A DNA stretch of 46,161 nt. Origin: a virus. Each line of letters opens with the position of its first letter. The first letter of the stretch is position 1. Both the position numbers and the translations under genes were made by a program. This document shows, in pieces, positions 1 to 46,161 of this stretch. The DNA is taken from positions 1-46,161 of IMG/VR virus record IMGVR_UViG_3300038701_001842; one strand, given 5' to 3'. The notes beneath the pieces were generated by a model, which was given only the letters and a program-made list of their open reading frames with translations, searched no databases and was not told the DNA's origin.

Positions 1-127
1 GGAGTCCAACACCCACGCCACCGAACGCCTGACCGTCACGTTCAAGTCGGGTGGGTCGAGTGGTGCGATCATCGGGGAGGTGTCACTGCTGGCCGGGACC
101 TCCGAGACAGTGGACCTCGACGGCGGG
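1..127. repeat. Terminal overlap, left copy (matches 46035-46161)
   Basis: Bases 4-126 are identical to 46038-46160. Only the edges differ: bases 1, 3 and 127 do not match 46035, 46037 and 46161. A reading frame passes through the joint without interruption. The simplest reading is a circular or circularly permuted molecule whose assembly ends overlap by about 127 bases, giving a unit length near 46,034 bp. A true short terminal repeat is possible but less likely, because the repeat lies inside a gene. Confidence 0.9.
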
Positions 128-202
128 ATCCGCTACCAGGAGACCCTGTACGTGGACATCTCCGCGACGGGGACCTGCTCCGGCGTCGTCTACCTCGGTT
201 GA
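2..202 (+). CDS. Small beta-rich virion-associated protein, C-terminal part (gene continues from 45940)
   Basis: This is the 3' part of a gene whose start lies at 45940 across the circular joint. The joined product is about 98 residues, ending in ISATGTCSGVVYLG. It has no signal peptide or membrane segment and alternates Ser/Thr/Gly with hydrophobic residues, as in a small beta-sandwich. It lies between the major capsid gene and a glycosyltransferase in the late block. A capsid decoration, head-surface or tail-accessory role is therefore plausible, but no family was recognised. The first codon here reads GAG where the right-hand copy reads GTG, probably an edge artefact. Confidence 0.75.
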   Translation, partial: ESNTHATERLTVTFKSGGSSGAIIGEVSLLAGTSETVDLDGGIRYQETLYVDISATGTCSGVVYLG

Positions 203-215
203 TGGGGACCCTCTG

Positions 216-1040
216 ATGGGCAAGCGCGGCAGCGGCAAGGTCCTGTTGGCGTCGTGCTATTCGGACCGCACGATCCACACCGGCTACCACGAGTCGGCCG
301 TCATTGCCGGCATCAACCACGGCCGCACCACGATCATCGACTACCACGGCCTGATCTCCAGTCCCCGCGTCGCCGAGGCCCGCAACATCCTCGTCGAGAA
401 GTTCCTCGCCCACCCGGCCAGACCTGAGTGGCTGATGATGGTCGACGCGGACATGATCTTCCATCGTGACGACGTGTTGCGGCTGCTGGCCGCCGGCAAC
501 GACGGTGAACGCCCGATCGTGTCGGGGCTGTACTTCGGCGGCAGGGTCGACGGCCCCCAGAAGCCCTACGTGTGGGTCTGGAACCAGGACGAGCTCGGGA
601 ACCCCGAGGCCGGCGTCGTGCAAGGCATCGGCGGCGAGAACGTCTGGCCCGACGACGCGGTCGTGAAAGTCGACGCTGTCGGCGCCGGGATGCTGTTCAT
701 GCACCGCGACGCCCTGACAGCCATCGGCGACAAGTACCGTGACACCGGTCAGCCGTGGTTCGCTGAGACCGCAGCCGGCGGACACGGCTGGGGTGAAGAC
801 ATCACGTTCTGTGTGCGGGCCAAGACGTGCGGGGTCCCGATCTTCTTGCACTGCGGGGTGAAGTGTGGGCACGAGAAGTCGGGGATCCTCGACACCTACT
901 CGTACCAGCGGTACCTCGACGACACCCGCAGCGACGAAGAACTCGAACAGGAATGGTTCCAGCGCCGGCGCACGAGCGGTGAAGCGAACTTCAAGGGCGC
1001 CAGGACGGCCCCGGCGTTGAAGGTGGTGACAGGGCCGTGA
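216..1040 (+). CDS. GT-A fold glycosyltransferase-like protein
   Basis: The product is 274 residues, starting at the ATG 13 bases after the previous stop; longer in-frame starts would overlap the preceding gene. It looks like a GT-A (GT2-like) glycosyltransferase. Residues 72-80 read WLMMVDADM, with the metal/nucleotide-sugar DxD at D77 and D79. A conserved GLYFGG segment follows, then GWGEDITFCVRA, the usual ED motif of the acceptor side, and a late CGHEKSG histidine. This arrangement is typical of phage glycosyltransferases. Lying among virion genes, it could glycosylate a capsid or tail protein, or modify host surface sugars or DNA; the substrate is unknown. The next gene starts inside its stop (GTGA). 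Confidence 0.75.
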   Translation: MGKRGSGKVLLASCYSDRTIHTGYHESAVIAGINHGRTTIIDYHGLISSPRVAEARNILVEKFLAHPARPEWLMMVDADMIFHRDDVLRLLAAGNDGERPIVSGLYFGGRVDGPQKPYVWVWNQDELGNPEAGVVQGIGGENVWPDDAVVKVDAVGAGMLFMHRDALTAIGDKYRDTGQPWFAETAAGGHGWGEDITFCVRAKTCGVPIFLHCGVKCGHEKSGILDTYSYQRYLDDTRSDEELEQEWFQRRRTSGEANFKGARTAPALKVVTGP

Positions 1041-1915
1041 CAGCCACCACGATCGGTGACCTCGTCGACCGGATCCGGCCACGCCTCGACGGCGCTGAGC
1101 GGCCACGGCTCAACACCCTCGATACGAGTGTCGATGATTCCACGACCTCGATCATCTTCGACTACTCGTCGGTCCGTAATGAGATCTCGCCCGGCGACTA
1201 CATCGAGATCGGTACTGAGATCATGTACGTGTGGTCAGTGTCCGCGACGACAGCGATCGTGCTTCGGGGCGCTCGAGGGTCCACGGCCGCAGCGCACACG
1301 GCCGGTGACCTGATCCGTGTCCGGCCGAGATTCTTCGACTTCGAGATCGTTCAACACCTCGAAGACGAGATCCTGTCATGGCCCGATGACGTGTTCAGTG
1401 TCACAACCACGACCGTCTCGATAGGGAATGACTACAACTCGGTGGTCGCGTGGTCCCCGACGCGGTTCCGGCAACTGTTGTCGACGCGTGCCGTCATCAC
1501 CAGTTCCGGTGTGACGACGATGCCGGAGGTTGACGCGTGGGTGATCGAGAACTCCGGTCAGTTCTCCACTCATGGACTGAAGGTCATCAACAAGTATCAG
1601 ACTTCGATCACCGTTGAGGTCACCTACGCCCAGGGATTCGACACGTCCGCTCTCGACGCGCTTGCCACGACCCTCGCTGATGTTGGGCTCGCCACGACCA
1701 TGCACGACATCGTCATGTTCGGGGTCCTGTGGCGGGTGATGTCGGCTGCGATGGCTGAACGATCTGACATCATGGCAGCCCGCGACCCCGGTCCCGATGA
1801 TGTCGTGACCGAGAGAACCGTGCTGAACCAGATCGCAGCGTTTCGTCAGTTGCGCGACAACCGCCTGGACGATGAACGGCGAAGGTTGCGCGAACAGTAC
1901 CTGCCGGGGTTCTGA
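1037..1915 (+). CDS. Putative head-tail connector/adaptor protein
   Basis: The product is 292 residues, beginning with GTG in a GTGA overlap with the glycosyltransferase. The N-terminal 15 residues are helical. Residues about 35-95 form a beta-rich domain (GDYIEIGTEIMYVWSV, then VLRGARGSTAAAH), a type also met in phage connector and fibre proteins. The C-terminal half is largely helical and ends in an Arg/Glu-rich tail. Size, order in the late block, and position before the large tail protein fit a head-completion or tail-adaptor protein. No diagnostic motif was recognised, so the role is inferred from context. Confidence 0.55.
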   Translation: MTATTIGDLVDRIRPRLDGAERPRLNTLDTSVDDSTTSIIFDYSSVRNEISPGDYIEIGTEIMYVWSVSATTAIVLRGARGSTAAAHTAGDLIRVRPRFFDFEIVQHLEDEILSWPDDVFSVTTTTVSIGNDYNSVVAWSPTRFRQLLSTRAVITSSGVTTMPEVDAWVIENSGQFSTHGLKVINKYQTSITVEVTYAQGFDTSALDALATTLADVGLATTMHDIVMFGVLWRVMSAAMAERSDIMAARDPGPDDVVTERTVLNQIAAFRQLRDNRLDDERRRLREQYLPGF

Positions 1916-2022
1916 TGAGGGCCTGGCGGGTGTGGGTTGAACTGGTGGCTTCGATGGCTGCCGGGGCGTTGACCGGGCTCTGGGTGGGTAGACGGCTTCT
2001 TCGCCGGGTCGGACTTCTCTGA
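1915..2022 (+). CDS. 35-residue membrane-like microprotein
   Basis: A 36-codon frame exactly fills the gap between its neighbours. Its ATG overlaps the stop of the connector gene (TGATG at 1913-1917), and its own TGA overlaps the ATG of the tail protein (2020-2024). The product begins MRAWRVWVELVASMAAG and has a hydrophobic Gly/Ala stretch with a GALTGLWVG helix-packing motif between Arg residues, consistent with one transmembrane helix. Two overlaps with no spare base argue that it is translated. It may be a genuine microprotein or mainly a coupling device for the next gene. Confidence 0.6.
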   Translation: MRAWRVWVELVASMAAGALTGLWVGRRLLRRVGLL

Positions 2023-3941
2023 TGGCGATCTCTGCCCTATTCTCCGCTCCGTTCTACACCGGTTCAGCGACTTCGGCATTGGTCCCCAGCCTCTATCCGG
2101 TGGCGATCAACGGCCACAACTACATCATCGACACAGCCCAGTACCAGCGAGCGACGCTCGACAAGCAACGGTCCCAGTTCTCCCAGGGCGACGAACCCGA
2201 TGAAGGCACCTTCAACCCGGAGTCGTTCTGGCCGCGGGCACAGTCCGCCTGGTACTTCGGGGCCGGCCAGTTCGAGTTCGACGAGGAGACCAGCTTCCGG
2301 CTGTCGAACATCGACGACGAAGGCTCGAACCGGAAACGTTTCAACACGAGCCGTGGCGTCGACCCATGGGGCTACACGCTGAAACTCCTCAACGACACCC
2401 GCGAGATCTTCGACACAGCCGAGACGAACCTGAAGATGCTGACTGTCGGCGGCTACCTGCATGTCACCGTCGGTGACACGGTCAGGTTCACCGCGGACCC
2501 GACCGGCGCCAGCCCGACATGGTCGACGATGACGACGTCCACGAACGAAGACATCGTCGATATCACGACCGACGGATCGACGATCTTCGTCGCGACAGCC
2601 TCGAATGTTGAATCCCGGGCTGTCGGCTCAGCGGGGACGATGTCGGTGTTCTCCACCCAGGACGCTGACCTGATCCACTATGCGGGTGGTGGTGGGGCCG
2701 GAGCGGCAAGACTGGTCGTCGCCCACGACAACGTCCTCTACGAGTTGAACTCCTCGGGTGACGCGACAGCTTTCTACACCCACTACGACACCGGCCTCGC
2801 CTTCACCGCCATCACTGATTCACCGGTCGCGATCTTCCTCGCAGCGGAGACCGGCAACAAGGTCAGGTTCTATTCTGTCACCCCCGACGACGTTACGACC
2901 GCGCTCGGGGCCCCCGTCTACGCAGGTGAGCTCCCTGACGGCGAAACGCTGTACGCGATGGAAAGCTACGGGGAGATCATGCTGTTGGGAACCTCGGCGG
3001 GGTTGCGGACGGCGCAGATTGGCACGAACCAGTCGTTCAACGCCGGAGCACTCAACGTCGGCCCGTCCCTGGAATCGTGTTCGTGTTCCTCTGCGGACCT
3101 ACCGTCTGCGGTCCGTTGCTTCGAGACGCGCGGGCAGTTCGCCTGGTTCGGGTGGGACAACTTCAATGCCACCTACACGGGACTGGGGCGCGCGGACCTG
3201 TCGCGGTCGACGCGCAGGGATGCTGTCGTGCCAGCCTTCGCGTCCGATCTGATGGCCGCCGAGCAGGGGCAGGTGACAGGGGTCGCGACGTTCGGCGACT
3301 ACCGGTACTTCGCCGTGTCCGGCAAAGGCGTCTACGCCGAGTACGCGACGAAGGTCGCGACCGGGTTCCTGACGACTGGTCGGATCCGTTACGGCACACA
3401 AGAGAAGAAGATCTTCTCCGGGTTGACGGTCGGCCATTCACCCCTGGCAGGGACGATCACGGCCTCCATCCTCAAGGAGAACGGGACCGAGACATCGGTC
3501 GGGTACGCGGCCTCGCAGACCTCTCTCACCTCGGACCTGTTCGACGCGTCGTACACGGGCCGCGAGACCCAGGTGAAGCTGACATTGGCGAGATCAGCCT
3601 CGGATGCGACAACCGGCCCGACGATCAAGTTCTGGATCCTCAACGCCATCCCGGCGCCGGCCCGTGTCGATGAGATCATCTTGCCGATCATCTTCGCCGA
3701 CACCGTTCGGGATCGAGCCGACAACCAGCAGACAATGGACGTGTTGGCCGAATACAACTACCTGAAAGAACTCGTCTCGTCCGGTGATTTCGTCCTCTAT
3801 CAGGAAGGCGCGCGATCCGAGTTGGTCCGCGTCGACAAGCTGATAGTGACGAACGGTAAGGGACTGGTCGCCCAGGGGGGGCAGAGCTCATCGTGGTGGC
3901 AAGGTATTGTCGTGGCGAGACTCCTCACGAAGGAAGTGTGA
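2022..3941 (+). CDS. Large beta-rich tail/baseplate protein
   Basis: The product is 639 residues, with its ATG overlapping the previous stop. The N terminus contains DPWGYTLKLLNDTREIF. A long series of blade-like repeats follows, such as DGSTIFVATASN, DNVLYELNSSGDATAFYTHYDTG and GDYRYFAVSGKGVYAEYA. This pattern resembles a beta-propeller as found in podovirus tail-hub proteins and actinophage minor tail proteins. A C-terminal beta domain follows. It is probably a virion tail protein near the receptor-binding fibre, whose gene comes next. The fold is inferred from repeat rhythm, not from a matched family. Confidence 0.65.
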   Translation: MAISALFSAPFYTGSATSALVPSLYPVAINGHNYIIDTAQYQRATLDKQRSQFSQGDEPDEGTFNPESFWPRAQSAWYFGAGQFEFDEETSFRLSNIDDEGSNRKRFNTSRGVDPWGYTLKLLNDTREIFDTAETNLKMLTVGGYLHVTVGDTVRFTADPTGASPTWSTMTTSTNEDIVDITTDGSTIFVATASNVESRAVGSAGTMSVFSTQDADLIHYAGGGGAGAARLVVAHDNVLYELNSSGDATAFYTHYDTGLAFTAITDSPVAIFLAAETGNKVRFYSVTPDDVTTALGAPVYAGELPDGETLYAMESYGEIMLLGTSAGLRTAQIGTNQSFNAGALNVGPSLESCSCSSADLPSAVRCFETRGQFAWFGWDNFNATYTGLGRADLSRSTRRDAVVPAFASDLMAAEQGQVTGVATFGDYRYFAVSGKGVYAEYATKVATGFLTTGRIRYGTQEKKIFSGLTVGHSPLAGTITASILKENGTETSVGYAASQTSLTSDLFDASYTGRETQVKLTLARSASDATTGPTIKFWILNAIPAPARVDEIILPIIFADTVRDRADNQQTMDVLAEYNYLKELVSSGDFVLYQEGARSELVRVDKLIVTNGKGLVAQGGQSSSWWQGIVVARLLTKEV

Positions 3942-3942
3942 C

Positions 3943-4824
3943 ATGGCCCGCAAGGAATACAACGGGGGGACGACGGCGACGACGCTGTCCGGGGCGTTGT
4001 CGTCGGGTTCGACGTCGTTCTCTGTAGCTGACGGATCCACGTTCCCATCGGGTGGGTCGAACCCGTTCGTCGTCGTCATCGACCGAGGGATGGCTTCCGA
4101 GGAGAAGCTGCTGATTGATTCCCGATCCTCGAACACGTTCACGGTCAACGCATCCGGGCGCGGCTACGACGACACGTCCGATGTCAGCCACTCCTCGGGT
4201 GCCACGGTCGAACACTGTCTCGACGCGGAGACGATCGACGAGGCGAACGCGCACGTGAACGACGACACGCGCGACGACCATTCCCAGTACCTCAACACGA
4301 CCCGTCACGCTGCGATCTCACATACCGCGGCGATGATCGGTGCCGGTGAGGTCGGCAACTCTGAGCTCGCCTCGAACGCTGTCACGAACGGGAAGATCAC
4401 CGACGGGACGATCGAGATCGCGAAACTCGGAGCGACAGCGAACTTCCGCCAGGAACGGGTGAGGGTCGTCGCGAAGGGGACGAACTGCGCGACCGGGGAC
4501 AACCAGGAGCAGGTCTGGTTCAACGCCAGCTACTACGGCGGGTGGGTGTTGCACGCAATCCACGCGCGACATGACACTGCCGGGTCCGGTGGGTCGGCGA
4601 CGATCATCAACATCCGCAACAGCCGGACGAGCAACGATGTCCTGTCGACAGCCCTGACCATCGACTCGACCGAGTCGGCGTCCGACTCAGCGGCAACGGC
4701 TGTCGTCATCGACTCGGGGGAACGGGCGTTGCAAGCAGGCGACTACTACCTCGTAGACATCGACCAGGTTGACTCAACCCCACCGCAGGGGCTCGTCATC
4801 ACCTTCGTCCTCGTCTACCCGTAA
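3943..4824 (+). CDS. Tail fibre/spike protein
   Basis: The product is 293 residues, starting at the ATG after an AAGGAAG ribosome-binding site (3930-3936); a longer frame from 3907 would overlap the upstream gene. Residues 1-95 resemble a virion-attachment beta domain (FSVADGSTFP and VVVIDRGMASEEKLLI). Residues near 105-122 read DDTRDDHSQYLNTTRHA, the DDHSQYL motif common in phage fibres. A helical neck, SELASNAVTNGKITDGTI, follows, and then a C-terminal beta domain likely to bind the receptor. It is probably a trimeric host-recognition fibre. A second fibre set lies at 24005-26620. Confidence 0.8.
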   Translation: MARKEYNGGTTATTLSGALSSGSTSFSVADGSTFPSGGSNPFVVVIDRGMASEEKLLIDSRSSNTFTVNASGRGYDDTSDVSHSSGATVEHCLDAETIDEANAHVNDDTRDDHSQYLNTTRHAAISHTAAMIGAGEVGNSELASNAVTNGKITDGTIEIAKLGATANFRQERVRVVAKGTNCATGDNQEQVWFNASYYGGWVLHAIHARHDTAGSGGSATIINIRNSRTSNDVLSTALTIDSTESASDSAATAVVIDSGERALQAGDYYLVDIDQVDSTPPQGLVITFVLVYP

Positions 4825-4840
4825 CCTCCAGGAGACCACG

Positions 4841-5515
4841 ATGGCAAGAACCGACCGGCGTCGCCCCGACCTGGCGAACGTCCGCCCGTTGAACCACGCG
4901 AAGGGGATGATCATCGTCCAGGAGGGCTACAACCCTTCGCGTGGCATCCCGCTGCAGTACGGGGCGACGTGGGTGCTCGACGTCCTCGGCGACGTCGACA
5001 TGACGTACTCGACGACGTGGGGCTGGGTGTGTGACGAACCCGAGTTCTCTGCCCGCCCGCCCGGGCCCTGCCACACCGTGTCGATCCCGGCCGACAACTA
5101 CGAATGCCGGCGGACGATAGCGGACCTGTTCAAGGAGCACCGCAAGCTGCGCCACGACGGGAGGATCTTCGTGTTCGGGACGCCTGAACTGGCGGCGTGG
5201 GCGAAGGCCGGCTGCCAGGTGGACCCCAACACCGGGTACTTGGTCGGGGGCTTGCCCGGAGACCGGCTGTTGGGGGACCCCGAGGAGGTCGAAGAGGATG
5301 AGGTGGTTGATGACGGTGGGGTGTTCACCGGGTTCGAGGACTCGATGGTGAAGGTGGAAGAAGAGGATCTGGAGTGGCCCGAGGATCGTGACGAGAACGG
5401 GAACGTGCTGGTCGACGAGATCGTGGCAGCCGATGCAGGGGACGGAGACGGGGATGTCCTCGCTGACTACGATGATGAGGACGATGAAGGTGTAGACGAC
5501 GAGGAAGGGCTCTGA
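4841..5515 (+). CDS. Late-block protein with acidic tail, unknown function
   Basis: The product is 224 residues, with its start fixed by AGGAG at 4830-4834 seven bases before the ATG. The first 150 residues form a mixed domain with several Trp and Cys residues (WGWVCDEPEF, YECRRTIADLF). The last 70 residues are strongly acidic, ending DDEDDEGVDDEEGL. No family was recognised. Its place after the fibre gene and before a basic Gly-rich protein suggests a virion or assembly role. The acidic tail and the neighbour's basic N terminus could interact; this is speculation. Confidence 0.65.
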   Translation: MARTDRRRPDLANVRPLNHAKGMIIVQEGYNPSRGIPLQYGATWVLDVLGDVDMTYSTTWGWVCDEPEFSARPPGPCHTVSIPADNYECRRTIADLFKEHRKLRHDGRIFVFGTPELAAWAKAGCQVDPNTGYLVGGLPGDRLLGDPEEVEEDEVVDDGGVFTGFEDSMVKVEEEDLEWPEDRDENGNVLVDEIVAADAGDGDGDVLADYDDEDDEGVDDEEGL

Positions 5516-5516
5516 C

Positions 5517-5864
5517 ATGGCGTACGGATACCCGGGCGGACGCAACAGGCGAGCGGGCAGAGGCAGGGGTAGGGGCGGGGGCGGGGGCAGAAGCCCAGGT
5601 GGGGGCAGGGAGACGCCTCTCAACAAGCCGATCAACATGATCGACGACCCGGGCCGCAACACGGGGATCCAGCCCCGCACCAAGGCCCACACCCGCATCG
5701 ACCCGGACCGGTACAGGGCCGACGCCTCAGCGTTACGTGCCAGGCTGGAAGCCACAGCCGAGAAGGTCAAGGCCCGTACCCCGGACGTGACGAACAGGGA
5801 AGTGATGGGCGGGAGCGCGAGGAACGCTCGGGTGAGGGCGCTGAGGAAGCGGTTCTACGGGTAG
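5517..5864 (+). CDS. Basic Gly/Arg-rich small protein
   Basis: The product is 115 residues, starting one base after the previous stop. Residues 1-32 are almost entirely Gly and Arg (RGRGRGGGGGRSPGGGR), a disordered, strongly cationic segment that could bind nucleic acid or an acidic partner. The rest is basic and helical, ending RALRKRFYG. It is the last gene of the rightward late block; the next gene is on the other strand only 13 bases away. Function is unknown. Confidence 0.6.
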   Translation: MAYGYPGGRNRRAGRGRGRGGGGGRSPGGGRETPLNKPINMIDDPGRNTGIQPRTKAHTRIDPDRYRADASALRARLEATAEKVKARTPDVTNREVMGGSARNARVRALRKRFYG

Positions 5865-5877
5865 AAGGACTGGGGGT

Positions 5878-6543
5878 TCACTCTCCGGCCAGCATCCTTA
5901 GCAGCTTCCTCGCCGTCCCTTTCCCGATCCCTGGCACCTGACACAGTTCCTCCTCTGTCACTTCCCACCGCAACGGCGCCTTGCCGAAATGGTCGATGAT
6001 CGCGTCGGCCTTCTCCGGGCCGATCCCCTGGAACCCTTCCAGTAGGTGCCGCTCCCAGTCCGCGTTCCCCGGCCGGCCGCCCCAGACCTTCCCCGCCGGC
6101 CCGGGCCGTGACCGCATCGAGCGGTGATCCGACTGGGACCAGCGGTGCAGCGCCCGGATGTAGGTGACGGTGTCGGCGATCGAGTCCGTCCAGTCCACCC
6201 AGACCCCCTCCGCGCGCATCGACCAGAGGAACGCCCGCTGATGGTCGATTGTCCACCGGCCGCCGTACTGGGTTACCAGCACCCCGTCGGTTGTCCACTG
6301 GCCGTGCCCTTCGAGGACGAGGACGGCGACGTTGAGGGCCTTCATCTGGGCGGCTTCCTTCGCGAGCCGACCGTCCTGGACGGAGGCTATGAAGTCCGAC
6401 GGGAACGCTTTGCGCTGCACGCCGACCGAACCGTGACGTGACAGCCAGAACAGGTCGACGCCGAAAGACTCGGGGGCCGGGGACGTGTCGCCGAGGTCGC
6501 GGATCGCTGGGTGGTGTTCGGCGGGGGAGACGAGGATGGTCAC
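5878..6543 (-). CDS. ERCC4-type (XPF/Mus81-like) structure-specific nuclease
   Basis: The product is 221 residues, starting with GTG at 6543 in a GTGA overlap with the upstream gene. The N-terminal nuclease domain has GVDLFWLS (28-35) and GVQRKAFPSDFIAS (41-54), the ERCC4 core V-E-R-K-x4-D with Gln at residue 43 in place of the usual Glu. DGRLAKEAAQM follows. The C-terminal 50 residues form tandem helix-hairpin-helix motifs (GIGPEKADAII and VPGIGKGTARKLL) for binding DNA. It probably cuts branched DNA during recombination or repair. It ends the leftward early block, with the other recombination genes upstream. Confidence 0.85.
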   Translation of the reverse strand: MTILVSPAEHHPAIRDLGDTSPAPESFGVDLFWLSRHGSVGVQRKAFPSDFIASVQDGRLAKEAAQMKALNVAVLVLEGHGQWTTDGVLVTQYGGRWTIDHQRAFLWSMRAEGVWVDWTDSIADTVTYIRALHRWSQSDHRSMRSRPGPAGKVWGGRPGNADWERHLLEGFQGIGPEKADAIIDHFGKAPLRWEVTEEELCQVPGIGKGTARKLLRMLAGE

Positions 6544-6728
6544 GTGCGGGTCCACACCATCTCGTCGATCGGTATCAGTCGGTCGAGGTAGTCGGCGACC
6601 GCCTTGTTGACAATGACATTCATTGCCACGTCCCGCTCGGCGGCAGCATTCTTGAGTCGTTCGTGCAGGTCGGGTGGGAATCGGACGGCCGTGGTGATCC
6701 GATGGCCGTGTTCGCGGGGTCGGGCCAT
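6540..6728 (-). CDS. Ribbon-helix-helix DNA-binding protein
   Basis: The product is 62 residues, with its ATG in an ATGA overlap with the upstream stop. The sequence GHRITTAVRFPPDLHERLKNAAAERDVAMNVIVNKAVADYL has the beta strand (ITTAVRF), helix A and helix B of the Arc/CopG/HicB antitoxin-like ribbon-helix-helix fold. Such proteins dimerise and repress promoters. No toxin gene lies next to it. Its stop couples to the ERCC4 nuclease. Confidence 0.8.
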   Translation of the reverse strand: MARPREHGHRITTAVRFPPDLHERLKNAAAERDVAMNVIVNKAVADYLDRLIPIDEMVWTRT

Positions 6729-6877
6729 CACGGCCAGCGCGCCTGTCTCCGCAGTCGGTCCATGTCGCGTATCCACTGGTCCTGCAGCCGCGACTTCTGC
6801 ATTTCGGCCAGGTAGCGGAGGACCCAGCCGTTACAGGCGAGGATGAACCCGGCGAAGAAGACGTCGGCGAGGGTCAC
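6728..6877 (-). CDS. 49-residue single-span membrane protein
   Basis: Translation probably starts at GTG 6877, within a GTGA overlap with the upstream gene. Residues 3-22 (LADVFFAGFILACNGWVL) form one membrane segment. A charged helix, RDMDRLRRQARWP, follows. It belongs to a run of very short coupled early genes. Function is unknown. Confidence 0.6.
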   Translation of the reverse strand: MTLADVFFAGFILACNGWVLRYLAEMQKSRLQDQWIRDMDRLRRQARWP

Positions 6878-7077
6878 GAATGTTCTCCTGGGGCGTAGTC
6901 GGGCCATGGGTCCGGGTCGCACGGGCCGCCGAGTTGGTAGCAGCCGGTCATGGCGTGCCCCGTGTCGGTCGTGATCGTCACGGACAGGTCGGCCGGGTCG
7001 AGCTCGCCGTCGGCGTGGATGCCGAAGATGGCGAGGATCGCGAGGAGGAGGTTGAGGAGGAAGTCGATGATGGTCAT
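6874..7077 (-). CDS. 67-residue protein with N-terminal membrane segment
   Basis: The ATG at 7077 begins MTIIDFLLNLLLAILAIFG, a strongly hydrophobic segment acting as a signal anchor or signal peptide. A short polar domain follows with two cysteines (GCYQLGGPC) that could form a disulfide outside the membrane. The ribosome-binding site is not obvious. Function is unknown; a membrane-associated host-takeover role is only a guess. Confidence 0.6.
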   Translation of the reverse strand: MTIIDFLLNLLLAILAIFGIHADGELDPADLSVTITTDTGHAMTGCYQLGGPCDPDPWPDYAPGEHS

Positions 7078-7088
7078 GGGAGAGGCCC

Positions 7089-7385
7089 CTAGTCCTGGTC
7101 TCTGTAGACGAGTCGGACGCCTGACGGCTGCCCGTTGTCGAGCGGCATGCAAGTGGGGCAGGGCATCGTGTAGCTAAGCGCCCGCGGGATCTTCCGATCG
7201 TCGGCCACTACCGTCGCGCCGTTGCATTCGTCGCAGACGACCAACACAGGCACCACAGGGATGTAGTCGGGGAGGAAGTGACCTTCTCCGACACCCAGCG
7301 AGCGGTAGACGGTCGGCAGGTCACTCCTGTAGTCGCAGAGGGCGCAGAACCTGTCGCTGCAGCTGCCGGGGTCGTGGTCACTCAT
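7089..7385 (-). CDS. 98-residue zinc-knuckle protein
   Basis: The ATG at 7385 overlaps the upstream stop (ATGA). Cysteine groups are visible: CSDRFCALC near the N terminus and CDECNG followed by PCPTC in the C-terminal half. Together they could bind one or two zinc ions. The C-terminal pattern CDEC-G-VV-PC-C-PSG also occurs at the end of the 229-residue product of 8450-9139, so the two share a module. Function is unknown. Confidence 0.65.
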   Translation of the reverse strand: MSDHDPGSCSDRFCALCDYRSDLPTVYRSLGVGEGHFLPDYIPVVPVLVVCDECNGATVVADDRKIPRALSYTMPCPTCMPLDNGQPSGVRLVYRDQD

Positions 7386-7612
7386 CGGATCTCCTCCCAA
7401 ACAGCCCACGGCCACAGCACAGCGACGACAATCGGATTCCACGGCTTACGCTTCACGGATCTCCACAGCGCCGACCAGAACGGTCCGGGGCGATAGACCT
7501 TCGTGTGTGCGAGATACGACAGCGGGATGTAGAGACTCAGGCCGACGGCGATCCATGCGAGCGGCCACCACCACCAGATGGCGATCTCGAAGCGCAGCGC
7601 TGGGTCACTCAT
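7382..7612 (-). CDS. 76-residue membrane protein
   Basis: The start at 7612 lies in an ATGA overlap. A Trp-rich segment (IAIWWWWPLAWIAVGLSLYI) and a second hydrophobic stretch near the C terminus (WNPIVVAVLWPWAVW) suggest two membrane-associated helices joined by a basic loop. Bases 7602-7620 around the start recur around the start of the next upstream gene. Function is unknown. Confidence 0.6.
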   Translation of the reverse strand: MSDPALRFEIAIWWWWPLAWIAVGLSLYIPLSYLAHTKVYRPGPFWSALWRSVKRKPWNPIVVAVLWPWAVWEEIR

Positions 7613-7770
7613 CGTCGCCCTCCTCGATGTGGGGTGTCCGTCACTTCGGTCACGAACCTCGGACCACCAAACGGGGGTGCCTCGATTAGCCATACACGCC
7701 CCGACTCGTCGCACAACACTCGGTCCACTATCAACGTGTCGAAATCGTCACGGGTCAACGGGTCACTCAT
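7609..7770 (-). CDS. 53-residue early protein, unknown
   Basis: The product begins MSDPLTRDDFDTLIVDRVL and is soluble and acidic at first, with a basic C terminus. Its start context repeats that of the downstream gene. It overlaps the upstream gene by eight bases and the downstream one by four. No family was recognised. Confidence 0.55.
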   Translation of the reverse strand: MSDPLTRDDFDTLIVDRVLCDESGRVWLIEAPPFGGPRFVTEVTDTPHRGGRR

Positions 7771-7981
7771 CGTCGCCCCATTCGCCAGGCTCAGGCCACC
7801 GCCAGCAGTCCCCGCCAAGATGAAGCAGGTAAGACAGACCACCGAAGTCGTCCACTCTCACGACATCATCGGAGGGGCCTTCGGGGGCGGGGAGAACGGT
7901 AGCGAGCTTCCACTCGGGGTTCCCGTCGATATCTGCGTCCATCACCATGATGCGGTCGCCGAACTTCGGTGTGCGGTCCAT
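7763..7981 (-). CDS. 72-residue early protein, unknown
   Basis: The ATG at 7981 overlaps the upstream stop; a GTG six bases upstream is a less likely start. The product looks like a small beta-barrel (FGDRIMVMDADIDGNPEWKLATVL, then DDVVRVDDFGGLSYLL) with an acidic C terminus. This is reminiscent of short SH3-like domains, but no family was matched. Confidence 0.55.
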   Translation of the reverse strand: MDRTPKFGDRIMVMDADIDGNPEWKLATVLPAPEGPSDDVVRVDDFGGLSYLLHLGGDCWRWPEPGEWGDDE

Positions 7982-8190
7982 CACCACCCCGTCTCATCAT
8001 TATCGTCGCCCCAGGCGACGCCCACGCCAGGCCGATGCCCCTCTCCATCCTGTTCCCGTACATCGAAGATCAGCCTTCCCGACGATCGTTCAATCTTGAC
8101 GGTGCCGTTCACGATCGCTCTACCTTCGGTCAGGTCGAGCCAGTCGGCTATAGCCCGCAGGTCGTCAGCGTCGTACCGTTCGATGTTCAT
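7981..8190 (-). CDS. 69-residue early protein, unknown
   Basis: The product starts MNIERYDADDLRAIADWLDL, a helix, followed by a beta segment (GTVKIERSSGRLIFDV). It has ATGA overlaps on both sides. The N terminus resembles short phage proteins with an ADDLRAIADWL helix, but the function is unknown. Confidence 0.6.
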   Translation of the reverse strand: MNIERYDADDLRAIADWLDLTEGRAIVNGTVKIERSSGRLIFDVREQDGEGHRPGVGVAWGDDNDETGW

Positions 8191-8450
8191 CAGTCGTCCC
8201 CTTCGGTGTCGGGTATCTCCCACGGTCCCGCCACTACGTCGTGATCTTCCGGCCCGGAGCCAGCGAGGTGCTGCTTGTTGCCTGTGATGTCTTCCCACCA
8301 GCACCCGAACGACCCGTCGCCGTAGAGCCACACGGGTTGTTGATGCCGAGCACACCACGCCAGTCGTTTCGTCAAGTTGTTGCCGACTTGGTCGATCTTG
8401 TGGAAGACCACACAGCGAGACTCGGGGTCGACTTCGATGAACCCTGCCAT
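8190..8450 (-). CDS. 86-residue early protein, unknown
   Basis: The ATG at 8450 overlaps the upstream stop. Three cysteines and several histidines occur (CVVF, WCARHQQPVW, GCWWED), so metal binding is possible but not clear. The C terminus is acidic. No family was recognised. Confidence 0.55.
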   Translation of the reverse strand: MAGFIEVDPESRCVVFHKIDQVGNNLTKRLAWCARHQQPVWLYGDGSFGCWWEDITGNKQHLAGSGPEDHDVVAGPWEIPDTEGDD

Positions 8451-9139
8451 CAGTTGCCTCCTTCGTACGGGACAGCCACCCACATGCGACCCGACGGGAA
8501 ACCTGCCGAGTCAGGGATGCACTTTCCGCACGGCTCAGGTGATGGCATCGGCATCCGATCCGACACCACTCCCCGCCCGCCACACTCGTCACATTCCTCG
8601 ATCGCTGGAAGATGCGGCACACCGTCGATGAGGACCACCAGCCCGTCAGGCAGCGAGTGGACCTTGCCGTCAGCGGAGACGATGCACCCAAGACCAAACT
8701 CGGCAACAATCATCGACGCATCGAGCGCAGCGTCTCGCACCCGTTCAACCTCAGCGAGTCGTGCCCGCAGGCCGGCGTTCTCGGCGGCCAGACGATCCGA
8801 GTCGCGCTGCAACAGCCGCACCTGATCGAGCCGGAGCAGCCCGCCCTCCGTCACGCGGGCGATTTGCGCAAGCTCAGCTTCGGCCCGTTCGGCCCGAGCC
8901 TCCAGCGCCTGATTCGACGTGTTGAGCGATGCCAGTAGCCGCTCTGTTGATTCGGCACGAGCCACCAACCGCTTGAAGTCTTCGGCCTCAGGACACCGTT
9001 TCGCCTCGTAGCATCTGGTCCCCCACTCGTGTAGAGCCATCACTAGATCCACGGACGGCTTGAGGTCGTGCTTCGCCACATCCTCGACGCACATGAACAG
9101 CGCCATCTCGGTGTACCCGCCGAACGTCTCGTCACCCAT
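8450..9139 (-). CDS. Coiled-coil protein with C-terminal zinc knuckle
   Basis: The product is 229 residues. Residues about 55-140 are a long heptad-like coiled coil (ESTERLLASLNTSNQALEAR, then AENAGLRARLAEVERV). The last 55 residues carry CDECGGRGVV and PCGKC with a PSG turn, matching the tail of the 7089-7385 product. The neck AEFGLGCIVSADGKVHSLPDG is beta-rich. It could be a DNA- or protein-binding early factor; the function is unknown. It overlaps the upstream gene by eight bases. Confidence 0.65.
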   Translation of the reverse strand: MGDETFGGYTEMALFMCVEDVAKHDLKPSVDLVMALHEWGTRCYEAKRCPEAEDFKRLVARAESTERLLASLNTSNQALEARAERAEAELAQIARVTEGGLLRLDQVRLLQRDSDRLAAENAGLRARLAEVERVRDAALDASMIVAEFGLGCIVSADGKVHSLPDGLVVLIDGVPHLPAIEECDECGGRGVVSDRMPMPSPEPCGKCIPDSAGFPSGRMWVAVPYEGGN

Positions 9140-9503
9140 CTTCCCCTCCCACCTTTGTCATCTTCCCTTTGTCTTCTCTCACCCAGCCGGCCTCGAACAC
9201 TGCCCCCGCGACCCGCCGGTACACAACAGCAGGTGTCATCCCGGGGCATTCTTCGGCGACGATGTAGTCACCGACCTCGACCCGGTCGCCCATCACGAGT
9301 CCCCTCGCACGCCGGCCGGTCTTCGGGTCCTCCCAGGTCTCCCAGTGGCCGCCGAGGTACATCTCCCCGTCGTGCCACTTGGCTTTCACCCCGACGAGGT
9401 CCATGATCTGGCGGGCGTTGGCGCCGGTGTAGCGGACGGCGCGGATCGGGGCGGGGTCGCGGGGGATGTAGAACGTCCAGGTGGTCGGGGCGGTGGACCT
9501 CAT
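9132..9503 (-). CDS. 123-residue conserved-type phage protein (GDYIV motif)
   Basis: The product contains PIRAVRYTGANARQIMDLVG, a central beta region and VEVGDYIVAEECPG. The order (an A-V-x-Y/W strand, helix, then GDYI/GDWI) resembles the product of 10754-11071 and other short phage proteins with a PGDYG-like motif. The function of that group is unknown. The start ATG at 9503 overlaps the stop of a 52-residue gene. Confidence 0.6.
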   Translation of the reverse strand: MRSTAPTTWTFYIPRDPAPIRAVRYTGANARQIMDLVGVKAKWHDGEMYLGGHWETWEDPKTGRRARGLVMGDRVEVGDYIVAEECPGMTPAVVYRRVAGAVFEAGWVREDKGKMTKVGGEDG

Positions 9504-9658
9504 TGGCTTCGGTCCCTACTGACCCGCACCTTGAACCTGACGTTGTCTTCGTACCTGTCGGCCCAGCTGTCCACGGTCTCCAGGATCGTGTCCAACTCGG
9601 GGACGTCAGCGGAGGTGTGGCGGGTGATGTCGATCGTGACTGTTGCCATCGGATCCAT
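9500..9658 (-). CDS. 52-residue early protein
   Basis: A 53-codon frame exactly bridges the ATPase gene and the 9132-9503 gene, with ATGA overlaps at both ends. The product starts MDPMATVTIDITRHTSADV and is a beta strand plus a helix (ELDTILETVDSWADRYEDNV) with a basic end, a possible small alpha/beta domain. No family was recognised. Confidence 0.6.
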   Translation of the reverse strand: MDPMATVTIDITRHTSADVPELDTILETVDSWADRYEDNVRFKVRVSRDRSQ

Positions 9659-10467
9659 CAGCCTGCCCCCATCTGCCAGCCCGCGTACCCCATCAGGTAC
9701 GTGATCCCAAAGTCTCCTACCTCCACAGCTTCCATCCTCTCCCGGTCCCTGTCCCCGGTCGTCGTCATCAGGTACTTCCCTGACAGGGTCCTTTCCATGT
9801 AGATGATCGAGTCCAGCTGGTAGTCGAGGTCCTTCTGGCCGGCGGGCTTCGATCCGACGCGGCCGTAGGTGTTCTTGACTTCAGCTGACTCGCCGACCTT
9901 GCCGGACTTCGAGGTCTCCAGCAGCGGCTTGGATCCGGTGACGACGATGACGTGTCCCGGCGGGCGGATGATGAGCCGGTGCATCACCGAGTTGTAGAGC
10001 TTGTTGATGACCGACCAGTCCTTCCAGCCGTCGAGCTCCACCGACGAGTCGGTGCGGGACAGGGCGAACAGGTCGCCGAGGTCGCCTATCCGGGCGTCGG
10101 GGAACACCTGATCGACGTAGTAGTCCTGCACCATCGTCCACAGCGCCGAGGCCAGGTCCAGCACGATCCAGTCATGCGGGCGCAACTTGGCGTCGTTGAT
10201 CGTCTTCGCCGCGGCTTTCAACTCGGGCCAGTCGGCGACGTCGTACACGGTGACGTTGTCGAGCCCGCCGAACTCGCCGGCCATCATTTTGAGGTACCCG
10301 GCTTCGGTGTTGATGACATGGAAGCGGGCGTCGGAGTTGGCGTCGGCGTGACGGCGGGCGACGGACAGGACCGCGCGGGACTTGCCGACCTTCGGGGGCC
10401 CGTAGATGAGGATCCGTTCGGGGATCGTGCGGGGTGGGTTGCCGGTGGTAGGGGCTGAGAAGGTCAC
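9658..10467 (-). CDS. Sak4-like P-loop ATPase (recombination)
   Basis: The product is 269 residues, starting with GTG at 10467, which shares one base with the upstream TAG. The Walker A motif GPPKVGKS is at residues 23-30, and a Walker B-like strand, HDWIVLDLAS, lies near residue 100. A third conserved strand, HVIVVTGSKP, follows. This is the RecA-like core of phage Sak4/AAA proteins, which assist single-strand annealing and strand exchange. The nearby exonuclease, helicase and ERCC4 nuclease support a recombination role. Confidence 0.8.
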   Translation of the reverse strand: MTFSAPTTGNPPRTIPERILIYGPPKVGKSRAVLSVARRHADANSDARFHVINTEAGYLKMMAGEFGGLDNVTVYDVADWPELKAAAKTINDAKLRPHDWIVLDLASALWTMVQDYYVDQVFPDARIGDLGDLFALSRTDSSVELDGWKDWSVINKLYNSVMHRLIIRPPGHVIVVTGSKPLLETSKSGKVGESAEVKNTYGRVGSKPAGQKDLDYQLDSIIYMERTLSGKYLMTTTGDRDRERMEAVEVGDFGITYLMGYAGWQMGAG

Positions 10468-10757
10468 TAGAACACCGTCGCCACAGCGTCGAGGTCGGCG
10501 ACGACCGTCAACGCGTCCAGGTACTTCTTGTCCGTGTCGCACCGGTAGACGTTCCTGCGGCCGTCCCTACTGCGCGTCAGGAACCCGTTGGCGTCGAGTC
10601 GGGTGACGGCGTTCATCACGGTGCGTTCGGTGCAGCCGACCTGGGCTGCGATGTCGCGGAGTCGAGCCGTCGGGTTCTCGATGATGGCGACGTACACGGC
10701 TGCCTCGGTCGTGAGGAACCGGACGGTCCCTTCGCGGTGCAGGTTGGTACCGTTCAT
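10467..10757 (-). CDS. Winged helix-turn-helix regulator
   Basis: The product is 96 residues. Residues 15-75 form a winged helix: ARLRDIAAQVGCTERTVMNAV is the helix-turn-helix (RDIAAQVGCTERTV), followed by a wing (GFLTRSRDGRRNVYRCD). It resembles MarR/GntR-type DNA-binding domains without a ligand domain. The start overlaps the upstream stop (ATGA). It may regulate early genes or act with the ATPase it is coupled to. Confidence 0.75.
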   Translation of the reverse strand: MNGTNLHREGTVRFLTTEAAVYVAIIENPTARLRDIAAQVGCTERTVMNAVTRLDANGFLTRSRDGRRNVYRCDTDKKYLDALTVVADLDAVATVF

Positions 10758-11071
10758 TGGTCATCCTCCGCTGGCTCGTAGGTCGCCTCGAAGATGTCGG
10801 GCTTGCACGGGTAGATCTCGCCCTGGACGCCTCGGATGATCCAGTCGCCCTGGCGGGCAAGCATGAGCCCTTCGAGTGTCGGAATGTGCAGGCCCAGGGT
10901 GTCTGACGTCCAACCCTCAGGGAGAGCCTCCCCGTCGTCGCCGATGTAGCAGCCCTGAGGCTTGCCACCTTTGAGTTCGCCGACGTCGGCCAGTTCACAG
11001 ACGTCGTTCCAATTCCCCCATCGAAGCTGAACCGCTTCGATCACTACGGGCTTCTTGCGGTACTTCGGCAT
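10754..11071 (-). CDS. 105-residue conserved-type phage protein (YRKKPVVIEA...GDWII)
   Basis: The start at 11071 gives MPKYRKKPVVIEAVQL, the usual N terminus of a widespread group of small phage proteins. An in-frame ATG at 11083 lies in the purine-rich leader. The C-terminal half has GDWIIRGVQGEIYPCKPDIF, characteristic of the same group, whose function is unknown. The leader holds AAGGATGGA just upstream and six tandem 9-base repeats (11085-11138). Confidence 0.75.
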   Translation of the reverse strand: MPKYRKKPVVIEAVQLRWGNWNDVCELADVGELKGGKPQGCYIGDDGEALPEGWTSDTLGLHIPTLEGLMLARQGDWIIRGVQGEIYPCKPDIFEATYEPAEDDQ

Positions 11072-11084
11072 CTTCTTCTCCATC

Positions 11085-11138
11085 CTTGTCGGTCTTGTAG
11101 GTCTTGTCGGTCTTGTAGGTCTTGTCGGTCTGGTAGGT
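11085..11138. repeat. Six tandem 9-bp repeats in a gene leader
   Basis: Units alternate CTTGTCGGT and CTTGTAGGT on the plus strand, with one substitution in the last unit. They fill the gap between the exonuclease stop and the start of the 105-residue gene. On the transcribed strand they read as a purine/AC-rich, unstructured leader (ACCTACAAG/ACCGACAAG) that runs into GACAAGGATGGA. This could be a translation enhancer or a protein-binding array. Confidence 0.85.
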
Positions 11139-11141
11139 CTT

Positions 11142-12107
11142 CTAGATTTCCCGCACGTCAATCGACGTGGTTTCACTCGCCGGGCCCCGGAACCCTTCCA
11201 GGTCCTCGACGCCCAGTTCTTCAGCTATCGCAGCCTCGTCCAGCTTCCCTTTGCGGCTGGTCTTCTTCAACGCCACCTTCCAGCGCATCCCGCGTGCCTC
11301 GTCACGGTCACCCAGCACTTCCAGTAGCTTGTCGCGCGCCGTGTCCTTGTCCTTCTTGGCATCGCGCTCCAGGTCTCTGGCTTTCGCGTAGATCTGGGAC
11401 CACTTCTCGATGTCGTCGTCGATGTCGCCCAACTCGACCTCCCCCACCTCGTGGGTGTAGTACCAAGGGCACGGGTAGGCCGGCGGGGTCGGGCACTCGG
11501 GGACTGTCCCCGAGTCGATGAGGGCCAGCAGTTCCCCGGCCTTCTCGTACATCTCACCTAGCCCGATCAGTGGTTCGAGGCACCATTCGATGACGATCTC
11601 ACGGTCCCAGTCCAAGACGTGGGGGTTGTCGGGGTCCTTCTCACACACAACCCAGACGCCCGGCATCCCGAGCGCCATCATGTAGACACTCATCTGCCAC
11701 GCGTACGCCCCCCCATGCACCCAGCCTTTCTCGCGTCGCCACACGGCCATCATGTCGGGGGACGCGGATTTCGCATCCACGACGACAGGTCGCGACCCCA
11801 GGCTCCCGGTGTCGGTCGCCACGTCGTCGATGTGGCCGACGAGGTGGAACCGTCCCGGGATGAGCTCCAAGGTGACCTGCTCCTGGCTGCGGGACAGCTT
11901 CCAGCCCATCGCCTCCATGCGCGCCTCGATCTGCGGTTCGAGGGCGTGGCCGGCGTCGAACGCGGCCTGGAGGCGGTCGGGTGGTGGCTTGGCCCGGTTG
12001 CCGAGAGCCGAGTTGGCGAGTTGACAGAGAGGCTTCGACCAGGCTGACGCGCGGACGGTTACCAGTCCGGTGTCGGGGTCGACGGTGCAGGGGGGGCGGT
12101 CGCTCAT
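11142..12107 (-). CDS. PD-(D/E)XK exonuclease (RecB/Cas4/YqaJ-like)
   Basis: The product is 321 residues from the ATG at 12107. The nuclease core is visible in order: E57 in GHALEPQIE, D94 in GHIDDV, D111-A-K113 in VVVDAKSAS, and Q138 in AYAWQMSVYMMA. These match the RecB-family PD-(D/E)XK motifs I-IV found in phage exonucleases. Helical, highly charged C-terminal segments follow. It probably resects double-stranded ends for annealing by the Sak4-like system. It lies downstream of the 291-residue gene and is coupled to a 66-residue membrane protein gene. Confidence 0.85.
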   Translation of the reverse strand: MSDRPPCTVDPDTGLVTVRASAWSKPLCQLANSALGNRAKPPPDRLQAAFDAGHALEPQIEARMEAMGWKLSRSQEQVTLELIPGRFHLVGHIDDVATDTGSLGSRPVVVDAKSASPDMMAVWRREKGWVHGGAYAWQMSVYMMALGMPGVWVVCEKDPDNPHVLDWDREIVIEWCLEPLIGLGEMYEKAGELLALIDSGTVPECPTPPAYPCPWYYTHEVGEVELGDIDDDIEKWSQIYAKARDLERDAKKDKDTARDKLLEVLGDRDEARGMRWKVALKKTSRKGKLDEAAIAEELGVEDLEGFRGPASETTSIDVREI

Positions 12108-12304
12108 GGGGAGATGACCACCTCGCAGGAGTCGACGACATCGTGGGTGCAGACCCAGATGACGTCGTCGATGGACCAGGCGGTGTCGGGGTCGTCGCCC
12201 GCGTGGTATCCGAGGGCGTATCCCCCGAGGCCGGCGGTGATGATGAGAATGACAGCGATTGTGCCTGATACCCAGTTGACGTACTGGTCCACCATGTCGC
12301 TCAT
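12104..12304 (-). CDS. 66-residue single-span membrane protein
   Basis: The product is MSDMVDQYVNWVSG followed by one membrane helix (IAVILIITAGLGGYALGY) and an acidic domain with two cysteines. ATGA overlaps exist on both sides. Its position between recombination genes is unexplained. Function is unknown. Confidence 0.6.
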   Translation of the reverse strand: MSDMVDQYVNWVSGTIAVILIITAGLGGYALGYHAGDDPDTAWSIDDVIWVCTHDVVDSCEVVISP

Positions 12305-12681
12305 CTCCCCTCCCCCAGGTACATCGCGTACAGCTTCGCCATGCCGTCCTGTCTGCCACCGGTCCGGTAGTCGAACTCGGCGGCATCGGGTCGGCGCCTC
12401 AGCGACGAGTACAGGTTCGACACCTGACTCTCGGTCCCTCTGGCGATGATCGCCGGACTGCCCGGCTTCTCCCTCAGCCTGTCGAGCGTCTTGTCCCATG
12501 ACCGGACCGGCCGGCGTGGCCCTTTCAGCTTCGCCGGGTCCTTGCGGTTGCGGGCACTGACGTTCGACAGTTCGGGGAGTTCGGCCACCCACGAGAGTCG
12601 ACGATCCATTGTCGACGCCCGCGGGTAGCTCTTCTTGCGGGGGATTCGTTTCCCCCGGTCGATCCTGTGGCTGGTTCCCAT
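12301..12681 (-). CDS. 126-residue basic protein, unknown
   Basis: The ATG at 12681 is 11 bases after the upstream stop. The N-terminal two thirds are strongly basic (GKRIPRKKSYPRAS, GPRRPVRSWDKTLDRLREK). The C-terminal third, TESQVSNLYSSLRRRPDAAEFDYRTGGRQDG, resembles a nucleic-acid-binding helix pair. A DNA-binding early protein is plausible, but no family was matched. Confidence 0.55.
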   Translation of the reverse strand: MGTSHRIDRGKRIPRKKSYPRASTMDRRLSWVAELPELSNVSARNRKDPAKLKGPRRPVRSWDKTLDRLREKPGSPAIIARGTESQVSNLYSSLRRRPDAAEFDYRTGGRQDGMAKLYAMYLGEGR

Positions 12682-12692
12682 GTCGGGGCCGT

Positions 12693-13568
12693 TCAGCTGG
12701 CGGTGACGACGTCGCGCAGTGCCCACGCCCCACCGTTCTGGTCGGTGACCTTGCCCAGGACGTCGGTGCCGGCCGACGCGACCTTCGGGGTGACGGCGTT
12801 GAGGAACGTGACGAAGTCGTCGGAGGAGACGAGGGCTTCGCGGACGGCTGCAACGACGGCGGTGTCGGCGCCGTTGAAGAGGGCGTCGAGAGCGTCGCCG
12901 CCTGCTGCGGGGCCGTCACCGGTGATCGCGGCGACCGTGGCCGCCTGGCCTGCCGCTGCCGCGGGGGTCGCTGCCGCCGCGCCCTGGGCCTCGAAGCCGA
13001 GGAACTTCACCGGCAGGGACTTGACGTAGACGATCTCCTTGCCTTCCTTGTCGGTGCCGCCCTGGAAGCGGACGCGGCGCCAGTTGAACCGGCAGCCGAC
13101 GAGGAAGCGGGCGTCGCGGGCGTCGAGAGGGTTGCCGGCCTCGTCGATCGCGTCGATGGCGCCGGTCATGTCGGTGACGGGCGCCTCGTCAGTGTCGACC
13201 TGGGTGGAGGTCTTGCCGTAGCCTTCGAGGCGGCCGGTGAGGGTGTCGACGATCATCCCAAGGTTCGTCATCGCGTGGATCTTCTTGTTGCCGCCGTCGG
13301 GGTGGGAGATGGTGACCCGGTCCTCGGTGAACCAGCCGTTGCCAACGGACAGGGTGTGGTCGATGCCTCCGGAGGCTTCGATCTCCTCCTCGACGAACGG
13401 CGGCATCGGGGTGGCCTCCTCGACGCTGTTCACCTTGAGGAGGGTGTGGAGGAAGACGCGGTCGTTGGCGCCTTCGCGGGGGGCGAACCACGCGTCGATG
13501 ACGGTGGCGTCCATGTCGAGCCCCTCGAAGGAACCCGACTCAGTCTGCAGTGCTGATCGGTCACTCAT
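12693..13568 (-). CDS. 291-residue early protein, candidate DNA-binding/recombination partner
   Basis: The start at 13568 gives MSDRSALQTESGSFEG. The first 190 residues are beta-rich with acidic loops (ITSHPDGG-like turns, RFNWRRVRFQGGTDKEGKEIVY). An Ala-rich linker (near 195-225) and a helical C-terminal domain ending WALRDVVTAS follow. It has its own strong promoter and an unstructured AC-rich leader with ACAAGGA, suggesting high expression. High expression and location beside the exonuclease and ATPase suggest a single-strand DNA-binding or annealing role. This is inference, and no family was recognised. Confidence 0.6.
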   Translation of the reverse strand: MSDRSALQTESGSFEGLDMDATVIDAWFAPREGANDRVFLHTLLKVNSVEEATPMPPFVEEEIEASGGIDHTLSVGNGWFTEDRVTISHPDGGNKKIHAMTNLGMIVDTLTGRLEGYGKTSTQVDTDEAPVTDMTGAIDAIDEAGNPLDARDARFLVGCRFNWRRVRFQGGTDKEGKEIVYVKSLPVKFLGFEAQGAAAATPAAAAGQAATVAAITGDGPAAGGDALDALFNGADTAVVAAVREALVSSDDFVTFLNAVTPKVASAGTDVLGKVTDQNGGAWALRDVVTAS

Positions 13569-13608
13569 CTTTGTTGTGTCCTTGTTGTTGTTGGTTGTTG
13601 GGTTGGGA

Positions 13609-13624
13609 GGGTCATTGTTGACCC
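13609..13624. other. Small hairpin overlapping the promoter of the 291-residue gene
   Basis: GGGTCA-TTGT-TGACCC forms a perfect six-base inverted repeat with a four-base loop. It overlaps the -10 region of the leftward promoter, so it may be an operator; as RNA it would only be a short stem. Confidence 0.5.
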
Positions 13625-13642
13625 TGGGTTTGTTGTTGTCAA
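13614..13642 (-). promoter_or_regulatory. Leftward promoter for the 291-residue gene
   Basis: On the minus strand TTGACA (13642-13637) is followed, 17 bases later, by AACAAT (13619-13614). The transcript would start near 13607 and carry an AC-rich leader with almost no G or T before ACAAGGA. The -35 overlaps the stop codon of the upstream 69-residue gene. Confidence 0.6.
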
Positions 13643-13848
13643 GTGGGGAGTTGAGATTGGATCGTCGACCGGAGGAAGCTGGCCTCCAGGTGCATCTGGG
13701 CCAGCAACTCCACCGAGACGGAAACCAGTCCTGTCTCGATCGCGTCATCCGGCAAGTTGACACCAATCGCTTCCAGGTACCGGCAGGCCATCTCGGTTGT
13801 CAACGGAGGGATGTAGGGTCGGTCAGGTGTCGGGTCCGGTAGGGTCAT
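13639..13848 (-). CDS. 69-residue early protein, unknown
   Basis: The product starts MTLPDPTPDRPYIPPLTTEM and is followed by a helix pair (ACRYLEAIGVNLPDDAIETG, then VELLAQMHLEASFL). A GAGG ribosome-binding site lies just upstream. It is the last gene before an internal promoter. Function is unknown. Confidence 0.6.
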   Translation of the reverse strand: MTLPDPTPDRPYIPPLTTEMACRYLEAIGVNLPDDAIETGLVSVSVELLAQMHLEASFLRSTIQSQLPT

Positions 13849-13855
13849 CGTCGCC

Positions 13856-15553
13856 TCACAGGTATGGCCTCACGTCGACCTCCCAGTCCACCGCGTCCAT
13901 CCACCACCGCGGCATCACGGCCCGGTACCTGGACAGCAACTCTTGGAACTGGGTGTCCACCACGTACGTCTCGCACCAGTCATCGTCAGCCCGCACCCCG
14001 CGCCCGGTCATCTGGACCATCGCGCGCAGGGCCTGCAAGCTGTACCAACTCTGCCCATTCCTGGTCCGACGCATCCGGGCGTTCACCTGCTTGTCCCCGA
14101 GGTACGGATACGGGATCTTGGCGATGATCTGCACCCGGCAGTCGTCATCTGGCAGGTCCACACCCCGGTCCATCGACGCGGCGACCAGCACCGACCCTTC
14201 GGTCGCCAGATACCCCTCCAGGGCCATGTCCTTGTCCTTGGCGGCCAGGTAGCTGTACACGGGCCGGCCGAGTTTCCCCAGCCCCTTCACCATGTCCTTC
14301 GCGAGGTGGTAGCTGACGGTGTGGATCAGGACCCGCTCACCGGGGTGGTCGAGGATGATCTTCTTCGTCGCCTTGAGGATCTTCGGGACGGCCTCGTCTT
14401 TCGTCTTCGCGGTCAAGCTGGCGACCGGGACGTACCGGATGCGGCGGTTCTCGACGGGGAACGTCATCGGTACGTCAACGAGGGCGAACCCGCCGCGTGG
14501 GATCCCGAGGCTCTCGGCCATTTCGTCGGCCGACAGGACTGAGCCTGACATGAGTAGAAACCTCTGTCCGTGGCGCCAGAGGAGATCGTTGGCGAACCTT
14601 CCGACCATGATCGGCTTGAACGTCGCCGCGCCACGGTCATAGTCGGTGAGCACCCACTGTGTCGGGTCCTCGGCGAGCTCGTTGGCGACCCTGACGATGC
14701 TGGCCTTGAGACGCTGGAGGCTCTGGCGGGCCCGCAGTTCCCTCGTGGTGCCCTCATCCACCTCGGGCAGGTCCCAGAGCGCGCGTTCCAGGGCGGGGAT
14801 GACGTCGTCTCTCAGCCACGGTTCCCATGCGCCTTCCACTGTCCTCTTCGGCAACTCCAGCCCCAGTTCTTTCATCCATCTCGGGCTGATCGTGACAGAG
14901 ACGTGTGACAGTAGCTCCCCTTCAAGCATGTCGGCCTCGTCGAGAGTGACCAGGCCCCGGTTCGTGAACGTCTCCGGCCCGTTCCACGCGGTCAGGGCGT
15001 AGGTGGTGTTGAGGACGGCAATCGGGGAACCCAGTGCCACCCTCCTGGCGACCCGGTACGGGCAAGAGGCGGACTCGGCACACCAGCGGCAGTTATCCTC
15101 GCGGCCCGTCTTCGTGCAGTCGGCAGCTGTGACGTCGCGCATCTTCGACTGGGTCGGATAGTTGGCTCGGCCCTTGAGCACCGCGGCGTCGGGGAAGTCG
15201 CGCAGGAACTGGTCCTGAAGGTGTTTCGTCGTGCACGCGTAGATCCCTGAGACGCTGGTGCCGGCGACGTTGGGGAGCCAACGCCGCACCATCTCGCCGA
15301 TGAGGGTCTTGCCGGTCCCGGTCGGGGCCTGGAGGATGACGATCTTCGTAGACTTGAACGCCTCGACGATCTGGTTGACGGCGTCGATCTGGTGGGGCCG
15401 GAACGAGGTCACCCAGGACGGAAACTCGGGGTGCCAGCGTTCGTCGGCCGGGGACGCGGGGATGGCGACGGGGGAGCGGAGTCTGCGGCCGCGTTCGAGG
15501 AGGGCCGCGGCCGCGGAGGTCAAGCCGGGGGGTGGGGTGAGATTGTCGGTCAT
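13856..15553 (-). CDS. XPD/DinG-like superfamily 2 helicase with iron-sulfur cysteines
   Basis: The product is 565 residues. Walker A is APTGTGKT (76-83) and the DEAD box is at 205-208. Motif V/VI-like sequences are AASMDRGVDLP and QMTGRGVRADDD near the C terminus. Between motifs I and II lie four cysteines, C146, C155, C158 and C164 (NCRWCAESASCPY), spaced as in the 4Fe-4S domain of XPD/DinG helicases. It should unwind DNA 5' to 3'. It probably serves recombination, repair or replication restart in a phage that encodes no DNA polymerase. The start overlaps the upstream stop (ATGA). Confidence 0.85.
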   Translation of the reverse strand: MTDNLTPPPGLTSAAAALLERGRRLRSPVAIPASPADERWHPEFPSWVTSFRPHQIDAVNQIVEAFKSTKIVILQAPTGTGKTLIGEMVRRWLPNVAGTSVSGIYACTTKHLQDQFLRDFPDAAVLKGRANYPTQSKMRDVTAADCTKTGREDNCRWCAESASCPYRVARRVALGSPIAVLNTTYALTAWNGPETFTNRGLVTLDEADMLEGELLSHVSVTISPRWMKELGLELPKRTVEGAWEPWLRDDVIPALERALWDLPEVDEGTTRELRARQSLQRLKASIVRVANELAEDPTQWVLTDYDRGAATFKPIMVGRFANDLLWRHGQRFLLMSGSVLSADEMAESLGIPRGGFALVDVPMTFPVENRRIRYVPVASLTAKTKDEAVPKILKATKKIILDHPGERVLIHTVSYHLAKDMVKGLGKLGRPVYSYLAAKDKDMALEGYLATEGSVLVAASMDRGVDLPDDDCRVQIIAKIPYPYLGDKQVNARMRRTRNGQSWYSLQALRAMVQMTGRGVRADDDWCETYVVDTQFQELLSRYRAVMPRWWMDAVDWEVDVRPYL

Positions 15554-16362
15554 TGGGGCACCTCGTCACCCTCATTCCACAGCACCGCCATATCCGGTCC
15601 GCCATGTAGCCTCCATTGGCGGCCGTCAAACGACGGCACCAGACCCCGACACCAGAGATCTACGGCGGACTGAAACGGGTAGGCCCCAGGATCATGGTCG
15701 ATGTAGGACCACGAGGTGATGCCGGGGAACAGCGACCCGATGTAAGCCCAGACACTGGCCCTGACACTGCCCCCGACACTGTCCCAGACACTGGCCCTGA
15801 CACTGTCTCTGACTCTGCCCCCGACACCGTCCCCGACACTGTCCCAGATACTGTCCCAGATACTGTCCCAGACACCGTCCCAGACACCGTCCCTGACACT
15901 GGCCCAGATACTGTCCCAGACACCGTCCCTGACACTGGCCCAGATACTGTCCCATTGTCGGCACAGGTCAATTGCCTCAGCGTCAATGACGGGGACAATA
16001 GTCCTCGGGTTGAACGGGTCGCATGCCTCCGTGTACTTGAATCCCAGCAACTCGTCCATCCCATAGCGGGCCACCACCCGCACGGATGTCAGTTTCCGGA
16101 ACCCGGCTTTGCGAGGATGGCCGTTGATGTCGGTGACACGTCTGCCTGACACCTCAACCAATGTCGCGTATCGCAGTGGCCCGTGATGCCAGCCGAGGGC
16201 GTCGAGCGGCGTCGGTGACGCGTGCAACACAGCATCACTGCACGTCTCGGCGGGGCGTAGCCTCGGCCCGCCCGTGATCTCGTTCACGGTTCCTGGCGTC
16301 CACAGGGTCGCCTGGTCGTGGAACGAGCGAAGGTTGAAGGTTACGGCTTTCCAGTAGGTCAT
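15550..16362 (-). CDS. Protein with 17 tandem W-D-S-V-type tetrapeptides
   Basis: The product is 270 residues from the ATG at 16362, behind AGGATGGA-type leader motifs. Residues about 1-136 form a globular domain (LGWHHGPLRYATLVEVSGR, then FKYTEACDPFNPRTI). Residues about 137-204 are 17 tandem tetrapeptides of the form [W/R/G][D/A/G][S/G][V/I]. A C-terminal domain rich in Trp and Asp follows (TSWSYIDHDPGAYPF). The repeat comes from a 12-base DNA unit. Similar SVWDSV-type tracts occur in uncharacterised phage proteins; their role is unknown. The protein is coupled to the downstream helicase gene. Confidence 0.75.
   Translation of the reverse strand: MTYWKAVTFNLRSFHDQATLWTPGTVNEITGGPRLRPAETCSDAVLHASPTPLDALGWHHGPLRYATLVEVSGRRVTDINGHPRKAGFRKLTSVRVVARYGMDELLGFKYTEACDPFNPRTIVPVIDAEAIDLCRQWDSIWASVRDGVWDSIWASVRDGVWDGVWDSIWDSIWDSVGDGVGGRVRDSVRASVWDSVGGSVRASVWAYIGSLFPGITSWSYIDHDPGAYPFQSAVDLWCRGLVPSFDGRQWRLHGGPDMAVLWNEGDEVPQ
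15751..15954. repeat. 17 tandem 12-bp units inside a coding region
   Basis: Units such as GACACTGTCCCA and GATACTGTCCCA follow head to tail without interruption, differing at a few positions. Because the period is a multiple of three, several reading frames on both strands stay open across it. Only the minus frame with conserved flanks is the gene. Copy number could vary by slippage. Confidence 0.95.
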
Positions 16363-16384
16363 CGGTCGTCCATCCAGTCCATCC

Positions 16385-16735
16385 TCATTGGTTTTTGTTG
16401 AGTTTGTCGGCGTAGAACCCTGAGACCTTCTCCATCTCATCTTTCGCCTTGACGCAGTCGGCTCTGTATTTCACCAGTTGAGCCTTGTGTTCTTCCTCGT
16501 TCCCAGGCCTCCACAGGGGGATTCGCGGGTAGTGCATCCGAAGAATCTCAAGTGTCCGGTCGCGGCTCTCGACGTCTTGTTGCGTCAACGCCCGCCACTT
16601 CCATCCGCATGTCGGGCAGGTGCATCGGAGGATGTCGGCATCAGGGTCGTAGACGACTCCGGTGGCGTCCGACCCGCACTTCGGGCAGAACAGTCGTTGC
16701 GGGATCCCGGTTGTCCGGGAGGTTCGAGGCTTCAT
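16385..16735 (-). CDS. 116-residue zinc-ribbon protein
   Basis: The start at 16735 is placed seven bases after AAGGA of a GACAAGGATGGA leader; an upstream in-frame ATG lies within that motif. Residues 17-45 read CPKCGSDATGVVYDPDADIL and then CPTCGWKW, a four-cysteine zinc ribbon. A charged helical C-terminal half follows (EEEHKAQLVKYRADCVKAKD). It may bind nucleic acid or RNA polymerase; there is no closer match. Confidence 0.7.
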   Translation of the reverse strand: MKPRTSRTTGIPQRLFCPKCGSDATGVVYDPDADILRCTCPTCGWKWRALTQQDVESRDRTLEILRMHYPRIPLWRPGNEEEHKAQLVKYRADCVKAKDEMEKVSGFYADKLNKNQ

Positions 16736-16779
16736 CGGTCCATCCTTGTCCATCCTCAGTCGGTCAGCAGTCGGATGTC

Positions 16780-16809
16780 AGCATCCCACTGTCTTTGTCG
16801 TTCGTCAAG
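16780..16809 (-). promoter_or_regulatory. Leftward promoter, copy A of a repeated element
   Basis: On the minus strand TTGACG (16808-16803) is followed after 17 bases by GATGCT (16785-16780). The 23-base block 16787-16809 recurs at 17088-17110 with one mismatch, each time upstream of a gene with the GACAAGGATGGA leader. It would drive the zinc-ribbon gene and the helicase operon below it. Confidence 0.5.
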
Positions 16810-16830
16810 CAGGTCCCTGCCCTTGGGGGA

Positions 16831-17040
16831 TTATCGCGCGTCCCCGAAGGCTTCGACAAACTTCACATCGTGACATTTGATGCATTGCATTTCAACAGAT
16901 GTCACTCCGAACAAGATCCGACTCAGCATTTTGATTTCGATGCTGTCGACACTCATCCGGGAGGGATTCAGTGGTGGGGTGTGGTGGCGCCGGACTTCTT
17001 CCCATGAATGTACGCACTTCTTACTAATTCTCATCTTCAT
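16831..17040 (-). CDS. 69-residue AT-richer zinc-finger-like protein
   Basis: The product begins MKMRISKKCVHSWEEV and later has MQCIKCHDVKF, giving a C-x-H-x-W ... C-x-x-C pattern common in tiny phage zinc proteins. AAGGATGGA directly precedes the ATG. The gene is clearly richer in A and T than its neighbours and uses codons rare elsewhere in the window (ATT, AGT, AAG-rich runs), suggesting separate acquisition. It stands alone between two copies of the repeated promoter. Confidence 0.65.
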   Translation of the reverse strand: MKMRISKKCVHSWEEVRRHHTPPLNPSRMSVDSIEIKMLSRILFGVTSVEMQCIKCHDVKFVEAFGDAR

Positions 17041-17080
17041 TCCATCCTTGTCGATCAGCCAACAACATCAGTATTTATCT

Positions 17081-17110
17081 AGTGTCTCACTATCTTTGTC
17101 GTTCGTCAAG
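17081..17110 (-). promoter_or_regulatory. Leftward promoter, copy B of a repeated element
   Basis: On the minus strand TTGACG (17109-17104) is followed after 17 bases by GACACT (17086-17081). The core 17088-17110 matches 16787-16809 at 22 of 23 bases. A 40-base AT-richer leader and GACAAGGATGGA lead to the ATG at 17040. Confidence 0.5.
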
Positions 17111-17122
17111 TCATCCGAGTCG

Positions 17123-17662
17123 TCAATGATCCTCGGTCGGCCCAGCCACTCTCTCCCACCGTTCCACCATCGCCCTGGCCCGCTGTTGCAACGCCCCCGG
17201 CATCGCCGCCACCTGATCCTTGACGTTCTGCAAGGTCTCCAGCAGGTGTGCCATGTCGCCGATCTCCGAGGCATTCACGCACGCCTTCTCGGCCTCATTC
17301 AGATACTCCCGCTGCGCTTCCAGTTCATCGTTCCTCGCCCGCATCTGACTGAGCCGCATCATTATCCCGAGGGTCTGGCCGATCCCGTCGGCCATCCCGT
17401 TGTCGTCGAGGTACTTCAGCCGGTGGAAGCACGCGTCGCGGAAGAACGCCTGCTGGGAGTCGTAGTCGGGGATCTTGCCCTGCTGGACGAGTCTCTGCAC
17501 CGCCGCGTACACCGGCAACGGGATCCTCACGTTCACCCGGATCGCGTTGCCGTCCTTGTCGGAGGTGGCCGTGTAGAACTTGTCGGGCGAGTAGCCGCCG
17601 TCGTCGGTGTTGAGGCCGGTGCGGGGCTGGCGGGGGATGTCTGGCACGGGTCGTAGGGCCAT
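17123..17662 (-). CDS. Ribbon-helix-helix-like DNA-binding protein with helical tail
   Basis: The product is 179 residues, preceded by GACAAGGATGGA. After a 40-residue extended N terminus, residues 41-85 read IRVNVRIPLPVYAAVQRLV followed by DSQQAFFRDACFHRLKYL, a likely ribbon-helix-helix fold. The rest is helical and charged, possibly a coiled-coil oligomerisation domain. It could be an early repressor or DNA organiser. Confidence 0.65.
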   Translation of the reverse strand: MALRPVPDIPRQPRTGLNTDDGGYSPDKFYTATSDKDGNAIRVNVRIPLPVYAAVQRLVQQGKIPDYDSQQAFFRDACFHRLKYLDDNGMADGIGQTLGIMMRLSQMRARNDELEAQREYLNEAEKACVNASEIGDMAHLLETLQNVKDQVAAMPGALQQRARAMVERWERVAGPTEDH

Positions 17663-17772
17663 CAGTCGGTATCCATCCTTGTCACCTCATCGTCTCATCG
17701 GTCGTGTCCGGTGCGTCATTGGACTACCCAGTTTGTCACACCTGCCGACCCCCCCGCCACCCTGCCACCCTG
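17663..17772. other. 110-bp gap without a gene
   Basis: It holds the GACAAGGATGGA leader of the 17123-17662 gene (about 17672-17683) and a C-rich stretch next to the preceding stop. A GTGACA-like -35 is present on the minus strand, but no convincing -10 follows. No other signal was seen. Confidence 0.5.
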
Positions 17773-18057
17773 CTAGACCCCCTTCGCGTACTCTCTGCGT
17801 TCCTCACGCGTCGGGCTGGCCTTCAGCTTCACCCTCGACCGTTTCGCGAACCGGGTCAGCTTCAACGAGATGGTCGGCTGGGACTTGCCGACCAGCCTGG
17901 CGATGTCGGACACGGACAGGTACGGGTCGTCGTTGAGGTATTCGATCGCGAGCCGGCAGAACTCGTCGTTCGCTTCGCTCATCAGCCGGTGATGTTCGGT
18001 GATGCGGTCGTGGACGGACTGCAGGTGTGTGATCTGGGCGGGCGTCATGGAACTCAT
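17773..18057 (-). CDS. Helix-turn-helix DNA-binding protein
   Basis: The product is 94 residues from the ATG at 18057, in an ATGA overlap with the methyltransferase stop. Residues 50-72 read LSVSDIARLVGKSQPTISLK, a clear helix-turn-helix of the homeodomain-like/resolvase type. A basic tail follows (RFAKRSRVKLKASPTREERR). It may regulate the methyltransferase operon, a common arrangement for control proteins; this is inference. Confidence 0.75.
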   Translation of the reverse strand: MSSMTPAQITHLQSVHDRITEHHRLMSEANDEFCRLAIEYLNDDPYLSVSDIARLVGKSQPTISLKLTRFAKRSRVKLKASPTREERREYAKGV

Positions 18058-18971
18058 CGTCGGTGATTCCTTTCGACTGCCACGATCCGTCGGCCGATCC
18101 ATTCGGCGACGTTGACGGTGACCGCGTTGCCCAACTGGCGGTACCGGTGGGTGTCGGCCTGGCCGTTGTCGGTCCAGTGGTCGGGGAAGCCCTGGAGGCG
18201 TTCGCATTCGAGGGGGGTGAGGCATCGCGCCCCTTGCCCGCCGGCCATCACTACGGCGGCACGGTTCTCACCGGTCAACGTGTCGGCTAGTTCGTATCTG
18301 GCGGTAACTTTGCGGCGACGGGAATCAAACCCGATAGCAGCCCAGGGACGATAGTGGCTATCGGCCGTGTCGCCCGGTCCAGCACTCCCGCCGCGGCCTT
18401 CGGACTCAGAAAGTACTTCCCAGCCACCTCCCCGGTCTCCAAGACATCCGACAATGAACACTCGACGGCGTCGCTGGGGGACTCCGAAGTATCGACTGTC
18501 CAGTACCCGCCATCCCACGCCATACCCGAGGTCGGCCAGCGTCCCGACGACGGTTGCCATGTCTGCGCCCCGGTTGGAGGACAAGAGCCCGGGGACGTTC
18601 TCGATGACGACCCACCGGGGTCCGAGTTCGTCGATGATCCTCGCGTATTCGTACCAGAGTCCTGACCTGTCACCTGACAATCCTTTCCTGTCCTTGTGTT
18701 TCGAGTTCGCCAACGAGATGTCCTGGCAGGGGAACCCGCCACAGAGAATGTCGACGGGGGGAGGTGGCGACGTGGGGGTGATCGTGGTGACGTCGCCGAG
18801 GTTCGGGACCCGCGGCCAGTGGCCTGCCAGCACCGCCGATGCCTTGTCGTCCACTTCGGCCTGCCAGGCGACTTGCATCCCGGCACGCTCGAATCCGAGG
18901 TCGAAACCTCCGATGCCGGTGAACAGGCTGCCGACGCGTAGTTCATATTCAGTCAGACCGTGTTCCGTCAT
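18054..18971 (-). CDS. DNA (cytosine-5) methyltransferase
   Basis: The product is 305 residues from the ATG at 18971. All core C5-methyltransferase motifs are present. Motif I is SLFTGIGGFDLGFERAG (15-31); motif IV is GGFPCQDIS with catalytic C82. Motif VI is ENV (124-126) and motif VIII is QRRRR (166-170). Motif IX is LTPLECERLQGFPDHWT (251-267) and motif X is RQLGNAVTV (278-286). The target-recognition region (about 175-245) is short, so specificity cannot be read. No restriction enzyme is nearby, so it probably protects phage DNA from host restriction. It is coupled to genes on both sides. Confidence 0.95.
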   Translation of the reverse strand: MTEHGLTEYELRVGSLFTGIGGFDLGFERAGMQVAWQAEVDDKASAVLAGHWPRVPNLGDVTTITPTSPPPPVDILCGGFPCQDISLANSKHKDRKGLSGDRSGLWYEYARIIDELGPRWVVIENVPGLLSSNRGADMATVVGTLADLGYGVGWRVLDSRYFGVPQRRRRVFIVGCLGDRGGGWEVLSESEGRGGSAGPGDTADSHYRPWAAIGFDSRRRKVTARYELADTLTGENRAAVVMAGGQGARCLTPLECERLQGFPDHWTDNGQADTHRYRQLGNAVTVNVAEWIGRRIVAVERNHRR

Positions 18972-19249
18972 GTCCTCCCCTTCCCCAGTTCCCCGATCCA
19001 CAGCCAGCCCCCGCCACTCGCCTCGTCGTTCGTCCGCCGGCACCATCTCAACTCCGCGGCCACCTCGATGGCGCGTGTGGCGACCGGGATACCCACCCGG
19101 GCGAAGGTGGCGACCTGGGTCGCCGAAAACGCGACCCTGCCGCCGGACAGTTGCGCTACGTATCTAGCCGCGTGGACGACCTCGGCGGGGAGCTCGTCGG
19201 CCAGGGAGGCTAGTTGCTCACCGACTTTCTTCGGTCCTGGGCGTGCCAT
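18968..19249 (-). CDS. 93-residue winged-helix-like protein
   Basis: The product has a helical N terminus (ELPAEVVHAARYVAQLSGG) and a possible helix-turn-helix (FSATQVATFARVGIPVATRA). A Trp-rich wing (GGGWLWIGEL) follows. ATGA overlaps exist on both sides. The gene is flanked by short direct repeats (TTCAGTCAGACCG at 18948 and 19276), so it may be an inserted cassette. No family was recognised. Confidence 0.6.
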   Translation of the reverse strand: MARPGPKKVGEQLASLADELPAEVVHAARYVAQLSGGRVAFSATQVATFARVGIPVATRAIEVAAELRWCRRTNDEASGGGWLWIGELGKGRT

Positions 19250-19467
19250 CAGTCGCCACCTCCGCGCAGTACGGATTCAGTCAGACCGTATTCAGTCAGA
19301 CGACTTTGGGTCGCGGGCGCGGGCGCGGGCGCGGGGGCGGGTGGGCTGCCCGGGTCACCGCCAGGGTCCCCGCTCCGGTCCTCATCGCACCATCGGCACG
19401 TCTCCGGCGCGTCGAAGTGCGCGCCAGGGTCACACCTCCAGCACGGTCCTTCGCCGGCGCCGGTCAC
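19249..19467 (-). CDS. 72-residue Cys- and Pro-Ala-rich protein
   Basis: The GTG start at 19467 forms a GTGA overlap with the upstream stop; a GTG at 19506 would overlap by 42 bases. CWRC and CRWC pairs at the N terminus could hold zinc. A Pro-Ala linker (PPAPAPAPAPA) follows. The tail SRLTEYGLTES is encoded by a duplicated 15-base sequence that also encodes the methyltransferase N terminus. Confidence 0.5.
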   Translation of the reverse strand: MTGAGEGPCWRCDPGAHFDAPETCRWCDEDRSGDPGGDPGSPPAPAPAPAPATQSRLTEYGLTESVLRGGGD

Positions 19468-19649
19468 GGGCCCGTCTCGATCGGTGGCGGACACTGGCCC
19501 TGACACGTCTCCACGGGTCGGTCCTGCCAGTCACCGAGGTCGGGCCGCGCCCCGTTGATCCCGAGCGCGATGATGAGGAGGAGGGCCGTCCAGGCCACCG
19601 CGACCAGGACGCCCTGCCAGAATCGCGGGATGATCAGCGGGCGCGTCAT
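19464..19649 (-). CDS. 61-residue single-span membrane protein
   Basis: The ATG at 19649 lies in an ATGA overlap. Residues 10-33 (FWQGVLVAVAWTALLLIIAL) form one membrane helix with a basic N terminus, so the C terminus probably faces outward. The short tail has two cysteines (CQGQC). Function is unknown. Confidence 0.6.
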   Translation of the reverse strand: MTRPLIIPRFWQGVLVAVAWTALLLIIALGINGARPDLGDWQDRPVETCQGQCPPPIETGP

Positions 19650-19804
19650 GGCCGCCACGTCCTGACAATCACCTCGGCGCCCATCAGTGCACGTTTCCGG
19701 CGCGTGAGCCGGGGATCTTGACCAGGCCGGCCGACAGTCTTGCGCGTCGCGAGCTCTACCGCGTCGAGTTCTACGCGTAGGAACGTCAACGCGTGCCGGG
19801 CCAT
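19646..19804 (-). CDS. 52-residue basic early protein
   Basis: A 53-codon frame exactly fills the gap between its neighbours with ATGA overlaps at both ends. The product starts MARHALTFLRVELDAVELAT and ends basic (RLTRRKRALMGAEVIVRTW). No family was recognised. The perfect coupling is the main evidence. Confidence 0.6.
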   Translation of the reverse strand: MARHALTFLRVELDAVELATRKTVGRPGQDPRLTRRKRALMGAEVIVRTWRP

Positions 19805-20187
19805 CATGTCCGCGTCTCCGCGTGCGGGTCGAGGTCTTCCAGCGCGGCTATCTGCGCGGCGACCGTATCAGGGTCCTCGCCTGTGAGCCCGAACGCCTGG
19901 CGCCTCTGGGCGATCGTGAGGCGTTCATAGAGCTCTGGCATGGCGTCGGCGCGGCGTTCATCCTGCGCGGCGACACCGGCTCCGAACCCATCATCTCGAC
20001 CCGCGTCGTATCCGTCGTCGTAGCGCTTCGCGGCGTAGTCGAGTGCTAGGGCCTCGCACTCGTCGATCGCCGCTAGTAGTCCACCGACTGCCGCGGCGTA
20101 CCCTGGCGCGTCTTCCAGCCTGGCCGCGGCGTCGCGTAGTTGCTGCCACGCGCGCCGGTCACTGTCACGTTTCCATTGTGTTGCCAT
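19804..20187 (-). CDS. 127-residue helical early protein
   Basis: The product begins MATQWKRDSDRRAWQQLRDA and is mainly helical, with an acidic Gly/Asp stretch (YDDGYDAGRDDGFGAG). The leader contains AAGGATGGGAG, with GGGAG eight bases before the ATG. It is the first gene after structured element 1 (20215-20276). Function is unknown. Confidence 0.65.
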   Translation of the reverse strand: MATQWKRDSDRRAWQQLRDAAARLEDAPGYAAAVGGLLAAIDECEALALDYAAKRYDDGYDAGRDDGFGAGVAAQDERRADAMPELYERLTIAQRRQAFGLTGEDPDTVAAQIAALEDLDPHAETRT

Positions 20188-20214
20188 GTCCTAGTCTCCC
20201 ATCCTTGCTGCTGG

Positions 20215-20276
20215 CACCGGTCGGTACCGGGAACCCCTACCACTCTTGCGGTAGGGGGACCCGCTAGCTACCGGTG
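20215..20276 (-). ncRNA. Structured intergenic element, copy 1
   Basis: An outer stem of seven pairs (CACCGGT 20215-20221 with ACCGGTG 20270-20276) encloses a middle stem (CGGG 20228-20231 with CCCG 20260-20263). A 2x2 internal loop leads to an inner stem of eight pairs (CCCCTACC 20234-20241 with GGTAGGGG 20250-20257) and an eight-base loop. A diverged copy at 21299-21357 keeps the pairing. It lies between the stop of the 193-residue gene and the leader of the 127-residue gene. It could be a leader switch, processing site or terminator (there is no U tract). Confidence 0.6.
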
Positions 20277-20286
20277 GAGTCCCTAC

Positions 20287-20868
20287 CTACCTCACCTCCG
20301 ATCCGGCCCAGCTTGCAAGCTCTCCACACGCGTACTCCCAGCCGATGAATCCCCAACAACTGTCGCCAATGTCGAGCCGCCCGCCGATGGACCCTTCCAC
20401 GGGCACAAGCTCCACGACTCCGTACACCTCGCCGCGCATCCATGCTCCGCACTCAGTCAGGAACCCAGCGACCGCGGCGTCGGGATCGGTCCAGTCGTCG
20501 TCCAGTGTCAGGACATGGGTCGCGTATCCGATCCGGTCTCCGTCGCTGTCAGGGTCGGGAACGTCGGCCCGGTACGCGTAGGGCTGGGTTCCGCCGCCGA
20601 TCATCAGTGGATACTGTCGCGGTTCTAGGTCATTCCAGTCGAGTGGTCCGCCCCGGCCCCGATTGAGTTCGGTCAGGGTCCAGCCTTCCAGGTCGGCTGG
20701 GTCGACGTGCTGACTATCCATGTCATCGGCCAGATAGACCCATCTACCGTCGCCGCAGTCCACTATCTCCCCGACCGGTTCCGGTACCGGACTGGCGATG
20801 TCGAGTCGGACACCTTCATCAGTCATCAGGTGGTAGTTCGTCGTCGTTGTGATCGTGGGCGCGTTCAT
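20287..20868 (-). CDS. 193-residue acidic early protein, unknown
   Basis: The product begins MNAPTITTTTNYHLMTDEGV and is very acidic, with VPDPDSDGDRIGYATHVL and TLDDDWTDPDAAVAGFL. The acidic, elongated character recalls DNA-mimic anti-restriction proteins, but no family motif was seen, so this is only a guess. A GAGGATGGG motif precedes the ATG, which overlaps the upstream stop. Confidence 0.65.
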   Translation of the reverse strand: MNAPTITTTTNYHLMTDEGVRLDIASPVPEPVGEIVDCGDGRWVYLADDMDSQHVDPADLEGWTLTELNRGRGGPLDWNDLEPRQYPLMIGGGTQPYAYRADVPDPDSDGDRIGYATHVLTLDDDWTDPDAAVAGFLTECGAWMRGEVYGVVELVPVEGSIGGRLDIGDSCWGFIGWEYACGELASWAGSEVR

Positions 20869-21263
20869 CGGGACCCATCCTCGGCCATGTCCAGTAGCGT
20901 CCAGACCAGCCGCGACGCGATCAGGTAGAGACAGACGCCGGCTTGTGCGCCCATGTCACTGTCCCCCGTCCCGAGCTCTTCCGGGTCTTCCTGCCACGCG
21001 GCCAGGTCCACGAATTCCTGCCACCTTTGGTACGTGTAGATGTTCGGGGCCCTATCGGCCAGTTCGTGAGCTATGTCGCCTTCGCGGATGTCGTCCACCG
21101 TCTCGTCTTTGAGTGCTTCCACCACCGCGTCCCGAACGTTCATGAGCATCCGCGCCCCGGGACTTTCGAGAGTGTCCGGAGTGCCACAGTCGGCCATGTT
21201 GGCCAGTTGATATGCGTTCAACGCGGCGAGTTCCCTTACCGCGTCCCGTGTCGTTGTGTCCAT
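20865..21263 (-). CDS. 132-residue acidic early protein, unknown
   Basis: The start at 21263 gives MDTTTRDAVRELAALNAYQL. The product is helical and acidic, with one hydrophobic segment near the C terminus (GVCLYLIASRLVWTLLDMAE). AGGGATGGACCG precedes the ATG, and the first codons (ATGGACACAACG) match the start of the 21350-21763 gene. It is the first gene after structured element 2. Confidence 0.65.
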   Translation of the reverse strand: MDTTTRDAVRELAALNAYQLANMADCGTPDTLESPGARMLMNVRDAVVEALKDETVDDIREGDIAHELADRAPNIYTYQRWQEFVDLAAWQEDPEELGTGDSDMGAQAGVCLYLIASRLVWTLLDMAEDGSR

Positions 21264-21298
21264 CGGTCCATCCCTACTAGTCGTCTTCAGTCCATCGG

Positions 21299-21357
21299 CA
21301 CCGGTCGGCACCGCGAAACCCACCACCTAGGCGATGGGCAACGCGCTGACTACCGGC
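21299..21357 (-). ncRNA. Structured intergenic element, copy 2
   Basis: This is homologous to 20215-20276 (shared CACCGGTCGG-ACCG-GAA flank). The outer stem CCGGT/ACCGG (21301-21305 with 21352-21356) includes the upstream stop codon. The middle stem is CGCG/CGCG (21312-21315 with 21342-21345) where copy 1 has CGGG/CCCG, a compensated change. The inner stem (21319-21338) pairs best as minus-strand RNA, CCCAUCGC with GUGGUGGG including G-U pairs. This indicates that the leftward transcript is the folded molecule. Confidence 0.55.
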
Positions 21358-21763
21358 AGACCTGGCGATCCCTACCGGCCCGGATGTCGCGGGCCCGGGC
21401 CGACATCTCATCGGACAACCTGACCCCCATGGACCGCGCCGGGTCCCCGTGGGGATGCATCCGGGCTTGTGTGAGGACCTCGGCGGCGATCGCATCCGCG
21501 TGGTCTGCACTCTCGGCGACGGTTGGCCGTGTCGGGCCCCAGTGTCGGAACCGTGACCGGAACGTGTCGCTGTGGTGGTCGAGCGCTTCGGCGCGGCTCT
21601 CCCATCGGCCCAGTGTCGTGGAGTGCACGCTTGCAACTGTGAGGGCGTCACCCCATCGGATCAGCGCGGATCGGCCGTCCCATGTCCAGCCAAGGACCTC
21701 GGCGCCATCGTACTGCGTCACGGTCCGCTCAATCGGGCTGGGTGCTGGTGTCGTTGTGTCCAT
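21350..21763 (-). CDS. 137-residue early protein, unknown
   Basis: The product starts MDTTTPAPSPIERTVTQYDG. The N-terminal half looks beta-rich (VLGWTWDGRSALIRWGDALT) and the C-terminal half helical and basic. The start region, ATGGACACAACGAC, resembles that of the 20865-21263 gene, so the initiation signal has been duplicated. Function is unknown. Confidence 0.65.
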   Translation of the reverse strand: MDTTTPAPSPIERTVTQYDGAEVLGWTWDGRSALIRWGDALTVASVHSTTLGRWESRAEALDHHSDTFRSRFRHWGPTRPTVAESADHADAIAAEVLTQARMHPHGDPARSMGVRLSDEMSARARDIRAGRDRQVCR

Positions 21764-21766
21764 CGG

Positions 21767-22000
21767 TCAGATCCCCTCCGGTCGCGTCGTGGTGACGGTG
21801 TCGCGGCGATGCTTCGGCCCGGTCGTAATCCGCGGCGTCTTGTGGTGGCGGATGCGGCTCGGGGTCGGCCCGTCCAGATCCACGTCTGTGAAGCTGACCC
21901 CCCACTCGGTGTCGCACTCGGCGATGCAAGCCGCCCACGTACCGGCGTAGGCGCACCGCACGTAGTAGAGGACTTCGGTCCCCTCGGTCACTGTGTCCAT
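21767..22000 (-). CDS. 77-residue early protein, first gene of a leftward unit
   Basis: The start at 22000 gives MDTVTEGTEVLYYVRCAYAG, preceded by AAGGGATGGGAC. Two or three cysteines occur in a compact alpha/beta sequence (CIAECDTEWGVSF), followed by a basic tail. It is the first gene downstream of the promoter at 22048-22076, so it is probably made early and strongly. Function is unknown. Confidence 0.6.
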   Translation of the reverse strand: MDTVTEGTEVLYYVRCAYAGTWAACIAECDTEWGVSFTDVDLDGPTPSRIRHHKTPRITTGPKHRRDTVTTTRPEGI

Positions 22001-22017
22001 GTCCCATCCCTTCAGTC

Positions 22018-22034
22018 TGGCAGGCCGGTCCTGC
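22018..22034 (-). other. Leader hairpin upstream of the 77-residue gene
   Basis: GGCAGG-CCGGT-CCTGCC (plus strand) forms a six-pair hairpin with a five-base loop. It lies between the promoter and the ribosome-binding site, within the 48-base leader. Confidence 0.5.
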
Positions 22035-22047
22035 CCGCACACCAAAG

Positions 22048-22076
22048 ACCTTATAGCACCTGCTATACCCCGTCAA
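22048..22076 (-). promoter_or_regulatory. Leftward early promoter with overlapping operator
   Basis: On the minus strand TTGACG (22076-22071) is followed after 17 bases by TAAGGT (22053-22048), with TATAAG as an alternative -10. The inverted repeat TATAGCA-CC-TGCTATA (22052-22067) lies between and over the promoter elements, where a dimeric repressor would block RNA polymerase. The ribbon-helix-helix proteins encoded upstream are candidate binders. Confidence 0.65.
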
Positions 22077-22545
22077 GGACCAACCTCGACATTCCCCCAT
22101 CGCCAGCCTCCAGCCTCCCCCAACTTCGCCCAGCCCAGCCCGAGCTCACAGCCTCTACCAACTGGTAGACACAGGGTGGGGAGCGGGCCGACTGACTGTC
22201 ATCGCCACTCGCCGCCAGGTTACCCACCGGTAACTTACCCGCCGGTAACTTACGCTTGTGCGCTTGTGATCGCCGGAAACCTACATTACGTCAAGTGATT
22301 GGCGTGGACTCTCGACGCATGCCGATCCCCTTCAACCACTCCTGGCGATCCTGGGTCCGGATGCCGAGTGGGGGGGTAGCTCGGAGCGGCCACTCTCCCG
22401 GCTCTTGTGTACCCTCACCCGGGCCCGGGCCTCGGCACCACCCCTGGGGGCCTCGCTCGCGCCACACCCCGGCCGGCCACTGTGCCGACCCACCCCATGT
22501 ACATGTACATGAGAGTCCACCCAGCATTTCGCGATGATACCCCCC
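22077..22545. promoter_or_regulatory. Control region: repeated operator-like sequences, no gene seen
   Basis: No convincing gene lies here. Visible signals are listed in order. CTACCA-AC-TGGTAG is at 22155-22168 and GTTACC-CACC-GGTAAC at 22219-22234. Two CCGGTAACTTAC repeats 15 bases apart occupy 22227-22253. A CGCTTGTG tandem is at 22253-22268, and a perfect 16-base palindrome, CATGTACATGTACATG, is at 22496-22511. TTGACG at 22294-22289 on the minus strand lacks a clear -10. The cluster suggests repressor operators and perhaps a replication origin. Confidence 0.55.
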
Positions 22546-22761
22546 CTAGTCTTGCCCGAAGTCCCCTTCCACCGCCCCTGCCATCCCTTGCAGCTTCTCC
22601 CAGTCCCGCCGCATCTCCTCGACCGTCCCGCGCCTGGCCTCCAGCCATTCCCTGACGGCCAGCCTGATCACTGCCGACATCGACTCGCCGGTCACCGCGG
22701 CCCACAGCCTGACGTCGTCCGCGTCGTCGATGTCCAGGCCGACCATGATCTCGCGCTTCAT
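22546..22761 (-). CDS. 71-residue CopG-type ribbon-helix-helix protein
   Basis: The start at 22761 lies in an ATGA overlap. Residues 1-44 read MKREIMVGLDIDDADDVRLW and then MSAVIRLAVREWLEARR, the strand-helix-helix of the CopG/Arc fold. A helical extension of 25 residues follows. It is probably a transcription repressor, co-expressed with the larger ribbon-helix-helix protein upstream and located beside the operator cluster. Confidence 0.8.
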   Translation of the reverse strand: MKREIMVGLDIDDADDVRLWAAVTGESMSAVIRLAVREWLEARRGTVEEMRRDWEKLQGMAGAVEGDFGQD

Positions 22762-23135
22762 GGGGTGCCCTTCGCGTCGCTGGCCTCGTCGGCCCGGCCC
22801 ATCATCTCCAGGGCGTGGCCGAGATCCAGGACCCGCCCGCGCGCGCGTTCCTTCCGCTTCAACAGCTTCCACGACGCCTCCTCACCAGCCGCTTGCATCG
22901 CGTGGATCTCCTTCTCGCACCGGTCCACTTCGCTGTTCGCCTCGACCAGTTCACGCGCGACCCTCTCCTGGGCGGTCTCGACCCTGGCCTGCCAGTCCCT
23001 GCGCGCGTGGGCCTCATCCAGCCACAGCCGGATCCCTTCCCTGACGGCCTGGCTCCGGGACCTGTCCAGCACGGTGGCGGCGTGGTCGAGCTCGGCGAGC
23101 ATGTCGTCCTGTATGAAGAAGCTGATGGTAGGCAT
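22758..23135 (-). CDS. 125-residue ribbon-helix-helix protein with coiled coil
   Basis: Residues 1-42 read MPTISFFIQDDMLAELDHAA and SRSQAVREGIRLWLDEA, a CopG-like DNA-binding domain. Residues 50-110 form a charged coiled coil (ETAQERVARELVEANSEVDR). The ATG follows a -10 element by six bases, so the message is probably leaderless. It is the first gene of the leftward block and a candidate master early repressor. Confidence 0.8.
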   Translation of the reverse strand: MPTISFFIQDDMLAELDHAATVLDRSRSQAVREGIRLWLDEAHARRDWQARVETAQERVARELVEANSEVDRCEKEIHAMQAAGEEASWKLLKRKERARGRVLDLGHALEMMGRADEASDAKGTP

Positions 23136-23141
23136 GGAGCC

Positions 23142-23170
23142 ATGATGGGTTGGGGACCGGCCCCTGTCAA
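23142..23170 (-). promoter_or_regulatory. Leftward promoter giving a leaderless message
   Basis: On the minus strand TTGACA (23170-23165) is followed after 17 bases by CATCAT (23147-23142), then six bases and the ATG at 23135. Transcription would start at or beside the ATG. The spacer contains GGGG-CCGGT-CCCC, a possible operator. This would be the main early promoter. Confidence 0.6.
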
Positions 23171-23173
23171 CTG

Positions 23174-23310
23174 AAAGACCCCTCTAGCAGCTGAAAGACT
23201 GTCAGCTGTCAGCTAGCAACCTTACTAGCAGCTAGCAGCTAGCCCCCCCAGCTAGCACAGCACGCGCCAGCGCAGGATGAACTAGAAGACTGACAGCTAG
23301 CAACGCGCGC
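23174..23310. repeat. Cluster of AGCTAGCAG/CTGAAAGAC repeats (iteron-like)
   Basis: Short motifs recur many times: CTGAAAGAC twice, CAGCTAGCA and its variants at least five times, plus TCAGCTG and GACAGCTAGCAA. They lie between the divergent promoters and directly behind the leftward -35. Such arrays act as replication iterons or as multiple operators. Confidence 0.7.
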
Positions 23311-23522
23311 GCGACCGGCCCTCGAAGCCCCCCGCCTCCTCACCTCACCTTCCTTGGCACCATGACACTCTGGCGCTCTTGGCACCAGCTAGAACTATTA
23401 ACGAGGGGGGGCTCTATGATAATAACCGGACCAGTTTCCATACTCCGGGGTTCCAAGGTCCCAAGGATTCCCACTCTCAGCCCCCAGCCGGCCACCATCC
23501 CTGAGAAACCCCTCCCAGGTCC
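23311..23522. other. Gap without a gene, AT-richer patch
   Basis: No gene is visible. It contains two CTTGGCACCA repeats (23353-23362 and 23378-23387) and an AT-rich patch (about 23394-23422, with ATGATAATAACC). The patch could help DNA melting at an origin or carry a weak leftward -10 (TATTAT). Confidence 0.5.
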
Positions 23523-23551
23523 TTGACAGCCCCCCCGGATCTCAATACGCT
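23523..23551 (+). promoter_or_regulatory. Rightward late promoter
   Basis: TTGACA (23523-23528), a 17-base spacer and TACGCT (23546-23551) match the actinobacterial TTGACA/TAnnnT pattern. It is the only clear rightward promoter before the first late gene at 23729, so it may start the virion operon. The leader would be about 170 bases with strong hairpins. Confidence 0.65.
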
Positions 23552-23640
23552 GAGGCGGCCTGCCCCCACCCCCCTGGCTCCCACCAGCCGGGTTTCGGGC
23601 AGCGGGACGTCGAGGCATCATCTCGAACCCCCCGTCCCGA

Positions 23641-23701
23641 TCAGACCCCGCACAGTCTGATGCCGGCGGGGCCACCAGATCGGCGTCTGGGTGGCCCCGC
23701 C
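23641..23701 (+). terminator. Two hairpins in the late leader, one very strong
   Basis: TCAGAC and GTCTGA (23641-23646 with 23655-23660) form a small hairpin. Next, GGCGGGGCCACC (23665-23676) pairs with GGTGGCCCCGCC (23690-23701), and AGA/TCT extends the stem beyond a bulged G to a six-base loop. No U tract follows. It may be a terminator, an antitermination target or a protective 5' structure. Confidence 0.55.
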
Positions 23702-23728
23702 CCGATCGACTACAGGATGGAGACCGAG

Positions 23729-23929
23729 ATGAAGCAAGATCTGGCTGTCACCGTCTCGGCCAGTCTCCTCGAAGACGTCCAGTTCGATTTCGCCGTGATC
23801 CACCACGCCCTCAACGATCACTTCGCCGAAATGCAGCGATCTCTCGAAACAGGCGAACCGATCCGGCGTCGGCACGGCCCCTGGTTGTCGGATCTCGAAG
23901 ATGACGACTGGGACGACTGGGACGACTGA
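23729..23929 (+). CDS. 66-residue protein, first late gene
   Basis: The ATG at 23729 follows GGAG by six bases within AGGATGGAGACC; an ATG at 23717 is part of that leader. The product is MKQDLAVTVSASLLEDVQFD followed by helices and an acidic Trp/Asp tail (DDDWDDWDD). The first 20 residues could form a ribbon-like strand and helix. Function is unknown. Confidence 0.6.
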   Translation: MKQDLAVTVSASLLEDVQFDFAVIHHALNDHFAEMQRSLETGEPIRRRHGPWLSDLEDDDWDDWDD

Positions 23930-24004
23930 CACCCCCACCTGGATCCCTTCCCCCCACCTCCGCCGTCCACTACCATCCCCTCGTACACGCGCGAGGAGAC
24001 ACAT

Positions 24005-24712
24005 ATGACAGGCGTTCGCTTCACCCAGGACGGGAACCTCGTCACAGACGACGGCCAGTTCCTCGCCCACATCGGCGATGAGGCAGTCGACTTCGGGGAC
24101 CGGTCCCTCAAGGTCACCGGCAAGCCCGCCCCGGTCACCGCCGACCAGATCTCCCACCTCGGGTTCGTCACCGAAGACACCGCCGCCAGAATGGTCGCCG
24201 ACGCCGTCGCCTCAGCTGTCGCCGAGCTCACCGCTCAGATCGGCGACGCAGCCACCCACGTCCCCGTCCACGACCACCCGGCGACCGACAAGGCCGTAGC
24301 AGCCTGCGCCGACGACGTAGCCAACCTGGCGAAGACCGTCACGGCCAACCAGGCATCCACAGCCCGGGCCCTCGACGCCCTCACCGACCATCTCACCGCC
24401 CCCCTCACCGTCCACGCCGGCAACGGCCACGCCGTCCCCCTCGACTGTGACGTCGCCGTCCTCCAGATCACCGCCCCCACCGCGGTCGCGTTCACCGGCC
24501 CCCAGCCCTCAGCCCGCATCTTCCTCGTCATCCACAACCCCGACGGCCACGAAGTCACCTTCCCCGACTGCCACGCAGCCGACTCGGTCACCTACCTGGC
24601 CCCCGTCACGTTCCTCGACTACATCCACCTCGGGTCCGGCGCCGAGAGGTACGTCACCCACCGTGACACTCTCGGCGACTTCGCCCCGACCGACTCAGCG
24701 TTCTACCAATAG
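24005..24712 (+). CDS. 235-residue protein, probable tail-fibre component
   Basis: AGGAGA precedes the ATG by five bases. The N terminus is beta-rich (VRFTQDGNLVTDDGQFLAHI). The middle is an Ala-rich helical shaft (residues about 60-140), and the C-terminal 90 residues are again beta-rich. This attachment-shaft-tip pattern and the fibre-like genes next to it suggest a fibre or virion surface protein; no family was matched. Confidence 0.6.
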   Translation: MTGVRFTQDGNLVTDDGQFLAHIGDEAVDFGDRSLKVTGKPAPVTADQISHLGFVTEDTAARMVADAVASAVAELTAQIGDAATHVPVHDHPATDKAVAACADDVANLAKTVTANQASTARALDALTDHLTAPLTVHAGNGHAVPLDCDVAVLQITAPTAVAFTGPQPSARIFLVIHNPDGHEVTFPDCHAADSVTYLAPVTFLDYIHLGSGAERYVTHRDTLGDFAPTDSAFYQ

Positions 24713-24724
24713 AAAGGCCCCCAA

Positions 24725-25057
24725 ATGGGACACGGAGTACAGCAATCAGTAGACGGCAAGTTGAAGAACGCCATCACCGGCGAGACCATCTCGGTCACCA
24801 TCGACGACGCCACAGTCCTCGACGACCTCACCATCACCGACGATCTCAGTGTCGGCGGCGATGCCACGGTCACCGGTAATGCCACGGTCACCGGCACCTC
24901 CACCCTCACCGGCGTCATCACCCTCCCCGCCTACACCGACACGACGCGCGACGCGCTCACCCCGGCAGCCGGCATGTTCATCTACAACACGACCGATTCC
25001 AAGCTTGAGGTCTACACCGGCGCTGCATGGGAAGCTGTCACCTCGGCGGCCCCCTGA
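24725..25057 (+). CDS. Short tail-fibre-like protein
   Basis: The product is 110 residues. It has DLTITDDLSVGGDATVTGN repeats of a beta-helical shaft and a typical fibre end, LPAYTDTTRDALTPAAGMF and YNTTDSKLEVYTGAAWEAV. This second motif is very common in phage fibre and collar-fibre proteins. It may be a short fibre or head fibre. Confidence 0.75.
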   Translation: MGHGVQQSVDGKLKNAITGETISVTIDDATVLDDLTITDDLSVGGDATVTGNATVTGTSTLTGVITLPAYTDTTRDALTPAAGMFIYNTTDSKLEVYTGAAWEAVTSAAP

Positions 25058-25062
25058 TCCTG

Positions 25063-25326
25063 ATGCCCTGGGGACACCTCGATTCTGAAGGCGACATCGT
25101 CTTTCACGACGATCGGCCGGCGCGCGTCACTTTCCACGGGACGCTCGTGTTCAACCCGTCCGACGACACCCTCCTGGCCGCCGGCTGGTATCCGGTCATC
25201 GAACAGGACCCGCCGGCGAACTGGGAGACGAACCCCTACATTCACCGGGTCGTCGAAATCTACGGCGACCCGGCCACCGAGATCCGCGTCCGGTACGTGA
25301 GAGCGAGGACGGCGCCAGATGGCTGA
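25063..25326 (+). CDS. 87-residue beta-rich protein between fibre genes
   Basis: The start at 25063 gives MPWGHLDSEGDIVFHDDRPA, beginning just after the upstream stop. The sequence suggests a small beta domain (WYPVIEQDPPANWETNPYIH, then EIYGDPATEIRVRYV) like those in fibre-associated or chaperone-like proteins. It overlaps the next gene by eight bases. Function is unknown. Confidence 0.6.
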   Translation: MPWGHLDSEGDIVFHDDRPARVTFHGTLVFNPSDDTLLAAGWYPVIEQDPPANWETNPYIHRVVEIYGDPATEIRVRYVRARTAPDG

Positions 25327-26620
25327 CAACGTCGAGATCACCTCAGACGGTGAGGTCATCGCTGAGTATCAAGGTGTCGAAGACCTCCTGATGCGTTTCG
25401 ACGCGTCGACCGTCGAGTTCCCGGGTCGTACGATCACCGGCGCCGGCGGATCCGGCGACTCGTGGGGCGATGCTGTCGACGCCGACATCGTCCCCGACGG
25501 CGACGGCACCCGCGACCTGGGGGCTACCGGGACCCGGTTCGCCGAAACGTACACCGACGCGTTGGCGGTGACGAACAACATCACGGTCGGCGGGACAGTC
25601 GACGGCCGTGACGTAGCGGCGGACGGCGCAGTCCTCGACACCGCGTACACGTCGGGCGGCACCGATGTCCCGGTGGCCGACGGTGGTACCGGCGCGTCGA
25701 CCGCTGCGGGTGCCCGCACGAACCTCGACGTCGACCAGGCGGGGACGGACAACGCGCCGTCTGCCTCGGCCACCACGGCGGGCAAGGTCGAGTTGGCGAC
25801 GGACGCGGAGACGGAGACGGGGACCGACACGGCCCGTGCTGTGACTCCGGCGAATGTCGCGTCTGCGTATGTGAAGGCGTCGATCGCGACGACGAAGGGC
25901 GATCTGTGGGTGGCGACCGCGGCGGGGACGATCACCCGTCTCGGTGTCGGCACTGACACCCACGTCTTGACGGCTGATAGCGCCGAGGCGTCGGGCGTGA
26001 AGTGGGCCGCGGCTGCCGGCGGCGGCGGGTCGTTCACCGAGTCCTACCTATTCGACACGAGCGTCGACACGGGTTGGCAGTTCGCTCCGTTGCCTGACTG
26101 GTCGATGGTATTGGACGACTACGCCAGCAACACCGCGAACATCTGGCAGGACGCCGACTACGACTACCTGTTCCCCTTCTGGGTGCCCGCTGGTGGCGCA
26201 ACGCTTGACGGCGTCGGCGTCAAAGTGGACACTGCGTTCACGGGCGCCGACAACGTAGAGATCGCCTACGGGACATTGAACACTGGGCAAGACTTCACCC
26301 GCCTCGCGGCGCTCACGACTCAGGACTGGACGACCACGGGGACAAAGACTCAAACGGGTCTGTCGGCGTCGTTGTCCGAAGGGCTCCACGCGGTTGTGTT
26401 CAACCACAACGCGTCGGCGACCGGGGGGAAACTCCACAACGCGTTCTTCGTCCCGTCGCGGTCGCTGGACAGCGGCCCGTTCAACACGACCCCGTGGTGC
26501 TACCGCTGGCGGCTATCGCGATCGAACGCGGCGATCCCGTCTTCGATCACGGGGCCGTTCGACCAGGCCGGGTCCAACACCGGGTTCTGGCACCCGGTCA
26601 TGTTGATCCTCACCCAATAG
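25319..26620 (+). CDS. Tail fibre protein
   Basis: The product is 433 residues. Fibre motifs are clear: GTRDLGATGTRFAETYTDAL near residue 65 and VPVADGGTGASTAAGARTNL near residue 118, followed by a VELATDAETETGTDT shaft. The C-terminal 185 residues form a Trp-rich beta domain (DTGWQFAPLPDWSMVLDD), probably the receptor-binding tip. It should assemble as a trimer on the tail or head surface and determine host binding. Confidence 0.85.
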   Translation: MADNVEITSDGEVIAEYQGVEDLLMRFDASTVEFPGRTITGAGGSGDSWGDAVDADIVPDGDGTRDLGATGTRFAETYTDALAVTNNITVGGTVDGRDVAADGAVLDTAYTSGGTDVPVADGGTGASTAAGARTNLDVDQAGTDNAPSASATTAGKVELATDAETETGTDTARAVTPANVASAYVKASIATTKGDLWVATAAGTITRLGVGTDTHVLTADSAEASGVKWAAAAGGGGSFTESYLFDTSVDTGWQFAPLPDWSMVLDDYASNTANIWQDADYDYLFPFWVPAGGATLDGVGVKVDTAFTGADNVEIAYGTLNTGQDFTRLAALTTQDWTTTGTKTQTGLSASLSEGLHAVVFNHNASATGGKLHNAFFVPSRSLDSGPFNTTPWCYRWRLSRSNAAIPSSITGPFDQAGSNTGFWHPVMLILTQ

Positions 26621-26637
26621 AGAAGGGTCGCCGTCTT

Positions 26638-26970
26638 ATGACACTCGTACGTGATGAACAGGTCACTCCCGACGGTAAGACGGTCCGGGAGTGGGACCCT
26701 GACGTCGACGCGGCGGCGACCGTCACCGTCTACGACTCCGGCGGGAAGGTTGTCTCCACCCGACAGGTCGACGTGTCCGCCGAACGCCAGGCAGTGCTCG
26801 CCGAACGGGCAGAGCGAGCCGACAAGGCCACAGCGAAGGAAGCGTTCGCCCGCCTCGACCAGATCATCGACGCCGACCCCACCAACGTCACCAACCGCCA
26901 GGTCGTCGCTGCCGTCCAAGACATCGCCCGCATGGTCCGAGCGTTGGGCCGCCGAGAACTCGCCGACTGA
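26638..26970 (+). CDS. 110-residue protein, beta strand plus long helix
   Basis: AAGG lies upstream of the ATG. The N-terminal 45 residues form a beta domain (VREWDPDVDAAATVTVYDSG) and the rest a charged helix (AERAERADKATAKEAFARLD). It lies between the fibre and lysis genes. It might be a fibre-assembly or lysis accessory protein, but there is no family match. Confidence 0.6.
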   Translation: MTLVRDEQVTPDGKTVREWDPDVDAAATVTVYDSGGKVVSTRQVDVSAERQAVLAERAERADKATAKEAFARLDQIIDADPTNVTNRQVVAAVQDIARMVRALGRRELAD

Positions 26971-27440
26971 TGTCTGTCGGCGGGGTGATCTCCGAGATGG
27001 CGGAACGTCTCGTGACAGCAGCAGATGAAATCGAAGGCGTCTCGACAACCGGCGGATTCCCGGCCTGGGCGACACAGTTCCTCGTCACCGTCGCCGCGTC
27101 GCTCGTCATCGCAATGGTCATCGGCGTCTGGAAGAGCGGAACGAAACGCCTCGACCAACTCGAACACCAAGCTTCCCAACTCGCCAACCTTCAAGGCACA
27201 GCGAAAGCGTTCGTCGGGGCGGTCGACGGGCTACGAGCCGAGATCCGCGCCCTACGCGTCGACACGTTGACCCGCTCCGAACTCGTCCGCGTCGCCCAGG
27301 TGCTGCACCCCGACAGGGACCTCGACGAACTCGCGAACCTGATCGGAGAACATCCGCCGCTGACCGTCGAACAGGCCCGCGGCATCGCACGCCACCGGGC
27401 TCAACGGTCCGGCCCCGACAACCCCGAGGTACATCCATGA
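26970..27440 (+). CDS. 156-residue single-span membrane protein, lysis cassette
   Basis: The start overlaps the upstream stop (TGATG). Residues about 30-52 (WATQFLVTVAASLVIAMVIG) form a membrane helix, followed by a coiled-coil region and a helical C terminus. Its place directly before a two-span holin-like protein and the endolysin suggests a holin, antiholin or spanin-like role. The exact role is not decided by the sequence. Confidence 0.6.
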   Translation: MSVGGVISEMAERLVTAADEIEGVSTTGGFPAWATQFLVTVAASLVIAMVIGVWKSGTKRLDQLEHQASQLANLQGTAKAFVGAVDGLRAEIRALRVDTLTRSELVRVAQVLHPDRDLDELANLIGEHPPLTVEQARGIARHRAQRSGPDNPEVHP

Positions 27441-27670
27441 ACCAGATCGAAGCTTTCATCACCCGAGCCCGAGTCGTCGCCACGTCGATCCTCACCATCC
27501 TGATCGTCGCCGCCGCCGTCCTTCAGGCTGTCATCGCCGAGCTCACCGACACCTGGCCGGTCGGCGCCGAGTACGCGTCCCGGGCAGCTGTCGTCCTGGC
27601 CGCTGTCATCGCCGCGATACGCCACGTCACCCCGGTGCCGAAAGCCGAACGGGGGATCTTGCCGAAGTGA
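27437..27670 (+). CDS. Holin candidate, two membrane segments
   Basis: The product is 77 residues. The first membrane helix is about residues 12-33 (VVATSILTILIVAAAVLQAV), the second about 44-62 (YASRAAVVLAAVIAAI), with a short charged loop between. The size, two spans, basic C terminus and coupling to the endolysin gene by GTGA fit a class II holin that makes the membrane holes for lysis. Confidence 0.7.
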   Translation: MNQIEAFITRARVVATSILTILIVAAAVLQAVIAELTDTWPVGAEYASRAAVVLAAVIAAIRHVTPVPKAERGILPK

Positions 27671-28698
27671 CCACCGGGTTCCACCTCCTCGACCACCCCA
27701 ACCCGAACGCCAAGGTCAACCACGACGGCACCTACTGGGGGTACGCCGGACGGAACCTGCCCTTGTCGGGCGGGCTCGGCGTCCACACGGCCGAAGGCGC
27801 CCTCGACGCGATCGGTGTCGACTCTGGCGCGGAGAACGTCGCCGCCTATTTCACCCACTCGGACCGGCCCGCCTCCTACCACGACCTCCACGACTCCGAC
27901 TCCGACGTCGCTCTTCTCCCCTGGACACACACCGCGTTTCACGTCGCCCGTCGCGGCGTCAACTCCCACACCGTCGGCCAGAGCTTCGCCACGAAGGCCG
28001 CCCAGTGGGGCCAGAACCCCGACTGGGACGACAAGACACTGCGCCGCGGCGCCGCGAAGGCCGCCGAGTTCGTCGCGCACATGGCCGACAAAGGCATCAC
28101 CGTCCCACTCCGTCGCCTCACCGCCGCCGAGGTCGACGCACGTCGACCGGGCCTGTTCGCCCACGGCGACATGCAAGCCGACCGCACAGACCCCGGCTGG
28201 GGCACCCGCCAGTGGGACCGCTACTTCGACCTCATCCGCCAAGCACAACAGAAGGACACCGTCATGGCGACCGCACTCGGATCACTCGACCTCGTAGAAC
28301 CAGCGGGCCCTGGGAAGATCCGTGTCGCCGGCTGGACCGGCGAACCGTCCAAGCGGGTCGGAATCTGGGCGGCCGACCGTCACGGCCAGGATGTCAAGCT
28401 CAACGGCCGCTCCAGCTTCGTCGCGACCGGCGACCGGGCCGACCTACCCGACGGAGCGAAGGCGTTCGCTGCGGTCCTCGACGTCCCCTACCTGTTCGGT
28501 GACCTGACGATCAGGGCGTCGATCCAGACCGACGCCGGCTGGCGAGCCCCCCGATTCGGTCTGTCCCCCGCGCCCGTCACGATCGACCCCGCCCCCTCAT
28601 CCCCTGCATCCCCTGCGTTCGACACCTCGGCGATAGCCCGACACCTCGACGCGATCGCCACCGAAACCGCCCGCGCCCGCGAACTCATCCAGACCTGA
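27667..28698 (+). CDS. Endolysin, N-acetylmuramoyl-L-alanine amidase
   Basis: The product is 343 residues and starts with GTG. Residues 1-190 form an amidase_2-type catalytic domain, with zinc ligands H40 (GVHTAEG), H166 (AHGDMQ) and D175 (TDPGWG) and an NSHTVGQSF strand. Residues 198-290 are a beta domain (GKIRVAGWTGEPSKRVGIWA) likely to bind the cell wall. A Pro/Ser linker and a C-terminal helix follow. It cleaves the lactam bond between muramic acid and the peptide for host lysis. Confidence 0.9.
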   Translation: MTTGFHLLDHPNPNAKVNHDGTYWGYAGRNLPLSGGLGVHTAEGALDAIGVDSGAENVAAYFTHSDRPASYHDLHDSDSDVALLPWTHTAFHVARRGVNSHTVGQSFATKAAQWGQNPDWDDKTLRRGAAKAAEFVAHMADKGITVPLRRLTAAEVDARRPGLFAHGDMQADRTDPGWGTRQWDRYFDLIRQAQQKDTVMATALGSLDLVEPAGPGKIRVAGWTGEPSKRVGIWAADRHGQDVKLNGRSSFVATGDRADLPDGAKAFAAVLDVPYLFGDLTIRASIQTDAGWRAPRFGLSPAPVTIDPAPSSPASPAFDTSAIARHLDAIATETARARELIQT

Positions 28699-28709
28699 AA
28701 GGCAACCCC

Positions 28710-29285
28710 ATGACCATCCGAATCCCTGACGGCGTCCACCGCACCGACCGCGACCTCGGCCACGAAGACGACCCGCAGCGAGACGACACCTTCGCCCTCG
28801 CCCGAGAGCTCATCGCAGCCCATCCGGTAGAGCGGGAACGGCGGTTACGTGACCGGCTCAACGACCCCGACCGGCGCGACGAGTACGTCACCGCCGACGT
28901 GTTCGGCGATAACGTCCATGACCTGTTCTGGGGCGTAGGCCCCGCCACCCGCGCTGTCTCCGTCGTCGGAGGCGCCGCACCCATGCCGCTGCACATCGGC
29001 AACTACACGCAGACCCTCGGCTCGTACAAGCCGAACCGGCTCGACCGGTACCCGGAGACGTGGTGGGCGATGTTCGCCGCCCGCTTCGCGAGGAACGCCG
29101 ATCAGTTCGAGGAGATCAAGCGTCGCCGCCTCAAGTTCGCCCCGGACGAGTGGACCCGTCTCGACACGCTCGAAGACAAGGGCGGCGACTACGGCGCCCC
29201 CGACTGGGTCCACCGCTCCGAAGACCCGCAGCTTGTCATCTACGAGTTGGACTGGACGCACGGCTGGACCGGGCTGAGGATCTGA
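28710..29285 (+). CDS. 191-residue protein upstream of terminase
   Basis: The product has a charged N terminus (DGVHRTDRDLGHEDDPQRDD), a helical region and a Trp-rich C terminus (RYPETWWAMFAARFARNADQ). Small-terminase genes often sit here, but no helix-turn-helix was seen, and such a motif is found inside the large terminase instead. Function is unknown. Confidence 0.6.
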   Translation: MTIRIPDGVHRTDRDLGHEDDPQRDDTFALARELIAAHPVERERRLRDRLNDPDRRDEYVTADVFGDNVHDLFWGVGPATRAVSVVGGAAPMPLHIGNYTQTLGSYKPNRLDRYPETWWAMFAARFARNADQFEEIKRRRLKFAPDEWTRLDTLEDKGGDYGAPDWVHRSEDPQLVIYELDWTHGWTGLRI

Positions 29286-29365
29286 TGTCCCAGGCCGTCG
29301 CCCTCGCAGCGCTCCTCGTCATCTGCTATCTCGTCTACGAGATACTGGAGGCCAGGGGACTGTGA
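29285..29365 (+). CDS. 26-residue membrane microprotein
   Basis: The ATG overlaps the upstream stop (TGATG at 29283-29287), and the TGA lies inside the terminase GTG start (GTGA at 29362-29365). The product, starting MSQAVALAALLVICYLVY, is one hydrophobic helix with a charged end. The tight fit argues for translation. It may also serve to couple terminase translation. Confidence 0.6.
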   Translation: MSQAVALAALLVICYLVYEILEARGL

Positions 29366-31404
29366 GGGCGACGCGCCGCCAGGGGTTCGTTACCGGGGCC
29401 CACTACATCGAAGATTTCCCCGGTCTCGACACGGCCCGGGACTTCGGCCCTGACAGCCTCGCGTACGCGGTCGACACCCTCGTCACCCACACCCCTGAAG
29501 ACATCGCCGGGTTCCTGCGCGACGTCGGCCGCTGCCCGCCGTCGTTCAAGATCGACTACGTGTCCCCCATCTCGCCGTTGTTCAAGGCCGAACTGAAAGC
29601 CAAGAACCGGCCGGTCTCCGACAACGTCCCCAACAACCGTCAGGCCCAGGCCGCGGCCCATCGTCGCCAGCAGATCCTCATCGCCGTCTCCGAAGGGATG
29701 ACCGTCAAGGACGCCGTCCGCCGCGCCGGTGTTTCCTACCAGACGTACACGACCTACCGCAAGAACGACCCCGAATGGGCCGCCGAGGTGACTGTCGCCG
29801 CCCGCACCTCCCGGCGGATGCACGACGGCGACGCCCCACCCCTGTCCGACTTCGGCGCCGCCCGCAAGTACTACTTCGGCTACGAGACCTACATGCACCA
29901 CCAGGCGATCGTGTCGGTACTAGAAGAGGCCGAGCCGGGCACCGTCACTATGATCCTGCTCCCACCCGAGGCCGGCAAGACGACCACTCTCACCGACTGG
30001 TGCCAGATCAAGATCGCCCAGAACCCCGACTACCGGATCCTGTACGTGTCAGAGCAGGGCGGCATCGAAGGCGTCGCCACCAAGGTCGGCGGCGACCTCC
30101 GCTCCCGGCTTACCGACCCCGACTACGAGGACCCGCACGTCCCCGAAGGCAACCGGATCCGCTACGGCGAGTTCCAGGCCCGCTACGGGCCGTTCCACAC
30201 CGAAGACGACGACTACCCGTGGAACCAGAAGGTCTTCAAGGTCTCCAAAGCCAAGGGCGGCAAGGACTACACGTTCCAGGCCGCCGGCTGGGAGTCGAAG
30301 ATCTACGGCACCCGCGCCGACATGTTGATCTTCGACGACGTCCAGTCCACCCGGTCGATCACGAAGACCGAGAAGATGGTCGCCACGATCCGGGGGACGT
30401 TCTTCAACCGTGTCGGGACCCGCGACGGCAACCAGGGTTCGATCATCTTCATCGGGACCCGCGTCGGTGATGGCGACGTCTACGAGACCTTGATCCGCGA
30501 GAACGTCGTCGATCGTCTCGTCCGCATCCCCGCGATCAACAAGGAAGGCCGGTCGTTCTGCCCCGAGATGTGGTCCGTCGAGAACCTGATCGGCACCCCC
30601 GAAGTCCACGCCAAGAACCTCTCGCAGGGCAAGCCGCAGTGGGGCGGGGTGAGAAAGAAGGTCGGCGAGGATGCCTGGTGGACGAACTACATGCAGGAGC
30701 CCCGCGCCGCCACCTCGGCGACCTTCCCGTCCTCGGTCCTCCAGAACTGCCAGACCCCCGCCCTCACCGTCGGCCAGGTCCCCGGTGAACGCACCGACTG
30801 GATCATCTCCTCCGGCCTCGACCCGGCCCTCGGCGGCTGGAACGCGCAGGTCGTCGCCGCCTACAACGCCGAAACCCTGTCCCTCATGGACCTGCGTCTG
30901 GAGAACGGCCTCGCGTCGAACGAGGACATCTACCGGATCGCAGTCGACCTCGCCTCCGCGCACCGCTACTCCGAGCTCGTCTTGGAGATCAACGCCGTCC
31001 AGAAGGGCATCGCCCGCGACGACCGGTTCCAGAAGCTCGCCCGGACGTTCGGGTTCCGGATCATCGAGCACACCACAAACCGCAACAAGTTGGACAACAT
31101 CTTCGGCGTCGCCGCGATGGCCGCCGACTTCATGGAGGGCTCGATCGTCATCCCCGCCGGCGACGCCGACTCTGTCCGCCGGTTCCAGCCCCTCATCGAC
31201 CAGTTGATCTCGTGGCGGCCCGGTGCCGACCCGCGGATCGTCAAGATGGACGCCGTCATGGCCCTGTGGTTCGTGTGGATCCGCTGGCGTCAGGAACGCG
31301 AGGTCATGGCCCAGAACGACGACGCCTGGAGTTTCGGGGGCACACCGTGGTCCCCGGGCGACATGACCGACCAATGGTCACGATCCTGGACCCGCGCGTC
31401 CTAG
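29362..31404 (+). CDS. terL: Terminase large subunit with N-terminal helix-turn-helix
   Basis: The product is 680 residues from a GTG start. Residues about 95-145 form a helix-turn-helix (GMTVKDAVRRAGVSYQTYTT) like that of small terminase subunits. The ATPase domain has a Walker A of the LPPEAGKTTT type (near 200-209) and Walker B MLIFDD (321-326). The RNase H-like nuclease follows with SGLDPALGG (near 484), LEINAVQKG (near 540) and MDAVMALWF (near 629). It cuts and pumps DNA into the procapsid through the portal. No separate small subunit was identified. Confidence 0.9.
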   Translation: MRATRRQGFVTGAHYIEDFPGLDTARDFGPDSLAYAVDTLVTHTPEDIAGFLRDVGRCPPSFKIDYVSPISPLFKAELKAKNRPVSDNVPNNRQAQAAAHRRQQILIAVSEGMTVKDAVRRAGVSYQTYTTYRKNDPEWAAEVTVAARTSRRMHDGDAPPLSDFGAARKYYFGYETYMHHQAIVSVLEEAEPGTVTMILLPPEAGKTTTLTDWCQIKIAQNPDYRILYVSEQGGIEGVATKVGGDLRSRLTDPDYEDPHVPEGNRIRYGEFQARYGPFHTEDDDYPWNQKVFKVSKAKGGKDYTFQAAGWESKIYGTRADMLIFDDVQSTRSITKTEKMVATIRGTFFNRVGTRDGNQGSIIFIGTRVGDGDVYETLIRENVVDRLVRIPAINKEGRSFCPEMWSVENLIGTPEVHAKNLSQGKPQWGGVRKKVGEDAWWTNYMQEPRAATSATFPSSVLQNCQTPALTVGQVPGERTDWIISSGLDPALGGWNAQVVAAYNAETLSLMDLRLENGLASNEDIYRIAVDLASAHRYSELVLEINAVQKGIARDDRFQKLARTFGFRIIEHTTNRNKLDNIFGVAAMAADFMEGSIVIPAGDADSVRRFQPLIDQLISWRPGADPRIVKMDAVMALWFVWIRWRQEREVMAQNDDAWSFGGTPWSPGDMTDQWSRSWTRAS

Positions 31405-31431
31405 AATCCCTACAACCGACAGGAGTACCCC

Positions 31432-31614
31432 ATGAACGAACCGACGAAGCCGAAGCTGTCAACGAACAAGCCGAAGCCGTGCGGGCCGCCCGAGGGTTAC
31501 ACGCCGTACCCGATCGACGGTGTCCCCCAGACTCCGGCCATGTCGAAGGCGGCACGGCCCGGCACCACCGACGGATATGTCACCCCCCCGGTGACCTTCG
31601 ACGACGCGGACTGA
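31432..31614 (+). CDS. 60-residue Pro/Lys-rich protein
   Basis: AGGAG (31421-31425) precedes the ATG. The product is rich in Pro, Lys and Thr (KPKLSTNKPKPCGPPEGYTP), so it is probably disordered. It lies between terminase and portal. Function is unknown. Confidence 0.6.
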   Translation: MNEPTKPKLSTNKPKPCGPPEGYTPYPIDGVPQTPAMSKAARPGTTDGYVTPPVTFDDAD

Positions 31615-31618
31615 CCGG

Positions 31619-31789
31619 ATGCCGGCGAAGGGCGGATTCTACGCCGCCAGCGGGCTAACGGACAGGGTGGTGGAAGGTCTGGTCGCGCTGATTGACCTTC
31701 TCGATTCGCGCGGCGGGGAACTCATCGACGACCGTCCCTTCACCCCCGGCACGCGGGAAGCCAAGTTCTTCCCCTACGAGGACAACTGA
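31619..31789 (+). CDS. 56-residue protein coupled to the portal gene
   Basis: An ATG at 31619 opens a frame that ends exactly in the TGATG of the portal start. The product is MPAKGGFYAASGLTDRVVEG followed by a helix (LVALIDLLDSRGG) and a C-terminal stretch ending KFFPYEDN. It may be a portal accessory or only a coupling peptide. Confidence 0.6.
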   Translation: MPAKGGFYAASGLTDRVVEGLVALIDLLDSRGGELIDDRPFTPGTREAKFFPYEDN

Positions 31790-33696
31790 TGCAGACCGGG
31801 GCACTACCGGACCTCGGCCCCTACGCGCCGTTCGCCGACAGGTTCTACAACGAGGTGATGCCGCGCGTCCTGATGCGGCGCCTCAACGAGAACCCGGCGA
31901 AGGTCGACATGCAAGACATCGCCACCCGCTACAACGGCGACTACGTCATCCCGCTGCCCGACGCGCACGGCGAACCCCAGTTCCCGGCGCTCGCTGCGGC
32001 GATCGTCGCCGACACGATCGAGACGGCCGCGACCCGCGCGAACGACACCGACCCCCAGATCCGTGCCCCTGCCGCGTCCGGGAAGGGCGCCGACAACCGT
32101 GCCCTCAGACGCCGCTCGGCCTGGTACGGGGTGTGGCACGACAGCCACCTGCCGTTGAAGCTCGGCCGCGCGTACCGTCACCACTTCGGGTTCGGCCAGG
32201 CGTGCTTCCTCGTCGAACCGGACTTCGCGACCCACAAGCCCCGCATCTACACCCGCAGTCCCCTCTACGCGTACCCCGAGCCGATGGAACCCGACGAGGT
32301 CCGCCGGCCGAACGACATCGCGTTCATCTATGGCTACTCGGTCGAGATGCTGCTTGCCAAGTTCGGTGACACCCCGGCGCTGCGCCGGTTCATCGCCAAC
32401 TCGAAGTCCCCCGAAGACGACCTGTTCGACGTCGTCGAATGGTGGGACAACGAATACTTCTACGTCGCGGTCCTCGGCATCCGGCCGAAGGAAGCCCTGT
32501 ACTCCACCGGGGTCACCTACTACTCCCTCGAACGGCCCCTCGACCACGCGTTCCTCATCTCCGCGGGCGTGAATCGTGTCGGCCACGTCCCGATCGTCTG
32601 CGGCAACCAGATCACCCTCGACCGCCAGATCTCGTCCCTTCGGCGGATCCTTCCCATCGGTGACCTGTCGAACAAGCTCGCCGCGCTGGAATTCCTCGCC
32701 GTCGAGAAGGCTGTCATCCCCGACCGGTACGTCATCGGCGCCGAGAACCGCACGCCCCGGATCGTGTCGGGACGCTGGGAGGACGGCCGTACCGGCAAGG
32801 TGAACATCCTCCAGGACGTCCAGGCCGTCGGCGAGCTCCGGTCGATCACCGGGCCGATGACCCAGCCGTTCCAGTCGAACCTGGAGAGGATCCAAAGGTT
32901 GTCGACCGGCACCTCTTCGGTCTTCTCAGGGGAGAACTCGGGGGCGATCCGCTCCGGGCAGACCCTGTCGCAACTCCAGGCCGCGTCGATCGACCCGCGG
33001 ATGAAAGAAGCTCACCGGATCTTCGGGTACATGCTGGCCGAGATCAATGAGTCGGTGGCTGAGACCGCGAAGGCGTACTTCCCGCGGCGGAAATACACGG
33101 TGTTCACCGGCCTGTCCGGCGACGACGAGCACGTCGAATACCGGCCCGTCGACATCTGGGACGAGTCGACCGAGAACTCTGTCACCTACCCGATGCCGGG
33201 CATGGACTCGGTGAACGCGACTCTCGCCGCTGGCAACCTCGTCTCGTCCGGGCTGATCGGCCGGCGCACCGCACGCGAGAAGCACCCTGATATTCCTGAC
33301 CCCGACACCGCCGAACGCGAAGTTCTGATGGAGGAGGTCCGGGCGGCTGTGCTGACCGGCCTCCAGCAGGGCGCCGTATCAGGGACCCTCGCGATGGAAG
33401 ACCTCGCCTACATCGTCAAGCGGATCGACGAAGGCGACAAGTTGGAGGAGGCTGTCGAGAAGGCCCAGAAGAAGGCTCAGGAACGCCAGGCACAGATGGC
33501 GCCCGAACCGGGCATGGACCAGATGACAGCCCCCGAGGCCCAGCCCGGCCTGAACCCCGCCGGGATGGCCGGATCCGAACAGCCCGAAGCCGGACCGCCA
33601 GGTGGTGGTGGCGGCGGGTTGGGGGCGCTGCTGGCCGCGATGGGCGCACCCCCAGGTGGCGGGGCTCCCCCGGTGCCGCAAGGGGCGCCGGCATGA
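31789..33696 (+). CDS. Portal protein
   Basis: The product is 635 residues. It sits directly after terminase and has the portal pattern. An N-terminal helical clip region (FYNEVMPRVLMRRLNENPAK) is followed by a wing domain (YFYVAVLGIRPKEALYSTGV). The long stem/crown helices include ITGPMTQPFQSNLERIQRLS. The C-terminal 80 residues are rich in Gly, Pro, Gln and Met and probably disordered. Twelve copies should form the DNA gate at the capsid vertex, the dock for terminase and tail. Confidence 0.85.
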   Translation: MQTGALPDLGPYAPFADRFYNEVMPRVLMRRLNENPAKVDMQDIATRYNGDYVIPLPDAHGEPQFPALAAAIVADTIETAATRANDTDPQIRAPAASGKGADNRALRRRSAWYGVWHDSHLPLKLGRAYRHHFGFGQACFLVEPDFATHKPRIYTRSPLYAYPEPMEPDEVRRPNDIAFIYGYSVEMLLAKFGDTPALRRFIANSKSPEDDLFDVVEWWDNEYFYVAVLGIRPKEALYSTGVTYYSLERPLDHAFLISAGVNRVGHVPIVCGNQITLDRQISSLRRILPIGDLSNKLAALEFLAVEKAVIPDRYVIGAENRTPRIVSGRWEDGRTGKVNILQDVQAVGELRSITGPMTQPFQSNLERIQRLSTGTSSVFSGENSGAIRSGQTLSQLQAASIDPRMKEAHRIFGYMLAEINESVAETAKAYFPRRKYTVFTGLSGDDEHVEYRPVDIWDESTENSVTYPMPGMDSVNATLAAGNLVSSGLIGRRTAREKHPDIPDPDTAEREVLMEEVRAAVLTGLQQGAVSGTLAMEDLAYIVKRIDEGDKLEEAVEKAQKKAQERQAQMAPEPGMDQMTAPEAQPGLNPAGMAGSEQPEAGPPGGGGGGLGALLAAMGAPPGGGAPPVPQGAPA

Positions 33697-33709
33697 GTAG
33701 GGACCGCTG

Positions 33710-34213
33710 ATGCCTCGCACCCGAAAGCAAGACGTCCAGCCTCTCCGCAACCAGGGCTACGGGGATAGACAGCGCGCGGAGCAGTCGTCAGCGCAGGCCG
33801 CGCAGGCCGGCGCGTCACGCGCCCCGGCAGCTGGAGGCCCTGGTGGTGGTGGAGGTGGTGGGGACAGGTTCGCGCGTGCCCTGTCGGCCGCCGAGCAACT
33901 ACCCGTCCCCACCCAGACTCTTCGCTCCCCCACCTCTCGCCCCAACGAGCCGGTCACAGCCGGGCTACCGACCGGGCCGGGTGGCGGGCCCGACATGCTC
34001 CCCCAGATGCCGAACCGGACGAACCCGGATCAGCGGCGCCAGGAAGCCCTCCTCATGGCGCGTTGGCTCCCCGCCCTCGAAGCTCTCGCCGGGTCCTCCA
34101 GGTCCACCGAGGCCACCAAGAGGTTCTACCGGCGCGTCCGCCATTCCGTCCCCCCCGGTGTGATCCAGCAACTCGTCACCGGCTCTGAGCCGATCCGAGA
34201 CGAAGACGCCTGA
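33710..34213 (+). CDS. 167-residue basic protein, portal-proximal
   Basis: The N-terminal 90 residues are disordered and rich in Gly, Ala, Gln and Pro (ASRAPAAGGPGGGGGGGDRF). The last 60 residues are helical and basic (RFYRRVRHSVPPGVIQQLV). The next gene starts in its stop (TGATG). It could be a head-completion or internal protein; no family was recognised. Confidence 0.6.
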   Translation: MPRTRKQDVQPLRNQGYGDRQRAEQSSAQAAQAGASRAPAAGGPGGGGGGGDRFARALSAAEQLPVPTQTLRSPTSRPNEPVTAGLPTGPGGGPDMLPQMPNRTNPDQRRQEALLMARWLPALEALAGSSRSTEATKRFYRRVRHSVPPGVIQQLVTGSEPIRDEDA

Positions 34214-37200
34214 TGGGGTACGGCTTCGGCGACTTCTTCGATGACGTAGGTGGGGCGCTCGACACCGCCTGGGATGCCACGTCCGATTCGGTGACCGACT
34301 CGCTCGGGTTCACCTACGACCTGGCACGCGGCGACCCGAAATCCTGGGGGCTCGCGCTCGACTCGTTCCTCGACGTCTCCATCTACGCCGGATCCCAGAT
34401 CGGCGAATACGGGGGGCGCTACATCGGCTCCCCGGTCGCCACCGGCGCCGTCAAGGCGTGGGAAGGCTTCGAGTACGCGTCCCGTGAGTACGTCCGCGAG
34501 CCGTTGGCAACAGCGCTCATCGCGGGGTCGTTGGCCGATTCGGCGATCTTCCAGGGTGAAGACACCAACATCTTCACGTCGCTCACGAACTTGTTCGACG
34601 CGGACGTCTGGACCGAAGCCCACGACATGGCCCAGACCACCAGCCCCGGCCAGGCCCTCGCCCTGGCACTCACCACCAACGACATCCTCGACGAGGACGA
34701 GGTGGCCGACGCCGTCAATTCGCCACTGTTCTCGACGATCGCGATCACCGCCGACTTCGCCCAGATGTTCTTCCTCGACGTCGACATCATCGGCGGGAAG
34801 GTCCTCGCTCCGATCAGGGCGACCCGGTCACTGACCCTCGCGAACCGTGCCGAGAAGGCGACCAGGATGGGCAGGGTCGGTGAACGTGCCGGGCTCCTGA
34901 CGCGGCTCACCCGCAGCGAAGGGCTTGTCCGGGGGGCGCTGCGGTCCGAGGACTACGGTGACGCCGGCGCTGACGTGTTGAAGCTCTGGCAGAACCGCCG
35001 CTTCGCCGGCCTCGCCGACAACCAGATCGAAGCCGAGATCGCGTCCGCCCTCTGGGACATCACCAAGGACGACCTGACGATCTGGCAGCGGGTCGCATCG
35101 AACGTCCCGATAGCAGGCAGACGTGGCGAGGCTGCCCGTGCGTTCGCCCGGAATGCTGATGAGCTCGCGAATGCCCGCGTCATCGACGAGGTCACCGGGG
35201 AGGTCGTCCGCGACGTCGGTGCCATCCGTGACAGGGTTGGGGCGGCCGCTGATTCCTACCGCCACGTCCGCATCGACCAACTGTTCGACGTCGCCCAGCG
35301 GGGTAGATCTATCAGGTCCCTCCCGTTCGGAGCGAACTCGAAGTGGCGGCGCTGGAACAGCCAACTCGAAGACATCGTGACCAGCATCGACGACGTCAAC
35401 ATCCGCACCTCGCGGATCCAGGAAACCCTCCTCGCGAAGCACGGCCGGGGCGCCGAGATCGCGTCTGTGCTCGCGCACACCGACAGCGTCGCCCAGCGTG
35501 AAGAAGTCATGCGGTTCTTCATGGGTGACACCCGCGCCGCGGCACGGCTCATGGGCGACTCGGACCTCGGGTACGCCCTTGGACGGCGCATGGAAGACGT
35601 CCTGCGGGAACGGTCGGCCCTGCGGTATGAGGTCGCCGACCTGTGGACGAAAGCCGACGACATCACCGAAGCGCAACTCTCGTACTACGGGATCTCCGAC
35701 TCGACGATCTTCTCGGACATCTCGAACGGGATCGACCGCCTGAAAGGTATCGACCGTGAGATCGGTGCCGTCATGCGAAACGTTGTCGGGAACTCGGCCG
35801 ACGCGACCGTCGCCGACCGGCTGTACGCGACGGCCAGGACCATCCACGAGATGCCGCAACTGGGGCGAACCAGAGCGGCCACATCAGCGCTGCGTCACAG
35901 CGGCTTCTACCAGACTGCCTTCTTCAAGCCGGTGCGGGTCTTCGTCGAGAACGTCCCGCATCACATCATCAACCTCGCCGACAGCCGCGTCGCTGCGCTG
36001 ACCCGACGGGCCGGCAAGGCCGCCGGCATGTCCGAAGACGAAGTCGCGGCGTGGGCCGGGCGGATGTCGAACACGCCCCTCGACGCCCGCCCCGAAGTCT
36101 GGGACGAGATGCAACGCTTCGCCGAGCGTCGCCTCATGGGCGAATACGGCCTCGACGCATCCGAGATGCAGATCGTCATGGACTACGCGGCGAAGCAGCG
36201 GCGCAGCGTCTCACACACCTTCCGAGGTAACGAGCAGCGCCTCTATGACGCGGCCAAGGTCAGCGACGAGTTCGGCGGTGGGCGTGACATCATCAACGTG
36301 TCCCGCGTCGATGACCAGGCCCGACGCGGTATGGCACGCCTCGCTGATCCGGCCAACCCGAACACGCCTGCTCCGGGTTTCGACCGTCCCGTCACCCACG
36401 GGTTGAACAACGTCAAGTTCATCGACGACGACCTCGGCACCTTCAACGAGCTCCACTACCCGTTCAAGACGACAGAGCTACGCCACCAGGTCGTCACCCC
36501 CGACTGGAAGGGGCTGCGGAACGAACTGGAACGGGCGGCGCGCATCAAGTACGGGGACCGGTGGCGTGAGGCGATCCGGTCGAAGGCGCCGTTCATCGGC
36601 GGGTCGCCGGATCAGCGTCTCACCAAGATTGGTCGGCGCCTCAGCAGGGTTGGGGAGTCGACGAACCGGCGTCTCGGCAAGGCCGGCATCGAAACACTCA
36701 GCGCGTCGAGACTCGAAGACATCGAAGACCTCTCCGGGATCCGGCCTTTCCGCATCGTCGGTAAGGGCCTCGATGGGGTCCTCAGGTACTGGCGGACAGC
36801 GACCCTTCTGCGTCCGGCGTGGGCCGGCCGTGTCATCCCCGACGAGCAGCTTCGTGGCCTCGCCCAGTTCGGGACGCTCGTCTGGGTTGCCCAGCACGGC
36901 GACAGGTTCCGTGACCTGACGACGTCGCTCAAGAAGATCCCGTCGGTGAACCGGGCCCTGTCCCTTGACCAGTCGATGTTCTCGTCCGCGGCGAAAGGCG
37001 CGCTGTGGGGTGGCGCGCTCGGGGTCGGGACGTCTGCCGTCGCCCAGGGTGAGATCCTTCCTGACAACCTCGGCGAGAGCTTCCTGTTCGGCGCTGCTGG
37101 TGGCGCCGCCGGCGGGGCGATCCTCAACAGGATGGCGAACCTCAAGCGTCACGGCTATGGCGATGTGATAGTCGGCGGCCACCGTCTCCGTCGCAACCCG

Positions 37201-39642
37201 ATGGACGGCCCTCTCGGCAACGTCTGGGCAGGGGAAGTGTCGGCCAAGTCGACGTTCGGGGACTTCCTCAACGCCCACGAGAGCTCCCTGTTCGACGACC
37301 TCGTCCAGGACCGGTCGTCGTGGACGACCTACGAATGGAATCGTCTGGATTCCAAGGCCGCCGCCGCTTACCGCAAGTCGTGGCGCGAACAGGCCCAGAA
37401 CCACATCACCGTCGACGCTATGTCGCGTCAGGTTCTCGAAGGCAAGTCGAAGGACGAGATCCTGGCGTGGCTCATCGGGACGACCGACGGCCGTGCCCAT
37501 GCCGCACGTCTCCCCGCCCGCGCGAAGTACCCCGAAGAGTGGGTCGACGGGATGTTCGATCAGGTCACGTCGTACTTCGGTGGGAACGCCGAGGCGATGA
37601 CCGCCGCGCTGGACCTCGCGAACAGTGGGAACCGGTCGGCGAAGTCGTGGAACAAGATCCTGGAGATGATCCCCGACGAGATGCGGTCACCGGTCCACGG
37701 GGCGAGCCTTCAGCAGGTCATCGGATCTGCCGGGTTCCAGCAGTCGATGCAGCGTCTCATCGACGACGGGTTCTCCCTGTGGTCGACGACCCCGACCGAC
37801 ACCTTGTCGCGGATGCCGGCGTTCCGACTGTTCTACGAGTCCGAACTCCACCGGATGCTCGACGATCTCCCCGCGTCGAAGCTTCGCCCCGACGACATCT
37901 GGCGTGCCGAGGACAACGCCCGCCGGTTCGCTCTGCGCGAAACCCGCGACCTCATGTACGACCTCGCCGAGCAGTCCGAGTTCTCCGAGATGGTCAAGAT
38001 GTTCATGCCGTTCTTCTCGGCCTACCAGGAGGTGCTGACCCGCTGGGCGGGCCTCGCGGTCCACAACCCGGTGTTCGTCGCCCGCGCCGCGAAGCTGTGG
38101 ACCGGCGCCGAGAACCTTGGCGTGTCGACCACCAACGAGGAAGGCGACCCCGAGTTCACGTTCCGGCTCCCCGAGGCGGCGAAGGACTTCATCGGCCACA
38201 TCCCGATGATGGGCTCCGCGATCGACAACCAGGGATACCTGAAGCTCGACAAGCGCAGCTTCAACCTCGTCATGCAAGGCACCCCCGGCTTCGGGCCGTT
38301 CGTGACGATCCCGACATCGGAGATCGTGAAACGGAACCCGGACCTGGAGGACTCGGTCCGGTTCATCTTGCCGTTCGGGCCGTCGCCGTCGTGGACAGAC
38401 CAGATCATCCCGGCGTGGATGAAGCGGGTCAAGTCGTCGTTCACCGAAGACGCCGCCTACCAGGCCGCGTTCGTCGGGATCCTCCAGACCCGGCTCACCG
38501 ACATCGAACTCGGGAACTCCGAATACACCTGGCGGGAGATCTCCGACGACCCGGAGAAGGCCCGGGCGTTCTTCGACGAGATCGCGGATGAGACCCACAA
38601 CCTGTTCGCCCTGCGGACCTACGCCAGCCTCATCTCCCCCGTCCAACCCCAGTTCGTGTCCCCCTACCAGCCTTACGTCGAAGTGTTCCGTGCCATCCAG
38701 GCCGGCGACCTGGCCCGCGCCGAAGAGGTCATGGCCGACGTCGTCGGCGCGGGTGGCCCCGCCTACAGCCGGGCTGACATCGAACGGATCACCGCCAACT
38801 ACACCGACGAAGCTGGCAACGTCGACGCGGTGCTGGCGTTCTTCGAGATGTTCGGCGACGAGTTCTACGCGATCGCCCGGTCGACGTCGCGGGTCAACGA
38901 CGGGATCCCATCGACGATCGAAGCCGAAGAGGTCCGCGACAAGTACCGGACCCTCGTGGAGAAGTACCCGGAGTGGGGTGGGGTGATCGTCGGCGCCGAA
39001 GGGTCCCTCAACGCCCAGTTCTCCTACGCCGTGTACCTCCAGCAGTTGACCGAGGAAGTGTCCCCCGGGTCCGGTGTGCCACGTCGTGAACGTTTCGCCG
39101 CCGACCAGCCGCTCACCTGGGCGCAGAACGCTCGGGCCGTCCCTGGCTGGCAGGAATACTCCCAGAAGATGGACCAGTTGGACCAGGCGCTCTACGACCT
39201 GGGGCTCGCGAACTATCAGGTCGCGGACGCCCAGCCGCTCGCCGAGATTCGTCGCCAGTTCATCAACGACCTGGCGTCACGGAACCCCGAGTGGTGGGCC
39301 GAGTATTCTGATCGTCGTGGACAAGCCGAGACGGACGACTTCTGGACGGGGGCCTATGAGATCGCGTCCGACGAAAGGCTGCTCGGTCGACGCGAAATCG
39401 AAGGGCTGGCGTCATACCTGGAACTGCGGGACACCATGATCTCGGCTCTGGGGACGATCAACGAAGCAGGCGGGGCCGCAACCCTCACAGCTACATCGAA
39501 CCAACCGCTGCGCGAAGTCTGGGACGCCTTGGTCCTCGAACTCCTGGATCAGTACCCCGAGTTCGGGGAGATCTACTACCGTCGTCTCGAAGGGTCCCTG
39601 CCGACGATCGGCCTCGGAAGGAGTGATCTCGTTGGCAACTGA
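34213..39642 (+). CDS. Giant virion protein, probable internal/ejection protein
   Basis: The product is 1809 residues, by far the largest in the window. It is mostly helical. Ala/Gly-rich hydrophobic segments occur near residues 929-945 (GALWGGALGVGTSAVAQ) and 957-972 (FLFGAAGGAAGGAILN), able to touch or enter a membrane. A conserved-looking block near 1260-1330 begins MVKMFMPFFSAYQEVLTRWA. No peptidase or lysozyme motif was recognised. Its place between portal and scaffold, and the lack of tail-tube genes, suggest an internal protein ejected with the DNA rather than a tape measure. Confidence 0.7.
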   Translation: MGYGFGDFFDDVGGALDTAWDATSDSVTDSLGFTYDLARGDPKSWGLALDSFLDVSIYAGSQIGEYGGRYIGSPVATGAVKAWEGFEYASREYVREPLATALIAGSLADSAIFQGEDTNIFTSLTNLFDADVWTEAHDMAQTTSPGQALALALTTNDILDEDEVADAVNSPLFSTIAITADFAQMFFLDVDIIGGKVLAPIRATRSLTLANRAEKATRMGRVGERAGLLTRLTRSEGLVRGALRSEDYGDAGADVLKLWQNRRFAGLADNQIEAEIASALWDITKDDLTIWQRVASNVPIAGRRGEAARAFARNADELANARVIDEVTGEVVRDVGAIRDRVGAAADSYRHVRIDQLFDVAQRGRSIRSLPFGANSKWRRWNSQLEDIVTSIDDVNIRTSRIQETLLAKHGRGAEIASVLAHTDSVAQREEVMRFFMGDTRAAARLMGDSDLGYALGRRMEDVLRERSALRYEVADLWTKADDITEAQLSYYGISDSTIFSDISNGIDRLKGIDREIGAVMRNVVGNSADATVADRLYATARTIHEMPQLGRTRAATSALRHSGFYQTAFFKPVRVFVENVPHHIINLADSRVAALTRRAGKAAGMSEDEVAAWAGRMSNTPLDARPEVWDEMQRFAERRLMGEYGLDASEMQIVMDYAAKQRRSVSHTFRGNEQRLYDAAKVSDEFGGGRDIINVSRVDDQARRGMARLADPANPNTPAPGFDRPVTHGLNNVKFIDDDLGTFNELHYPFKTTELRHQVVTPDWKGLRNELERAARIKYGDRWREAIRSKAPFIGGSPDQRLTKIGRRLSRVGESTNRRLGKAGIETLSASRLEDIEDLSGIRPFRIVGKGLDGVLRYWRTATLLRPAWAGRVIPDEQLRGLAQFGTLVWVAQHGDRFRDLTTSLKKIPSVNRALSLDQSMFSSAAKGALWGGALGVGTSAVAQGEILPDNLGESFLFGAAGGAAGGAILNRMANLKRHGYGDVIVGGHRLRRNPMDGPLGNVWAGEVSAKSTFGDFLNAHESSLFDDLVQDRSSWTTYEWNRLDSKAAAAYRKSWREQAQNHITVDAMSRQVLEGKSKDEILAWLIGTTDGRAHAARLPARAKYPEEWVDGMFDQVTSYFGGNAEAMTAALDLANSGNRSAKSWNKILEMIPDEMRSPVHGASLQQVIGSAGFQQSMQRLIDDGFSLWSTTPTDTLSRMPAFRLFYESELHRMLDDLPASKLRPDDIWRAEDNARRFALRETRDLMYDLAEQSEFSEMVKMFMPFFSAYQEVLTRWAGLAVHNPVFVARAAKLWTGAENLGVSTTNEEGDPEFTFRLPEAAKDFIGHIPMMGSAIDNQGYLKLDKRSFNLVMQGTPGFGPFVTIPTSEIVKRNPDLEDSVRFILPFGPSPSWTDQIIPAWMKRVKSSFTEDAAYQAAFVGILQTRLTDIELGNSEYTWREISDDPEKARAFFDEIADETHNLFALRTYASLISPVQPQFVSPYQPYVEVFRAIQAGDLARAEEVMADVVGAGGPAYSRADIERITANYTDEAGNVDAVLAFFEMFGDEFYAIARSTSRVNDGIPSTIEAEEVRDKYRTLVEKYPEWGGVIVGAEGSLNAQFSYAVYLQQLTEEVSPGSGVPRRERFAADQPLTWAQNARAVPGWQEYSQKMDQLDQALYDLGLANYQVADAQPLAEIRRQFINDLASRNPEWWAEYSDRRGQAETDDFWTGAYEIASDERLLGRREIEGLASYLELRDTMISALGTINEAGGAATLTATSNQPLREVWDALVLELLDQYPEFGEIYYRRLEGSLPTIGLGRSDLVGN

Positions 39643-40603
39643 AGAGGAACGACGGATCGCCGAAGCGCGGCGGCTGATCGAGACGGATTACCGGCCGGGG
39701 CTAGGTAATGCTCAAGCCGCGAATGTCATCATTGGCCCCGGAGGACTACCCGTCCCGATTGGGGCAGGTGGGGCCGAAGCGAACTCTTTCGATGCGGCGA
39801 TAGCAGCAGCAGCGGAACAGGTCTTGGCGAACATGATGGGAGAAGGTGGGGCTCTCGCCCCGGAGGATCCGGGTTCCTACCTTCTTGATTACGGCGAGGT
39901 TGATCCGGATGCGGTCCCGGGGATGCCCGGCACTCCGACGAACCCGATCAACATCGAGGGTGGGGCGAATCTGCTCACTTACATTGACTCGATCTCAGCG
40001 GATGAGCTAACCGAGATTCAGGTTCTGATGTTTGCGGGTGGCTGGTACAGCAATGGGGTTGACTTCGATGAAATCCGGTTCGGGGTTACGGATCGTGAAA
40101 CCCTCAGCGCGTGGAAGCGTGTAGCGGAGACAGGGGCACTATTCCAAGAAGGCGGATCCAACACTTCGATCATGGACCTGTTGCGGTCCACTGTCGGGGA
40201 CCTCGAAGACCTCGACCTCGGTGGCGGCGGCGGAGGAGGAGGAGGTGGAGGTGGTGGTGCCGGGCCGATCGCCCCGACCGTCACACTCACCGACCCCGAA
40301 TCCGTCAAGGACGCCACCGACCAGATCGCCCAGTCGATCCTCGGCCGGAAAGCCACCGTCGATGAGCAGCGGATGATGGTCGCGATGATCCATCAGTCAC
40401 AGCGTGACCGTGTTGCCGAAGCCGAACAGATCGCCCTCTCCGGCGGCGGCGGCGAGATCACCCAGTTCGACCCGCAGGCCCAGATCGCCGCCAGCCTCGA
40501 AGCCGAGAACCCCGAGGAGTTCGGCGCGAACGCGATCGCCCAGACCTTCAATAGCTTCTCGCAGTTGCTGTCGGGCCCGATGACCCAGGATTTCGGGGCC
40601 TGA
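39632..40603 (+). CDS. Gly-rich virion protein, likely ejection-complex partner
   Basis: The TTG start at 39632 follows AAGGAG by eight bases and lies in an 11-base overlap with the giant gene; a GTG at 39623 is too close to that site. The product is 323 residues. The N terminus is helical (ATEEERRIAEARRLIETDYR). A poly-Gly linker of about 13 residues lies near residue 205. The C-terminal helical domain (KDATDQIAQSILGRKATVDE) recalls internal or minor capsid proteins. The role is inferred from position. Confidence 0.65.
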   Translation: MATEEERRIAEARRLIETDYRPGLGNAQAANVIIGPGGLPVPIGAGGAEANSFDAAIAAAAEQVLANMMGEGGALAPEDPGSYLLDYGEVDPDAVPGMPGTPTNPINIEGGANLLTYIDSISADELTEIQVLMFAGGWYSNGVDFDEIRFGVTDRETLSAWKRVAETGALFQEGGSNTSIMDLLRSTVGDLEDLDLGGGGGGGGGGGGGAGPIAPTVTLTDPESVKDATDQIAQSILGRKATVDEQRMMVAMIHQSQRDRVAEAEQIALSGGGGEITQFDPQAQIAASLEAENPEEFGANAIAQTFNSFSQLLSGPMTQDFGA

Positions 40604-40604
40604 C

Positions 40605-41660
40605 ATGGCGTCGGTGACCGTCCGCTCCGGTGACAACCTCACCACCATCGCGACGCGCAACAACATCACCGTCGCCGAGTTGATGGCCGCGAACCCTGAC
40701 ATCACGAACCCGGACCTGATCTACGCGGGTCAGGTGATACGGCTCCCCGGCGGGGAGAACAGAGCACCGGCAGGTGTCACCCCGGCACAGGCCCCGCCAA
40801 TCCCTGTCACCGACACCCAGGCCCAGATCCGCGAGTACGCGGCCGCCAACTACGGGTACCTGGCGTCGTACCTCGGCCACGAGGAGATCGGGCCGATACT
40901 GGAACAGGCCGCCTCGGAAGGCTGGTCGTCGGAGAAGTTGTTCGGCGCGCTGCACACGACCGACTGGTGGCAGTCGACTTCTTCCACTTCCCGCCAGTGG
41001 GATGCGATGGTGTCGTCGGACCCGGCTTCGGCGCAGGCCCAGGTCGAGCGCCGCTACCAGGATCTCTCCGACTACGCGTACCGGACCGGCCTGTCGGTCT
41101 CGGAATCAGCCCTCCAGCAGATCTCCCAGGATTCGCTCCGTCTCGGCTGGTCCGACAACCAGACGACCGACGCCCTGTTCGCGCAATCATCCATGGACGC
41201 CGCCCGCATCGGATCGGACCTGTCGGCCACCCAGTCGAACATCACCCAGATCTTCTCCAGCTACGGGCTGTCGCTGCCGGCATCGGAAGCCTCCCAGCTT
41301 GCCACCGACGTCATCCTCGGCCGCCAGTCCATCGAAGGTGTCCAGGAGATCGCGACCCGGCGCGCGATCACCGCCTACCCACAGCTTGCCGACGTGATCC
41401 TGTCCGGTGACCTGAACGCGCGCGTCTACAACTACCAGAACACGATCGCCCAGTACACGGGCATCCCCGCCGACTCGATCGACCTGTTCAACGACGCCCG
41501 CTGGTCCCATGTGTTGACCGGGCCGGCGCCGATGAACCTGAACGACTTGAAGCGGGAACTGCGCGGGACACCTGAGTACGGTGCCAGCCCCGAGGGTCGC
41601 GGGCAGGCCGCGTCGATGGCGATGCTGCTGACTGAACAGATGGGAATGGCGGCCTACTGA
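40605..41660 (+). CDS. LysM-domain virion protein
   Basis: The product is 351 residues. Residues 3-47 are a LysM domain (VTVRSGDNLTTIATRNNITV, then NPDLIYAGQVIRLP) that binds peptidoglycan. The rest is helical, with GWSSEKLFGALHTTDWWQST and a repeated helix-turn pattern. It is placed after the giant protein and before a second LysM protein. It probably anchors or carries the DNA-ejection apparatus in the cell wall; it has no lytic motif. Confidence 0.8.
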   Translation: MASVTVRSGDNLTTIATRNNITVAELMAANPDITNPDLIYAGQVIRLPGGENRAPAGVTPAQAPPIPVTDTQAQIREYAAANYGYLASYLGHEEIGPILEQAASEGWSSEKLFGALHTTDWWQSTSSTSRQWDAMVSSDPASAQAQVERRYQDLSDYAYRTGLSVSESALQQISQDSLRLGWSDNQTTDALFAQSSMDAARIGSDLSATQSNITQIFSSYGLSLPASEASQLATDVILGRQSIEGVQEIATRRAITAYPQLADVILSGDLNARVYNYQNTIAQYTGIPADSIDLFNDARWSHVLTGPAPMNLNDLKRELRGTPEYGASPEGRGQAASMAMLLTEQMGMAAY

Positions 41661-43348
41661 TGGGTACCTACAACGCGAAGCCCGGCCAGAGCGCCACCGA
41701 GATCGCAGCCGAGCTCGGCATCTCCCTCAACCAACTCCTCCAGCTGAACCCTGGCCTGTCGTCGAAGATCATGTCGCCGCGGACCCTCAACACTCCGGGA
41801 CCCGACTCGACCGGGCAGTCCCAGGCTCCCGATGTCCAGGAGCGGACATCGACAACGGTCGGCGGCCAGACGATCACCCAGGACACCGCGCCCGCAGAGA
41901 CCGGGATCCAGACGGGACCCGGCAACATCACCACAGCCCCGGTCTCTGATGGGGCGATAGCGCGCGCCGTCCCCGGTACGTTCACGCCGAACACCGTCGG
42001 GTCGATCTACTACTCGAACGCCAACCAGTACGTCACGACGGCGAAGGCGCAGGGCTGGACGGCGACACAGATCGTCGCCGGGATGCGCCAGTCGGTGAAC
42101 GGTTACTCCGAGACGCAGATGCAGACGGCGCTGCTCGGCGCAGGGTTCTCCGCCCAGGAGGCCCAGACGGCCCTCACGTCCATCCCGCCCGGCTACACGG
42201 GGGCTGTAGGGGAAGGGGACCGTCAGCGGGCCTACGAGGCCGAGGTGCGGGCTTACATCGACGGTTCCGCCGGCCGCAGGATCGCCAACAACGACCCTGG
42301 CCTCCAGACGATCCGGGCGAAGTACGGTCTGCCGCCGTCGTCCACCGACCCGTTCGAGTGGAACCCGACGAACGGCGGCTTCCCGATAGGCGGAACCTAC
42401 GGGACGACACCGGGTGGTGGCTACGGGGCCGGCGGCGGGACAGGGCTCCCTGGCGGGGGCGGACTGCCCGGCTACGGCGGGGTCGGTGGTGGTGGGACGA
42501 TCCCCGGCACCGGCGCCCCCAGCCAGTTCACGTTGGACTCGGCCCGCCAGATCCTCACCGAGACCCTGTCCGCCTACAACCTGGAAGGGCTCACCGACTG
42601 GGCGTACAACCTGTTCGTCAACGGGGCGACGATCGACGAGATCATGATCCAGTTGCGTCAGACCCCCGAGTTCAAGGAAGAGTTCTGGGTGATCGGGGCA
42701 CGCCAGGAAGCAGGCATGTCGCCGGTCTCGCCGAACGACGTCATCGCGTACCGCCAGCAGGTCGCCGATCTGATGTCACGATCGAATGTCCCGTCCGGGT
42801 TCGTCGACAAGGGGCTGATCGACGGCCTGTTGGGGGCGGACGTGTCGGCGATCGAGGTGTCCGAGCGGCTCCTCAACTCCTACTCGCAGGTAGCGAACGT
42901 GTCCCCGGAGATCCGTGAAGCCTTCGAGGAGTTCTTCGGGCCGAACACCGACGACGCGTTGGCGTCGTGGTTCCTGGATCCCGAGATCGCAGCGCCGGTC
43001 CTGGAACGTCAGGCGAACATGGCGACGTTCGGCGGGACGGCCATCAAGTTCGGGTTCGACCCGTCCGACATCGGCCTGGAACGCGCTGGGAGGGCTGTGG
43101 ACGCCGGGGTTTCGGTGCAGCAGGCATCCCAGGCGTTCACCCAGTTGAACGTCCGTGAGGCCCTGTTCAACGAGACGATCACGGAGGGTGAGGATCTGAC
43201 CGCTACCGGTGCCGGTGTGGATGCTGCGCTCGGGTTGGGGGGTGACGCCGCGGCCAGGTTGAGGAAACGGGAACAGGACCGGGCCGTCACCTTCGGCGGA
43301 CGTGGCGGATTCGAGACGTCAGATGAGGGCGTGGTAGGGTTGCGCTGA
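41660..43348 (+). CDS. Second LysM-domain virion protein with Gly-rich linker
   Basis: The product is 562 residues, with its ATG overlapping the upstream stop. Residues 2-47 form a shorter LysM-like domain (YNAKPGQSATEIAAELGISL, then NPGLSSKIMSPRTLN). A Gly-rich linker lies at about 245-290. The C-terminal 270 residues are helical, with LTDWAYNLFVNGATIDEIMI and EEFFGPNTDDALASWFLDPE. It is probably part of the same tail or ejection complex as the two preceding proteins. Confidence 0.75.
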   Translation: MGTYNAKPGQSATEIAAELGISLNQLLQLNPGLSSKIMSPRTLNTPGPDSTGQSQAPDVQERTSTTVGGQTITQDTAPAETGIQTGPGNITTAPVSDGAIARAVPGTFTPNTVGSIYYSNANQYVTTAKAQGWTATQIVAGMRQSVNGYSETQMQTALLGAGFSAQEAQTALTSIPPGYTGAVGEGDRQRAYEAEVRAYIDGSAGRRIANNDPGLQTIRAKYGLPPSSTDPFEWNPTNGGFPIGGTYGTTPGGGYGAGGGTGLPGGGGLPGYGGVGGGGTIPGTGAPSQFTLDSARQILTETLSAYNLEGLTDWAYNLFVNGATIDEIMIQLRQTPEFKEEFWVIGARQEAGMSPVSPNDVIAYRQQVADLMSRSNVPSGFVDKGLIDGLLGADVSAIEVSERLLNSYSQVANVSPEIREAFEEFFGPNTDDALASWFLDPEIAAPVLERQANMATFGGTAIKFGFDPSDIGLERAGRAVDAGVSVQQASQAFTQLNVREALFNETITEGEDLTATGAGVDAALGLGGDAAARLRKREQDRAVTFGGRGGFETSDEGVVGLR

Positions 43349-43407
43349 CAAACACAGGACCATCTGGTACCTGTCAGCAGATGATCGAGAGATCGTCGAC
43401 CGCACAG

Positions 43408-43437
43408 GCCGCCCTCCGGATCACCCCGGGGGGCGGC
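43408..43437 (+). terminator. Terminator-like hairpin after the second LysM gene
   Basis: GCCGCCCTCCGG (43408-43419) pairs with CCGGGGGGCGGC (43426-43437), including one G-U pair, around a six-base loop. Only TTC follows, so a U tract is lacking; it would be of the GC-rich actinobacterial type. Confidence 0.6.
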
Positions 43438-43462
43438 TTCGCGCGAGGGGAGTGGGGCATTC

Positions 43463-43477
43463 TGAGAACGATTCTCA
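43463..43477. promoter_or_regulatory. Operator-like inverted repeat upstream of the capsid promoter
   Basis: TGAGAA-CGA-TTCTCA is a perfect six-base inverted repeat with a three-base centre, 11 bases before the -35. It could bind an activator or repressor. It slightly recalls iron-box sequences, but no regulator can be named. Confidence 0.5.
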
Positions 43478-43488
43478 TTCCCAGATCC

Positions 43489-43518
43489 TTGCATCCCTTG
43501 TCCGCTTGTGAATACACT
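43489..43518 (+). promoter_or_regulatory. Promoter for scaffold and capsid genes
   Basis: TTGCAT (43489-43494), an 18-base spacer and TACACT (43513-43518). The -10 is identical to that of the promoter after the capsid gene (45803-45808). Confidence 0.55.
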
Positions 43519-43553
43519 CCTTCCAGGACGTGAGCTCGTAGGGCCGTCTGATC

Positions 43554-43578
43554 TCCCCCACTCCCGCTGTGTGGGGGA
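43554..43578 (+). other. Leader hairpin upstream of scaffold
   Basis: TCCCCCAC (43554-43561) pairs with GTGGGGGA (43571-43578) around a nine-base loop, in the 5' leader between the promoter and the scaffold start. Confidence 0.5.
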
Positions 43579-43704
43579 TGTAGGAACGTCAACAGCGCAG
43601 GGACCGGCGCGACCGTGGGTGCGCCGAATGTCCGTACAAATCCCCACCGTTCCGTCGAGGACCCCCTGGAACTCGACGCGCCCGACGCAACCAGGAGTGG
43701 AACA

Positions 43705-44283
43705 TTGGCAACCGACCAGAACGACGACGAGTTCGATGATGGTGTCGAAGTCGAAGAAGACGGCGAAGTAGCACGCCTCGGCCGCAACGACCTGAAGTCT
43801 CTGCGCCAAGCAGCGAAGGACGGTCGCAAGGCGAAGGCACTCGAACGGGAACTGGCGTTCACGAAGGCTGGGATCGACACCGATTCCGCTCTCGGCCAGA
43901 TCTTCATGCGAGGCTACGACGGCGAGCTCGACCCAGGCGTCATCTCCGAAGCTGCTGCCGGCATGGGAATCACAGGCCAGAAGGACCCAGATCCTACTGA
44001 CAGTGAACCTTCCGCCACCGACAGTGAGCCTCCGGACACCGAACTCGACGACAGCGAACGACAGGCCCTCGCCTCACGACGCTCAGCCTCCACCCAGGGC
44101 GAGTTCCACCCGGAACCCGACAAGAACCCCTACGACGAGGCGACACGCATCCACGACGAGGCCATCGCCGCTGGCGCGAAACGCGAAGACGCCATGATGG
44201 CCGCCTTCGCCCACGTCACGGCCGAAGCCATCTCGGGCAACGAGAAGGTCATCGCCGGACGAGACGGTCGGATCAAGCAGTAG
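43705..44283 (+). CDS. Capsid scaffolding protein
   Basis: The TTG start at 43705 follows AGGAG by seven bases; an upstream ATG at 43615 has no such site. The product is 192 residues. It is very acidic at the N terminus (ATDQNDDEFDDGVEVEEDGE), then helical (DLKSLRQAAKDGRKAKALER), with an acidic Ser/Pro-rich linker. The helical C terminus is NPYDEATRIHDEAIAAGAKR. Acidity, coiled-coil character and position just before the major capsid gene are typical of scaffolds that guide procapsid assembly. Confidence 0.8.
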   Translation: MATDQNDDEFDDGVEVEEDGEVARLGRNDLKSLRQAAKDGRKAKALERELAFTKAGIDTDSALGQIFMRGYDGELDPGVISEAAAGMGITGQKDPDPTDSEPSATDSEPPDTELDDSERQALASRRSASTQGEFHPEPDKNPYDEATRIHDEAIAAGAKREDAMMAAFAHVTAEAISGNEKVIAGRDGRIKQ

Positions 44284-44286
44284 CCG

Positions 44287-44580
44287 ATGGACCGCACCTG
44301 CAAACACGGCAACGACAGGGCTACATGCCCTGTCGACGAGTATCCGTGCAAGGTGTACGGCTTCAAGGTCAGCCCTTACGCGATGAGAACCCGCATGACA
44401 GGCAAGGCACCAGCGACACGCCCGCCCGTCGAGAACCGGGGCATCGTGACAGATGAGCGAGGACTGCCGATCCGCAAGGACGGCGGCAAGGTCATCTCCA
44501 CCAAGGAATGGTCCGAGAAGCCCAAGCTCCGGGAGCGATACGGCGCGTTGCGAAGAGGGCAGTCACCGACGGGAAGTTAG
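44287..44580 (+). CDS. 97-residue protein between scaffold and capsid
   Basis: The product starts MDRTCKHGNDRATCPVDEYP, with C5, H7, C14 and C21 as a possible zinc site. The rest is basic and Pro/Gly-rich (RGLPIRKDGGKVISTKEWSE). It lies in the capsid operon, so it may be a minor head protein or assembly factor. No family was recognised. Confidence 0.65.
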   Translation: MDRTCKHGNDRATCPVDEYPCKVYGFKVSPYAMRTRMTGKAPATRPPVENRGIVTDERGLPIRKDGGKVISTKEWSEKPKLRERYGALRRGQSPTGS

Positions 44581-44613
44581 GACCCCTGACGTTCTCCGAA
44601 AGGACACCCTGAA

Positions 44614-45747
44614 ATGGCAACCGGCCAGATCACCACCTACGACCTGACCACAGGCGTCATCGTCGACATCGACCCGATGATTCGGATGCTGTCGCCGACC
44701 GACACCCCCCTCCAGAACGGCCTCGGCCTGCGCGGAGACGACCCCGAGACCGTCCTGTCCACCGACACCGTCTTCGAGAAGAAGTTCGAGTGGCAGGACG
44801 AGACCATCCTCATCCCGAGCTCCACCGCCGGGGCGACCTCCACGACCGGCGCGTCGACCCTCGTCGTCGCGACCGGTGACCGTGAGAAGTTTTCCACCGG
44901 AGACGCGATCCTCATCGTCGCCACCGACGAGATCGTGCGGGTGACCGGCTACAACGCCACCGCCCACACCCTCGACATCGCCCGCTCCCACGGCGCGGCC
45001 GCTGCCGACACCATCGCGTCGGGTGGTGCCCTCGTCAGCCTCGGTGCTCAGCTCGCTGAGGGTTCGGACCCGGAGGCGGCACGCGCCGTCGACTGGACGA
45101 ACCGGTACAACCTCACCCAGATCTTCGGCCCCACCAAGATCGAGGTGTCCCAGACCGAGCAGGCGATCCGCAAGTACGGCCTGAACACCACGATGATGGA
45201 CAAGCAGGTCGCCAACCGGACCAAGGAGATGGCGATCCAGATCGAGCAGGCCCTGCTCAACGGCGATCGGGTCGACGACACGTCCGGGAAGATCCGGATG
45301 ACCGGCGGCATCAACTACTGGATCACGACGAACGTCGACTCGGCCACCACCCAAATCACCTCGGCGACCCTGCTCGACCAGATGCAGGCGTGCTGGGACC
45401 TCGGCGGTGTGCCGGACCGTTGCCTCGGCAACTCCACCCAGATCCGGGCCATCTCGGCCCTAGATGAGGGCGACATCCGTCTCGGGCGGATGGACACCGG
45501 CCGCGGTCAGACCGTCCAGTACTTCGACAGCGACTTCGGTCGACTGTCGATGGTCCTGCACCGCTGGGCGAACACCAAGAACCTGTTCCTGTTCTCACGG
45601 GAGCAGGCGCAGCAGAAGGTGCTGCGTCCGCTGCGCTTCGAGATGCTGGCGAAGACCGGCGACTCGATCAAGGGCCAGATCGTCAAGGAGATGGGTCTGC
45701 AGTTCGAGGCCGAGCGTTGGGCCGCGAAGTTCACCGCACTCACCTGA
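44614..45747 (+). CDS. Major capsid protein, SU10-like (HK97 fold)
   Basis: The product is 377 residues, preceded by GAAAGGA. The N-terminal arm and E-loop-like region (DTPLQNGLGLRGDDPETVLS) lead to an inserted beta domain at about 75-145 (STGDAILIVATDEIVRVTGY). The conserved core follows: NRYNLTQIFGPTKIEVSQTE (about 165-184) and MAIQIEQALLNGD. This order matches the SU10/DUF5309-type major capsid proteins, known from podoviruses with this HK97 variant. It forms the icosahedral shell. Placement after scaffold supports the call. Confidence 0.85.
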   Translation: MATGQITTYDLTTGVIVDIDPMIRMLSPTDTPLQNGLGLRGDDPETVLSTDTVFEKKFEWQDETILIPSSTAGATSTTGASTLVVATGDREKFSTGDAILIVATDEIVRVTGYNATAHTLDIARSHGAAAADTIASGGALVSLGAQLAEGSDPEAARAVDWTNRYNLTQIFGPTKIEVSQTEQAIRKYGLNTTMMDKQVANRTKEMAIQIEQALLNGDRVDDTSGKIRMTGGINYWITTNVDSATTQITSATLLDQMQACWDLGGVPDRCLGNSTQIRAISALDEGDIRLGRMDTGRGQTVQYFDSDFGRLSMVLHRWANTKNLFLFSREQAQQKVLRPLRFEMLAKTGDSIKGQIVKEMGLQFEAERWAAKFTALT

Positions 45748-45779
45748 TGACCTGGCAGGTGGCGTGACCGGCATGTGAC

Positions 45780-45808
45780 TTGGCCCCGAGTGGCCGAGTT
45801 GCTACACT
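45780..45808 (+). promoter_or_regulatory. Promoter downstream of the capsid gene
   Basis: TTGGCC (45780-45785), a 17-base spacer and TACACT (45803-45808). Transcription would start near 45815 and meet a strong terminator only about 90 bases later. Confidence 0.55.
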
Positions 45809-45814
45809 GAGTGC

Positions 45815-45907
45815 TGCGGCGCCCATCCCGTCGCTCCTCAGTGGTGCTAGTCACACCACGACATCGGTCAGAGGCAAGACCCCCCGGCTACGGTCGGGGG
45901 GTCTTTC
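45815..45907 (+). ncRNA. Candidate small RNA between promoter and terminator
   Basis: The stretch from the predicted start (near 45815) to the terminator holds no gene with a ribosome-binding site. It would fold into two hairpins, GTGGTG/CACCAC (45841-45859) and the terminator stem. It could be a small phage RNA, or the leader of an attenuated transcript for 45940 onward. Confidence 0.4.
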
Positions 45908-45908
45908 T
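45876..45908 (+). terminator. Strong intrinsic terminator after the capsid gene
   Basis: AAGACCCCCCG (45876-45886) pairs perfectly with CGGGGGGTCTT (45895-45905) around an eight-base loop, followed by TCT. It would end the scaffold-capsid transcript. Confidence 0.85.
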
Positions 45909-45927
45909 CGTAGGGGCCCAGGTCGGG

Positions 45928-45933
45928 TACTGT
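45928..45933 (+). promoter_or_regulatory. -10-like element giving a possible leaderless message
   Basis: TACTGT lies six bases before the ATG at 45940, the same spacing as at 23142-23135. The -35 region (TTCTCG, 45905-45910) is weak. No ribosome-binding site precedes this ATG, which favours a leaderless start. Confidence 0.4.
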
Positions 45934-45939
45934 TACCCC

Positions 45940-46161
45940 ATGTCTTCGATCCGCAACCCCAAGGCTTTCACCGCCGACGCGACACTCGACGCGCGCTCCG
46001 GTGACGGCAGCTACGGCCGCCTCTACGGCTGGTCCGTGTCCAACACCCACGCCACCGAACGCCTGACCGTCACGTTCAAGTCGGGTGGGTCGAGTGGTGC
46101 GATCATCGGGGAGGTGTCACTGCTGGCCGGGACCTCCGAGACAGTGGACCTCGACGGCGGT
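45940..46161 (+). CDS. Small beta-rich virion-associated protein, N-terminal part (continues at 2)
   Basis: The frame runs off the right edge after 74 codons and continues in frame at base 2. The N terminus is MSSIRNPKAFTADATLDARS, followed by YGRLYGWSVSNTHATERLTV. Ser, Thr and Gly alternate with hydrophobic residues, as in a small jelly-roll or Ig-like domain. Its place just after the major capsid gene suits a head decoration or surface protein, but this is not proven. Confidence 0.75.
   Translation, partial: MSSIRNPKAFTADATLDARSGDGSYGRLYGWSVSNTHATERLTVTFKSGGSSGAIIGEVSLLAGTSETVDLDGG
46035..46161. repeat. Terminal overlap, right copy (matches 1-127)
   Basis: It matches the left end over 123 identical bases, with mismatches only at the edges (46035, 46037, 46161). 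Trimming one copy closes the genome into a circle with the gene at 45940 intact. Confidence 0.9.

What the first reader, a model, noticed from the sequence alone, without database searches (positions are those of the whole stretch)
20215..21357. Two homologous structured intergenic RNA elements with compensatory changes
Elements at 20215-20276 and 21299-21357 share flanking sequence (CACCGGTCGG) and the same three-stem plan. The middle stem changes from CGGG/CCCG to CGCG/CGCG, and the inner stem differs in sequence yet still pairs. In copy 2 pairing needs G-U pairs that exist only in the leftward transcript. Each copy lies about 27-35 bases before the start of an early gene with an AGGATGG leader and directly after the stop of the preceding gene. 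This suggests a new phage RNA element for regulation, processing or termination.
Basis: partly seen in the sequence, partly recalled or inferred. Interest (0 to 1): 0.62.

Follow-up and report, generated by a model that had tools for sequence, protein, structure and literature searches.

The report
Paired RNA hairpins between phage genes
An uncultured actinobacterial phage carries two related RNA hairpins just upstream of early genes; their sequences have drifted but every base pair is kept, so they probably act in the messenger RNA (most likely as a cutting or processing site), but only two copies are known and no experiment supports a function.

Summary
Two homologous ~62-nt elements (20215-20276 and 21299-21357, leftward strand) fold into one long irregular hairpin of 24 pairs. 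Between copies there are 9 substitutions in 46 paired positions and no broken pair (simulated P about 0.0005). Three pairs change on both sides and one pair is deleted from both arms. Copy 2 pairs fully only as leftward RNA (23/23 pairs against 18/23 on the other strand). Homology stops sharply at the element edges and is directional, so this is a discrete RNA module and not a DNA palindrome. There is no U-tract, Rfam match, third copy in the window, or relative found in IMG/VR, GTDB genomes or cultured phages. The virus has no close sequenced relative, so the proposed covariation test across genomes cannot be run. Copy 2 lies 35 nt before an Ocr-like antirestriction gene. In other phages that slot often holds an mRNA-cleaving element: type II hammerhead ribozymes in R4-like Streptomyces phages and in IMG/VR locus L100; in T7, RNase III site R0.3. 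I favour an intercistronic mRNA-processing hairpin of RNase III type (about 0.45). An RNA-binding-protein site or mRNA stabiliser are the main rivals. The kind is ordinary for phages; the sequence family is new.

The parts
20209..20281 (-). Copy 1: long interrupted RNA hairpin (core 20215-20276; 7 + 1 + 2 + 4 + 10 bp, AAGA loop)
   Evidence: fold z -4.1; CM hit 99.1 bits (model built from it); homology to copy 2
21293..21361 (-). Copy 2: homologous hairpin (core 21299-21357; same plan, inner stem one pair shorter, CUAG loop); its 5' arm contains the stop codon (21350-21352) of the upstream gene
   Evidence: fold z -3.1 on minus, -0.6 on plus; pair counts
20865..21263 (-). Gene directly downstream of copy 2: Ocr-like antirestriction protein family, phrog_4239
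   Evidence: PHROG E 9e-37; 43-47% identity to proteins annotated 'OCR-like antirestriction protein' in Streptomyces phages
21350..21763 (-). Gene directly upstream of copy 2, unknown function
   Evidence: ORF; no Pfam/PHROG match
20287..20868 (-). Gene directly upstream of copy 1, phrog_6186 (unknown function); overlaps the end of the Ocr-like gene
19804..20187 (-). Gene directly downstream of copy 1, unknown function
   Evidence: ORF, no family match
20199..20206 (-). AAGGATGG leader (Shine-Dalgarno-like) after copy 1, mostly unpaired
   Evidence: mean pairing probability 0.34
21268..21275 (-). AGGGATGG leader (Shine-Dalgarno-like) after copy 2, mostly unpaired
   Evidence: mean pairing probability 0.23
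22050..22076 (-). Possible promoter of the leftward early gene run (TTGACG, 15 nt, TATAAG) containing the 16-bp palindrome TATAGCAGGTGCTATA (22052-22067), a likely repressor operator
   Evidence: read from the sequence; not called by the consensus scan because of the short spacer; inference

Best explanation
The two elements are copies of one RNA hairpin module placed between co-transcribed leftward early genes. Shown: when transcribed leftward, each forms a continuous irregular helix of 23-24 pairs plus stacked mismatches (A.G, pyrimidine-C, G.G, a 2x2 U-rich loop) capped by a tetraloop. It sits just after (copy 1) or across (copy 2) the upstream stop codon and 27-35 nt before the next start codon, with the downstream ribosome-binding site left open. 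Inferred: at about two and a half helical turns it is cut by host RNase III, splitting the polycistronic early mRNA into separate units, giving the downstream message (for copy 2 the Ocr-like antirestriction gene) a defined 5' end and the upstream message a hairpin-protected 3' end. This is how T7 R sites work and is the counterpart of the self-cleaving hammerheads that occupy the same slot in other actinophages.
For: Structure kept through 9 substitutions and a paired deletion, only on the transcribed strand. Directional, sharply bounded homology with unrelated flanks. Between co-directional genes, no U-tract. Ribosome-binding site accessible. In phages carrying the homologous Ocr-like gene, the gaps around it hold Hammerhead_II ribozymes (R4 L094, Daudau L097, Spernnie L099; IMG/VR locus L100 has stop - 3 nt - hammerhead - 31 nt - ATG, the same layout as copies 1 and 2), or tRNA-elbow-like minihelices. 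In Rhodococcus phage ChewyVIII the gap after the Ocr-like gene holds an interrupted hairpin of 8 + 5 + 9 bp with 2x2 loops. T7 sites R0.3 to R1.3, folded here for comparison, lie in the same kind of slot, R0.3 directly before T7 ocr. Streptomyces RNase III (AbsB) cleaves mRNA in vitro (PMC2936110).
Against: No RNA data of any kind. Only two copies in one genome; other gaps in the same gene run lack it. T7 sites have a shorter perfect upper helix and usually an asymmetric internal loop, unlike the symmetric loops here. The strict conservation of 18 of 24 pairs and of the mismatches could equally mean a sequence-specific protein site or recent duplication. The host is unknown, and sequence cannot show RNase III cleavage.
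Confidence: 0.45

Rival explanations
1. RNA operator: the hairpin is the binding site of a phage or host RNA-binding protein that represses or activates translation of the downstream gene, or an antitermination signal read by RNA polymerase or a phage factor.
For: Sequence as well as structure is conserved (18 of 24 pairs identical; mismatches A.G, G.G and the 3' strand CGGU.CCGACCGGUGCC). Two copies before two different genes suggest a shared regulator.
Against: The ribosome-binding site and much of the start region lie outside the hairpin and are largely open, so a bound protein would not directly mask them. The four loop bases, a usual protein contact, all differ between copies. No candidate RNA-binding protein was identified.
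Confidence: 0.2
2. mRNA 3'-end stabiliser or barrier: the hairpin stays uncut and blocks exonucleases running in from the 3' side, protecting the upstream message.
For: Very stable hairpin directly behind, or across, the upstream stop codon.
Against: Copy 2 includes the stop codon, so terminating ribosomes would open its base. A barrier needs no particular mismatches or sequence, yet these are conserved.
Confidence: 0.15
3. Transcription terminator or attenuator without a U-tract that lowers expression of downstream genes.
For: GC-rich hairpin between genes; U-less terminators have been proposed for actinobacteria (own knowledge).
Against: No terminator-like site at either copy. The phage has apparently conventional terminators with a T run elsewhere, e.g. 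45841-45909(+) AAGACCCCCC...GGGGGGTCTTTC. Conservation of the distal 7-bp outer stem with mismatches is unnecessary for termination. Genes continue in the same direction 27-35 nt on.
Confidence: 0.1
4. No specific function: a recent duplication of a hairpin, or a DNA-level palindrome (protein site, recombination or origin sequence).
For: Only two copies, none in other genomes.
Against: Random drift would break about 5 pairs; none is broken. G-U pairs make the structure strand-specific (18/23 pairs on the other strand). The element does not resemble its own reverse complement in the other copy.
Confidence: 0.1

Closest known systems
RNase III processing sites of phage T7 early region (R0.3, R0.5, R1, R1.1, R1.3)
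   Same: Intercistronic hairpins 50-65 nt long in an early operon; R0.3 lies directly before the ocr gene, as copy 2 lies before an Ocr-like gene. Copy 1 shares an 11-nt apical string CGCAAGAGUGG with R1.1, which may be chance.
   Different: No recognisable homology otherwise. Longer, more GC-rich and with symmetric internal loops here; cleavage not shown.
Hammerhead_II ribozymes (Rfam RF02276) in R4-like Streptomyces phages
   Same: Same gene slot: after a stop, about 20-35 nt before the start of the Ocr-like gene and of other early genes; similar length. Hammerheads flanking an antirestriction gene (ardA) are reported for an Agrobacterium prophage region (PMC3088659).
   Different: The window elements lack the CUGAUGA/GAAA core and the three-way junction, and no Rfam match exists.
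SAS/ESAS elements of cluster K mycobacteriophages and cluster EF Microbacterium phages (PMC3203893, PMC7302621)
   Same: Intergenic inverted repeats upstream of a conserved start-associated sequence in non-structural genes; the window has an ARGGATGG start-associated motif before about seven leftward starts.
   Different: The authors of PMC3203893 found little support for mRNA hairpins in ESAS; here arm changes are compensatory. Sequences unrelated; only two copies, and most ARGGATGG sites have no hairpin.
Intergenic interrupted hairpins of Rhodococcus phage ChewyVIII (L093 44471-44557 and 46569-46644)
   Same: Same stem - 2x2 loop - stem plan (44471-44557), same position after the Ocr-like gene, followed by a shared start leader.
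   Different: No sequence homology detected; no relatives to test covariation.

Membership tests
Intercistronic RNase III site (T7 R type) | Hairpin with about 20 or more stacked pairs in the transcribed strand | tested here: met
   24 and 23 pairs, minus strand only for copy 2
Intercistronic RNase III site (T7 R type) | Located between co-transcribed cistrons | tested here: met
   Between same-strand genes after or over the stop, 27-35 nt before the next start; a shared transcript is inferred
Intercistronic RNase III site (T7 R type) | Internal loop positioned as in T7 R sites to direct cleavage | tested here: inconclusive
   A 2x2 U-rich internal loop lies below the 9-10 bp upper helix, but symmetric, unlike T7 sites
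Intercistronic RNase III site (T7 R type) | Cleavage by RNase III | not testable with these tools
   Needs in vitro cleavage or RNA-seq in an RNase III mutant
Hammerhead_II ribozyme (RF02276) | Conserved CUGAUGA / GAAA core at a three-way junction | tested here: not met
   No Rfam match at gathering or relaxed thresholds; single hairpin fold
Intrinsic terminator | GC-rich hairpin followed by a U-tract | tested here: not met
   No terminator-like site at either element; GCCAGCAGCAAGG and GCCGATGGACTG follow
SAS/ESAS of cluster K phages | 13-bp GGGATAGGAGCCC start-associated sequence with 17-bp inverted repeats | tested here: not met
   The window has a different motif (ARGGATGG) and unrelated repeats; definition from PMC3203893
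Any described Rfam family | Score above gathering threshold | tested here: not met
   0 matches in the window

The most novel reading that the evidence does not exclude
The hairpins are a new class of self-contained intergenic RNA device, perhaps a new self-cleaving ribozyme, that in this lineage has taken the slot held by hammerhead ribozymes before antirestriction genes in other actinophages; its conserved A.G, G.G and U-rich mismatches would be the active part.
Probability: 0.05. Interest if true: 0.75.

Novelty: new member of a known kind. Interest (0 to 1): 0.35.

Why it matters
If the processing reading is right, unrelated phages have filled the same slot, directly before an antirestriction gene and between other early genes, with different RNA devices: hammerheads, tRNA-like minihelices, and RNase III-type hairpins. 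That would suggest that cutting early mRNA there is selected in its own right, which is directly testable by RNA-end mapping in cultured Streptomyces phages.

Tried and rejected
Degenerate DNA patterns of the element in IMG/VR and GTDB genomes: four hits are one coding sequence without the fold, the 26 and the one show no fold by covariance model. Model R1 on 83 first-round loci: best hit L028 245-318, 24.7 bits, E 0.027 in 1.75 Mb, with broken outer-stem pairs, judged chance. R1 on 23 loci with an Ocr-like gene and on 12 whole virus records: nothing. Close relatives of the phage sought with the Ocr-like protein, helicase and terminase: none; nearest terminase 35%, nearest capsid 40%. No protein relative of the gene upstream of copy 1 in cultured phages. 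Ocr-like family in genome contigs: none confirmed. Considered and dropped: hammerhead or other known ribozyme (no Rfam match), intrinsic terminator (no U-tract), thermometer masking the ribosome-binding site (site largely open), DNA palindrome (strand asymmetry). An unselective hairpin scan of other loci was uninformative, because stable hairpins abound in GC-rich coding sequence. The 11-nt match to T7 R1.1 (fraction 0.003 of random windows score as high) was noticed after the fact and is not used as evidence.

Full report
Setting. The window is a complete IMG/VR record of 46161 bases from a GC-rich actinobacterial-type phage with no close relative: the terminase matches cultured phages at 25-28% over long alignments, IMG/VR at 35% at best, and the capsid at 40%. 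Genes from about 22.0 kb leftward run on the minus strand. Copy 2 lies between gene 21763-21350 and an Ocr-like gene 21263-20865 (phrog_4239; 43-47% identical to proteins annotated OCR-like in Streptomyces phages). Copy 1 lies between gene 20868-20287 and gene 20187-19804.

The observation. On the minus strand the copies read CACCGGU-A-G-C-UA-G-CGGG-UC-CCCCUACCGC-AAGA-GUGGUAGGGG-UU-CCCG-G-UA-C-C-G-ACCGGUG and (U)GCCGGU-A-G-U-CA-G-CGCG-UU-GCCCAUCGC-CUAG-GUGGUGGGU-UU-CGCG-G-UG-C-C-G-ACCGGUG. This is one long hairpin with stacked mismatches. Folding supports it on the minus strand in both copies, and on the plus strand only in copy 1. Of 24 pairs, 18 do not vary (one of these, U-A, is present only in copy 1 because copy 2 lacks both partners), 3 change on one side to G-U and 3 on both sides (U-A/C-G, G-C/C-G, C-G/G-U); no pair is broken. 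With 9 substitutions in 46 paired positions, random placement leaves all pairs intact in 0.05% of simulations. All four loop bases differ. On the complementary strand copy 2 would keep only 18 of 23 pairs. Homology ends at the element: flanks align no better than shuffles, and the element does not resemble the reverse complement of its partner. It is therefore a discrete, directional RNA module.

How rare it is. A covariance model finds only these two copies in the window; next best E is 0.2. It finds nothing convincing in 83 loci around related terminases and other phages, 23 loci around Ocr-like genes, or 12 whole virus records. Patterns over IMG/VR and GTDB genomes gave only chance hits. 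Rfam has no match. blastn against cultured phages gives only E 9 fragments. Absence of further copies does not refute the element, since no close relative is available.

What sits in this slot elsewhere. Following the Ocr-like gene into other actinophages shows a pattern. In R4, Daudau and Spernnie, the gaps between early genes, including the one just before the Ocr-like gene, hold type II hammerhead ribozymes above the Rfam threshold. An Itza gap before the Ocr-like gene has the same GGCGAAAC...CTGATGAG core by eye but was not called by the Rfam scans. IMG/VR locus L100 has a stop at 4859, a hammerhead at 4863-4930 and the Ocr-like ATG at 4962, nearly the layout of copies 1 and 2. In Danzina, Alsaber, phiScoe2 and IMG/VR relatives the gaps instead hold a covarying tRNA-elbow-like minihelix. 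ChewyVIII has an interrupted hairpin with 2x2 loops right after its Ocr-like gene. In T7, RNase III sites separate the early genes and R0.3 precedes ocr (site positions from own knowledge; sequences folded). Hammerheads flanking the antirestriction gene ardA are published (PMC3088659).

Mechanism. The whole helix is conserved, including the outer 7-bp stem; there is no U-tract; the ribosome-binding site is left mostly open; and the slot is one where phages elsewhere place RNA-cleaving elements. I conclude that the most likely role is intercistronic mRNA processing, by host RNase III, at about 0.45. Shown: structure, strand, homology, position. Inferred: co-transcription, cleavage, and the benefit to the antirestriction message. 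A protein-binding operator, an uncut stabiliser, an atypical terminator and non-functional duplication remain open in that order.

Leader. ARGGATGG occurs 10 times in the window against 2.4 expected, 9 times on the minus strand; eight pattern matches with a following ATG, at seven sites, were found on the minus strand and none on the plus strand. It is a start-associated motif of the phage in general and not part of the hairpin module, reminiscent of SAS motifs (PMC3203893).

Verdict. Real, RNA-level, with a new sequence but of a familiar kind; only two copies and no relatives limit how far it can be taken by computation.

Noticed in passing
L011, L095, L096, L111, L113, L115-L117, L102, L107, L109, L110 (Arquatrovirinae Streptomyces phages and IMG/VR relatives), e.g. 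L095 2888-2930, 3684, 4411, 5281: Multi-copy intergenic tRNA-elbow-like minihelix: 5-bp stem, 11-nt linker (ACCGGCAGACA or AGCGGCACACA), 6-bp stem, 7-nt loop UUCGAGN, closing strands, then ACU. 92 matches, about 60 distinct; both stems covary freely, the last loop base covaries with a linker base (A/U, G/C, C/G) and linker bases 2 and 8 covary. No tRNA call and no Rfam match; possibly an RNase P substrate or an undescribed RNA family.
   Followed up: partly
L094, L097, L098, L099, L100, L121, L122: R4-like Streptomyces phages and IMG/VR relatives carry many Hammerhead_II ribozymes (6-8 per 7 kb in L094, L097 and L099), about one per early intergenic gap; in sister genera such gaps hold the tRNA-like minihelix, suggesting functional replacement.
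   Followed up: partly
window 22050-22076 (-): Possible early promoter TTGACG-15-TATAAG overlapping a 16-bp palindrome TATAGCAGGTGCTATA (7-bp arms), a likely operator.
   Followed up: no
window 11069-22011 (-), seven sites: Start-associated motif ARGGATGG, 9 of 10 occurrences in the window on the minus strand; two sites continue as GGACCGATG into the start codon.
   Followed up: partly
window 21248-21268 and 21748-21768: Perfect 21-bp direct repeat GACCGATGGACACAACGACAC over the starts of two adjacent genes (both begin MDTTT).
   Followed up: no
window 15711-15990: Array of 12-bp repeats inside gene 15550-16440(-), encoding DSIWDS/VRDGVWD-like peptide repeats.
   Followed up: no
window 23130-23260: Cluster of GCTAGCTGCTAGCTGCTAG and CAGCTGACAG palindromic repeats in a non-coding stretch.
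   Followed up: no
L093 44471-44557 and 46569-46644 (ChewyVIII): Two interrupted hairpins between early genes, each followed by a shared leader (ACCACCGAA..GGAAACGACATGACA).
   Followed up: partly
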